From: a virus
Direction: 5' to 3' (one strand)
Length of the DNA: 36,610 bases
IMG/VR virus record: IMGVR_UViG_3300028372_000023
Location: 1 to 36,610 of that record
Numbering within the stretch: the first letter of the stretch is position 1; every line of letters begins with the position of its first letter. The notes below the pieces were generated by a model. That model did no database searches. It was not told the DNA's origin and saw nothing but the letters and a program-made list of their open reading frames with translations. Positions 1 through 36,610 of this stretch are shown one piece after another. The position numbers were made by a program, and so were the translations under genes.

Positions 1-146
1 CCAAACCGCAGGGAGTGAGGTACAATAAGATTGTAAAAGCAGAGCGGACACAGACATTTGGGTTTGGTGATAATGATTATGCCGTTGGTTTCGGTGAAAA
101 GTTTGGCGATTCAGATGGGTATTTTGCAGAGAAAGTGATTTTTTAA
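1..146 (+). CDS. C-terminal fragment of DUF2612-type baseplate/tail protein (allele A)
   Basis: This is the last 47 codons of a baseplate protein cut by the contig start; the stop is TAA at 144-146. It matches the end of the complete gene at 33386-34102 with two differences: position 14 (silent) and position 44 (Glu instead of Asp). Positions 45-146 are identical to the other copy over 102 bases. The next gene, a tail fibre, starts two bases later in both copies. The fragment is therefore the allele-A version of the same locus, not a separate gene. Its missing 5' part lies outside the window. Confidence 0.85.
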   Translation, partial: KPQGVRYNKIVKAERTQTFGFGDNDYAVGFGEKFGDSDGYFAEKVIF

Positions 147-147
147 T

Positions 148-1125
148 ATGACTAAAATAATTATACCAAACATTAATATAAAACCGTTTGCCAGTGAATC
201 GGTTGGAACTGAAAGAACGGTTTTTGGGGACGATACACAAAGTGATTTATTGGTAGACAATTTAAATAGTGATTGGTTTCGTGGTTGGGGTATCGTTGGT
301 GTCAACGGATTACCAACGAAACAAGACTTTAACGGTGGAATGTATACATCAAGCGCTTTAACAACATCTTATTTTCAAATGGGTGTGCCTGAATGGAGGT
401 CAAACCAAGAGTATTTTGTTGGCTCAATTGCAAATGTTGCGGGTGAGTTGTATAAAGCCGTGCAAATAAACACGGGGGTTTTACCAACGAGTGATGATGG
501 CTCAAATTGGTTGCAAGTCACAGGGGGTGGGTTTGCTATTGTTGATTTGGATACAGCAATACCCGTCATTGGTGATTTTTTGCCGTTTCAAGATGTTAGT
601 GATTCGGATGAGCCAAAAAAGGCAACAATTCAAAGTGTGGCAGGTGTTATATCAAAAAACTATATGCTAATTGCAGAGGAGTACGCAAGCGGTACTAGTG
701 TCAACGGATCAAATGGTTGGAACACAAGAGCATTAAACACAGTTAAGGAAAACAATATCGCGGGTGCATCTCTTTCATCAAATCAGATAACCTTACCTGT
801 GGGGTCGTATATATTTGAGGGGGCTTGTGTGGCATATTATCAAGCCACAGATGTGCAACCGCGAATCAGAAACATTACAGACAGCACAACACCCGCAAAA
901 GGTTTAGTTGTTGCCGCCGCGCTTTTATCAGGTGGAGCAACCGCAAACGCACAAACGGGTACATCTGTAAGTTTACATTCACAAGTCGTGACCATAGCAA
1001 CCACAAAAACATTTGAATTTCAAATGTATATTCGTTCGGGTGGGTCATCTGGTTCTATGGGTTCACCTGCATTGTCAGGTGAAGGTGAACTGTACGCACA
1101 ATTAAAAATCACAAAGGTTTTATAA
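148..1125 (+). CDS. Tail fibre / receptor-binding protein, allele A
   Basis: 325-residue structural protein, probably the distal fibre or receptor-binding protein. Its first ~125 residues are clearly homologous to the protein at 34104-35228 (shared blocks GWGIVGVNGLPTKQDFN, GSIANVAG, DDGSNWLQVT). The rest is unrelated to it. This is the usual layout of a conserved baseplate-attachment N-terminus and a variable receptor-binding C-terminus. The C-terminal part is rich in Ser, Thr and Gly and looks beta-structured, as in trimeric fibres. The gene follows the DUF2612-type baseplate gene and precedes a likely fibre-assembly protein. Function is inferred from position and domain pattern; no specific receptor or enzyme motif is visible. 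Confidence 0.8.
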   Translation: MTKIIIPNINIKPFASESVGTERTVFGDDTQSDLLVDNLNSDWFRGWGIVGVNGLPTKQDFNGGMYTSSALTTSYFQMGVPEWRSNQEYFVGSIANVAGELYKAVQINTGVLPTSDDGSNWLQVTGGGFAIVDLDTAIPVIGDFLPFQDVSDSDEPKKATIQSVAGVISKNYMLIAEEYASGTSVNGSNGWNTRALNTVKENNIAGASLSSNQITLPVGSYIFEGACVAYYQATDVQPRIRNITDSTTPAKGLVVAAALLSGGATANAQTGTSVSLHSQVVTIATTKTFEFQMYIRSGGSSGSMGSPALSGEGELYAQLKITKVL

Positions 1126-1126
1126 C

Positions 1127-1432
1127 ATGATAAAAAGATACGCTAAAATTGAAAAGAATGTTGTTGTTCAGATACAGCCAAATAAACAAAAAGGCTTTGT
1201 TGAGGTTGGTGACAATGTGTTTTGTGGAATGATTAAGGACGGTGAAAAGTTTGTAATTCCTAAAATTGAAAAAGACGATGCACAATTAAAAAACGAAAAA
1301 ATCACAGAATTGCGCGTGAATCTCAATAACACAGATTTTAAAATGTTACCAGATTATGACCAACCAAACGATGATGTGAAAGTGCAACGTCAAAAATGGC
1401 GTGATGAATTGCGGGCATTGCTAGATGATTGA
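1127..1432 (+). CDS. Probable tail fibre assembly chaperone
   Basis: 101-residue protein starting one base after the fibre gene. The C-terminal half (LNNTDFKMLPDYDQP...VQRQKWRDELRALL) resembles the C-terminal segment of many phage tail-fibre assembly proteins and XkdW-like proteins, where a 'TDYKVLPDY' stretch precedes a helical 'QRQAWRDELR'. It probably helps fold or attach the fibre encoded just upstream. The equivalent position in allele B holds a different, 149-residue DUF4376-like protein, so each fibre seems to travel with its own partner. The gene overlaps the next one by eight bases (ATGATTGA). Confidence 0.6.
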   Translation: MIKRYAKIEKNVVVQIQPNKQKGFVEVGDNVFCGMIKDGEKFVIPKIEKDDAQLKNEKITELRVNLNNTDFKMLPDYDQPNDDVKVQRQKWRDELRALLDD

Positions 1433-2051
1433 TTTTATTCTTTGTTTGTTTTCGGTCATATGGTTTGCGTATTGGTCGGCAGAAAGCGGGGCATCATTGC
1501 CTTGGTCATCCAAATGGCAGGGCTTGACCTCATGGACACATAAATTGCCTGAATGGATTATTGCATTGTCAGTTGGGACGGTTGCCGTTTGGGGTTGGGG
1601 CACGATGTTTGACGTGTCACCGTTGATTGTCATTGGCTTGTGGCTTATTTTTTCAGGCATAGCACTTGCGGGTAAAGAGTCCGCAACATGGGCATATTTG
1701 CGTTGGACAGGTCACACAGAGGACAAAGACGGTGATGGTGTCATCACTGATGCGGACGGGCGTGACAGCACCTTATTTGGGTTTAACAACTGGATTGCAA
1801 AATTGTTTGGATACCGCCTTGGTGATGAGGGTTATTCATGGATGTGGGCAATGACAAAGGGTTTTATAATGACGTTGCCCGTTGGTGGCATCACGGGGGC
1901 TATATTCCACCCAATAGGGCATGAGATAGGGTCACACGCAAAGGGCAGGTTATCGGGTGATTCGAATATGTGGAAAGAATTGACCGGCGGTGGTATCGGT
2001 ATTGGTGTGCCAGTCATTATTTTTGCATCAATAGTTTTGTTTTTGACGTGA
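1425..2051 (+). CDS. Phage inner-membrane protein with EF-hand-like loop (copy 1)
   Basis: 208-residue integral membrane protein of unknown function. Hydrophobic segments lie near residues 3-17, 44-82, 144-164 and 188-207. Between them sits a polar stretch with a canonical 12-residue EF-hand loop pattern at residues 100-111 (DKDGDGVITDAD: acidic residues at positions 1, 3, 5 and 12, Gly at 6, Ile at 8), which suggests calcium binding. A near-identical N-terminal copy is encoded at 36099-36610. Its place between the fibre and lysis genes would fit a holin-like or membrane-remodelling role, but nothing in the sequence proves that. It starts inside the preceding stop (ATGATTGA). Confidence 0.75.
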   Translation: MIDFILCLFSVIWFAYWSAESGASLPWSSKWQGLTSWTHKLPEWIIALSVGTVAVWGWGTMFDVSPLIVIGLWLIFSGIALAGKESATWAYLRWTGHTEDKDGDGVITDADGRDSTLFGFNNWIAKLFGYRLGDEGYSWMWAMTKGFIMTLPVGGITGAIFHPIGHEIGSHAKGRLSGDSNMWKELTGGGIGIGVPVIIFASIVLFLT

Positions 2052-2070
2052 TATTTTAAATTTTGCAAAT

Positions 2071-2101
2071 TTGACAGTTGTGATAGAACTCAAAATATAA
2101 T
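2071..2101 (+). promoter_or_regulatory. Candidate sigma70 promoter for the lysis cassette
   Basis: Perfect -35 (TTGACA, 2071-2076) and -10 (TATAAT, 2096-2101) hexamers separated by 19 bp, slightly longer than ideal. Transcription would start near 2108, immediately before the Shine-Dalgarno-like AAGGA at 2110-2114, giving a very short leader for the 2116 gene. No operator palindrome is present here. Confidence 0.5.
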
Positions 2102-2115
2102 AATAAAAAAAGGAT

Positions 2116-2523
2116 ATGTCGATGATGAGAAGTTTAAAAAGAAAATGTTGGATATGTGTTTACACGTCATTCTCACTCATGTCCGCACTTGCTATTCTTT
2201 ATATGTTACCCACGTTTGACCGTGAGGTGCTTTTTGGAAGTACGGGATTTTTGCGTTTTTCTTTATTTGGAACTATTTCCCTGTTTTGTTTTTATGAAAC
2301 AATATCATTTAGAAATGTAAAAAGCGAGATTGGGCAACGATTGAGAGAATTATTTTTTGTCATGTTTCTTATGTCCGCTCAACATTCAGGATTCGGGATT
2401 GCAGGATTGGTTTACAATGACAAAATCTTGTGGGGGTTTTTATTTTTATCAACCGCACCCGTTGGATTAATGTTTTTGGTATCAGGTTTTCGTTTCATAC
2501 GTGAAATTAAAAGGAATCTATAA
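2116..2523 (+). CDS. Polytopic membrane protein, possible holin/antiholin
   Basis: 135-residue protein with a basic N-terminus and about four hydrophobic segments (roughly residues 11-31, 43-60, 77-97 and 104-127). It has no recognisable family motif. It stands first after a strong promoter-like sequence and directly upstream of another small membrane protein, an amidase and spanins, so it is a candidate for the membrane-permeabilising part of lysis. AAGGA at 2110-2114 is very close to the first ATG; the ATG codons at 2122 or 2125 have better spacing and may be the true start. Its stop overlaps the next start (TAATG). Confidence 0.55.
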   Translation: MSMMRSLKRKCWICVYTSFSLMSALAILYMLPTFDREVLFGSTGFLRFSLFGTISLFCFYETISFRNVKSEIGQRLRELFFVMFLMSAQHSGFGIAGLVYNDKILWGFLFLSTAPVGLMFLVSGFRFIREIKRNL

Positions 2524-2840
2524 TGCGTCAAGCGCACGCACAGGCAATGGAATTGACAGAGGTTGCAATCAATACCACAAGTGGGTTGATGAGCGGTGAC
2601 GCATTTAAGATATTAGGTGCGGTCATTGTTGTTCTTTGTGCGTACATTATCTATTTACATAGAATTTATATCAAACAAAAAGAGCGTGATGCAGAGGAGG
2701 CAAGGGTTCGTGATGATAAATTCACAACTTCACTTGATAGAAACAGTGCCTCAAGTGATAAAATTGCAGACGCAATCACAAAATCCAATGAAAAAATGGC
2801 GGACTTGGTTGTTGATGCTTTTCGTCATCGTGATAAGTAG
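2523..2840 (+). CDS. Small single-span membrane protein, candidate holin
   Basis: 105 residues: a short N-terminal helix, one transmembrane segment (about residues 29-47, FKILGAVIVVLCAYIIYL) and a charged, probably coiled-coil C-terminus rich in Lys, Asp and Glu. Small holins often have one span and a charged tail, and the gene sits just before the endolysin. It is translationally coupled to the preceding gene (TAATG). The assignment rests on topology and neighbourhood only. Confidence 0.5.
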   Translation: MRQAHAQAMELTEVAINTTSGLMSGDAFKILGAVIVVLCAYIIYLHRIYIKQKERDAEEARVRDDKFTTSLDRNSASSDKIADAITKSNEKMADLVVDAFRHRDK

Positions 2841-2951
2841 TTGAGGCTCATACGAGCCATATATGAAACCATCCGTGTTTTGCTCAAAAGATGTGACAGA
2901 GGGCGGACGGGTGAATTGCCAAATCAGAGGGGAAACGGGGATACTAATCAA

Positions 2952-3386
2952 ATGAAAAAAACATCAAGAGTTATAGATAAAATTATCATTCATTGTTCGG
3001 CAACACCGCCAAATATGGATATTGGTGTTGAGGAAATACGCAAATGGCACACAGAAAAAGGGTGGCAAGACATCGGGTATCATTATGTGATAAGGCGCAA
3101 CGGTGATTTTCAAGAGGGCAGGAATGTTGACATTGTTGGTGCGCACGTTTCAGGACACAACACAGGCTCAATTGGCATATGCTTGATTGGCGGTGTTGAC
3201 GCAAACATGAGCGCAGAGGATAATTTTACACAAGAGCAATGGAGGGAGTTACGGGATACATTGAGAATTTTGAAAGCAAATTATCCACGTGCATCAACCT
3301 ATGGTCACAATGAATTTGCAAACAAGGCTTGCCCAAGTTTCGATGCTCAACATGAATTGCGTGAGGGGCGTTTGACAGGCACATAA
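2952..3386 (+). CDS. N-acetylmuramoyl-L-alanine amidase (T7-lysozyme-like endolysin)
   Basis: 144-residue Amidase_2 endolysin that should cut the bond between MurNAc and L-Ala in peptidoglycan at lysis. The zinc ligands of T7 lysozyme are matched by H14 (in IIIHCSAT), H119 (YGHNEF) and C127 (KACPSFD). The catalytic Tyr and Lys are matched by Y43 (GYHYV) and K125. The length is close to T7 lysozyme (~150 residues). The reading frame is open further upstream to a TTG at 2841, but homology starts just after the ATG at 2952, so I chose that start. There is no signal peptide, so export would need the holin. Confidence 0.92.
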   Translation: MKKTSRVIDKIIIHCSATPPNMDIGVEEIRKWHTEKGWQDIGYHYVIRRNGDFQEGRNVDIVGAHVSGHNTGSIGICLIGGVDANMSAEDNFTQEQWRELRDTLRILKANYPRASTYGHNEFANKACPSFDAQHELREGRLTGT

Positions 3387-3652
3387 TGATTTCAAAGTTT
3401 TTAGGCTCAAAATTTTCAGGATACATTGCCCTTGCGGGTATTATCTCCATATTGGGTTTGGTTTGGTACATTTACAATGAGGGTAAATCCGCATGTGTGA
3501 ATGAGGTTAAATCCGCACAACTGGACAGCACGGTTGGGGTTCAACGTGACACTCAAGCGGTCAAGAAAACAGAGCAACAATTGGATACACCAATGATTGA
3601 TAAGGGCTTGTGTGATTTGGGCATTGCCCGTGGTGGTGTCGGATGCGAATGA
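3386..3652 (+). CDS. Rz-like inner-membrane spanin subunit
   Basis: 88-residue protein with an N-terminal membrane anchor (about residues 11-29, SGYIALAGIISILGLVWYIY) followed by a periplasmic helical region rich in Lys, Gln and Asp. This is the layout of an i-spanin. It lies immediately after the endolysin and overlaps the lipoprotein gene at 3643 by ten bases, as Rz and Rz1 pairs do. Spanins fuse inner and outer membranes in the last step of Gram-negative lysis. Sequence identity to known Rz proteins is not obvious; the call rests on topology and gene order. Confidence 0.7.
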   Translation: MISKFLGSKFSGYIALAGIISILGLVWYIYNEGKSACVNEVKSAQLDSTVGVQRDTQAVKKTEQQLDTPMIDKGLCDLGIARGGVGCE

Positions 3653-3828
3653 TTTTTATGGTATGTGCAATTTTTGCACTTACCTCTTGCAGTCATAACA
3701 CGGTCATCAACAACTGCCCACCATGGGTTGAAGTTGGCACGATAGACATCACGAATGACACAGATGAAACAAAGCGGTGGATGTTTCGGTATGAGACAAA
3801 CCGCCAAAGAGAGTGCGCAAAAAAATGA
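3643..3828 (+). CDS. Rz1-like outer-membrane lipoprotein (o-spanin)
   Basis: 61-residue protein with a short signal sequence ending in a lipobox (ALTSC, Cys at residue 16), so it should be lipidated and moved to the outer membrane. The mature part has a Cys-Pro-Pro (NNCPPW) and is short, as in Rz1-type subunits. It overlaps the end of the Rz-like gene in another frame and should pair with that protein across the periplasm. Beyond the TGA stop the same frame stays open to 3978. Confidence 0.75.
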   Translation: MRMIFMVCAIFALTSCSHNTVINNCPPWVEVGTIDITNDTDETKRWMFRYETNRQRECAKK

Positions 3829-3885
3829 TTGCTTTGTGTTTCCAAAGTGCGTGCAGAGCCAACAACAAAATTTAATAGAACATCA

Positions 3886-3978
3886 ATGACGGATGAGCAA
3901 TTGGCAAATTATTTGGAAAAGCTGAAAGCATCCAATGACAAAATCATTGCGGATATTCAAGCCCGCAATGTGCGTTGA
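3886..3978 (+). CDS. Possible 30-residue protein after the spanins
   Basis: Short frame starting at ATG 3886 (MTDEQLANYLEKLKASNDKI...), predicted to be a charged amphipathic helix. It lies in the same frame as the Rz1-like gene, separated by one TGA and about 19 further open codons, so it could be a separate micro-gene or a read-through extension. Its 3' end overlaps the end of the convergent DUF1064 gene by 35 bases. No ribosome-binding site is clear. Confidence 0.3.
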   Translation: MTDEQLANYLEKLKASNDKIIADIQARNVR

Positions 3979-4369
3979 CTTTCTTGTTTGCCCACACATC
4001 AATGCCGTGGCACGCTTTCATCAAGTTTGATTTAATGCGGAATACATCCGTGATGACACCTTTAAAATCCTCATGCACCACAATATCACGCTCACCAATC
4101 GTGTACCTGAAATCAAGTATATAATTACAGATATGGACACCATCCACATCAAATGAGAATGTGATTTGTCTTTCCAAATCCTTGATAATGCCAGCCCGTT
4201 GTTGGTTTTTCAACTCACACTCACGCCTGTATTCATTGGTTGAGTGATAGAAAACACCATCAACCGTGATTGTTTTGTTGTTGTATTTATTTTTCCGTGT
4301 CTTTTGTGGTTTTTCACTGGACAACAACTTTAGTACATCTTTGTCAATTATCATTCGTATAATTTCCAT
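3944..4369 (-). CDS. DUF1064 family protein, PD-(D/E)XK nuclease-like
   Basis: 141 residues matching the DUF1064 phage family: KNKYNNKTITVDGVFYHS, then a helix with E46 (NEYRRECELK), then D86 (YILDFRY), then the E100-D101-x-K103 core (VHEDFKG) and IKSNLMKACHGID. This pattern is that of a small PD-(D/E)XK nuclease, thought to act in phage recombination or resolution. It is the last gene of the minus-strand recombination block that starts with the exonuclease and RecT. The first ATG lacks a Shine-Dalgarno; the ATG at 4354 (MIIDKD) is an equally good start. Confidence 0.75.
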   Translation of the reverse strand: MEIIRMIIDKDVLKLLSSEKPQKTRKNKYNNKTITVDGVFYHSTNEYRRECELKNQQRAGIIKDLERQITFSFDVDGVHICNYILDFRYTIGERDIVVHEDFKGVITDVFRIKSNLMKACHGIDVWANKKVNAHCGLEYPQ

Positions 4370-4526
4370 TGGTGTTCATAGATGACGATATAAGAGCCAT
4401 ACACGGCATTTGCCTTAAATCATACATCATTACGGGTTTTTTATTTAATCGGGCTATTGTGCGCCCGCATTTGGGCAATGACACCTTATTGGATGGTGTG
4501 TTTTTGTTCGTATTGTAAAATTTCAC
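4344..4526 (-). CDS. Uncertain small reading frame between two early genes
   Basis: A 60-codon frame bridging the gap between the 4486 and 3944 genes. A better start is the TTG about six bases after an AAGG, giving a ~40-residue basic peptide (LPKCGRTIARLNKKP...). Its last third may be wrong-frame: another frame here encodes VYGSYIVIYEHQWKLYE and ends in a TGA overlapping the DUF1064 start as ATGA. Either a micro-gene or a frameshifted one is possible. Confidence 0.3.
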   Translation of the reverse strand: MKFYNTNKNTPSNKVSLPKCGRTIARLNKKPVMMYDLRQMPCMALISSSMNTNGNYTNDN

Positions 4527-4803
4527 TTTGGTTTACCTCATAAGATAGTTTGTTGAGGGCTTGCACAACAAGATATATGTCATTGCCTTTGCCGTTTATT
4601 GCATTGATAAGAGCCTCAATTTGCAAGGCGTGTGATTCTGTTTTGTTATTGGTGGTTTTCAACATATCGGATTGTGTTTTGATAGCATCAAGCACTGTAA
4701 GCATTGAGGTTTCAAGGGTGTGCAAACGCCATTCTTGAAAGGCAACCCATAGGGCAAGGGCAAGCCACAAGCCAACAATAACGGGGGGTAAAATTTCAAT
4801 CAT
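4486..4803 (-). CDS. Small membrane-anchored protein of unknown function
   Basis: 105 residues with one N-terminal transmembrane helix (about residues 5-23, LPPVIVGLWLALALWVAF) and a long helical, probably coiled-coil cytoplasmic part (LETSMLTVLDAIKTQ...). It overlaps the upstream gene by four bases (start within the stop region at 4800-4803), so it belongs to the recT operon. I recognise no family. The topology resembles small phage exclusion or holin-like proteins, but the early, recombination-gene context does not favour lysis. Confidence 0.6.
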   Translation of the reverse strand: MIEILPPVIVGLWLALALWVAFQEWRLHTLETSMLTVLDAIKTQSDMLKTTNNKTESHALQIEALINAINGKGNDIYLVVQALNKLSYEVNQSEILQYEQKHTIQ

Positions 4804-5252
4804 TTGCTCAAAATCTCATGGATTGAAATACTATCACCCATATATTCCTTGATGGCATTATTGACCACAACGGCATATTTTGCAACACGCACATCACCCT
4901 CAACAAATTTGATTCCGTAGTCGTTGATAAGCCAGTGCCCAACATCGTTTTGCCGTATAAATCCCCAATATCTCAACTTGGTAAAATCAGAGAATGAATT
5001 TGGCGCAGTGCCATCATTGATTTTTGATACCTGTATGCGGTAAATCAGTTTTAAAGCCCGTGCCATGCCCTTTGATATTGACCGCCTGTATGGCATATTG
5101 TGGATTGTGCCAGACAAGGGGCATTTGACGCATGTGCCCGCGCTCAAGTGTTGTTTAAATCGAAACCGTACACTTGAAAACAACTCATTGCCCCCAATGT
5201 TCACCTCAATTGGTGTGGTCATCTTTTTCCAAATTTCGTCATGTTTTGTCAT
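4800..5252 (-). CDS. Conserved phage protein of unknown function, early operon
   Basis: 150-residue soluble protein. An N-terminal segment carries a Cys-x2-Cys-Pro pair (TCVKCPLSG), which could be half of a zinc site. The middle and C-terminus read like a winged-helix fold (FTKLRYWGFIRQND...HWLINDYGIKFVEG...KYAVVVNNAIKEY). I recall similar hypothetical proteins in phages and plasmids but cannot name a family. It has a good Shine-Dalgarno (AAAGGA) and follows recT in the same minus-strand operon, so a role in recombination or early take-over is possible but unproven. Confidence 0.6.
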   Translation of the reverse strand: MTKHDEIWKKMTTPIEVNIGGNELFSSVRFRFKQHLSAGTCVKCPLSGTIHNMPYRRSISKGMARALKLIYRIQVSKINDGTAPNSFSDFTKLRYWGFIRQNDVGHWLINDYGIKFVEGDVRVAKYAVVVNNAIKEYMGDSISIHEILSK

Positions 5253-5288
5253 CGTTGTATCCTTTTAATAATAATTTTTGTGTGATGC

Positions 5289-6137
5289 CTATGATGATAC
5301 ACAAACCTCATCATCTTTGGGTTGCTCAACAACATCACCGTCAATGTCATCATCTGATTTTTCCGCAAGAGCCTTTTGTGTAAACTCATCTAGTTGTGCC
5401 GTTTCATCAATCTTTGGCTTGTCCGCATCCATATCGAAATTTTCTTTATTGTCGTACTCAACCAAGTCCTGAATGGCTGATATTTCCGCAAATGTGAGTT
5501 TGCACATACGCTTGATGACAGCAACTTTTGCCTTTTCAACAAACCATTTATCCCAAATAAATGTTTGCTTTGCACATCCCTTGATTTTGTTAATGTCATC
5601 CTTTGACATAGCAACAACACGTTGGAAATCTCGCCCCTCTTTTTTGTAATATAAAACACCCAAAACACCGTTTAAATCCTTTTCAGATGCAAAGGGGTTG
5701 CCACGCTTGTGTGTGTAGGTATCAAAACCATTTTCAGACGATATGTGCAAGTCATCACCCTCATATACAGGAAACGCATTGACATCAGACGATGGTATTG
5801 CCTCACGAATTTTTGCAATAAAACCACGGTATCCAATTTGCAGTGTTGCATTTGAGCCAAACTTGACGATGTGAGCGTGTTGCCTACCATCAATCTTGAT
5901 TTTAAACTTTGCCGAATCAATCATGCACTGGACAATTGAATCGGGCGTACAACGTGACAAATCTTTTTTGGGGTCACTTGTGCTTTTCTCAATTTCCATC
6001 AACACGCTTGCGCCATATTCCTGAATTGTTTTGAGGTGGGAATCATTGTTGATGTCCAAACTCAATGCCAAACCCAAACGCTTGAGCGTTTGCGGGGCGC
6101 GTAGTGTGTTGGCGATTATTTGTAAATTGTTGCTCAT
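5289..6137 (-). CDS. recT: RecT-family single-strand annealing protein
   Basis: 282 residues. The family core runs from about residue 55 to 225: a helical region (RCTPDSIVQCMIDSAKFKI), the characteristic GYRGFIAKIREA and VYEGDDL, then GVLGVLYYKKEGRDFQRVVAMS and WDKWFVEKAKVAVIKRMCK. The C-terminus is acidic and disordered. RecT anneals complementary single strands and works with a 5'-3' exonuclease, here the gene just upstream at 6209-7303. A Shine-Dalgarno (AAAAGGA) precedes the ATG. It has its own promoter with a palindromic operator at 6170-6198, so it can be expressed separately from the exonuclease. Confidence 0.93.
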   Translation of the reverse strand: MSNNLQIIANTLRAPQTLKRLGLALSLDINNDSHLKTIQEYGASVLMEIEKSTSDPKKDLSRCTPDSIVQCMIDSAKFKIKIDGRQHAHIVKFGSNATLQIGYRGFIAKIREAIPSSDVNAFPVYEGDDLHISSENGFDTYTHKRGNPFASEKDLNGVLGVLYYKKEGRDFQRVVAMSKDDINKIKGCAKQTFIWDKWFVEKAKVAVIKRMCKLTFAEISAIQDLVEYDNKENFDMDADKPKIDETAQLDEFTQKALAEKSDDDIDGDVVEQPKDDEVCVSS

Positions 6138-6169
6138 TTTAAGATGTCCTTTTCATTAAGTTATAAAGC

Positions 6170-6198
6170 ACAATAACGTAACATGTTACGCATTGCAA
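6170..6198 (-). promoter_or_regulatory. recT promoter with palindromic operator
   Basis: On the minus strand, -35 TTGCAA (6198-6193) and -10 TATTGT (6175-6170) are separated by exactly 17 bp. The spacer contains the perfect 14-bp palindrome CGTAACATGTTACG (6177-6190). A repressor bound there would block RNA polymerase. The same palindrome occurs at 14075-14088, and relatives at 7341 and 9024. Confidence 0.75.
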
Positions 6199-6208
6199 CC
6201 GTTTATTT

Positions 6209-7303
6209 TTAATATGCCCACGGTGGGTAGTCATCATCCGTCAACACTTGTGGTTGCTTGATTTCTGCCCACATTTCATCGCCATATCTATCTGTATAAA
6301 GTTTGTACTCATCAACACCATGACAAATCATTGATTGTGATGCCTCATACATGGCGTGATTTTTTGAAAAGATAACCTCATAAGCATTGGGGATTTCCTC
6401 TTTTTGTTGAAACACAAAATGGAATTGGTCACACGGACGCGAGGCAAACGCCTTGAGCCACGCATCATCACCCACAAAATCAAACACCTTACCATCTTTG
6501 GCAAATTGCTTTGCGTATGGCAGTGAGTCCATGTAGTGCGTTGCCTGTATGTTGTATCCATATTTTGTTATTTGGTCAGGCAAAAACCGCTCAATCTCTT
6601 TGTCCGTCATTCGCGTGAATGTTTTGAGATCATTGATTGCGGACACTTTGAGGTAGTCATAACGGCACTTACACCATTCTTTTAAGTCTTTATCAAACCA
6701 CACGCATGAAACCTCTGCGTATCCACCAATAAAAGCGGTTTTTAAATACGGGTGATTCTCAATCACCTTGGCGCATAATTCTGCACGGTCAATAACCCAG
6801 TCGGGTAGGAAAATTTTGCCCCCATGCGCATACTCATAATCATTTTTTAAAGCGTCAAAAACACGGTTTCCGTATTCAGGATTTAAACCCAAAAGATATG
6901 CAATACCCTCATCCTTGTTTTTGAATGTCACCTTAACATCGGGGTTTGCCTCTTTTTCTTTCCGCAATATTGCCTTAATGTCATCACCAGTTGTGATGAG
7001 GTCATCACGGTCACATGAAAACTCACGGGCATACTCATTATAAAATGCCTCTTTGCCCTCAAGGATGCGTTTGTGAAACGCCTTGCCAATCACCCGCGCC
7101 TCTGTACTCTTGTCCTCTTTGTCAGGATTCATCCATGAGTACCACCAGAATTTTGACGGGTTGGTTTTAAGCATTTTCAAGCCAGATGCGGACAGGCACG
7201 GAATTGCAAAATAATCCTCATCACTCATGTTGAAGTGCAAGCCCTCAACCGCTTTAAAATCGTAATTTTCCGCAATGGTTTTTGTTTTGGTGATTTCATT
7301 CAT
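6209..7303 (-). CDS. RecE/exonuclease VIII-like PD-(D/E)XK exonuclease
   Basis: 364-residue protein matching the C-terminal nuclease domain of RecE (DUF3799-type). The expected motifs are all visible: 'SxSxLK' entry region (LSASGLKML, 38-45), H77 in GKAFHK, E197 (YAEVSC), D216 (CRYDYL), D225-L-K227 (INDLKTF) and Q253-x3-Y257 (NIQATHY). It should degrade 5' strands of double-stranded ends, making the single strands that RecT anneals. It is the first gene of the minus-strand block and uses the divergent promoter at 7331-7362, with AAAAGGA before the ATG. Confidence 0.9.
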   Translation of the reverse strand: MNEITKTKTIAENYDFKAVEGLHFNMSDEDYFAIPCLSASGLKMLKTNPSKFWWYSWMNPDKEDKSTEARVIGKAFHKRILEGKEAFYNEYAREFSCDRDDLITTGDDIKAILRKEKEANPDVKVTFKNKDEGIAYLLGLNPEYGNRVFDALKNDYEYAHGGKIFLPDWVIDRAELCAKVIENHPYLKTAFIGGYAEVSCVWFDKDLKEWCKCRYDYLKVSAINDLKTFTRMTDKEIERFLPDQITKYGYNIQATHYMDSLPYAKQFAKDGKVFDFVGDDAWLKAFASRPCDQFHFVFQQKEEIPNAYEVIFSKNHAMYEASQSMICHGVDEYKLYTDRYGDEMWAEIKQPQVLTDDDYPPWAY

Positions 7304-7330
7304 AAGATATTCCTTTTGTTAAGTTATGTG

Positions 7331-7362
7331 TTGACAATATCGTAATGTTACGGCATTGTCAA
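7331..7362. promoter_or_regulatory. Symmetric divergent promoter and shared operator
   Basis: The segment is an inverted repeat: TTGACAAT (7331-7338) and ATTGTCAA (7355-7362) are perfect 8-bp arms. Each arm supplies a -35 box for one direction and the -10 for the other. Leftward: TTGACA, 17 bp, TATTGT, reading the exonuclease. Rightward: TTGACA, 17 bp, CATTGT (weaker), reading the HTH gene. The spacer holds CGTAATGTTACG (7341-7352), a shorter relative of the palindrome at the recT promoter. One bound protein would silence both directions. Confidence 0.75.
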
Positions 7363-7379
7363 TACAGAATAATTCATAA

Positions 7380-7682
7380 ATGACAGCACATAAGGGGCGT
7401 GGCGTGAGCAAAAAAAACTTAAAATATTTTACCAAATCAATTGCGGAAACACTGGATGACACACAAAAAAAAGTGATTGCGCAGTATGAGAGCGCATCCA
7501 AATTAAGAGCCGTGATGCGTTGGAAAGAGCGTATGACCCGTGCAAATCTTACGAGTCGGCAAATTGCACTGGATGTTGGCATTGCCCACACACGCATATC
7601 AGAGTACATCAATTTCAAAGTACAGCCCAAAGAGGAAAAGTATTTGGAAATTGAGTCCGCGATTTACAACCGTGGTGCTTAA
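7380..7682 (+). CDS. HTH transcriptional regulator (Cro/XRE-like), candidate early repressor
   Basis: 100-residue basic protein with a helix-turn-helix at residues 58-79 (TSRQIALDVGIAHTRISEYI). No second domain follows, so it is Cro-sized rather than CI-sized. It is encoded next to the divergent promoter at 7331-7362, which contains an operator-like palindrome within its own promoter, so autorepression and control of the exonuclease, recT, the 9082 operon and the 14132 operon are the natural hypothesis. The leader is short (about 20 bases after the -10) and has no strong Shine-Dalgarno, so translation may be weak. Confidence 0.8.
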   Translation: MTAHKGRGVSKKNLKYFTKSIAETLDDTQKKVIAQYESASKLRAVMRWKERMTRANLTSRQIALDVGIAHTRISEYINFKVQPKEEKYLEIESAIYNRGA

Positions 7683-7697
7683 TGTTTAAATAGTCAT

Positions 7698-7762
7698 TGA
7701 GGGGCTTATTTTTGATTTAGCGGTCAAAGAAACAGCCTTTTATCCGTTCGGGTTGCCCCTCA
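7698..7762 (+). other. Possible structured RNA or terminator between regulator and replication gene
   Basis: The 117-base gap after the HTH gene holds a perfect 8-bp inverted repeat, TGAGGGGC (7698-7705) and GCCCCTCA (7755-7762), enclosing 49 bases with a smaller TTTGA/TCAAA stem. No U-run follows the closing arm, so a simple intrinsic terminator is unlikely. It could be a structured leader of the 7800 gene. Confidence 0.35.
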
Positions 7763-7799
7763 CTTATCTTAATGAATGGAATTAGAACGGATGCAATAA

Positions 7800-8615
7800 A
7801 TGCACATACATACAATACAATTGAACATTGAGACGCTTGATGGCGGTACTCAAGGAATGGATGCCACGGAGTTTGGAGCATACATGCGCCTCTTGGTGTG
7901 TTGCTATAAAGCAGACAATCAAATCAGTACTTGTGATAAAAGACTTGCACGGATGGTGGGTGTATCCCCCCGTGTTTGGAAAAATATAAAAGATGTTGTG
8001 TTGAGCAAATTTGAGCAAATTGACGGTTATTGGTCTCACGAGCGAGTCAGAAAAGAGCTTGTTAAGTATCAAACATTGTCGCAGAAAAATAAAGCTAACG
8101 CATTGAAAAAGAACAAAACACCAAAGCCAGTGGGTAAGCCAAAAACAGAAAATGGCACAGCGAATACAAATAACCATCACCAAGTAACAACATCTATTAC
8201 TAACGTAATAGAGTCCCCACCCTCAAATTTCCTCATGCCAGATGGTAGCTTTTTATCATTCAAGCAATTGGGTGAGTACCTTTGGGGTTTGTACCCATCA
8301 GTGGGAAGACGCAAGGGCCACAAAACAAAATTCATTGAACAAATCAAACGCCATTTAAAGAAAGGGGCAGACCATGAAACAATTATCAAAGGCATTACCG
8401 CGTACGGGGAATATTGCAGAAACCAAGGCGAGTTTAACAAAGATGCAGAGCGGTGGGCAAGAGACGCAGAATGGGATAATGATTATTCAAGCGGTCAAAC
8501 CCCTCATAAATCACACGCAGGGGCTGGGAATGGCAAAAGAGACGAGTCAATCCATTCGCTCATTGGTGATGCAGAACAAGCCAAAAAAATGCTTGGGGGC
8601 GTTTCGGAGGATTGA
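7800..8615 (+). CDS. DUF1376-type replication initiator-like protein
   Basis: 271 residues. The N-terminal ~100 residues match the DUF1376 (YdaU-like) winged-helix domain: a short strand, DGGTQGMDATEFGAYMRLL, an HTH-like stretch ending in RLARMVGVSPRVWKNIKDVV, then IDGYWSHERVRKEL. A Lys- and Asn-rich linker follows, then a second domain (FEQLGEYL-like region through GITAYGEYCRN...WARDAEW) like the C-termini of phage replication organisers. Such proteins usually sit at phage origins and recruit helicase or helicase loader. The Shine-Dalgarno is weak. The 3' end overlaps the next gene. Confidence 0.75.
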   Translation: MHIHTIQLNIETLDGGTQGMDATEFGAYMRLLVCCYKADNQISTCDKRLARMVGVSPRVWKNIKDVVLSKFEQIDGYWSHERVRKELVKYQTLSQKNKANALKKNKTPKPVGKPKTENGTANTNNHHQVTTSITNVIESPPSNFLMPDGSFLSFKQLGEYLWGLYPSVGRRKGHKTKFIEQIKRHLKKGADHETIIKGITAYGEYCRNQGEFNKDAERWARDAEWDNDYSSGQTPHKSHAGAGNGKRDESIHSLIGDAEQAKKMLGGVSED

Positions 8616-9006
8616 GACACCAAACAGCGAGTATCCAGACCGCACAGATGTTGAATACATGAGAGCCTACAGTCATGAAGTGCCAGAGGTGTGTGATGAC
8701 ACCAGAAAAAGAATTGACCACGCTCAAAAGCCCTTAAAACGCGAATTTATAATTGATATGCTTGCCCGATACGTTGCGGTGCATAAACGCATGAACGTTG
8801 AAAACGATAAACGCCAAATACTATTTGCGGATTATGCAAACATTTTGAGCGGATTGCCAGAATATGCCCTCATGCTTGCGGTGGTTGATTTGTTGGAAAA
8901 AGATAAAGATGTTTGGTTTCCACCGTGCGCAAAGATTAAAGAAATGGCAGAGGCTTATGCGATTGAATATCCTAAAATCCTTGATGGTGAGGAAAAAATG
9001 AAATAA
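8530..9006 (+). CDS. Conserved replication-module protein, possible helicase loader
   Basis: 158 residues from the ATG at 8530, which follows AGGGG at good spacing; the frame is open upstream to 8374, but that part overlaps the initiator gene and looks like a shadow. The C-terminal half is helical (REFIIDMLARYVAVHKRMNV...FADYANILSGLPEYALMLAVVDLLEKDKDVWFPPCAKIKEMA) and resembles proteins found after DUF1376 genes in other phages. The position beside the initiator suggests it loads or regulates a helicase; no ATPase motif is present, so it would be an adaptor. The overlap of 86 bases suggests coupling. Confidence 0.6.
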   Translation: MAKETSQSIRSLVMQNKPKKCLGAFRRIETPNSEYPDRTDVEYMRAYSHEVPEVCDDTRKRIDHAQKPLKREFIIDMLARYVAVHKRMNVENDKRQILFADYANILSGLPEYALMLAVVDLLEKDKDVWFPPCAKIKEMAEAYAIEYPKILDGEEKMK

Positions 9007-9011
9007 AACCA

Positions 9012-9046
9012 TTGACACAGTCACGTAATATATTACGGTGTATTTA
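9012..9046 (+). promoter_or_regulatory. Operator palindrome and partial promoter before the 9082 operon
   Basis: A consensus -35 TTGACA (9012-9017) is followed by the perfect 14-bp palindrome CGTAATATATTACG (9024-9037). Candidate -10s after it (around 9039-9046) are 21-23 bp from the -35, so the exact promoter is unclear. The operator is a variant of that at 6177 and 14075, differing in the central bases. Confidence 0.6.
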
Positions 9047-9081
9047 CTAACTTAATAAATCTTAATTCAAGGAATATCTTA

Positions 9082-9609
9082 ATGACGCAAAAACACACCC
9101 CCGCCCCTTGGTTTTTTGGTAAAGATAGGTTTGACCCTGTTTTTTACACAGGCAGAAAAGTGCCATTACCAAGCACAAAGGCAAATTTAAGTCTTTTAAT
9201 TTCATCACCTGAATTGCTTGAGGCTTTGAAAGCATCAAAGGCGGTATTGACATCCATACTTGGTGACACGTACGAGCATAAAATAATAAAAGAGCAAGTC
9301 AAAATTATTGAAACCGCCATTGCCAAGGCAGAGGGAAATTTGTTTTGGACGTATGAGTTGGACGGTGAAATTTATGACGCTGATTTTGACAGCGCGGATA
9401 AGGCGCAAGAGTGTGCGGATGAGAAATTTGCAGAGGAGTGCCAAGAGGAAAGCCCGCGCAATGGTGAAGAGTTTGAGCGGTGTGATTTTGCCCTTATTGA
9501 ATATTCCTATGATGATGACGGTGAGCGCGTAATACACAGCCGTGATGACACCGCCATGCTTGCGTATGAGCATTATCATGGTGATTTAAAAGAACACGGA
9601 TACCCATAG
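9082..9609 (+). CDS. Phage protein with 'HTPxPW' N-terminal domain, function unknown
   Basis: 175 residues. The first ~90 residues follow a pattern common in phages: HTPAPWFFG at the start, then NLSLLISSPELLEALKASKAVL, then ETAIAKAEG. This small domain is widespread but has no known function. Here it is joined to an acidic, Cys-containing C-terminal part (YDADFDSADKAQECADEKFAEECQEE...) that I do not recognise. It is first in an operon preceded by the palindromic operator at 9024, with Shine-Dalgarno AAGGA upstream, so it is expressed early. Confidence 0.75.
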   Translation: MTQKHTPAPWFFGKDRFDPVFYTGRKVPLPSTKANLSLLISSPELLEALKASKAVLTSILGDTYEHKIIKEQVKIIETAIAKAEGNLFWTYELDGEIYDADFDSADKAQECADEKFAEECQEESPRNGEEFERCDFALIEYSYDDDGERVIHSRDDTAMLAYEHYHGDLKEHGYP

Positions 9610-9622
9610 GAACTACGGAAAA

Positions 9623-10006
9623 ATGGAAACATATATTTTTACAGTATTGGTCAATGAGGTCGAGTTGCCAGTTGAGTGCAGTGTTGATGATAACGGGCAA
9701 CCGCAATACCTCAAAAGCCCTCAAAGTGATGACAATACCCTCTTTGATAATTTCAAAGACCTTACCATCCCAATCAGGCGTAAAGACAAATCAGGTTTTG
9801 ACAGAGAACATGACGCAAGGATGTGCGCCTCAAGGGTAAACTATAATGGAAACGCTGATTTTCGCATTGAGTTTTCAGATATTTATGTGAGTTTGCATGA
9901 CCTATGCCGTGCATGTGGTTTTATCACATTGCAATATGAAAACAACGTGCCAATTTCTTACAAAAATGATGAGGTGATTGCTTATGCCATATCAAACTAC
10001 ATTTAA
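9623..10006 (+). CDS. Hypothetical early protein
   Basis: 127-residue soluble protein, mostly beta-like with many aromatic and acidic residues (METYIFTVLVNEVELPVECSV...). It has two Cys in DLCRACG near the C-terminus. I recognise no family. It follows the 9082 gene after 13 bases and overlaps a tiny lipoprotein gene by 23 bases at its end, so it belongs to the same operon. Confidence 0.6.
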   Translation: METYIFTVLVNEVELPVECSVDDNGQPQYLKSPQSDDNTLFDNFKDLTIPIRRKDKSGFDREHDARMCASRVNYNGNADFRIEFSDIYVSLHDLCRACGFITLQYENNVPISYKNDEVIAYAISNYI

Positions 10007-10121
10007 AATTTTAACATTGTGCATTTTTTGCACATTGCTATCCGCTTGCAATGACAAAGCCATGAGTGTTTGCCAAGAAAAACACAGTTTTGACACATGC
10101 TTTTATACTTTAAACCGATAA
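9984..10121 (+). CDS. Tiny phage lipoprotein
   Basis: 45-residue protein: basic/polar start, hydrophobic signal (FKILTLCIFCTLLSAC) with a good lipobox LSAC, Cys at residue 22, and a mature part of only 24 residues with two further Cys (VCQEKHSFDTCF) that could form a disulphide. It should be exported and lipidated. Small early lipoproteins in phages sometimes block superinfection at the cell surface, but that role is inference. The gene overlaps the previous gene in another frame, showing the compact coding of this block. Confidence 0.65.
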   Translation: MPYQTTFKILTLCIFCTLLSACNDKAMSVCQEKHSFDTCFYTLNR

Positions 10122-10150
10122 ATTAACTTAACGAATAGGACAAATTAACA

Positions 10151-11323
10151 ATGATTATTTTTCAAAACAACGGTGAGATTGACATCAACGCCATTAAAAC
10201 ATTTGGTGTTTCGGTAAAAAAAGAGGGGTCAATTGGTTTCTTTGGCACTGGATTAAAATACGCAATTGCAGTTTTATTGCGTGAGGGCGGTGAAATCACA
10301 ATTTATTCAGGCGAAAACAAACTTGAATTTGGCATTGAATCCCTTGAGGTCACGGGTGAGTCGTTTGATTTCATCACAATGAATGGTGAGAGGCTTGGTT
10401 TCACAACTGAATTGGGCAAAATGTGGCGACCTTGGATGGCTTTTCGTGAAATATATTGCAATTGTACGGATGAGGGTGGTGAGATATTTGAGAGTTTGGG
10501 TCATCCAAAGGCGATACCAAACAAAACACTTGTGGTTTGTAAGGGGAAAGCGATTGAGGAAATTTATAGAGATATAAACCTGTATATTTTGCAGACATTG
10601 CCAATGGTATCAAATGAATACGTTGAGTTGCGTGATAAATCCACACGCCATGTGTTTTACAAAGGTGTGATGGTCAAAGATGATATGCCTCAATCCCTTT
10701 ATACTTACAATATTATGCGTCACATTGACTTGACAGAGGACAGGACAGCCAAATATCAATTTGAAGTCATCCGTGAAATCAACAACGGTATTGTGAAACT
10801 TGATGATGTCACAGTCATACGCAGAATTGTGTGTGCCCCTGAACATACGCTTGAACACCAATTGGATTATGACATCCATGTGACACCATCGGATGAATTT
10901 TTGGAAGTGTGCAAGCAATTAGCGGAAACCAAAGATCGCACGGCAAACAATAAGGCGATAAAGTATGCGCTCAAATACATTGATGCCAATACAGAGCCAC
11001 AGGTAATTGAACTCACACCGCTTGAGCAAGGGATGTATGAAAAATCCGTTGAGTTGTTGGGGATAGCGGGATACAACGTCATGGAATTTCCCGTCAAGTT
11101 TGTTGAGACATTGGGCACGGGTGTTTTTGCACAAGCCAAGGATGGCATCATGTGGGTTGCCAAGTCGTGTTTTGAGCAAGGGACAAAGACGGTTGCCCAC
11201 GCATTGCTTGAGGAACATTTTCACTTAAAACACGGATACCGTGATTGTGAGCGTGATTTCCAAACATTCTTATTCAAAAACGTGCTCACATTGGTTGAGC
11301 GATTAAATCAGGAGGCTTTTTAA
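10151..11323 (+). CDS. GHKL-type ATPase-like phage protein
   Basis: 390 residues. The N-terminus (DINAIKTFGVSVK...SIGFFGTGLKYAIAVLLREGGEITIYSG) matches the ATP-lid and G-x-G region of Bergerat-fold (GHKL) ATPases, as in a family common in phage early regions and usually just called 'ATP-binding protein'. The usual Asn of the N-box is not clear, so ATP hydrolysis is doubtful. The C-terminus contains AHALLEEHFHLKHGYRDCERDFQ, a His/Glu-rich helix reminiscent of a metallopeptidase active site but without a standard HExxH. The role is unknown; it may manipulate host proteins or DNA early in infection. Confidence 0.65.
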   Translation: MIIFQNNGEIDINAIKTFGVSVKKEGSIGFFGTGLKYAIAVLLREGGEITIYSGENKLEFGIESLEVTGESFDFITMNGERLGFTTELGKMWRPWMAFREIYCNCTDEGGEIFESLGHPKAIPNKTLVVCKGKAIEEIYRDINLYILQTLPMVSNEYVELRDKSTRHVFYKGVMVKDDMPQSLYTYNIMRHIDLTEDRTAKYQFEVIREINNGIVKLDDVTVIRRIVCAPEHTLEHQLDYDIHVTPSDEFLEVCKQLAETKDRTANNKAIKYALKYIDANTEPQVIELTPLEQGMYEKSVELLGIAGYNVMEFPVKFVETLGTGVFAQAKDGIMWVAKSCFEQGTKTVAHALLEEHFHLKHGYRDCERDFQTFLFKNVLTLVERLNQEAF

Positions 11324-11324
11324 T

Positions 11325-11426
11325 ATGAAAAAGAAAAAATCAATCAAGCCCGTATTTGAGGCGGTGCGTATCAATGTTGGTGGGCATGTTTGGCGCGCAC
11401 ACTGGATTGATGCAGAAAAACCTTGA
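11325..11426 (+). CDS. 33-residue basic protein
   Basis: Starts two bases after the previous stop, with AGGAG (11310-11314) as Shine-Dalgarno inside the end of the GHKL-like gene. The product begins MKKKKSIKPVFEAVRINVGG and ends DAEKP. The good ribosome site and codon use like the phage backbone argue that it is real. Function unknown. It is the last backbone-type gene before the foreign-looking island. Confidence 0.5.
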   Translation: MKKKKSIKPVFEAVRINVGGHVWRAHWIDAEKP

Positions 11427-11472
11427 AAAAATGAGCGAATAATAATTAATTAGGAATTGTACGTTTTAGGGC

Positions 11473-11501
11473 TTGAAAACCTGCTTTTATTATACTAAAT
11501 T
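11473..11501 (+). promoter_or_regulatory. Candidate promoter of the cargo island
   Basis: TTGAAA (11473-11478) and TAAATT (11496-11501) are 17 bp apart in an AT-rich segment upstream of the 11554 gene; TATACT (11491-11496) is a better -10 but too close to that -35. No phage-type operator palindrome is present. Confidence 0.35.
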
Positions 11502-11553
11502 AGAGATATAAGGTGACGGATTGGCCGACACCCACTAACGAAAGGTTAACAAA

Positions 11554-11853
11554 ATGAGAAATTTTACACAAAAGCAAGCCTACGTATTATGCGCTACTCT
11601 TTACGGCAAGCCAGCCGATGATGACGGGCGTTTTACAAGCACCCATGTTGATACGGGTGAAGTACAACACGCCGAAGGTTACACTAAAATGGCTCAAGAT
11701 GCGGACTATCCAAAAATTTACGACACGTTTTTAAGCCATTATCACGGAGTCTATAAAACGACGAAGGCTCGCAAGAAGTTTGTAGATAGAGAGATGGAGA
11801 GAGCCCTTTATATCGGCGCTTGTAACGGGTTGTGCGAATTTACACAAATGTAA
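11554..11853 (+). CDS. Hypothetical protein of the cargo island
   Basis: 99-residue soluble protein (MRNFTQKQAYVLCATLYGKP...) with many Lys, Tyr and Asp; not recognised. It is preceded by GAAAGG about ten bases upstream of the ATG. Its last eight codons (reading GLCEFTQM) lie within the first copy of the 25-bp direct repeat, so an identical 3' end recurs after the next gene. Composition matches the neighbouring island genes rather than the phage backbone. Confidence 0.6.
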   Translation: MRNFTQKQAYVLCATLYGKPADDDGRFTSTHVDTGEVQHAEGYTKMAQDADYPKIYDTFLSHYHGVYKTTKARKKFVDREMERALYIGACNGLCEFTQM

Positions 11854-11855
11854 GG
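11831..11855 (+). repeat. 25-bp direct repeat, copy 1
   Basis: Begins TGTGCGAATTTACACAAATG and includes the 11554 gene's stop and the start of the next gene's ribosome site. It is identical over 25 bases to 12568-12592. Its first 16 bases form a dyad (TGTG, 8-base gap, CACA). The copies bracket exactly one gene. Confidence 0.85.
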
Positions 11856-11867
11856 AGGGTACTTAAA

Positions 11868-12560
11868 ATGAACAAACTAAAAGCATACCATAATGACAAG
11901 TCTATCAAGGACAAATATGTTAAACGAGTTACATGGCATTTTGAACAAGACAACATCATTCGCGATATCGGCTGGAACGGTTGTAAAGGCTGTGCCATTG
12001 GCTGTACTCTGGAGAAGTATGACCACTCGCAATACCCCATTGAACTTGGGATACCTGAATGGCTTGCCAGAGTTGAGGACACGCTTTTCGAGGGCATGAG
12101 CAAGGATAAATCCAGAACGTGGCCTATTGATTTTCTGGCGGCCGTTAATATCGGTTCGGACCTTGAAGCAATCAAAGCCCCGTTCCTGCTCTTTGTTCTT
12201 AAAGACACTCTGGAAACTTTCGAATCCGTGGAATACCCAGATGTTAAGAAAGCGGTGGAGGTGACAATAGCCCTATGGGAGCGAGACGACATTGGCTCTG
12301 CTGATTGGCAAGAGGCAGCAAAGGCAGCATGGGCAGCAGCATGGGAATCATGGGCAGCAGCAGAGTCAGCAGCAGAGGCAGCAGCATGGGCAGCAGCAGA
12401 GGCAGCAGCAAAGGCAGCAGCATGGGCAGCATGGGCAGCAGCAGAGGCAGCAGCAGAGGCAGCAGCATGGGCAGCAGGGGAATCATGGGCAGCAGCAAAG
12501 GCAGCAGCATATGACCGATATGCCGATGAAATTTTGAGTTTGATTAAGGAGTGTAGATAG
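11868..12560 (+). CDS. Protein with Cys-rich N-terminal domain and Ala/Trp-rich repeat tail
   Basis: 230 residues from the ATG at 11868, which follows a strong AAGGAGG. Residues 1-~125 form a globular part with CKGCAIGC near residue 40, IELGIPEWLARVEDTLFEG and PIDFLAAVNIG. I recall this arrangement from a widespread family of unknown function in bacteria and phages that also ends in Ala-rich tails. From about residue 140 to 218 the protein is a low-complexity helix built from AAAEAAAWAAA-like units. The gene lies between two 25-bp direct repeats, like an inserted cassette. Function unknown. Confidence 0.8.
   Translation: MNKLKAYHNDKSIKDKYVKRVTWHFEQDNIIRDIGWNGCKGCAIGCTLEKYDHSQYPIELGIPEWLARVEDTLFEGMSKDKSRTWPIDFLAAVNIGSDLEAIKAPFLLFVLKDTLETFESVEYPDVKKAVEVTIALWERDDIGSADWQEAAKAAWAAAWESWAAAESAAEAAAWAAAEAAAKAAAWAAWAAAEAAAEAAAWAAGESWAAAKAAAYDRYADEILSLIKECR
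12309..12510 (+). repeat. Low-complexity GCAGCA-rich tract
   Basis: About 200 bases of imperfect repeats built on GCAGCA, with units GCAGCAGAGGCA and GCAGCATGGGCA. It encodes the Ala/Trp-rich tail of the 11868 product. Lack of stop triplets in this motif opens long spurious frames in all directions. Such tracts change length readily by slippage or unequal exchange. Confidence 0.85.
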
Positions 12561-12567
12561 CCACATA

Positions 12568-12592
12568 TGTGCGAATTTACACAAATGTAAGG
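12568..12592 (+). repeat. 25-bp direct repeat, copy 2
   Basis: Identical to 11831-11855; here it is intergenic, between the Ala-rich gene and the transposase fragment, and supplies the latter's AAGG. It is entered through the perfect palindrome CACATATGTG (12562-12571), which is absent at copy 1. Confidence 0.85.
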
Positions 12593-12603
12593 GTAAAGTG
12601 AAA

Positions 12604-13008
12604 ATGAAAAGCATCGCTGAAGTTTACAGGCGCTGGCCATCCCACGCGGACTGCATCGCACACTTAGAGCAAGTCCGGTGGGGTGGTTCCCCAGAATGTC
12701 CTTATTGTAACAAAAGTGACAAGATCAGCCCTCATACTGAAAGAGGGAGGCAATCGCGGTGGCAGTGCAGCCTTTGCCAAAAGTCCTTCACCGTGACGGT
12801 GGGAACGCTATTCCACAACAGCCACGTCGATCTTCAACGCTGGTTTCTTCTTATATCGCTGATGTCCGAAATAAAAGGGCTTTCCGCCACGAAAGCCGCA
12901 CTTCACCTTGAAATGCGCCGACCTACCGTAGGGTCGATGATGCGCCGCATCCGAGCCAGCCCTAGAAAGGCAGATTTGATTTATTTATTGCCCATTAGGG
13001 GATTATAG
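12604..13008 (+). pseudogene. Truncated IS1595-family transposase
   Basis: 134 codons covering only the N-terminal part of an IS1595/ISXO2-type transposase. The zinc ribbon has C32-x2-C35 (ECPYCNK) and C55-x2-C58 (QCSLCQKSF), followed by TVTVGTLFHNSHVDLQRWF and the helical LSATKAALHLEMRRPTVGSMMRRIR. Full-length members have roughly 300 residues; the DDE catalytic domain is missing. The match ends near residue 123 and the last ten codons look unrelated, so the phage backbone probably resumes near 12975. It cannot transpose by itself. A GTG at 12598 is an alternative start. Confidence 0.85.
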
Positions 13009-13075
13009 TTGCTGAATTGGGATGTGCTTTTAGGGTGGATGATTTTCAATAAGCCACAACCGCCAAAATTGGGAG

Positions 13076-13342
13076 ATGAGCAAAATGTTTAGAACGGATG
13101 CACAACAAGAGATAGTTGATAAATTTTATAAGCCAGACGTTGATGCGATGTGGCTTGAGAGAGAGATAATGCAAGATGCCAGAAACAGACACAACCAATT
13201 CAAAAACGAATCCAGACACGGTGATGAGCACAGATGTTCGTTGCCCCAATTGCCAAGGCGAGGGATTCGATTACAGCAAGAAACCATTGATGGAGTCGGA
13301 CACGCCACAATGCTTGATGTGCATGGGAACGGGGATGATTGA
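13076..13342 (+). CDS. Possible small protein overlapping the zinc-ribbon gene
   Basis: Frame starting MSKMFRTDAQQEIVDKFYKP. The first ~45 residues look protein-like; the rest overlaps the 13176 gene and reads like a wrong-frame translation of it. The ATG at 13085 is better spaced from GGGAG (13071-13075). Either a short true gene has lost its stop, or the frame is spurious. Unrecognised. Confidence 0.35.
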   Translation: MSKMFRTDAQQEIVDKFYKPDVDAMWLEREIMQDARNRHNQFKNESRHGDEHRCSLPQLPRRGIRLQQETIDGVGHATMLDVHGNGDD

Positions 13343-13349
13343 AAAATGA
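13176..13349 (+). CDS. Small DnaJ-like zinc-ribbon protein
   Basis: 57 residues with two paired knuckles: CPNCQGEG at 23-30 and CLMCMGTG at 46-53. This CxxCxGxG pair is the DnaJ cysteine-rich zinc-binding motif; small phage proteins with this pair are common before or among nucleic-acid enzymes. It probably binds one zinc ion and mediates protein contacts. Its stop overlaps the start of the exonuclease gene (ATGA at 13346-13349), showing translational coupling. ATG at 13224 is an alternative start. Confidence 0.65.
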   Translation: MPETDTTNSKTNPDTVMSTDVRCPNCQGEGFDYSKKPLMESDTPQCLMCMGTGMIEK

Positions 13350-14038
13350 AATACACATTAAGACTTATTGATTTTGAAACCACGGGCATACCAACTGATG
13401 AGGTGAGCCATAGCGTTATTGAAAGCGCATTGATTGACGTGTGTGCCGATGAGAAAGCAATAAAATCATCCTCAACCACCTTGGTTGCACCAACAACACA
13501 AATGGATATTGAGGCGCAAGCGGTTCACCATATCAGTGAAATGCAAGCCACAAGAGAAGGGCGCATTTGGGATGAGGTTCAATCAACACTATCATCACAC
13601 AATGATGATGAAACCATCATATACGTGGCACACAAAGCCGATTATGAGAAACAGTTTTTTAACCCGCCTCAATCAATATGGATTGACACATACAAGGTTG
13701 CGTTGGTTTTATATCCCGATGCCCCGCGCCATACAAATCAAGTGTTGAAATATTACCTTGAGATTGAGGACGCGCCACACCATCACCCACCACACCGCGC
13801 ATTGCCTGATTGTCATGTCACGGTTGAGGTGCTGATAAAGATGGCAGAAAAAATGACGTTCAATGAAATGATACAGATTTCAAAGCAACCGCCATACCTT
13901 ACAAAAATTGCATTTGGTAAGCATAGGGGCACAAAGTTTGAGGATTTGCCGTACGATTATTGCCAGTGGGTTATGAAACAGGACTTTGATGAGGGCGTGA
14001 AAGCGGGCGCACAAAGGCGCATTGAGATTGGTTTATAA
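13346..14038 (+). CDS. ExoX-like DEDDh 3'-5' exonuclease
   Basis: 230 residues. The DEDDh motifs are D9 and E11 (DFETTG), D99 (AHKADYEKQF), H150 and D155 (HRALPDCHVT). A C-terminal DUF3820-like module (FGKHRGTKFEDLPYDYCQWV, residues 190-209) matches the tail of exodeoxyribonuclease X-type proteins. It should remove nucleotides from 3' ends, useful in proofreading, recombination or host DNA breakdown. It is coupled to the zinc-ribbon gene upstream and precedes the operator-controlled gapR operon. Confidence 0.88.
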   Translation: MKYTLRLIDFETTGIPTDEVSHSVIESALIDVCADEKAIKSSSTTLVAPTTQMDIEAQAVHHISEMQATREGRIWDEVQSTLSSHNDDETIIYVAHKADYEKQFFNPPQSIWIDTYKVALVLYPDAPRHTNQVLKYYLEIEDAPHHHPPHRALPDCHVTVEVLIKMAEKMTFNEMIQISKQPPYLTKIAFGKHRGTKFEDLPYDYCQWVMKQDFDEGVKAGAQRRIEIGL

Positions 14039-14066
14039 AAATTAAATTTAATGGTTGACTTGATTG

Positions 14067-14095
14067 TTTAAAAGCGTAACATGTTACGCAATACT
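14067..14095 (+). promoter_or_regulatory. Operator-containing promoter before the GapR-like gene
   Basis: The palindrome CGTAACATGTTACG (14075-14088) is identical to that at the recT promoter. With the same spacing as there, the -35 would be TTTAAA (14067-14072, weak) and the -10 AATACT (14090-14095), 17 bp apart. AACTTAA follows at 14109-14115, as in other leaders of this phage. Confidence 0.65.
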
Positions 14096-14131
14096 TAACT
14101 AAACGGATAACTTAAAGGAACGGAAAATGCT

Positions 14132-14437
14132 ATGAGCGATATTAAAGAAAATACAGATGATGCGGGCATTGGTCACAATAGTGGTGATGATGCCAGTGAT
14201 GTTGGTGGCGTGGCAGGAAAACGCCTTGAGTCATTCTTTCAACGTATTGAGAGGCTTGATGAGGAAAAGAGCGCGATTGCAGAGGACATCAAAGAGATTT
14301 ATGCAGAGGCAAAAGGTGTAGGATTTGATGCCAAAACCATGCGTAAAATCATGCGGTTGCGGAAAATGGATATTGAAAAACGCAGAGAAGAGGATGAAAT
14401 CCTTGATTTGTATAAATCCGCAATAGGTATGGAGTAG
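14132..14437 (+). CDS. GapR-family (DUF2312) DNA-binding protein
   Basis: 101 residues. A polar N-terminus with GIGHNSGDD is followed by the GapR/DUF2312 domain (residues ~30-100): KRLESFFQRIERLDEEKSAI, EDIKEIYAEAKGVGFDAKTM, then RLRKMDIEKRREEDEILDLY. In Caulobacter GapR is an essential nucleoid-associated protein that clamps overtwisted AT-rich DNA ahead of replication and transcription and stimulates topoisomerases. A phage copy may support phage replication or compete with host GapR. The domain is typical of alphaproteobacteria and is the best host clue in the window. It has a good Shine-Dalgarno (AAAGGAA) and its own operator-controlled promoter. Confidence 0.9.
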   Translation: MSDIKENTDDAGIGHNSGDDASDVGGVAGKRLESFFQRIERLDEEKSAIAEDIKEIYAEAKGVGFDAKTMRKIMRLRKMDIEKRREEDEILDLYKSAIGME

Positions 14438-14549
14438 CACTATGGGGTTGCGATTGCGTACGTGACGCATGACGAACTTGACAGCGTTTAACTACATTGG
14501 GTGAAAACCCCAACGCCCCACCCTTTAATTAAAACGGAAAGACGGAAAA

Positions 14550-14951
14550 ATGAATATTGAAAAAAAAGAGATACCCTCAAGCATGGATACATTGGTTGGC
14601 GGTGAAATACTCACAAGGGCATGTCACGGACGCGCACACAACAATGGATGGTGGCATGACCTCAAAACAGGTGAGCAAGTCAAACGCCCTATCCCTGAAT
14701 GTCTCATGCTGATTGTCACAGAGGTGGCAGAGGCTATGGAGGGACACCGCAAAGACCTTATGGATGACCATTTGACCGATAGAAAAATGCTTGAGGTTGA
14801 GTTGGCAGATGCGGTCATTCGTATATTTGATTTGGCAGGTGGGTATGACCTTGATGTTGCGGGCGCAATCGTTGAAAAAATGACCTATAACGATAACCGC
14901 GCAGACCATAAGATTGAAAACCGCGCTAAAGACGGGGGCAAAAAGATTTAA
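14550..14951 (+). CDS. MazG-like nucleotide pyrophosphohydrolase
   Basis: 133 residues of the all-alpha NTP-PPase fold. Metal-binding residues fit the pattern ExxE...ExxD: E58 and E61 (TEVAEAMEG), E84 and D87 (EVELADAVIRIFDLAG). The C-terminal helix MTYNDNRADH is typical of phage members. These enzymes cleave (d)NTPs, or ppGpp-like alarmones in some phages, and are thought to adjust nucleotide pools or delay the stringent response. It follows the GapR-like gene in the same operon after a 112-base gap with only small hairpins. Confidence 0.85.
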   Translation: MNIEKKEIPSSMDTLVGGEILTRACHGRAHNNGWWHDLKTGEQVKRPIPECLMLIVTEVAEAMEGHRKDLMDDHLTDRKMLEVELADAVIRIFDLAGGYDLDVAGAIVEKMTYNDNRADHKIENRAKDGGKKI

Positions 14952-14952
14952 T

Positions 14953-15336
14953 ATGGTCAATAAACTCAAAATCATAGGCGCATGCATGGTGGCATTGACG
15001 TTTTTTGCAATCATGTCATCAAGTGATGAGCCAAAGGCAACCAAACCTGAAATGACCGTCAATGAGATACGGCAAAGCATCACACGCTCATTGTGCCGTG
15101 AGACGGCCATGAGTGGCTTGAAAGTGCGTGAGGGCGCAACCATATCCCTTTCACGCAATCACCCAAAGCAGATGGATGACAGGGGCGTGGTGTGGTCGTA
15201 CGTTGACACGGTACGTGCTCAAAACTCATTTGGTGTCATGCTTGAGGATTTGTTTGTGTGCCGTGTATCGTTTGCCTTTGGTGAGGGATTGGTCACAGAC
15301 CTCAAGGTTGGTCACAATGTTGTGGTGGGCGAGTGA
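14953..15336 (+). CDS. Exported or membrane-anchored hypothetical protein
   Basis: 127 residues from ATG 14953, one base after the MazG stop; the frame is open further upstream but overlaps MazG. An N-terminal signal or anchor (KIIGACMVALTFFAIMSS, about residues 5-22) precedes a soluble domain containing three Cys in total with the N-terminal one, including SLCRETAM and FVCRVSF, which could pair. No family recognised. The stop overlaps the next start (TGATG). An exported protein expressed with nucleotide-metabolism genes is unexpected. Confidence 0.65.
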   Translation: MVNKLKIIGACMVALTFFAIMSSSDEPKATKPEMTVNEIRQSITRSLCRETAMSGLKVREGATISLSRNHPKQMDDRGVVWSYVDTVRAQNSFGVMLEDLFVCRVSFAFGEGLVTDLKVGHNVVVGE

Positions 15337-16145
15337 TGCAAAGATTTGCACACATTTCAGGTGGTCGGACATCAATGTTTATGGCACTGGACTTAAAACA
15401 AAAATATCCTGATATTGTTTTTTTATTTCAAAACACAGGCGCAGAGCGTCATGAGACGTATGAGTATTTAAATAGGTGTGACAAGGCATTTAATCTCAAT
15501 ATCGTGTGGCTTGAATACACAAAAGAATTGCCATTATTTAAGGTGGTGAGTTATGAAACAGCATCACGAAACAATGAGCCGTTTGACCAATTGATTGAAA
15601 AGCGCAAGAACTATTTGCCAAATCAGAGCCAAAGATTTTGCACAATGGAAATGAAAGTATTGACCGGCCGTAGGTATATACGCTCATTAGGATTAAAAGA
15701 ATGGACATCATACGTTGGGTTTAGATATGATGAGCCACACCGCAAAAGGGTTGATGCAAGGCGCACGAAAACAATCACAGAGCACATGTGTTATCCATTG
15801 TTTGATGATAAGGTGACGGTGCGTGATATTGGTGCGTTTTGGCGTTCACACAACATGCAACCCCTTGATTTAAAATTGCCTATGTTACCAAATGGCAAAA
15901 CAATTGGCGGAAATTGCGTTGGGTGTTTCATGAAATCAGAGTATGAGCAATCAATGTTGTGTAAACATGAGCCTGAAAAGGTTAAATGGTTGATGGATAA
16001 AGAGGAGCAGTGCGGTGGTACATTCAAAAAAGATGTATCATGGAAAGAGCGCAGTGATTTTGTAGGTAGGCAAGGCGATTTATCAGATGACATGGAAAGC
16101 GAATTGTATTGCCAAAGTGATTATGGTGGATGTACGGAGTTTTGA
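15336..16145 (+). CDS. PAPS-reductase-like / PP-loop ATPase family protein
   Basis: 269 residues. The N-terminal SGGRTSMFMA (8-17) is the PP-loop of the adenosine phosphosulfate reductase-like superfamily, which adenylates a substrate. NTGAERHETYEYLNR and FCTMEMKV follow, as in phage homologues often named phosphoadenosine phosphosulfate reductase. Cys residues at 102, 194, 197 and 209 (NCVGCFMK) could bind an Fe-S cluster, as in DndC and related sulfur-transfer enzymes. The substrate is unknown; nucleic-acid thiolation and sulfur assimilation are both possible. It is the last gene before a pair of terminator-like hairpins, ending the early/middle operon. Confidence 0.75.
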   Translation: MQRFAHISGGRTSMFMALDLKQKYPDIVFLFQNTGAERHETYEYLNRCDKAFNLNIVWLEYTKELPLFKVVSYETASRNNEPFDQLIEKRKNYLPNQSQRFCTMEMKVLTGRRYIRSLGLKEWTSYVGFRYDEPHRKRVDARRTKTITEHMCYPLFDDKVTVRDIGAFWRSHNMQPLDLKLPMLPNGKTIGGNCVGCFMKSEYEQSMLCKHEPEKVKWLMDKEEQCGGTFKKDVSWKERSDFVGRQGDLSDDMESELYCQSDYGGCTEF

Positions 16146-16157
16146 TTGATGAGTTTG

Positions 16158-16174
16158 ACCGCGTAGCGGTTTTG
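16158..16174 (+). terminator. Weak hairpin after the PAPS-reductase-like gene
   Basis: ACCGC (16158-16162), GTA loop, GCGGT (16166-16170), then TTTTG. A 5-bp GC-rich stem with a short U-run, 12 bases after the stop; partial terminator at best, backed up by the stronger one at 16229. Confidence 0.4.
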
Positions 16175-16228
16175 TGAGATTATTGTTTCATAATAAAAAT
16201 ACGACATGATGACTCCTTTCATAAACTA

Positions 16229-16264
16229 CCCCTTGAGGCTTAATTGCTTTGAGGGGTTTTTCTT
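16229..16264 (+). terminator. Rho-independent terminator separating early and late operons
   Basis: CCCCT (16229-16233) pairs with AGGGG (16252-16256), extended by one wobble pair, followed by TTTTTCTTT. It resembles the layout of the T7 late terminator. It lies directly upstream of the late promoter and should insulate the terminase operon from early transcription. Confidence 0.7.
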
Positions 16265-16293
16265 TGATTATATAGCAAAGCTAGTGGTATGCT
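16264..16293 (+). promoter_or_regulatory. Late-operon promoter (extended -10)
   Basis: TTGATT (16264-16269), 18-bp spacer, TATGCT (16288-16293), with TG one base before the -10 (TGGTATGCT), an extended -10 arrangement. It drives the terminase and virion genes. Unlike the early promoters it contains no CGTAA...TTACG operator, so late timing must come from another mechanism. Confidence 0.6.
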
Positions 16294-16333
16294 TTACCTT
16301 AACGGATATATTGAACGGTGAGAGGATAAACAC

Positions 16334-16819
16334 ATGAGTGATGACATAAAAAAATACGAACAAGTGCACGATAAAAAGAAACCATTTGGCAGACCACCCA
16401 AATACGGTGATGAGATATTGATACAGTCACGTGAATACCTTGAGGGTGGGTGGCAAGAAGTTGGGCAAGCAATACCCTCAATCGTTGGGCTTGCCTTGTA
16501 TCTTGGTGTTGTTTCATCAACCGTGAACAAGTGGAAAACAGAGAAGGGTAAACAAGACTTTTCGGATATTTGTGAGAGCATATTGGACATGCAACACTCA
16601 TGTTTGCTTAATAACGGATTGACAGGCGTGTTTGTTGCACCCATCACAAAGATGATTATGACCAAGCATGGGTATAGTGACAAGGTTGACACAAACCATT
16701 TGAACGATGGGAAACCGTTTGATAATCAACCTATGTCATTGGACACATCAAAATTAAGCACCGAACAATTAAAAGCCTTGAAAGAGGCGTTGAATACAGA
16801 TGAAAATCAACCAACATGA
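16334..16819 (+). CDS. terS: Terminase small subunit
   Basis: 161 residues matching the P22 gp3-like small terminase family (PF16677 type): GRPPKYGDEILIQSREYL near residue 19, an HTH-like AIPSIVGLALYLGVVSSTVNKW (45-66), then LLNNGLTGVFVAPITKMIMTKHGYSDK. It recognises the packaging site and recruits the large subunit encoded directly downstream, overlapping by 20 bases. The pac or cos site would be expected in or near this gene, but I could not identify it. It is the first gene of the late operon. Confidence 0.88.
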   Translation: MSDDIKKYEQVHDKKKPFGRPPKYGDEILIQSREYLEGGWQEVGQAIPSIVGLALYLGVVSSTVNKWKTEKGKQDFSDICESILDMQHSCLLNNGLTGVFVAPITKMIMTKHGYSDKVDTNHLNDGKPFDNQPMSLDTSKLSTEQLKALKEALNTDENQPT

Positions 16820-18221
16820 TTATAACGCAATCGTTCGTGATTTGTGTCAACGTGATTTCCATGAATATCGCAAAGAGATAAACGGCAAAAAATTCAAAGA
16901 CGGTTGGTGGCAACGTGAGATTGATTATAAATTGCAACGGTTTTATGAGCGTTTGATTGCGGGTGAACGCCCAAAATTGGTTGTGCAAGCCCCGCCACAG
17001 CACGGAAAATCGGCAATAACAAATGATTTTATATCATGGGTTGCGGGCAAGAATCCAGATTTTAGAACCATTTACACGTCATTTTCTGAACGGTTGGGGA
17101 TACGTGCCAATTTGCATTTGCAACGGGTTTATGATGGACAGGTTTATAAAAACATCTTTCCTGATACACGGTTGAATGAGAGAAACAGTGTTACCATATC
17201 GGGCGCGACACTAAGAAACCGTGAGGTATTGGAATATGAGGGGCATGATGGATATTTCAGAAACACAACCGTGCGTGGGTCAATTACAGGTGAGGGGCTT
17301 GACCTTGGAATAATTGATGACCCGCTCAAAGGTCGTGAAAGCGCAAATAGTCAAACGATTCGTGATAAAACATGGGATTGGTTTACCGATGATTTTTTTA
17401 CAAGATTTTCAGATGAGGCGGGTTTCTTAATAATCTTGACCCGTTGGCATGTTGATGACCCCGTTGGACGGATGGCAGACTTATTTGATGACCTTGAGAT
17501 TGTCACATACCCCGCCATTGCTGAAAAAGATGAGGCACACCGTAAGGTGGGTGAGGCGTTATTTCCTGAACATAAATCATTGCAATTCTTGCTTGACCGC
17601 AAAAAGGTTATGGCAGACACCTCATGGCAATCACTATATCAACAAAACCCGTTTATTAAGGGCGGTGAGTTGTTTTTGATGATGTGGTGGAAATACTATC
17701 GTGCGTTGCCCGTAATGCAGTGGCGGGGCATTTATGGTGATACAGCACAGAAAACCAAACAGCAAAATGATTATACGGTTTTGCAATGTTGGGGTAAGTC
17801 ACTCATGGGGCAAGCGTATTTAATTGACCAGTGGCGGGGTAAAGTTGAATCACCTGAATTATTGATTGAGGCACGGGCGTTTTGGAATAAACACAACGCG
17901 GACAAATCAAGCCCCTTGAGGCACATGAAAATTGAGGATAAGGTGAGCGGTACGGGACTTATCCAAACACTATCACGTGAGGGCATACCCATTATTGGGA
18001 TACCAAGAAACACAGACAAGTTGATGAGGGCAAACGATGTTTCACCATTGGTTGAAAGTGGCAATGTATTTTTAAATGAAAATGCGTCATACTTATCATC
18101 ATTATTGGCAGAGGCATCACAATTTCCAAACGCCACACACGATGACCAGATTGACCCGTTGATGGATGCGTTGACGGATATATTGCAAGGGGATACTATA
18201 AACTATGAGGATATTGTTTAA
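16800..18221 (+). CDS. terL: Terminase large subunit
   Basis: 473 residues: ATPase motor plus RNase H-like nuclease (Terminase_6C type). Visible motifs: Walker A-like APPQHGKS (64-71), Walker B with D173/D174 (LGIIDDPLKG), and coupling-region LTRWHVDDP. The nuclease acidic residues are D314 (YGDTAQ), E379 (KIEDKVSGTG) and D448/D449/D452 (HDDQID). It pumps and cuts phage DNA into the prohead at the portal. The start overlaps terS by 20 bases and the stop overlaps the portal start (TAATG), so the packaging genes are coupled. Confidence 0.95.
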   Translation: MKINQHDYNAIVRDLCQRDFHEYRKEINGKKFKDGWWQREIDYKLQRFYERLIAGERPKLVVQAPPQHGKSAITNDFISWVAGKNPDFRTIYTSFSERLGIRANLHLQRVYDGQVYKNIFPDTRLNERNSVTISGATLRNREVLEYEGHDGYFRNTTVRGSITGEGLDLGIIDDPLKGRESANSQTIRDKTWDWFTDDFFTRFSDEAGFLIILTRWHVDDPVGRMADLFDDLEIVTYPAIAEKDEAHRKVGEALFPEHKSLQFLLDRKKVMADTSWQSLYQQNPFIKGGELFLMMWWKYYRALPVMQWRGIYGDTAQKTKQQNDYTVLQCWGKSLMGQAYLIDQWRGKVESPELLIEARAFWNKHNADKSSPLRHMKIEDKVSGTGLIQTLSREGIPIIGIPRNTDKLMRANDVSPLVESGNVFLNENASYLSSLLAEASQFPNATHDDQIDPLMDALTDILQGDTINYEDIV

Positions 18222-19405
18222 TGTTTGATAAAGTCACTGAAAAGTTTGCAGATGGTTTAGCCAGTATGCAAAACACAATCACAAATAAACGCAATGTGCT
18301 CAATACAAGCACATTTTTGCATACAAAAATTGATGACTATGAATTGCGCCAAATTTACAAAAGTGGTATTGGCTCAAAGATTGTGCGGATTAAGGCGGGG
18401 TATGCCCTCAATGACACCATACAGTTTGAGACAGACAGTGATGAAACGTATTTTGATAAAAACCTACGCAGACAGGCAAAACGGGCGTGCCGTTTTATGG
18501 TTGGTTTTGGTCGTGGCATCGTGGTCAATTATTATCACGGTGATGATTTAAGCAAGCCATTGCGCTTGCAATCAGAGCGAAAATTGAAAGTGCGTGCCTT
18601 TTCAGGCGATGAGGTTTCAGTGTCAAACATTGAGCGTGATTTTCATGCAGACCGATACAACAAGCCGATTGATTACATGGTAAAGGGTATTTTCATACAC
18701 CACACAAGGGTTGTTGACTTCACCTATGTTGAACCACCAGAGGATGATATGACCAATTACAATTATGGTGGTGTTTCAGAATTTGAAATGATACACAGCC
18801 AGTTGATTGCGGATGGTGTTGTTGAGCGGGCAAGTGCCAATATTATTGAAAAAAACTCATCCCTGTTTTACAAAATCAAGGGTTTCAAGGATGCGTTATC
18901 ACAAAAGCGTGAGTCATCAATGAGTGAGTATTTTTCATTGGTTGAGGATTTCCGTTCGATGAATGGCGCAACCTTAATGGATGCAGAGGACACCGTTGAG
19001 GTGCACGCTCAAACACTAACAAACCTCAATGATGTTTCAGACCTTACATTGAGACGTTTGGCGATGGTCACAGGCATACCGCTTTCCATATTGGTTGGTG
19101 AGAACGTCAAGGGATTGAATAGCAGTGGTGACAATGAGCGTTTGGTGTTTCAGGACACGATTGAGACGGTGCAAGCTGAATACATCCTTGAGCCTATGCA
19201 AGAGTTGTTTAAATTGCATGGTTTGGGTATTGTTGAATTTAAAGACAACCAAGGTGACAGCCCACAAGCCCGCATTGCCTATGAGAAAGAGGTCATTGCA
19301 AACGCCCTTGTCTTATGGCAGATGGGTGAGGATTATGGCCAATACTTGAATGACAAAGACGTGGTGAAGCGGGAAAAATATGACCAATTCTTTAAAGAAA
19401 AATAA
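18221..19405 (+). CDS. Portal protein (DUF1073 / HI1409 family)
   Basis: 394-residue portal of the DUF1073 type: an N-terminal arm, LRQIYKSGIGSKIVRIKAGYAL, a clip/wing region with VVDFTYVEPPED and YGGVSEFE, then LRRLAMVTGIPLSILVGENVKGLNSSGDNE. The last block (ATGIPxxxLxGxxPxGLNxTG-like) is the most conserved part of this family. The dodecamer forms the DNA channel where terminase docks. Length is slightly short of the usual ~450. It overlaps the next gene by 26 bases. Confidence 0.9.
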   Translation: MFDKVTEKFADGLASMQNTITNKRNVLNTSTFLHTKIDDYELRQIYKSGIGSKIVRIKAGYALNDTIQFETDSDETYFDKNLRRQAKRACRFMVGFGRGIVVNYYHGDDLSKPLRLQSERKLKVRAFSGDEVSVSNIERDFHADRYNKPIDYMVKGIFIHHTRVVDFTYVEPPEDDMTNYNYGGVSEFEMIHSQLIADGVVERASANIIEKNSSLFYKIKGFKDALSQKRESSMSEYFSLVEDFRSMNGATLMDAEDTVEVHAQTLTNLNDVSDLTLRRLAMVTGIPLSILVGENVKGLNSSGDNERLVFQDTIETVQAEYILEPMQELFKLHGLGIVEFKDNQGDSPQARIAYEKEVIANALVLWQMGEDYGQYLNDKDVVKREKYDQFFKEK

Positions 19406-20198
19406 ATTTGTAAAATCGCAACCACCGTCACGGACAATGGAAAGGCGGTTTGCAGAGGCGAATGAAAGCATGGTTGATTTAATGTCATCCATATATGAAA
19501 ACCAAGTGCTTAAAGCATTGAACGTGTCCACTGTTGAAAAGTTTGCAGATGCGAATCAATCGGGAAATTATGCCCGTGCTTTCAAGCGGTTGTCTTTGGG
19601 TGTCCGTAAAAAATTAATGCGTAGGTTTTCAAATTTGCGTATTGAGAACATGGCAAAAGAGTATTTGGAAAAATCAGACCGTGAGACATCAACCAAGCTA
19701 TACAACGCAATTGAGTCAAAGGTTGGGATAACCGCCAAGGAACTTGCATTGAAAGAGGGCGTGAGCCAGACCAAAAACGCCCTCATCCTTGAGACATCAC
19801 AGTGGATGCAAAAGTTGCGTGATGAGACGCTTGAGTTATACACCGCCAATACATTGCGGGCAATGACACAGGGAACGGGCATTGAGGGCATCATGGCAGA
19901 CTTTGCCAAAATGAAAGAAAAGAGAAAAAACCACGCCAAGTTTACCGCCCGCAATCAAATCAACAATTTCAATTCAATAATGACAAAGACCCGCGCCAAA
20001 AAGATTGGTATTAAGTCCGCAATATGGCAGACCAGTGAGGATGAGCGGGTGCGCCCGTCACATGAACAGCGCAATGGCAAAGAGTTTAATTTGGATGTTG
20101 GGCTTTATTCATCCATGGATGGTAAGACCCTATTGCCCGCAACCGATTATGAGTGCCGTTGCACGTACATATTGAAATTTGAGGGTGATGATGAGTAA
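19380..20198 (+). CDS. Head morphogenesis protein (Mu F / SPP1 gp7-like)
   Basis: 272 residues; the N-terminus is helical and variable, and the C-terminal ~90 residues form the MuF domain: FTARNQINNFNSIMTK, WQTSEDERVRPSHEQRNGK, then PATDYECRCTYIL with the paired Cys. These minor capsid proteins bind the portal and may enter the prohead to affect ejection. It overlaps the portal gene and precedes a tiny gene and a terminator. Confidence 0.9.
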   Translation: MTNSLKKNKFVKSQPPSRTMERRFAEANESMVDLMSSIYENQVLKALNVSTVEKFADANQSGNYARAFKRLSLGVRKKLMRRFSNLRIENMAKEYLEKSDRETSTKLYNAIESKVGITAKELALKEGVSQTKNALILETSQWMQKLRDETLELYTANTLRAMTQGTGIEGIMADFAKMKEKRKNHAKFTARNQINNFNSIMTKTRAKKIGIKSAIWQTSEDERVRPSHEQRNGKEFNLDVGLYSSMDGKTLLPATDYECRCTYILKFEGDDE

Positions 20199-20370
20199 AA
20201 AATCCAAAGAGCGCAATTTTAACGCCTTGGATGCGGAAACGCAAAAGCACCGTGACGAATTAAACAAGCAAGTTTACAGGCGCAAGGATGGAATTTTACA
20301 GTGCCCACCTGCCTATGCAATCGGATACAAACCACCAACGCATTTTAAGAGAACAAAAAGCCCTATTTGA
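20191..20370 (+). CDS. Small basic protein after the MuF-like gene
   Basis: 59 residues from the ATG at 20191 (MSKKSKERNFNALDAETQKH...), preceded by GAGGG; it overlaps the MuF stop by eight bases. Strongly basic with no recognised domain. The 3' end runs into a terminator hairpin (20356-20383). A role in head assembly or DNA binding can only be guessed. Confidence 0.6.
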   Translation: MSKKSKERNFNALDAETQKHRDELNKQVYRRKDGILQCPPAYAIGYKPPTHFKRTKSPI

Positions 20371-20383
20371 TAAGGCTTTTTTT
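20356..20383 (+). terminator. Intrinsic terminator inside the late operon
   Basis: AAAAGCC (20356-20362), 11-base loop, GGCTTTT (20374-20380), followed by more T residues and, after a short gap, a second T-rich run (20390-20400). The stem overlaps the stop of the 20191 gene. It splits packaging genes from the capsid genes and implies either partial read-through or a new promoter; TACAAT at 20412-20417 is a candidate -10. Confidence 0.75.
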
Positions 20384-20423
20384 ACGGCTTTCTTTTTTTT
20401 AAACTTTCCCATACAATTAAGTC

Positions 20424-21581
20424 ATGGAAATAATACACGCACAGTTTAGAGACAGAATGACGTATGACGGCAAATCAAAAACCGCCATATCCGTGCGTGA
20501 TGGATTCCTTGAGTATGCAGGGCATGAGATTGGCAAAGAGCCAAGTGATAAAATTTTTAAAGTGTACCGTTCACCCGCCACAATTGCGAATGTTGCGGGC
20601 ATGATGAAAGGTATTCCATTGACGGATGACCATGTTGACCTTGATGAGCCAGTGACGGAGTCGCGTGGTAAAGTCACAAATGCCACAATGGTTGATTTTA
20701 ATGATGAATCAACGCACAGTAAGTTGGCAATCAAAAATTCCATTGACGTAGACGATGAGGCAGGTAAGATTTTACAATCAGGCAAGCGTGAGTTATCATT
20801 GGGATATACGGGCGTTTTGTTTGAGTATGACGGGGATGAGTACGATTTTGAACAAAAAGACATATCACCTCACCATTTGGCGATTGTTGACCAAGGGCGT
20901 TGTGGCTCAATGTGTAGCTTTATAGACAGAAAAACAAAGGAAACTGAAATGAAAAATAAATATCATAAATTATTCTTGGATGCTCAAGGCACACCAAACA
21001 TGCAAGAGATTGTTGACATGACAATTGCCTTGCCAGATGCAATCAAGGCAATGCCGATTGATGAGTTGAAAAAACTTGCGCCAAAATTACAGGCTATTAT
21101 TGCCAACGCAGGTATTGGCGAGCCAAAGGTTGAGGAAGTTGAAACCGAAACAGCCGATATGGACGGTGATGAAACTGAAATTTCAGATGAGGATGAAGTT
21201 GTAAAAACTGAAACCACAGATGAGGGTGATGAGGTCGAAACCAAGGATGAGGATGAAACAGCCAAAGATAAAACAGCGTATAAAGATACAGCGCAGTTTA
21301 AAGATGCGGTTGCCAAGGCGGTTGACGCTCAATTGAAAGAGCACACGGATGTCATTGTGAAAGCCCGTGATTTTGTTGATGAAAAATATGATTTCAAAGG
21401 CAAGGGCACAAAGCAAATCATGCGTGATGCGCTTGCGGTTGAACACGGCACTCAAAGTTTTGCGGATGCAGAGTTGCCAGTTGCTTTCAAGTTGTTGAAA
21501 CAATCCACAGGCAAATATGCCAATTTTGCGGATGGTGACAATAAAACAAAACTGGATACCTTGAAGGGCAAGGAACTTTAA
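20424..21581 (+). CDS. DUF2213 prohead protease with C-terminal scaffold
   Basis: 385 residues. Residues ~1-170 match the DUF2213 protease family: GFLEYAGHEIG, IKGIPLTDDHVDLDEP-like block with the candidate catalytic His (DDHVD), KRELSLGYTGVL and SPHHLAIVDQGRCG. Then an acidic coiled region (about 235-285) and a C-terminal helical domain, as expected of a scaffold. It processes the capsid and is probably self-degraded. The start has no Shine-Dalgarno; a TACAAT -10 six bases upstream hints at a leaderless message, or the start is the ATG at 20457. An internal start at 20949 has an excellent Shine-Dalgarno. Confidence 0.85.
   Translation: MEIIHAQFRDRMTYDGKSKTAISVRDGFLEYAGHEIGKEPSDKIFKVYRSPATIANVAGMMKGIPLTDDHVDLDEPVTESRGKVTNATMVDFNDESTHSKLAIKNSIDVDDEAGKILQSGKRELSLGYTGVLFEYDGDEYDFEQKDISPHHLAIVDQGRCGSMCSFIDRKTKETEMKNKYHKLFLDAQGTPNMQEIVDMTIALPDAIKAMPIDELKKLAPKLQAIIANAGIGEPKVEEVETETADMDGDETEISDEDEVVKTETTDEGDEVETKDEDETAKDKTAYKDTAQFKDAVAKAVDAQLKEHTDVIVKARDFVDEKYDFKGKGTKQIMRDALAVEHGTQSFADAELPVAFKLLKQSTGKYANFADGDNKTKLDTLKGKEL
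20949..21581 (+). CDS. Nested scaffold protein (internal in-frame start)
   Basis: 210 residues in the same frame as the DUF2213 gene, from Met176. AAAGGAAA (20936-20943) lies eight bases before the ATG, a better ribosome site than that of the full-length gene. The product lacks the protease domain and keeps the acidic and C-terminal helical regions. This is the arrangement of lambda C and Nu3, where scaffold is made in excess from inside the protease gene. Inferred from the site; not shown. Confidence 0.6.
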   Translation: MKNKYHKLFLDAQGTPNMQEIVDMTIALPDAIKAMPIDELKKLAPKLQAIIANAGIGEPKVEEVETETADMDGDETEISDEDEVVKTETTDEGDEVETKDEDETAKDKTAYKDTAQFKDAVAKAVDAQLKEHTDVIVKARDFVDEKYDFKGKGTKQIMRDALAVEHGTQSFADAELPVAFKLLKQSTGKYANFADGDNKTKLDTLKGKEL

Positions 21582-21605
21582 TTAACAGAAAAAAGGAATA
21601 ATAAA

Positions 21606-22070
21606 ATGGCATTTGGTACAGGTTATTTGAAAGACTTTAATGAGGTCGGTGCGGGTGAAGAATACGGGGTAAATAACCGTGTATTGGGACACCGTACATA
21701 TGAGGACAAGTTGGTTGTTGGACGCTTTGCAAAGGTTGCAAGTGGCAGTTTAGACAATCTTGATGGCACAGCGTCACCAGTGATTGCAGGGGTTGTGTTA
21801 CGTTCACCAACCACAGCAGTTGAGGCAGATGGCACAATTGATGCCTCACTTACAACGGGTTCAGTGTCTTACATGCAAAATGGTTTGGTCACGGTAGCGG
21901 TCAAAACAGGTCAAACACCATCATACAAGGGCGCAGTGTTCGCATGTAATGCGGGCGATGCCAACGATGGTATGGGTGCAACGGGCGCAGAGGCAGGTGA
22001 TAATGTTGCAACTGGAGCGATTTTCATTGAGGAAATTCAAACAGGTGTTTGGTTGATTGAACAAAAATAA
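21606..22070 (+). CDS. Head decoration / structural cement protein
   Basis: 154-residue, Gly-, Ala- and Thr-rich beta protein (MAFGTGYLKDFNEVGAGEEY... ASPVIAGVVLRSP ... GLVTVAVKTGQTPSYKG). The pattern of a repeated beta sandwich ending in GAIFIEEIQTGVWLIEQ fits the cement or DUF2190-like proteins found between protease and major capsid genes in Bcep781-type phages. It should stabilise capsid hexamers from outside. Good Shine-Dalgarno (AAAGGA). Confidence 0.7.
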   Translation: MAFGTGYLKDFNEVGAGEEYGVNNRVLGHRTYEDKLVVGRFAKVASGSLDNLDGTASPVIAGVVLRSPTTAVEADGTIDASLTTGSVSYMQNGLVTVAVKTGQTPSYKGAVFACNAGDANDGMGATGAEAGDNVATGAIFIEEIQTGVWLIEQK

Positions 22071-22109
22071 TCAAGAGATTGATTAAAACTTAAAAAGGAA
22101 AATAAAAAA

Positions 22110-23078
22110 ATGAAAATTGGACAGATTTACAATTTAGATGCCTTTCAAGATTTTCTTGGTAGTGCATCAAAAGCGGGCTTTAAAGACAGTTATGCGGGCG
22201 TTGTGCTTGCACGCAACCTTACAGCCGTTGACCCTAAAATTTTTGAGAAAAAGTACCCTGAACTTACATTTATAAATTCAGGCATCACGGCTGATAATTC
22301 AGGCGGTTATGTTGCGCGTATTCAATCGTTGCGCTTGATTGACCAAGGTGAGTTTTCAGTCAATGGTGACAAAGATGGAAACAAAGGCAAAATCTCATTG
22401 AACGCAGAGGACAATTTCCTCGCGGTCAAAAGCCTTGAGGGTCAATCAGAGTGGACAGAAAGCGATGTGAAAACGGCTGAATTGCAAAATATCAACCTAC
22501 CATCACGTTTTGTTGAAACACACAACAAGGTGTATTTACGTACAATTGATAAAGTTGGCTTGGTTGGCTATTCAGACACAAAAGGTTTGTTGAACACAAC
22601 TGATTTCACAGCAACAAGTGCGGGCGGTGTGGTTTCCACATTAACAGCAATTGAGATGTATGAGGGAGTTTCGGAACTTATAGAGGCGCAAAACAACGCC
22701 GTAAACAACACAGCTGAATACAAAGCAAACCGTGTGTTGATGCCGACTCGTGTTTATAACAAGTTGAATGTCACAATGTTGAATACGGCAAATGGTTCAA
22801 GCACAGTGTTGAAAGCATTGCGTGATAATTTCCCTGAAATCACATTCACATCAACATTCCGTGCGGATACAGCCGCAAACGGTGGTGATTTGTCCGCATC
22901 GGCAACGGTTGCATACAATAACTCAAGTGATGCCATGGTGATGCGTATTCCAGTGCCGTTGCAAATCGGTAAGATTGTGCAAATCTCATCATTCCGTCAC
23001 CATGTTGAAAGCATGGCACGTGTTGGTGGTTTGGATATTCTTGAGAAAACAGCAGGGCGTATTTTGACAGGATTGTAA
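22110..23078 (+). CDS. Major capsid protein (DUF2184 family)
   Basis: 322 residues, HK97-like fold of the DUF2184 type: N-terminal helix (FQDFLGSASKAGFKDSYAGV), IQSLRLIDQGEFSV, AVKSLEGQSEWTESDVKTAELQNINLPSRFVETHNKVYLRTIDKVGLVGYS, ANRVLMPTRVYNKLN and, near the end, MRIPVPLQIGKIVQISSFRHHVESMARVGGLDILEKTAG. The last block is diagnostic for the family. It has a strong AAAAAGGAAA ribosome site and is followed by a strong terminator, as expected for the most abundant virion protein. Confidence 0.9.
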   Translation: MKIGQIYNLDAFQDFLGSASKAGFKDSYAGVVLARNLTAVDPKIFEKKYPELTFINSGITADNSGGYVARIQSLRLIDQGEFSVNGDKDGNKGKISLNAEDNFLAVKSLEGQSEWTESDVKTAELQNINLPSRFVETHNKVYLRTIDKVGLVGYSDTKGLLNTTDFTATSAGGVVSTLTAIEMYEGVSELIEAQNNAVNNTAEYKANRVLMPTRVYNKLNVTMLNTANGSSTVLKALRDNFPEITFTSTFRADTAANGGDLSASATVAYNNSSDAMVMRIPVPLQIGKIVQISSFRHHVESMARVGGLDILEKTAGRILTGL

Positions 23079-23101
23079 GATACAATAAATATTGGTATGA
23101 T

Positions 23102-23138
23102 AAAGGCGTGAGCGGATAAAACCCTCATGCCTTTTTTT
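23102..23138 (+). terminator. Strong terminator after the major capsid gene
   Basis: AAAGGC plus GTGAG (23102-23112) pairs with CTCAT plus GCCTTT, an 11-bp stem with one wobble, loop CGGATAAAACC, then a run of T residues (23131-23137). It lies 24 bases after the capsid stop and probably sets the high capsid to downstream ratio. Confidence 0.85.
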
Positions 23139-23163
23139 AACAAAAACGGATAAGGATAAAACC

Positions 23164-23658
23164 ATGACAAGCGAAAAAACAGACAACATTGATTTTGCAA
23201 GTGATACCGCGGGTGAGTATTGGGCACAGGTAAAAGCAGATAATGGCGATGCCGTGACAATCACAGACGTAAAAGGCACGGGCGCAAATGGCGCAATCAA
23301 GAAAGGTGATATTGATGCCTATCTTGAGGGTTTAACAGGTGATGACAATGCGGATGCCGTGGATGGGCCACAGGATGATGCACAAGCCGATACAGACACA
23401 AATGCGGACAATGAGCCACAGGATGATGATAAAGCACCTGAAACGGCAGAAAATGACGTTGCACAGAAACCAACAGCAAAGGATTTCAAAGAGATTAAGC
23501 CAATTAAGGGTAAGTCACTCATCAACAAAACTGGAAACCCATTTGAAATTGATGGTGTTCTTATTGAGCCAAATGGTGAAATTGAATTGAGCGGTGAACT
23601 TGCAAAATCAAAGCGTGTTGCACGTGCTATTGAAACAGGCGTGTTGAGCGTAAAATAA
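23164..23658 (+). CDS. Head-associated protein with E3-binding-like N-terminus
   Basis: 164 residues in three parts. Residues ~15-56 (WAQVKADNGDAV...VKGTGANGAIKKGDIDAYLE) resemble the peripheral-subunit-binding (E3-binding) fold, whose hallmark is GTGxxGxITKxDVxxYL. Residues ~60-105 are a very acidic linker. The C-terminus (GKSLINKTGNPFEIDGVLIEPNGEIELSGE) is a small beta domain. It lies between the capsid and the connector genes, so a head-vertex or head-completion role is likely; the binding-domain match is my inference. Confidence 0.6.
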   Translation: MTSEKTDNIDFASDTAGEYWAQVKADNGDAVTITDVKGTGANGAIKKGDIDAYLEGLTGDDNADAVDGPQDDAQADTDTNADNEPQDDDKAPETAENDVAQKPTAKDFKEIKPIKGKSLINKTGNPFEIDGVLIEPNGEIELSGELAKSKRVARAIETGVLSVK

Positions 23659-23698
23659 TTAAACAGTAAATAAATTATATAATAGGGGTACAAAAGCA

Positions 23699-24052
23699 AT
23701 GGCACGGATTGATGATTTTAAAACAAGGTTTCCAACCTTTAACACATCCGTTGTTGATTCGCTTTTCCCTATTATAGAGCCATTGGGTGATTTGTATTAT
23801 GGCGGTGACTATGAAAACAACCGCACGGATAAAGAGGCATTTTTGCAGTTGTACGCACACCTTTTGACGATTGAGACACGCGGTAATAGTGGTTCAGTAC
23901 GCAATCAGGCATCAAAGAGCGTTGGCAGTTTGTCGGTGTCATATGAGGCATCACAGACAGAAACAGGGCGCATGGGATGGTTTAACACCACAAGGTACGG
24001 GCAACAATTCGTATTCCTTACATCGGCAAATCAAGGGGCGGTATTTGTATGA
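23699..24052 (+). CDS. Head-tail connector (DUF4054 family)
   Basis: 117 residues matching DUF4054: DFKTRFPTFNTSVVDSLFPIIEP, then an aromatic-rich helix with AFLQLYAHLLTIETRG, then KSVGSLSVSYEAS and the C-terminal WFNTTRYGQQFVFLT. This is an adaptor of the gp6 kind that extends the portal for neck attachment. It is preceded by an AT-rich stretch with TATAAT at 23678-23683, a possible but unproven extra promoter. Its stop overlaps the next start (ATGA). Confidence 0.85.
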   Translation: MARIDDFKTRFPTFNTSVVDSLFPIIEPLGDLYYGGDYENNRTDKEAFLQLYAHLLTIETRGNSGSVRNQASKSVGSLSVSYEASQTETGRMGWFNTTRYGQQFVFLTSANQGAVFV

Positions 24053-24522
24053 CAACACGCAATCCAGAGGACTCATTGAAACGCATGAAAGCCCTTGAGG
24101 ATTCCATGAATAAAGCAAAGAAAAAAGCAGTTTTTGTGGGTTTACCATCGGAAAAAGTGGGTGGTGAAATTTATGGTGATGGTCAAACAATTATGACGAT
24201 TGGCGCAATCCATGAATACGGTGCGGGCAACAACCCAAAGCGTAGTTTTTTACGGACTCCATTTATCATGCACAAAAAGAAAATAAATGAATTTATTGCC
24301 AAGCAATTTGAGCGCACAATTGACGGTGTAAAGGTTGATGATGCCCTTGGCATGGTTGGGGCATATTGTCGCAACATATCCGTCAAGGCGTTTACAACAA
24401 AGGGATACGGCAAGTGGAAAGCACTTGAGCCTGAAACAGTAAAACGCAAAGGCTCATCAAAGCCGTTGATTGATACAGGGACGTTGCGCAATGCAATATC
24501 ATGGGTGATTCGCAATGATTGA
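24049..24522 (+). CDS. Neck / tail-completion protein (HK97 gp10- or Mu gpG-like)
   Basis: 157 residues with the sequence marks of this class: KKKAVFVGLPSEK, TIGAIHEYGAG, PKRSFLRTPF near the middle, and PLIDTGTLRNAISW at the C-terminus. These proteins form the ring between connector and tail terminator. It overlaps its neighbours on both sides by 4 to 8 bases. Confident as to class, less as to exact position in the neck. Confidence 0.8.
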   Translation: MTTRNPEDSLKRMKALEDSMNKAKKKAVFVGLPSEKVGGEIYGDGQTIMTIGAIHEYGAGNNPKRSFLRTPFIMHKKKINEFIAKQFERTIDGVKVDDALGMVGAYCRNISVKAFTTKGYGKWKALEPETVKRKGSSKPLIDTGTLRNAISWVIRND

Positions 24523-24853
24523 TGACATGGACATGAGTGAGGTTTTAACCGGTTTTTTACAGCCAGTGACGTTGAAAACGGTCACGGTCACATCCGTTGA
24601 CTTTGTGGACACAACAACCGTCACGACTCAATCAATACAGGCGGTGGTGCAACCCGCAGATAAAGACAAACTGAACGCAGACAATATTGATTGGTCACTG
24701 GAATACCAGACCATCCACAGCAAGTCACAATTGCTTGAGGGTCAGTATGCTGAATATGCGGGCAAGGATTTCAAAATCATATCCGTGATGCCTTATGGTG
24801 ATTATGGTTATTTTGAGGCGGTTGGTGAGGAAACGAAAAGAGATTTATTATGA
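24515..24853 (+). CDS. Head-tail joining protein
   Basis: 112-residue small beta protein (VTLKTVTVTSVDFVDTTTVTTQ...AVVQPADKDKLNADNIDWSLEYQTIHSK...YGDYGYFEAVGEE). The position between the gp10-like neck protein and the tail terminator, and the compact beta pattern, fit a head-closure or stopper protein. I do not recognise a named family with certainty. It is coupled to both neighbours by short overlaps. Confidence 0.65.
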   Translation: MIDDMDMSEVLTGFLQPVTLKTVTVTSVDFVDTTTVTTQSIQAVVQPADKDKLNADNIDWSLEYQTIHSKSQLLEGQYAEYAGKDFKIISVMPYGDYGYFEAVGEETKRDLL

Positions 24854-25332
24854 ATACGCTTGAGAAAAGTTTAAAGATGTTCGTGCGTGATGTTTTGGAA
24901 TTGCCAGAGGCTCAAATCAAAAGCGGGCGTGATAATGCCGTGCAATCGAATTTTGAAACGGATTACATCGTTGTTGATGACCTTGCACCAAGTGAGCGCA
25001 TAGCGGGTTCACTTGACTTTGATGGTGTGACAGAGGTGCAAACCATATCGAATGTTTACATGACAACTTTCACCATAGATTTTTATGGCGCAAACGCATA
25101 TGATTATTGCAATAGGTTTGTGTTATTGGCACGCAGTCAAAAAGCATATGCATTAAAAAAGGTTTTAGGCATCGGGATTTATCAGGTATCATCAATTCAG
25201 GATTTAAAAAAATTGACCGGTCAACAATACGGGAATCGCTATCAAGTGACAATCAAGGTTGAGGATTGCAGAGCGGTTGATGTTGATACATTGAGAATTG
25301 ATGAGGCGAAAATTGAAACAACCACAAGTTAA
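24850..25332 (+). CDS. Tail terminator-like neck protein (gp12 / LIC_12616 type)
   Basis: 160 residues. Features of the family: an N-terminal helix (LEKSLKMFVRDVLELPEAQI), YIVVDDLAPSERI, then MTTFTIDFYGANAYDYCNRFVLLARSQKA with a tail-terminator-like beta-alpha-beta fold, and YQVSSIQDLKKLTG. It probably caps the tail tube and joins it to the neck. It lies just before the sheath gene, the usual place in this group of myophages. Confidence 0.75.
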   Translation: MNTLEKSLKMFVRDVLELPEAQIKSGRDNAVQSNFETDYIVVDDLAPSERIAGSLDFDGVTEVQTISNVYMTTFTIDFYGANAYDYCNRFVLLARSQKAYALKKVLGIGIYQVSSIQDLKKLTGQQYGNRYQVTIKVEDCRAVDVDTLRIDEAKIETTTS

Positions 25333-25344
25333 AAGGACAATAAA

Positions 25345-26844
25345 ATGACAGCAAGTTTAAATAATGTAGTTACCGCAACACTTTTGCCAGAGGGCGTGAG
25401 CCTTGCACGGGACAATATGAATGTTGTTGCCGTTATGACATCACAATTGGGTAAGTTGAGCACAGCCAACCGATATGAGGCTTACTCACAAATTGAGAGC
25501 GTTGCCACGGACTTTGGTACATCATCGGACGTTTACCAACACGCAACGGCTTTCTTTGGCACAACGCCAAATGCGGTCAATGCAGGTGGTTTGTTTATCG
25601 TTGGGTATTGGCGTGGTGCAGATGAGGACACGGACGCAACCACGGGTGTCTTAAAGGGTGCACAGGTCAATGAGGTTGATTTGGTTGGTGAATTACAAAA
25701 GATTTCAGATGGCTCATTTGACATCACGGTTGATGGTGGAACGGCACAAAATATCACGGGGCTTGATTTCCGCACAGTGATTGAGGCAAGTGATATTGTG
25801 ACATTGCTTAATGCTGAAATTACAGGCGCAACGGTTTCATATTCAAATCTTGCATTTGTTGTCACATCGGACACAACGGGTGCATCAAGTGAGGTTTCAT
25901 TTGCCAGTGTGGGTGCATCGGGCACGTATGTTGGTGAATTGTTAAACCTTGCAAGCGGTACGGGCGCAGTGTCAACGGACGGGGTGGCATCGGGCACACT
26001 GGATGACGAGACAAAGGTTGATGCGGTCACAGCACTTAAATCATTGGTGAATTTCAAAGGCTTTGTTTTTGTTGATAAACCATTAAATGCAGAGGCAAAA
26101 TTGTTGGCTCAATGGTGTCAGGCAAACGGCGTGCTATCATATGACGTGTTTAATCAATCAACCAACCTTGAGATTGCCACGACAAACCCCGTTTGGGACA
26201 TCAAGTTGAGTGGGCTTTCAAATTATCGTTGCCTATTCTCAAAGGCGGGCAATAGACGTTTGGCAACCGCATACATGGCACGGGCACACACGGTCAACTT
26301 TAATGCTGAAAACAGCGCATTGACAATGAATTTAAAAGAATTGCCAGTGTCCGCAGAGGATTACACACAAACAGAGATTACAAAGGCAAAAAATGTTGGT
26401 TTAGATATTTACACCACATTCAAACGTGTGCCTAAAATCTTAGTGTCGGGCGCAAATGACTTTGTTGATAATCGGTACAACCTGATTGCTTATATTGATG
26501 CCGTGCAAACGGACACATTCAATTTGTTGGGCACAACCGCAACGAAAATACCGCAGACACGCAGAGGCGTAAATCAGATTGTTGACAGCCTTGAAAAGAC
26601 AACACGTGGATTTGTACGTGCCGGTGTCTTTGGTGCGGGTGAATGGTCATCACCTGATACGTTTGGTGATTTGGATACATTCAAGCGCAATATCCGTGAG
26701 TTTGGGTATTATGTTCTTGCGGGGTCATTGGCAGACCAACCACAATCCGAACGGGCGCAAAGACGCTCACCCGCCATGCAAGTTGCCGTGAAAAATGCGG
26801 GCGCAATTCATAAGGTTGATGTCATCATCAATTTCAATCTGTAA
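25345..26844 (+). CDS. Contractile tail sheath protein (DUF3383 family)
   Basis: 499 residues of the DUF3383 sheath-like family. Landmarks: N-terminal LPEGVSLARDNMNVVAVMTSQ, DFGTSSDVYQHATAFFG, a variable middle domain (residues ~90-215), LAQWCQANGVLSYDVFNQST, then ARAHTVNFNAENSALTMNLK and FVRAGVFGAGEWSSPDTFGD near the C-terminus. It polymerises round the tube and contracts on infection, so the phage is a myovirus. Good Shine-Dalgarno (AAAAGGA). Confidence 0.9.
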   Translation: MTASLNNVVTATLLPEGVSLARDNMNVVAVMTSQLGKLSTANRYEAYSQIESVATDFGTSSDVYQHATAFFGTTPNAVNAGGLFIVGYWRGADEDTDATTGVLKGAQVNEVDLVGELQKISDGSFDITVDGGTAQNITGLDFRTVIEASDIVTLLNAEITGATVSYSNLAFVVTSDTTGASSEVSFASVGASGTYVGELLNLASGTGAVSTDGVASGTLDDETKVDAVTALKSLVNFKGFVFVDKPLNAEAKLLAQWCQANGVLSYDVFNQSTNLEIATTNPVWDIKLSGLSNYRCLFSKAGNRRLATAYMARAHTVNFNAENSALTMNLKELPVSAEDYTQTEITKAKNVGLDIYTTFKRVPKILVSGANDFVDNRYNLIAYIDAVQTDTFNLLGTTATKIPQTRRGVNQIVDSLEKTTRGFVRAGVFGAGEWSSPDTFGDLDTFKRNIREFGYYVLAGSLADQPQSERAQRRSPAMQVAVKNAGAIHKVDVIINFNL

Positions 26845-26870
26845 ATACATAATAGAAAAGGAATAATAAA

Positions 26871-27299
26871 ATGGCAGTAATTACAAAAGATGCGGATAGT
26901 GTCACGCTTGTTTTAAATGGTCACGCTTTCACATCGTTTGGCGTTGGGGACATCATTACAATTACTCCCGTAAACCCTCAAACAAGCCAAGTCAATTCAA
27001 GTGACGGTGGTGTGTCAATCAATACACGTTCAGATGCGAATGTGTATGACCTTAAAATGACAATTCAAAAGTTTTCAGATGACGATGTGTTTTTGAATAG
27101 CATTATCAATTCAGGCACAACCATTCTCACAGGTTCAATGAAAGAAGATTTCAACAGTGACGGTACGGATGGACAGGAAAGTTGGACGCTTGAGGGCGGT
27201 TCAATCACAACCAAACCATCGGACACCAAAAACGACACGGACGGAAACGCCACACTGGAATACACAGTGAAATTCAGAAATGCAAAACGGGCACTATAA
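26871..27299 (+). CDS. Tail tube protein (DUF3277 family)
   Basis: 142-residue protein of the DUF3277 type: VTLVLNGHAFTSFGVGDIIT, DGGVSINTRSDANVYDLKMT, then TGSMKEDFNSDGTDGQESWTLEGGSI and a C-terminal beta strand LEYTVKF. These beta-barrel subunits form the inner tube through which DNA passes. It follows the sheath gene, as in nearly all myophages. Confidence 0.9.
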   Translation: MAVITKDADSVTLVLNGHAFTSFGVGDIITITPVNPQTSQVNSSDGGVSINTRSDANVYDLKMTIQKFSDDDVFLNSIINSGTTILTGSMKEDFNSDGTDGQESWTLEGGSITTKPSDTKNDTDGNATLEYTVKFRNAKRAL

Positions 27300-27315
27300 A
27301 AAGGATTGAACGGAT

Positions 27316-27678
27316 ATGGTTGATTTGAAAGAGTTGAAGGAATCACAGGCGCAAGCCCGTGAGCAAATAAAACAGTGTTTTGATGACAATGAGGCAACAT
27401 TGCCAAGTGGCAACACATATACATTCACAAAGCTGAATCACAAAAGACGGTTGAAAGTGTTCACCCGTTTTCAGTTGCTTGAAAAGCATGAGTTGATGTT
27501 TTTTGACTCGCCTGATTTTGAGGTTGTTGAGAAGATTGTTGAGGAGTCCGTTTTGTTTGATGGTATGCAATTGTCAAAACTTGATGGTCATTGGGACAGA
27601 CACCCACAAGACTTTTTCATGTTTTACAAAACAGCCATGGGGGTGATTTCATACCCTTTTTTGTCAGGCGCGAATTAA
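27316..27678 (+). CDS. Tail assembly chaperone, N-terminal (unshifted) product
   Basis: 120 residues, small and acidic (LKELKESQAQAREQIKQCF...LPSGNTYTFTKLNHKRRLKVF). It lies between tube and tape measure, the place of the lambda G/GT and P2 E/E' chaperones that coat the tape measure during tail assembly. Near its end, T-TTT-TTG (27657-27663) fits the -1 slippery heptamer in the right frame; slipping would add the downstream frame ending at 27902 and make a product of about 195 residues. Confidence 0.8.
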   Translation: MVDLKELKESQAQAREQIKQCFDDNEATLPSGNTYTFTKLNHKRRLKVFTRFQLLEKHELMFFDSPDFEVVEKIVEESVLFDGMQLSKLDGHWDRHPQDFFMFYKTAMGVISYPFLSGAN

Positions 27679-27902
27679 AACTCACATTTAATATCCGTGA
27701 GAATGACGAAGATTATATTCGCCAAAGCAATGTTTCAGATATTGACATGACAATATTCTGTTTATCAAAAAAGGGGTATGGTACTATTGATTATATTGAA
27801 CAATGGGACACGCCACGTTTCCTTGATGTTCTTGAGTACGAACGTATCATTATGAATATTGAAAAACACAGGTACGATTCAGAGAGAGCAAAGGTAGGAT
27901 AA
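27316..27902 (+). CDS. Tail assembly chaperone, -1 frameshift product
   Basis: Predicted fusion. After reading to the heptamer at 27657-27663 the ribosome slips back one base and reads VRRELKLTFNIREND... to the TAA at 27900-27902, two bases before the tape measure start. The second frame alone has an ATG at 27591, but no ribosome site there and no independent reason to start. The extension has YGTIDYIEQWDTPRFLDVLEYE, helical as in other GT-type extensions. Not shown experimentally. Confidence 0.7.
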
Positions 27903-27903
27903 A

Positions 27904-29235
27904 ATGGCAGAGGTCACAGAGGTTGTCACAAAATTTGCCTTTGAAGGTTCAACCGCACCATTGGGTGAATACAACAAACAATTGACCGGCGCAATTAAGG
28001 GGCTTGGCGCATTTGCCACAGCAACATTTGGCGCGTTATCAGGTTTGACCATGTGGGCAGACAGTATTTTAAAATCCATTGACCCTATGGTGCAAATGTC
28101 AAGGCAGACAGGAATTTCCATTGAGAAAATTCAAGAGTTGGGTTTTGCCTCAATGGTCAATGGCGGTTCAATTGATGGCATGAGTGCATCACTTGAGGGT
28201 TTGACAGAGCGAATCGGTGAGGCCGTTGCCATGGGTACGGGTGAGGGTGTCGAGATATTTAAAAAGTTTGGAATTGACCTCAAGGACGCAAGCGGACGGG
28301 CAAAAACAGCGGATAAAATTTTTGGTGAATTGCGTGAAACCATTGTGTCTATGGAACTTGACCAAACACAGGTTTTATCTATTGCGCGAAAATTGGGAAT
28401 GACAACCGAATCCGTTCAATTGTTGATGAAAACAAATGAGGAGATGGCGGTATTGCGTGAGCGTTCACGTGAGGTTGGGCAAGTGTCAACCGAAACGGCA
28501 ATGGCGGCGGCGAATTACAATGATGAATTGAGTATTGCAACCCTTGCATTTAAAAATCTAAAGGTAGAGATTGCGGGCGGTTTCGCACCACAAATGACAA
28601 AATTGACAAAAGGTTTTAAGGACTTAATCGTTGTGAATAAAGAATGGTTGAGCGAGGGAATTTCAGACGGAATCACAGTGCTCATTGGTTTTGGGAAAGC
28701 TATATGGAATGTCGGCTCAATTATTGTTGATGTTATTGGCTTTTTCTTGCAATTTAAGCCCGTATTGGCAGGTGTGACAACCGCGGTTGGTGTTTTGATG
28801 GCATCGTTTTTTCCAATAACATCAATTGTTGCGTTGGTGGTTGGGCTTATCCTTGTTTTTGATGACTTGTTTACAGCGTTCGCGGGTGGAAAATCCGTCA
28901 TTGGTGATTTTTTCAAAGCGTTTGGTGTTGACCTCAAGTTTGTTGGCGACTATTTGACGTGGGTTTGGGATGTCTTAAAGGCAATATTCTCATTGGATTT
29001 TGGCGCATTGGGAAAATTGGGTGAAACAGCATTTAAAAAGGTTGTTGGTGTCTTTTCACAAAGTGAGCAAACGGGTGGCGTTGGCTCATCAAGCATTGAC
29101 AACCGCAGTGTCAACCAAGACATCAAGATTGATATTAAAACCGCAGACCCTCAAGAGGCGGGCAGAGCGGTGGCAGACAGTATGCAAAAGCAAATGAATG
29201 ATGCTAGTGCCCAAACAGGACATGGGGGGCTTTAA
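27904..29235 (+). CDS. Tape measure protein
   Basis: 443 residues: an N-terminal helical part with MVQMSRQTGISIEKIQELGF and GFASMVNGGSIDGMS, typical of tape measures, two hydrophobic stretches (about residues 275-295 and 300-330, e.g. FFPITSIVALVVGLILVFDD) and a C-terminus of polar linker (SIDNRSVNQDIKIDIKT). Tape measures set tail length at roughly 1.5 angstrom per residue, so about 65 nm here, a short contractile tail. It may also act at the membrane on ejection. Confidence 0.85.
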   Translation: MAEVTEVVTKFAFEGSTAPLGEYNKQLTGAIKGLGAFATATFGALSGLTMWADSILKSIDPMVQMSRQTGISIEKIQELGFASMVNGGSIDGMSASLEGLTERIGEAVAMGTGEGVEIFKKFGIDLKDASGRAKTADKIFGELRETIVSMELDQTQVLSIARKLGMTTESVQLLMKTNEEMAVLRERSREVGQVSTETAMAAANYNDELSIATLAFKNLKVEIAGGFAPQMTKLTKGFKDLIVVNKEWLSEGISDGITVLIGFGKAIWNVGSIIVDVIGFFLQFKPVLAGVTTAVGVLMASFFPITSIVALVVGLILVFDDLFTAFAGGKSVIGDFFKAFGVDLKFVGDYLTWVWDVLKAIFSLDFGALGKLGETAFKKVVGVFSQSEQTGGVGSSSIDNRSVNQDIKIDIKTADPQEAGRAVADSMQKQMNDASAQTGHGGL

Positions 29236-30048
29236 ATGCCGTTTTTAGAGCAACTATTGAATCGTGAGCGTTTACCGTATCCATTGCAACAAATAGGCAT
29301 TGGTGGGTTTTCTTTGTTTGCACGTGTCAATGACCGCCTTACATTAAAGGCAGACAACCCAACATCATATGTTGAGGACGGTTCACCGCTCAATGACCAT
29401 CGTGTTAAAAAGCCTGAATTGTTGACAATCAGTGGCTCAATCGGTGATGTGTATCAGACACCAAACACTTTGGTTGACCGCGTGCAATCCCTTGACAACA
29501 ATTTGGGGCAGATAACGCAGTATTTCCCACGCTTGACACCATCACAGGCAATAAATTTCACCAAGGTTTCATCCAATGCGGTGTCACAAATAAACAAACT
29601 TGAAAACCTTATCAATGCGGGCGCACAGGCAAACAGCTTATTGGGCAATATTGACAATCTTTCAAAGCCATTGGGTGAGCAATTTTTGGATGCCATGGAA
29701 AATATACACTATGGAAGCCAACTTGTTTCAATCCAAATGCCGTACCGTATTTATGACAGCATGAGCATAAAATCAGTCATCATTGAGCGGTCAAATACAA
29801 GCGATGGTGTGACATTTACGATTGAGGCAGAGCGTTTCAGGATTGCGGATTTGAATTTTGTTGCCGTTGATAGGGTTTCAACCCGTGGAGGCGGTACGGC
29901 TGAACGGGCAGGGGCAAACCCCGCAGAGTCGTTGGGTGGTCAAGCTGATACGATAAAAGACAAGGGCGCACAAGAGGGTCGTGCCGTATCCAGTGATGAG
30001 GTTCGTTCAAGCGGGTTAAGTGATATTGCGGGGGTTTTCGGTGATTGA
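29236..30048 (+). CDS. Baseplate protein (Dit-like N-terminal domain)
   Basis: 270 residues. The N-terminal ~165 residues (LPYPLQQIGIGGFSLFARVN ... ADNPTSYVEDGSPLNDHRVKKPELLTISG) match the Dit-like tail protein domain found in simple myophage baseplates: a galectin-like ring that binds the tube end. The C-terminal ~100 residues are Gly/Ser-rich and disordered. It starts one base after the tape measure stop. The gene order tape measure, Dit-like, plug, hub, spike, gp25-like, J, DUF2612 is that of Pam3-type baseplates. Confidence 0.8.
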   Translation: MPFLEQLLNRERLPYPLQQIGIGGFSLFARVNDRLTLKADNPTSYVEDGSPLNDHRVKKPELLTISGSIGDVYQTPNTLVDRVQSLDNNLGQITQYFPRLTPSQAINFTKVSSNAVSQINKLENLINAGAQANSLLGNIDNLSKPLGEQFLDAMENIHYGSQLVSIQMPYRIYDSMSIKSVIIERSNTSDGVTFTIEAERFRIADLNFVAVDRVSTRGGGTAERAGANPAESLGGQADTIKDKGAQEGRAVSSDEVRSSGLSDIAGVFGD

Positions 30049-30379
30049 GATTCAAAATATAGGCAATGAGGTTTTACAACGGCATGTAATTCTGTTTCAG
30101 GAAAGTGAAATTATATTGACTTTGCGGTATTTGCCTATGGTTTCAATATGGGTTTTCAATGCTGAATATAAAGGGCGCAAGTTTAATGGCGGGAAATTGT
30201 CAGTGAAAACCCCGCATATGCTATCAAGCAACCTTCCATTTGATTTTTTGGTGACAGATAACAACGGCACAGGGTTTGACCCGATTGACCGCAATGATTT
30301 TGTCAACGGGCGATGTTCTCTTTACATGCTTGAGCCAGATGACATTGAGCGTTTGAGGGGGCAGCCAATTGAGGTTTAA
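30041..30379 (+). CDS. Baseplate plug protein (Pam3 gp18-like)
   Basis: 112 residues from the GTG at 30041, which overlaps the previous stop (GTGATTGA) and follows GGGGG at good spacing; an upstream GTG at 30020 is less likely. Sequence features: RHVILFQESEIILTLRYLP, WVFNAEYKGRKFNGGKLS, then DFLVTDNNGTGFDPIDRNDFVNGRCSLYML. The last block is characteristic of the plug protein of Pam3-like simple baseplates, which seals the tube until firing. Confidence 0.75.
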   Translation: MIEIQNIGNEVLQRHVILFQESEIILTLRYLPMVSIWVFNAEYKGRKFNGGKLSVKTPHMLSSNLPFDFLVTDNNGTGFDPIDRNDFVNGRCSLYMLEPDDIERLRGQPIEV

Positions 30380-31187
30380 CCGTGATTATGAATTGACGAT
30401 ACAAACGGAATTGGAGCGTGCCATTGTGGTGCGCCCCCCGTTTGATATCTCTTTCAATGCGGATAAATCCACAGATAAGAGCCTCAACAAAATGAATGTC
30501 CGTGTGTTTGGATTGTCCGAATCAAACCAGTTGGCAATTGTTAAAAATGCACAGGAAAAAAAGAATTTTGAGGTGTCTTTAAAGGTTGGATATGTGGGCA
30601 GTATTGAGACAATTTTCAAGGGATATGTGAATATAGGTGAACGGTCACGCCAAGGAGCAGACTTACCTATCACAATGGAATGTATTGATGGCGGGTTTGA
30701 TGCCCGTTTTTCATTCACCTCAAAGACGGTTCAAGGTAAAAGCCCAATTGACGCAATCCTTGAGGATATGCCAAACATCCGAAAAGGTAAAATTACAACA
30801 CAAAAAAAACTGATTCGCCCCCGTGTGTTGGTGGGCAATTCATGGAAACTGATTCGTGAAAACCTGAATGGCGAGCAATATTTTATTGATAATGGTCAAT
30901 TGAATATCCTCAAGAGCAATGAGGTTATCAATAGCTTTGTGCCAGTGGTGCAAGCCTCAACGGGTTTATTGAGCACACCAAGTCGTGAGGAAAGCAAGGT
31001 GACGTTTCAGACAACAATGAATCCATCCCTCAAGGTTGGTGGTTTGTGTGAGTTAAACTCAATTTATGCGCCCGCCTTAAATGGAATATATAAAATCAAT
31101 ACAATAGGTTATGATGGTGAATATAACGGGTCATCATGGATGCAAACCGTGACATGTATTTTGGCAAAGGATTATGTGGTTTTATGA
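30369..31187 (+). CDS. Baseplate hub protein
   Basis: 272 residues from a TTG start at 30369 that overlaps the plug stop by 11 bases; no ATG or GTG fits nearby and GGGGGC precedes it. Two beta domains (PPFDISFNADKSTDKSLNKM ... FKGYVNIGERSRQGADLPIT) with the hub-type motif FGLSESNQLAIV, ending in NGIYKINTIGYDGEY. It resembles gp27/gpD-like hub proteins of short-tailed myophages, connecting tube and spike. Confidence 0.75.
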   Translation: MRFNRDYELTIQTELERAIVVRPPFDISFNADKSTDKSLNKMNVRVFGLSESNQLAIVKNAQEKKNFEVSLKVGYVGSIETIFKGYVNIGERSRQGADLPITMECIDGGFDARFSFTSKTVQGKSPIDAILEDMPNIRKGKITTQKKLIRPRVLVGNSWKLIRENLNGEQYFIDNGQLNILKSNEVINSFVPVVQASTGLLSTPSREESKVTFQTTMNPSLKVGGLCELNSIYAPALNGIYKINTIGYDGEYNGSSWMQTVTCILAKDYVVL

Positions 31188-31852
31188 GCGAGAAAAAACA
31201 ATTATTGGATATTATCACGCAGGTCATTGATGAGAGCCTTGCGAATTTGCACACAGCAACCATTGCGCGTGTGACAGCCGTTGGGCAAACCACAATCAAT
31301 TGCAAGCCTGTATTGGCGCGTGTGGTTGATGGTCAAAAGGTTCAATTGCCAGAGTTTAAAGCCGTTCCCCCGTGTTTCATGCAGGGCGGTGGGTCATACA
31401 CAGCGCATCCAATTGCGGTGGGTGATTATGCTTTGTTGATATTCACAGAGCGTTGTTTTGATAATTGGTATGGCGGTGTTGATAATGAAATACCCCTTGA
31501 GTACCGTATGCACGATTATTCAGATGGGTTTGCCATTGTGGGCATCAATCCCCTTGGTCAAGCAATTCCAATACCAAGCGTCATAAAACAGGTTGGTGAT
31601 ACACGGCAAGAGGGAAATTATGACCATGAGGGCAATAGGGTGCAAGCGGGCAACCACACCATCACAGGAAACCTCACAGTCAATGGGAATATGACCATCA
31701 ATGGTGATGGCGGTGGTGGTACAGTCAACATGAATGGTATAGACTTTGTGTTGACAGGTGGTGATGTGACGGTTGATGGCGTGAGCGTTAAATCACACAC
31801 ACACAATGGCGTACAAACAGGCAGTGGAAACACGGGGACACCAAACACATGA
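31184..31852 (+). CDS. Membrane-puncturing spike (gp138/gpV-like)
   Basis: 222 residues from ATG 31184, overlapping the hub stop as ATGA; the frame is open upstream but covers the hub gene. An OB-fold N-terminal domain (IARVTAVGQTTINCKPVLAR ... FMQGGGSYTAHPIAVGDYALLIF) is followed by a beta-helical stem of repeated short strands (TITGNLTVNGNMTINGDG) and a tip with SHTH (204-207) near the end. The HxH pair (H205, H207) holds an iron ion at the apex in P2 gpV and phi92 gp138. It pierces the outer membrane on contraction. Confidence 0.88.
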   Translation: MSEKKQLLDIITQVIDESLANLHTATIARVTAVGQTTINCKPVLARVVDGQKVQLPEFKAVPPCFMQGGGSYTAHPIAVGDYALLIFTERCFDNWYGGVDNEIPLEYRMHDYSDGFAIVGINPLGQAIPIPSVIKQVGDTRQEGNYDHEGNRVQAGNHTITGNLTVNGNMTINGDGGGGTVNMNGIDFVLTGGDVTVDGVSVKSHTHNGVQTGSGNTGTPNT

Positions 31853-32211
31853 CGATTGTATCAGGTTTAGATAAAGACGGTGATTGGCGTTTTGGAAAAA
31901 ACCGTGCGCAATACAAGCGCAATGGTGTTGCCGTTTATCAAAATGTGCAAACCCGAATCAAGTCATTTATAAATGATTGGTTTTTGGACACAAAGACAGG
32001 GATTGATTGGTACACGTTGTTGGGAAATAAGGGAACGGAAACACAGATATTGAGAGCGATTGAGCGTGTTGTTTTAGAAACACAATTTGTCAAATCAATC
32101 ACAAAATTACAAATCACAAACCGTGATAAAAATAGGGGTGTCACAATTGAGTTGGCAATCACAACACTTTTTGAGGACACTATACAGGACGAGATAAGGA
32201 TTGAGGCATGA
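31849..32211 (+). CDS. Baseplate wedge protein (gp25/GpW-like)
   Basis: 120 residues with the gp25 marks: VYQNVQTRIKSFINDWFLDTKTGIDWYTLLG, ERVVLETQFVKSITKLQI, and a C-terminal beta strand. gp25-like proteins start sheath assembly at the baseplate and bind the J-like wedge protein encoded next. Both ends overlap neighbouring genes by four bases. Confidence 0.85.
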   Translation: MTIVSGLDKDGDWRFGKNRAQYKRNGVAVYQNVQTRIKSFINDWFLDTKTGIDWYTLLGNKGTETQILRAIERVVLETQFVKSITKLQITNRDKNRGVTIELAITTLFEDTIQDEIRIEA

Positions 32212-33386
32212 CAACACCAAGTTTTACATTTGAGGGTTTAGACATCCGCACATTGACGGAAATTACACAAGAGTTGCGTGATGGATACCGTGCAATTTAT
32301 GGGAATGACATCAACCTTGAGGCATCAACACCTGATGGACAGCGTGTTGGTATTGAGGCAAAGGCAATCGCAGACATTGAGGAATTTTTGCTCAACCTTT
32401 ACAACCAGATGGATGCTGATTTGGCATTTGGTGAGTGGCTTAATAAATTGATTAAGTTTTCAGGAATACAGCGCAAGCCCGCCACACGCTCAACCGTTGA
32501 AATGGAAATTGTCACAGACAGGATTTTGACATTGCCCGCCAATTACACCCTTGAGGATGAATTGGGGCAAGAGTGGATTGTCACCACAAGCGTTGCGTTG
32601 GCATTGGGCACAAATACCGTGTCATTTGTCTCAAAGGTTTTTGGTGAGATTACAGCCGATGCAAACACCATCACAGAGCAAAGTGATGTTGTGTTGGGTG
32701 TGGTTAGTGTCACAAACCCCGCCATTGCAGTTGCGGGGCTTGATGAGGAAACGGACGCAGAATTGCGCATAAGGCGTGCCAAGTCGGTTGAAAACCCCGC
32801 ATATTCCACAGTGGGTGGTTTGTTTGCCCGTTTGTCCGATTTAGAAAGCGTCACGGACGTTGTTGTTGAGGAAAACGATACAGATACCACGGATGTGATA
32901 CGGGACATCACAGCGCACACAATTTGGTGTGTTGTTGAGGGTGGTGAGACAACGGACATTGTGGAAACGATAGCCAAAAACCGCACCGCAGGGATACGCA
33001 CAAAAGGTGATGTTTCAGGCATATTCAATGAGGTTTTATTGCGCCCCGATGGTAGAGAATTTGTTATACAGCATGAAATAAATTTTGACCGCCCCGTGAT
33101 TGTTGACCTTTATGTGAACGTCACCGCAACACGGACAGAGACAGATAGCCCCGTTGATGTTGAATTAATTAAGCAAAAGTTGGTATCACGGTCATATCGT
33201 ATTCAAGAAAACGCACGGGCATCACAATTGTATTCATTGGCTTATCAAGCGGGTGACAATTTTGTTTTATCTGATTTGGAAATTTCAGATGACAATTTGA
33301 CATTCACAGATGAGAATTTGATTTGTGATTTTGGCTCAAAATTCGATATTGATACGGCAAACATAACGGTCAATGAGGTGGTTTAA
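32208..33386 (+). CDS. Baseplate J-like protein
   Basis: 392 residues of the baseplate J (gp6/gpJ) family: LRDGYRAIYGNDINLEASTPDGQ near residue 22, YNQMDADLAFGEWLNKLIKFSGIQRKPATRS, an Ig-like insert (IVTDRILTLPANYTLEDELG), then the hallmark AVAGLDEETDAELRIRRAKSV and the core ARLSDLESVTDVVVEEN. It forms the wedge ring that opens on contraction. Its stop overlaps the DUF2612-type gene (TTTAATG). Confidence 0.93.
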   Translation: MTTPSFTFEGLDIRTLTEITQELRDGYRAIYGNDINLEASTPDGQRVGIEAKAIADIEEFLLNLYNQMDADLAFGEWLNKLIKFSGIQRKPATRSTVEMEIVTDRILTLPANYTLEDELGQEWIVTTSVALALGTNTVSFVSKVFGEITADANTITEQSDVVLGVVSVTNPAIAVAGLDEETDAELRIRRAKSVENPAYSTVGGLFARLSDLESVTDVVVEENDTDTTDVIRDITAHTIWCVVEGGETTDIVETIAKNRTAGIRTKGDVSGIFNEVLLRPDGREFVIQHEINFDRPVIVDLYVNVTATRTETDSPVDVELIKQKLVSRSYRIQENARASQLYSLAYQAGDNFVLSDLEISDDNLTFTDENLICDFGSKFDIDTANITVNEVV

Positions 33387-34102
33387 TGAGTGCTTTTATT
33401 CAAGAATATGCAAAATTACTGATAAAGCAATATTACAGCAAGCCAAAGGCAAGGGCAGAGATTGAATTTAAAATATCACAATATGAAAAAGAACATAACA
33501 TCATCAATACGTTTCCAGATGAGTTTGATGTTGATACGGCATACGGACACCGCCTTGATTTGATTGGAAAGATTGTTGGCGTTGGTCGTTCGGTCAAATC
33601 GGTTGTTGATAAGATTGGTTTTGGATTTGAGGAAAATTCAAACGCCCGTGGGTTTGCGGACAAGTTCAATGCGCTTGATTCAAGTGCCCCGTTTATTGAA
33701 AGGTTCACACCTGAATACACAGATTTGCAGATGGATGACCCAACATATAGGTTGATTATCAAGGCAAAGATTGCGGTGAATAATGTGAGCGCGTACATGA
33801 TCAGTGATGACCGCATATCCGTTCAACAAGTTATCCAAACAGCGTTTGAAAAACGTGCGTATGTTGCAGACAATTACAATATGTCATTGGACTTGTATAT
33901 TTCACCCGTTTATGAGGGACAGCGTTTGCGCCTTATCAATGAATTAAACTTACTTCCCAAACCGCAGGGCGTGAGGTACAATAAGATTGTAAAAGCAGAT
34001 CGGACACAGACATTTGGGTTTGGTGATAATGATTATGCCGTTGGTTTCGGTGAAAAGTTTGGCGATTCAGATGGGTATTTTGCAGAGAAAGTGATTTTTT
34101 AA
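33386..34102 (+). CDS. DUF2612-type baseplate protein
   Basis: 238 residues: helical N-terminus, LDLIGKIVGVGRSVKSVVDKIGFGFEE, MDDPTYRLIIKAKIAVNN, and a C-terminus RYNKIVKADRTQTFGFGDN. This is the DUF2612 family, functionally like P2 gpI, which links the baseplate to fibres. The last 146 bases recur at the contig start with two differences. It is followed after one base by fibre allele B. Confidence 0.85.
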   Translation: MSAFIQEYAKLLIKQYYSKPKARAEIEFKISQYEKEHNIINTFPDEFDVDTAYGHRLDLIGKIVGVGRSVKSVVDKIGFGFEENSNARGFADKFNALDSSAPFIERFTPEYTDLQMDDPTYRLIIKAKIAVNNVSAYMISDDRISVQQVIQTAFEKRAYVADNYNMSLDLYISPVYEGQRLRLINELNLLPKPQGVRYNKIVKADRTQTFGFGDNDYAVGFGEKFGDSDGYFAEKVIF

Positions 34103-34103
34103 C

Positions 34104-35228
34104 ATGGCACAGATAACAAGATTTGACGGAAATTTAAAACCATTCGCGGATGATGCGCTTGGTACGGAACGCACAATTTTTGGTGCGGAAACACAAGATG
34201 ATACGCTTGATGCAAATATCAATACAGATTTTTTAAGGGGTTGGGGAATTGTTGGGGTCAATGGATTGCCCACCAAACAAGATTTTAATGCGTTTGCATA
34301 CACCTCAACGGCCTTATCCGCATATGTTCACCAAATCGGTGTACCAGAGTGGCACGCCTCACAGGAATACTTTACAGGCTCAATTGCGAATGTTGCGGGT
34401 GTGCTATTTAAAGCCGTGCAGGGCAACGTGGGTGAAAACCCAACCACGGATGATGGCTCAAATTGGTTGCAGGTCACAGAAAACAGCGCATTTACATTGC
34501 CACGCGGTTTTATCAGTGGATTAAATACCGCTATTGATGCAGACAATGACCATGATATTTTGATAAAAGTTGGCTCATGCCGTGATATTGATGACGGCGG
34601 TGACATATTGCTTGAAACTCAAATCACAAAACGCATTGATGCGGATTGGGCAGTTGGTGACAATGAGGGCGGTTTTCCGTCATCCCTCACTTTATCCCCT
34701 AATACGTGGTATCACATATTTGTTATGACAGATGGTACAACAGTTGACGCAGGATTTGACAGTGATGTTGATGCGGTCAATTTACTTGCCGACTCCTCTT
34801 ATATGTCATACAGGCGTGTGGGGTCATTCTTGACAGACTCCTCATCAAACATTGAGCCTTACAAGCAATATGGTGAGCGTTTCATGTGGGATGATGTGCC
34901 AGTGGACTACAATTCAACGGCAACAATTTCATCATTGACTGATTTTGCAATATCAGTGCCAGAGGGCATTGTGACACTTGCTTTAATATCAGGCGATATT
35001 GCAGACAACACAACCGCGGTATCAATTTACTATGTCGCATCAAAAGTGGCAGGTGGTGAGTACACGGTTTTGTATGACGCAACCTCATCCTCAAATACAG
35101 TTGTAAATAATAATGATTTTGAAATACTTGCAGACGAAAATGCAGAGATACAGCACAGGCATACAAACTCATCAGGTTTAGTTAATATCCAAACAAAAGG
35201 TTGGAAAGATTTTAGAGGAAATATTTAA
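34104..35228 (+). CDS. Tail fibre / receptor-binding protein, allele B
   Basis: 374 residues. The first ~125 residues align closely with the allele-A fibre at 148-1125 (GWGIVGVNGLPTKQDFNA, GSIANVAG, DDGSNWLQVT), and the remainder is unrelated. The C-terminal part (LPRGFISGLNTAIDADNDHD ... SLTLSPNTWYHIFVMTDGTT) is like phage fibre or tip domains of beta structure, and the last third (ISVPEGIVTLALISGDIADN) may be the receptor-binding tip. It is followed by its own partner gene rather than the one next to allele A. Confidence 0.8.
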   Translation: MAQITRFDGNLKPFADDALGTERTIFGAETQDDTLDANINTDFLRGWGIVGVNGLPTKQDFNAFAYTSTALSAYVHQIGVPEWHASQEYFTGSIANVAGVLFKAVQGNVGENPTTDDGSNWLQVTENSAFTLPRGFISGLNTAIDADNDHDILIKVGSCRDIDDGGDILLETQITKRIDADWAVGDNEGGFPSSLTLSPNTWYHIFVMTDGTTVDAGFDSDVDAVNLLADSSYMSYRRVGSFLTDSSSNIEPYKQYGERFMWDDVPVDYNSTATISSLTDFAISVPEGIVTLALISGDIADNTTAVSIYYVASKVAGGEYTVLYDATSSSNTVVNNNDFEILADENAEIQHRHTNSSGLVNIQTKGWKDFRGNI

Positions 35229-35230
35229 TC

Positions 35231-35680
35231 ATGAAATATATTTATAAAGATGAGCAGGGCGATATTGTTGCGATTTATTCAAGACCTCAAAAGGGATTGG
35301 ATTTGATAGCCGTTGAGGATAATGACCCTATACTCACACAGGACAGCCCGCGTGAAATCAAGGGGCACATATCAGAATACCGAAAAACAATGGAAAATGG
35401 CGGTGTTGAGGTGAGTGGTATGCTTATCCAAACGGATAGTGAATCACGTTCAAACTTATTGGGGGCATCACAATTAGGTGTTGCAATCAATTGGAAAGCT
35501 GAAAACGGTTTTGTTGAATTGACCAATGAGCAAATACAGGGCATTGCGTTGGTGGTTGGGACACATGTTCAAAAATGTTTCAATTCAGAGCGTGTTGTTT
35601 ATGAGGCGCATGACACAAAGCCGTTTACATCCAAAGAGGCTGTGGAAAGGGCTTTTAATAATGCGTATAAAAATAATTGA
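35231..35680 (+). CDS. DUF4376-like fibre-associated protein
   Basis: 149 residues starting two bases after the fibre gene. The C-terminal ~100 residues (YRKTMENGGVEVSGMLIQTDSESRSNLLGA ... WKAENGFVELTNEQIQGIALVVGTHVQKCF) match DUF4376, a domain often attached to or encoded next to tail fibres in phages. It may be a fibre-assembly factor or a minor tip component. It overlaps the next gene by 20 bases. Confidence 0.75.
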   Translation: MKYIYKDEQGDIVAIYSRPQKGLDLIAVEDNDPILTQDSPREIKGHISEYRKTMENGGVEVSGMLIQTDSESRSNLLGASQLGVAINWKAENGFVELTNEQIQGIALVVGTHVQKCFNSERVVYEAHDTKPFTSKEAVERAFNNAYKNN

Positions 35681-36080
35681 TTCACCACAGCCTGATATAA
35701 GACCGCATGGTGAGTCAGGCAATAACAGGTATAAATTGAATGAAAATTACCGCTTTGTTTTAGGTATTGACGGTGAGCAACACACATTCCAAATCTCAAA
35801 AGGTATGACGTATGATGGGGCAAGTGTGCCCCGTTTTGCTATGGCATTGATTGGATTTGAGCGTGATGGAATACACCGCGCAGGTGCATTGGTTCATGAT
35901 TATTTTTACAGGCGCATGGGGCGCGTTGCGGACATAAACATGATTTCATTTGTGTTTACGCGCAAGGATATTGATAGATTGTTTTTACAGGCAATTGAGT
36001 TTCATGGTATAAAGTCATGGCACGGCCGTTTGGCTTATTTGGCAGTGCGCGGTTTTGGGTGGATGAAAATTAAGTTTTAA
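35661..36080 (+). CDS. DUF1353 family protein
   Basis: 139 residues from ATG 35661; the frame is open 45 codons further, but that part overlaps the DUF4376 gene and has no ribosome site. The DUF1353 pattern is clear: YRFVLGIDGEQHTFQISKGMTYDGASVPRFAMA, then AGALVHDYFYRR with the His-Asp pair. The family is common in phages near fibre or lysis genes; its molecular role is unknown. No counterpart exists in the allele-A version of the locus. Confidence 0.85.
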   Translation: MRIKIIDSPQPDIRPHGESGNNRYKLNENYRFVLGIDGEQHTFQISKGMTYDGASVPRFAMALIGFERDGIHRAGALVHDYFYRRMGRVADINMISFVFTRKDIDRLFLQAIEFHGIKSWHGRLAYLAVRGFGWMKIKF

Positions 36081-36098
36081 AAGAAAGAGAGACAGCTC

Positions 36099-36610
36099 AT
36101 GGTTATTGGAATTTTATTGAGTTTGTTTACGGTTTTGTGGTTTGCATATTGGAGTGCAGAGAGTGGCGCATCTTTGCCGTGGTCATCCAAATGGCAGGGC
36201 TTGACCTCATGGACACATAAATTGCCTGAATGGATTATTGCCGTATCGGTTGGCACGGTTGCCGTTTGGGGTTGGGGTACGATGTTTGACGTGTCACCAT
36301 TGGTTGTAATTGGCCTATGGTTTATTTTTTCAGGCATAGCACTTGCGGGTAAAGAGTCCGCAACATGGGCATATTTGCGTTGGACAGGCCACACAGAGGA
36401 CAAGGACGGTGACGGCATAATCACAGAGGCGGATGGACGTGACAGCACGCTATATGCCCTTAATAATTGGATTGCAAAATTGCTTGGATACCGCCTTGGT
36501 GATGAGGGTTATTCATGGATGTGGGCAATGACAAAGGGTTTTATAATGACGTTGCCCGTTGGTGGCATCACGGGGGCTATATTCCACCCAATAGGGCATG
36601 AGATAGGGTC
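36099..36610 (+). CDS. Phage inner-membrane protein with EF-hand-like loop (copy 2, cut by contig end)
   Basis: 170 complete codons, open at the window end. It aligns along its whole length with the protein at 1425-2051: the first ten residues differ, then similarity is very high, with the EF-hand-like loop conserved (DKDGDGIITEAD, with changes V to I and D to E). The last 127 bases are identical to 1807-1933, so it is the allele-B version of the same gene rather than a second gene. Confidence 0.8.
   Translation, partial: MVIGILLSLFTVLWFAYWSAESGASLPWSSKWQGLTSWTHKLPEWIIAVSVGTVAVWGWGTMFDVSPLVVIGLWFIFSGIALAGKESATWAYLRWTGHTEDKDGDGIITEADGRDSTLYALNNWIAKLLGYRLGDEGYSWMWAMTKGFIMTLPVGGITGAIFHPIGHEIG
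36484..36610 (+). repeat. 127-base terminal repeat shared with 1807-1933
   Basis: Identical to 1807-1933 over exactly 127 bases up to the window end; the base before it differs (C at 36483, T at 1806). This length is a common de Bruijn graph word size. It suggests that the contig stops where two allelic paths meet, and that the genome is circular or circularly permuted. Confidence 0.85.

Follow-up and report, generated by a model that had tools for sequence, protein, structure and literature searches.

A palindrome family at four predicted promoter regions of an uncultured myovirus and a candidate repressor

Results

A palindrome family recurs non-randomly across four promoter regions of the 36,610-nucleotide stretch of DNA analyzed here (the window). 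With a somewhat better than even probability, the four sites, S1 to S4, are putative operators of one phage-encoded dimeric repressor, and the XRE-like HTH protein encoded at 7380/7404-7682 is the likeliest candidate on the sequence. The sequences and coordinates that a preliminary description had given for the sites were all found in the window (Table 1). The phage is tailed and uncharacterized.

Table 1. Coordinates of the palindromic sites, predicted promoters, leader elements, and genes
Feature	Coordinates	Strand	Description
Site S1	6177-6190		Perfect palindrome CGTAACATGTTACG, within recT promoter spacer
Site S2	7341-7352		CGTAATGTTACG, shortened imperfect palindrome; half-sites 2 bp apart, center TG
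Site S3	9024-9037		Perfect palindrome CGTAATATATTACG
Site S4	14075-14088		Perfect palindrome CGTAACATGTTACG; 16 bp counting flanks, GCGTAACATGTTACGC
recT operon promoter (predicted)	6170-6198	-	-35 TTGCAA (6198-6193), 17-bp spacer, -10 TATTGT (6175-6170); from sequence and promoter alignment
recT leader element	6156-6162	-	AACTTAA, at predicted transcription start
Exonuclease transcript leader element	7319-7325	-	AACTTAA
S2 bidirectional promoter (predicted)	7331-7362	both	TTGACA on each strand, 17-bp spacers, -10 TATTGT / CATTGT; from sequence
orf9082 operon promoter (predicted)	9012-9046	+	TTGACA (9012-9017), weak -10; palindrome 6 nt past -35
orf10151 promoter (predicted)	10090-10131	+	Fifth cassette member: TTGACA and AACTTAA leader, without palindrome; internal contrast
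gapR-mazG operon promoter (predicted)	14055-14099	+	TTGACT (14055-14060), -10-like TAACAT (14077-14082) within palindrome, ACTTAAC leader at 14093
recT, ssDNA annealing protein	5289-6137	-	PF03837, E 1.9e-21
Exonuclease VIII-like (DUF3799 PDDEXK)	6209-7303	-	phrog_412, E 5.7e-40; PF12684
HTH protein, XRE-like, candidate regulator	7380-7682	+	phrog_1373, E 1.3e-5; Pfam HTH_19, E 0.0015, below cut-off
orf9082, first gene of operon behind S3	9082-9609	+	phrog_1273
GapR-like DNA-binding protein	14132-14437	+	PF10073, E 5.2e-30
MazG-like pyrophosphatase	14550-14951	+	phrog_5658, E 5e-64

Distribution of the motif in the window

When up to three mismatches to CGTAACATGTTACG were allowed, S1, S3, and S4 were the only 14-bp sites in the 36.6 kb, a result that is weak by itself because 1.58 matches are expected by chance; three were reached in 19 of 100 shuffles. 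The whole-window search with two mismatches that had been suggested as a check returned three sites with CGTAATATATTACG as the query, against 0.09 expected, and none of 100 shuffles reached that number. Among the 12 perfect palindromes of at least 12 bp in the window, four were at least 14 bp long, and three of these four were of the S1/S3/S4 type; three palindromes of at least 14 bp with common outer 5 bases occurred in none of 300 simulated windows. Under an order-3 Markov model, CGTAA-N4-TTACG is expected 0.03 times in the window and CGTAA-N2-TTACG 0.01 times. All four sites are intergenic, and intergenic DNA makes up 6.7% of the window; the many copies within coding sequence that the preliminary description had named as evidence against its proposal were not found. 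Beyond the region of S1 to S4, the sole near-copy was CGTAGTTTTTTACG at 24241, with one half-site mismatch.

The description had spoken of one operator shared by four regions, and the sequences of the three 14-bp copies would fit this; among them, S3 departs from S1 and S4 by matched substitutions in the two arms that leave it palindromic. The exonuclease/HTH site is, by its sequence, a variant that is not identical to the 14-bp sites: a shortened copy is present where it had been reported, but its center spoils the perfect symmetry and its half-sites are separated by 2 bp instead of 4.

Promoter cassette and leader element

Each site is located downstream of the -35 box and upstream of the predicted start of one of four transcription units (recT, exonuclease/HTH, orf9082, and gapR-mazG), and judging from gene content these units would be expressed early. 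The starts are predicted at approximately 6163 for recT, 7327 and 7366 for the two directions at S2, 9047-9053 for orf9082, and 14090-14102 for gapR-mazG. The placement of the palindrome within a 17-bp spacer at 6170-6198 and 7331-7362 proved correct. The palindrome accompanies all four control regions, as had been claimed, but S3 and S4 do not fall cleanly within such a spacer; at both of these sites, whose -35 boxes are at 9012 and 14055, the palindrome overlaps the -10/start region, and the -10 box itself is weak. The predicted late promoter near 16155 has no such palindrome, in agreement with the description.

A TTGACA-like -35 box, the palindrome, and an AACTTAA leader 36 to 38 nt downstream of the -35 box form a repeated cassette. 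Promoter alignments scored against shuffles gave z values of 7.6 for recT/exonuclease and 5.5 for exonuclease/orf9082, and the sequences indicate that the cassette has shared ancestry and that the recT and exonuclease promoters are clear paralogues. The exonuclease operator differs from that of recT by 2 bp, and two upstream single-base differences preserve the 17-bp spacer. The offset of the palindrome from the -35 box varies among the sites (2, 4, 6, and 14 nt). The orf10151 promoter carries the cassette without the palindrome, which implies that the palindrome and basic promoter function are separable. An Rfam scan of the window gave no matches, and tRNA features were also not found; the palindromes are loop-less and at S1 and S2 lie entirely upstream of the predicted start, an arrangement that suits a DNA operator better than an RNA hairpin.

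At S2, two predicted promoters stand face-to-face: the -35 box of each strand overlaps the -10 box of the opposite strand, giving two separate -10 boxes approximately 20 bp apart and predicted starts approximately 39 bp apart.

Candidate regulator

The HTH gene adjoins S2 and has an alternative start, GTG at 7404, preceded by the Shine-Dalgarno-like sequence AAGGGG. The weak profile matches of its product to XRE-type HTH families also included Pfam HTH_3 (E 0.0036), which, like the HTH_19 match, was under the Pfam cut-off. A single-sequence structure model reached a pLDDT of 48.6, not enough for a fold search, homologues were not found in phages, plasmids, or IMG/VR, and PDB and NCBIfam searches of the candidate regulators gave nothing firm.

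Relatives and occurrences of the motif elsewhere

Relatives of the HTH, RecT, and DUF1376 proteins were not found in IMG/VR. The look at related phages that the description had suggested was uninformative, as the collections searched held no record with a closely related early module. The 45 records of terminase relatives, the MazG relatives, and the 11 loci (26 to 38% identical) recovered by an exonuclease-profile scan had neither the motif nor this early module; MazG apart, homologues of the early module were at most 38% identical and without the motif. One contig (L004) was 100% identical over 13,251 bp; it covers only 14968 onwards and so has no bearing on S1 to S4.

In two hicAB modules (L085 and L086), CGTAACATGTTACG or CGTAATATGTTACG occupies the spacer of the promoter immediately preceding hicA, and in the former a second, less perfect copy of the palindrome lies 30 bp upstream. 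Modules of this kind are repressed via in-promoter operators (PMC11594946). That two unrelated hicAB promoters carry the 14-mer, or a version of it with one base changed, makes this class of sequence a plausible operator, one that is not specific to this phage. The phage palindrome differs from the HicB operators in its offset from the -35 box, and the likeness is likely to be convergence. A Pfam scan of the 20 proteins encoded at 3944-18221 found neither HicA nor HicB, the other proteins of the window having been scanned with PHROGs only. The remaining matches of a motif-plus-promoter scan were mainly chance or coding, those in Bacteroidota and cyanobacteria resembling REP-type repeats or chance occurrences. 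A further palindrome, CGTGACATGTCACG, or its core, found twice each at two MazG-bearing loci, was rejected as a co-evolved operator: the contexts were unrelated, and one copy of CGTGACATGTCACG was part of a stretch that is repeated across several loci and is not promoter-like.

Discussion

We infer binding, repression, the identity of the regulator, early timing, and use of the shortened S2 from the arrangement described above. In sigma-70-type promoters such as these, a dimer bound at the palindrome, past the -35 box and ahead of the transcription start, would exclude RNA polymerase. The units repressed in this way would be recT with its downstream genes, the exonuclease gene, the HTH gene with the replication genes, orf9082 with the genes that follow it, and gapR-mazG. 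The interlocked boxes at S2 would admit a single polymerase at once, and one dimer there would silence both directions. The HTH protein would thereby repress its own promoter and, as it accumulated, would turn off the genes for recombination and replication in a Cro-like negative feedback. The position of the HTH gene beside S2 and the non-random, intergenic, core-promoter location of all four sites are consistent with this proposal. Against a single repressor, the exception among the sites, imperfect and short by 2 bp, is the very one closest to the HTH gene, and equal binding to the 12- and 14-bp versions would be unexpected of a rigid dimer.

The same oddity of S2 speaks for a host transcription factor that binds the sites, so that the state of the host times early phage expression and the phage HTH protein has another role. 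This is unlikely, although it gains from the presence of CGTAACATGTTACG or a one-base variant, immediately behind TTGACA, in the promoters of elements that are unrelated, namely, the two hicAB modules and one 89-aa open reading frame in another phage contig; the pattern TTGACA-N0-14-CGTAACATGTTACG occurred at five places in a scan of approximately 85,000 species genomes, in REP-like or chance contexts, and none resembled a conserved host regulon. Less probable again is another phage protein, such as the small protein encoded at 4800-5252, the orf9082 product, or the zinc-ribbon/HTH remnant at 12598-13008. Several early proteins do lack an assigned function, but among them a supported DNA-binding domain was found only in a transposase-like fragment and GapR, and it is the HTH gene that occupies the classical place beside its operator.

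Other explanations concern what the palindromes do, or whether they do anything. They could be no more than leftovers of promoter-leader cassettes that were duplicated and dispersed in the genome, without a regulatory role, and the relatedness of promoters and leaders beyond the palindrome speaks for this; it is nevertheless quite improbable, since the promoters have diverged except for the -35 box, palindrome, and leader, the palindrome sits at varying distances from the -35 box, the fifth cassette promoter does without it, and the symmetry-keeping changes in S3 would rarely be expected from drift. The weak -10 boxes at S3 and S4 recall activated promoters, but at S1 and S2 the boxes are near-consensus and 17 bp apart, and the site fills the spacer, a position in which bound proteins normally obstruct polymerase; single sites at promoters, with no iteron-like clustering, likewise argue against functions in replication, partition, or GapR loading, and activation or any of these functions is very unlikely. 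That the palindromes arose by chance could be argued from the three-mismatch search alone, which was not significant, but is contradicted by the exact-motif tests, the common outer bases, and the intergenic placement and is hardly credible. There is also a slim prospect of a more elaborate scheme: one regulator might read the 14- and 12-bp spacings to tune the early promoters, with S2 acting as a one-polymerase selector between the exonuclease gene and the regulator/replication genes, or a HicB-type antitoxin operator might tie early genes to toxin-antitoxin status.

The sites provide a concrete and testable regulatory map of the orphan early module in this uncultured myovirus, comprising four promoter regions, one motif, and one candidate repressor. 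S2 adds a naturally occurring variant in which the spacing is changed, and with its interlocked promoter it offers a compact setting in which to ask how repressor binding acts together with polymerase exclusion. A shared repressor site on phage promoters is solid but ordinary phage gene control and belongs to normal phage biology.

Comparison with known systems

Operators of 14 bp are used by the lambdoid Cro/CI system of phage 434. Like lambdoid Cro/CI and related XRE circuits, the phage has short core-promoter palindromes near a small HTH gene, whose role here is putative, at a divergent promoter, and simple steric repression is proposed. Unlike the lambdoid switch, where sites are tripled at one place, it has single sites distributed among four promoter regions within 8 kb, and neither a CI gene nor an integrase was recognized in it. 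As in a multi-operator early repressor regulon, the same putative operator stands at several promoters above chance expectation, as three 14-bp copies and a 12-bp variant, and lies within the core of the predicted promoters. The proposal of one repressor for several genome sites is shared with the operators and stoperators of mycobacteriophage L5 type; those sites are 13 bp long, asymmetric, bound by a monomer, and present in >20 copies per genome, some of them between genes at a distance from promoters, and they are proposed also to stop elongation (PMC9283540), whereas this phage has four roughly symmetric sites at promoters only and thus falls outside that class. Bidirectional promoters of the Grainger class share a -10 element, with the divergent starts within it or to either side and a typical distance between starts of 10, 18, or 23 bp (PMC12825309). 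S2 resembles them in its pseudo-symmetric DNA, predicted divergent transcription, and expected mutual exclusion of polymerases, but differs in that each -35 box is interlocked with the opposite -10 box in place of a shared -10 element.

Palindromic sites in a putative early module

The 36,610-bp virus record encodes a contractile-tailed phage, with genes for portal, head protease, major head protein, sheath, tape measure, and baseplate proteins, all on the plus strand, and also terminase and amidase genes. Neither an integrase nor a CI-type repressor was recognized among the scanned window proteins of this possibly incomplete record. A module at 3.9 to 16.1 kb, whose gene content suggests early functions, comprises a minus-strand arm (Holliday-junction resolvase-like, recT, and exonuclease VIII-like [exo] genes) and a plus-strand arm (genes for a putative XRE-like helix-turn-helix [HTH] protein, a DUF1376 primosome-like protein, orf9082, orf10151, an exonuclease-domain protein, GapR, MazG, and a PAPS reductase-like protein). 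Within the module, an alanine/tryptophan-rich repeat ORF is bracketed by identical 25-nt direct repeats at 11831-11855 and 12568-12592, of which a third, weaker copy stands at 11555; these direct repeats precede a truncated IS1595-type zinc-ribbon protein; GC content at 12000-13000 rises to 0.49 to 0.54 from about 0.42 in the surroundings, as for a recent insertion. The window ends carry diverged copies (1-523 with 33957-34479, 77% identical; 1432-1933 with 36111-36610, 90% identical) covering the start of a tail-fibre gene and the next, membrane-protein-like gene, which suggests a duplicated tail-fibre cassette or variants merged in assembly.

The preliminary description had placed one palindromic operator at four early control regions, and all four sequences (S1 to S4) matched exactly on re-check; a whole-window search allowing up to three mismatches found no additional copies. 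The closest same-spacing half-site pair elsewhere was CGTAGTTTTTTACG at 24241. Perfect palindromes of at least 12 bp were as frequent as in simulation (12 versus 12.4), as were those of at least 14 bp (4 versus 3.3 expected). Three of the latter four, however, belonged to one family, CGTAAYATRTTACG, a concentration reproduced in none of 300 simulations. Under an order-3 Markov model, 0.03 copies of CGTAA-N4-TTACG and 0.01 of CGTAA-N2-TTACG were expected. All four sites were intergenic, in a window with an intergenic share of 6.7%. Furthermore, C...G in S1 and S4 is replaced by T...A in S3, a paired change that keeps the symmetry, as expected if a dimer reads both half-sites. The occurrence of this operator-like motif at four early-module promoter regions is real and non-random.

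Promoter anatomy

Predicted promoters of the early module, aligned on the -35 box, with palindromic sites and AACTTAA leader elements near the predicted starts
Promoter	Site	Predicted boxes	Palindrome relative to -35	Leader
recT	S1, 6177-6190	TTGCAA-17-TATTGT	2 nt past	6156-6162
exo	S2, 7341-7352	TTGACA-17-TATTGT	4 nt past, shared with HTH	7319-7325
HTH	S2, 7341-7352	TTGACA-17-CATTGT	4 nt past, shared with exo	
orf9082	S3, 9024-9037	TTGACA, weak -10 candidates only	6 nt downstream	9049-9055
orf10151			no palindrome	10125-10131
gapR	S4, 14075-14088	TTGACT-16-TAACAT	-10 within palindrome	14093-14115

At every promoter with a site, the palindrome lies between the -35 box and the predicted start. 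Five units, orf10151 among them, also carry AACTTAA or ACTTAAC as a second element, 36 to 38 nt downstream of the -35 box start; under a loose definition, nine such -35/leader pairs were found versus 0.94 expected. The leaders run on into Shine-Dalgarno stretches that are related to one another (AAGGAATATCTTA at both exo and orf9082) and are possibly an initial-transcript or translation element. A loose match to this -35/leader arrangement, at 22053-22093 and without the palindrome, precedes the major head protein gene (22110). Global alignment scored recT/exo strongly above shuffles (z = 7.6) and most other pairs moderately above, so that the promoters look like diverged copies of a single cassette. 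When recT and exo are aligned, the operator of exo is 2 bp shorter, but two additional single bases upstream offset the loss and maintain the 17-bp spacer.

Candidate regulator and occurrence elsewhere

The most likely reading, held with moderate confidence, is a repressor regulon in which the HTH protein would be the autoregulated repressor. Its position adjoining S2, together with the symmetry of the 14-bp operator, favours it as the binder, and its gene may start at GTG 7404, preceded by AAGGGG, rather than at ATG 7380. The protein matched phrog_1373, a broad phage regulator family (E 1.3e-5) so general that it was also matched in 14 of 14 control genomes; matches to Pfam HTH_19 and HTH_3 were below cut-off, no homologues were found in phages, plasmids, or IMG/VR, and single-sequence structure prediction gave no usable model. 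GapR, whose gene follows S4, binds DNA generally and is an unlikely sequence-specific repressor. A species-genome scan gave five places and no sign of a host regulon, and the motif was absent from terminase, MazG, and exonuclease relatives, none of which has this early module.

A viral-contig scan for TTGACA followed by the palindrome within 14 nt found three places, all without a gap between the two. Two lay directly upstream of profile-supported hicA-hicB genes, and one of these is accompanied, 30 bp upstream, by another, less perfect copy. HicB antitoxins are known to autorepress by way of palindromes or inverted repeats that overlap the boxes of their promoters (PMC11594946), so that an operator role of this sequence class in unrelated elements is probable. 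Neither HicA nor HicB was recognized in the early module; convergence is therefore the preferred interpretation of the likeness, and a functional link has a low probability. In other viral contigs, the promoter region of a 100-aa ORF (L176:5060-5200) contains, closely packed, the exact palindrome and several CGTAAC/GTTACG half-sites, and TTGACACGTAACATGTTACGT precedes an 89-aa ORF in an unrelated phage contig (L084:10982-11001); neither ORF had a Pfam match.

Comparison with known systems

Repressor regulons of this sort are already well known, and the present case adds a member. Of possible specialist interest are the operator with altered half-site spacing inside a promoter spacer that is still 17 bp and the interlocked face-to-face promoter at S2. 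There, a promoter is predicted on each strand of TTGACAATATCGTAATGTTACGGCATTGTCAA, and every TTGACA interlocks with the -10 box of the opposite strand, so that simultaneous binding of two polymerases should be impossible. Published bidirectional promoters have one -10 element common to both directions and starts usually 10, 18, or 23 bp apart (PMC12825309), whereas the predicted starts at S2 are about 39 bp apart, without a single common -10.

Follow-up and report, generated by a model that had tools for sequence, protein, structure and literature searches.

The two ends of the window (the whole 36,610-bp stretch analysed, an IMG/VR virus record classed as linear) are two versions of one locus, 1–1933 and 33957–36610, each running from the 3' end of a DUF2612 gene through a tail-fibre cassette to a gene for a membrane-type protein. 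The two cassettes, A and B, very probably derive from a mixture of strains with one cassette per genome, and the copies would lie at the contig ends because the path of the assembler looped once round the circular map of the mixed strains.

In a BLASTN comparison of the window with itself, positions 1–523 pair with 33957–34479 (76.8% identity, E 4e-108) and 1432–1933 with 36111–36610 (90.4% identity, E 0.0), which bears out the claim of an earlier note that the locus is present twice. Base comparison likewise confirmed the 102 identical bases that it had placed in the left flank (45–146 and 34001–34102); upstream of this block mismatches occur at positions 14 and 44 only, and the left flanks of A and B are 98.6% identical over 146 bp. 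As had also been stated, the fibres resemble each other over the first ~125 residues only: residues 1–125 match at 64.8% identity and no match was found beyond. Past the fibre N-terminus the interiors of A and B are unrelated, the whole gene content being replaced. The right flank is homologous as well, but the membrane-protein genes, described earlier as near-identical, share 90% of their nucleotides, and the right copy breaks off at residue 170, the full length being about 208. Among 157 codons compared, these genes have 25 synonymous and nine non-synonymous differences.

All genes of both versions lie on the plus strand. Version A includes the 3' end of DUF2612, a baseplate wedge gene truncated here by the contig start (1–146), fibre A (148–1125, 325 aa; PHROGs tail fibre phrog_24210, E 2e-13), a putative tail-fibre assembly protein (1127–1432, 101 aa) and the complete membrane-type protein (1425–2051, 208 aa), which has 90% nucleotide identity to 36111–36610 and for which no Pfam or PHROGs family was found. 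The fibre and the 101-residue protein had been correctly described; for the latter, named a chaperone earlier, the analysis gave its position after the fibre and a weak match to phrog_4697 (E 0.0075). Version B follows a complete DUF2612 gene (33386–34102; PF11041, E 4e-33), the equivalent of gp17 of Vibrio phage XM1 by alignment, and includes fibre B (34104–35228, 374 aa; phrog_20878 and others), a DUF4376 protein (35231–35680; PF14301, E 2e-15; phrog_10508, tail fibre protein) and a DUF1353 protein (35661–36080; PF07087, E 2e-15; phrog_1158, tail assembly chaperone). The two Pfam matches agree with the earlier description of this cassette. The open frame of the DUF1353 gene starts at 35526, an ATG at about 35661 being the likelier start. 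The membrane-type protein on the right of B (36099–36610) is cut by the contig end. PHROGs assigns both fibres to tail fibre proteins, and a search for the membrane protein in phages gave no match.

The contig ends in 127 bases (36484–36610, plus strand) that are an exact copy of 1807–1933, and the base just before them differs, a feature absent from the earlier note. The value 127 is a usual maximum k in metaSPAdes pipelines. In simulations made with COBRA, breaks caused by repeats leave end overlaps of the maximum k in metaSPAdes contigs (PMC10914622). We constructed a graph with k=127 from A (1–33956) and B (1807–36483), each taken as circular; its input is the window's own sequence, with the upstream sequence of A borrowed from B, and it serves as a consistency test rather than as proof of a mixture. 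The graph has a shared path of 32,163 bp, two branch nodes and a pair of branches, both of which end at 1933/36610, reproducing the right-hand contig break to the base. In this model, positions 1807–1933 are the assembly-graph vertex at which branches A and B join. The 127-bp overlap shows two branches entering one path, an outcome that could also come from a tandem duplication. The left contig break is not reproduced: the graph predicts that branch A starts at 33843, 114 bp further upstream than the actual contig start, which is the equivalent of 33957. The left end has no k-base overlap with the sequences compared and needs a different cause, for example low coverage or a third variant. A direct terminal repeat was rejected, since the contig suffix matches the internal sequence at 1807 and the exact prefix match is 13 bp only. 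Contig-end overlaps of exactly 127 bp recur in related records, between L041 and both L059 and L063, and between L058 and L064. The related record L004 begins with exactly 127 bp in common with 30973–31099 of the window, and this overlap is shared with another record, L010.

The circular map is suggested by comparison with Vibrio phages. In XM1, VBM1, PP270, 1.154.O and 1.052.A the tail module runs from the sheath through a J-like wedge and the DUF2612 gene to the fibre, with one fibre locus after DUF2612, and XM1 is recorded as circular. The sheath, wedge and DUF2612 proteins of the window are homologous to theirs and encoded in that order, and the genes after the fibre encode the membrane protein, an amidase, RecT with an exonuclease, terminase, head and tail proteins; therefore a sensible circular order results when the ends are joined at the fibre locus. 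The closed single-fibre genomes are broadly syntenic with XM1. Residues 80–106 and 201–242 of gp17, the DUF2612 protein of XM1, bind the spike gp18 (PMC10457771). The identical 102-bp block encodes the end of the corresponding C-terminal stretch, which by homology to gp17 would likewise hold the fibre.

The contig would thus go once round the circular map of a contractile-tailed, XM1-like phage and about 2 kb further. The assembler would have entered the shared core via branch A, circled, exited along branch B and halted on reaching the 127-mer at which B meets the already used path again. Genomes with A, carrying the fibre and the small assembly protein, would have a map length of about 33,956 bp (~34.0 kb), and genomes with B, carrying the fibre with DUF4376 and DUF1353, about 34,677 bp (~34.7 kb). 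A and B, which probably belong to different genomes of the sample, would be alleles situated between the gene for the DUF2612 baseplate wedge, whose C-terminus should hold the fibre, and the membrane-protein gene, which is followed by the lysis genes. Such cassettes are probably swapped between genomes by homologous recombination in the flanks, perhaps aided by the RecT and exonuclease of the phage, and a swap would change the host range.

Two genes of the window could serve such exchange, both on the minus strand. A RecT-family annealing protein (5289–6137; PF03837, E 2e-21) is a possible helper of recombination between the flanks, and a PDDEXK-type exonuclease of the DUF3799 family (6209–7303; PF12684, E 4e-11) is its likely partner. 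Several other loci were observed. A 25-bp exact direct repeat (11831–11855 and 12568–12592), partly palindromic (TGTGCGAATTTACACA), precedes two consecutive genes and is possibly an operator. The gene at 11832–12560, which has an Ala-rich repeat tract of the AAAEAAAWAA type in 12-bp units, has no Pfam or PHROGs family found for it. The short ORF at 12598–13008 encodes the zinc ribbon of an IS1595-type transposase without the catalytic part and is probably a domesticated or truncated piece. A GapR-like DNA-binding protein (14132–14437; PF10073, E 5e-30) hints at an alphaproteobacterial host.

The relatives examined have a single DUF2612 gene and frequently differ in the cassette after it. In a search with a DUF2612 alignment, all 22 longer records, most of which are probably near full length and in which partial DUF2612 3' ends could be missed, have one match each. 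Among pairs of relatives with DUF2612 proteins at least 92% identical and fibres taken as complete, the fibre alignment covers less than 60% of the shorter fibre in 17 of 32 pairs, which are not independent, several having a member in common, and in which fibre completeness was judged from a hand list; in these 17 pairs it typically ends near residue 130–150. A threshold of 95% had first been planned, and 92% was used to gain pairs; in the same table at 95% or more, 17 pairs are left, and nine of them fall below the 60% coverage. Where the DUF2612 proteins of relatives are 96–99.6% identical, the entire cassette is exchanged from about fibre residue 130 onwards. In L054/L062 and L059/L072 the replaced cassette has homology on both sides, which picks up again where the next conserved gene begins. 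Among the genomes compared, relatives that are otherwise nearly identical vary in a recognition gene while its flanks are conserved.

L004, a separate IMG/VR record, is a strain variant with cassette B, its fibre being 99% identical to that of the window. Both the 3' end of its DUF2612 gene and its spike gene (31173–31873 in the window) diverge strongly from the window between near-identical stretches, and therefore strain mosaics exist. The spike gene, encoding a baseplate protein, is a second variable locus, about 80% identical to L004 with nearly identical flanks. The C-terminal, fibre-holding part of DUF2612 (33973–34073) differs from L004 at about 21 positions while both have fibre B; the joint and the fibre therefore vary separately. 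L010 (18,924 bp), which has a different sample number, matches 14968–33891 at 100% identity and ends at 33891. A nucleotide search of 33386–36610 in isolate phages found no match, a genome scan with the DUF2612 alignment found three prophage-like matches that led to no host assignment, and an endolysin scan found distant relatives only. Neither a protein scan with fibre A nor an exact A-specific 60-mer revealed another record with cassette A, among records from which near ones may have been missing.

The earlier note had offered two readings, that two phage variants coexist in the sample or that one genome exchanges its fibres. The coexistence of variants is well supported by the 127-bp graph overlap, the right end of the two-allele graph, the 127-bp overlaps of related contigs, the cassette-B variant L004 and the swaps in relatives. 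Of the exchange, the part that stands is recombination between genomes, which has occurred in the family; nothing places both cassettes in one genome. A real tandem duplication, in which one genome would carry B and then A as a spare fibre and could change over through a deletion or a recombination event involving the flanking repeats, is nevertheless compatible with two cassettes on one contig with homologous flanks, with an exact common 127-mer, which also fits an intragenomic repeat, and with the presence of RecT and exonuclease genes. Such an arrangement appears in no isolate relative, and the 22 longer records have one DUF2612 match each. The contig contains no sequence joining the two cassettes, which would have to run from the membrane-protein gene of B to the DUF2612 end that precedes A; such sequence could have stayed unassembled. 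If the 127-mer had a second exit, the A side would be expected to break there too, unless read pairs resolved it. The membrane-protein genes differ mostly synonymously (25 versus nine), like alleles of separate lineages, although an old duplication could also have this pattern. We consider a tandem duplication very unlikely, and we give even less credence to its general form, in which every phage genome would have B then A in tandem and would lose or exchange one of them in the flanking blocks as a built-in spare.

The contig could also be chimeric, with cassette A misjoined from a more distant co-occurring phage that has only the membrane-protein end in common. The upstream link of A lies outside the contig, the gene being cut at the contig start, the flanks of A differ from those of B at two left positions and by 10% on the right, and the assembler's choice of branch A has no visible support. 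Against these points, the left flanks agree at 98.6% over 146 bp, the join on the right is made by 127 exact bases, and nearly identical members of the family commonly differ by cassette swaps, which makes a strain of the same species the simpler source of A; a chimera is highly improbable. A dedicated switch that produces fibre variants within one genome has a virtually negligible probability. A tail-fibre gene is the usual target of such systems, but what separates A from B is a complete replacement of gene content and not an inversion or scattered substitutions. An invertible segment of the Mu G type was rejected, as no inverted repeats of at least 30 bp were found in the window and no serine invertase in the scanned ORFs, and a diversity-generating retroelement was rejected, as these ORFs contain no reverse transcriptase domain. 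The scan, which detected no invertase, integrase or reverse transcriptase domains, covered all annotated ORFs longer than 210 aa and all but a few of the short ones.

A mixture of strains, each with one cassette, therefore remains our preferred explanation, and it has consequences for other contigs. Differing versions of one locus at the two ends of a contig can mean a circular genome with strain variants and not a duplication, and a contig end that repeats an internal sequence over exactly the k of the assembler reveals a looped strain-variant contig without reads. The family offers a clear set of natural fibre-cassette swaps, and the conserved DUF2612 C-terminus together with the first 120–130 fibre residues would mark the interchangeable attachment joint.

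The nearest known phages are those of the XM1 group (XM1, VBM1, Athena1 and others). The sheath is 50% identical and DUF2612 about 44% (44% to XM1 in the alignment), the cement protein of the window matches an XM1 gp53 family, and the modules follow a similar order, from head and tail through the J-like wedge and DUF2612 to the fibre, lysis and RecT/exonuclease genes. The window has a short fibre with accessory genes; in XM1, PP270, 1.154.O and VBM1, by contrast, DUF2612 is followed by one long spike gene, and the lysis genes lie on the opposite strand. As for the variation itself, we are confident that it is of a known kind, that of the metaviromic islands of marine phages (Mizuno et al. 2014, PMC3909814), and not a genome with two switchable fibres. 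In those islands near-identical co-occurring phages differ in their tail-fibre or recognition genes, which show under-recruitment of reads, and, as here, the fibre N-terminus is conserved and the C-terminus variable; here the variation is known from two alleles on one contig and from contig comparison instead of read recruitment. The contig end resembles the breakpoints described for COBRA (PMC10914622) in having exactly 127 bases in common with another path. It differs from them in that the other path lies inside the same contig, because the map is circular, and in that the left end has no overlap.
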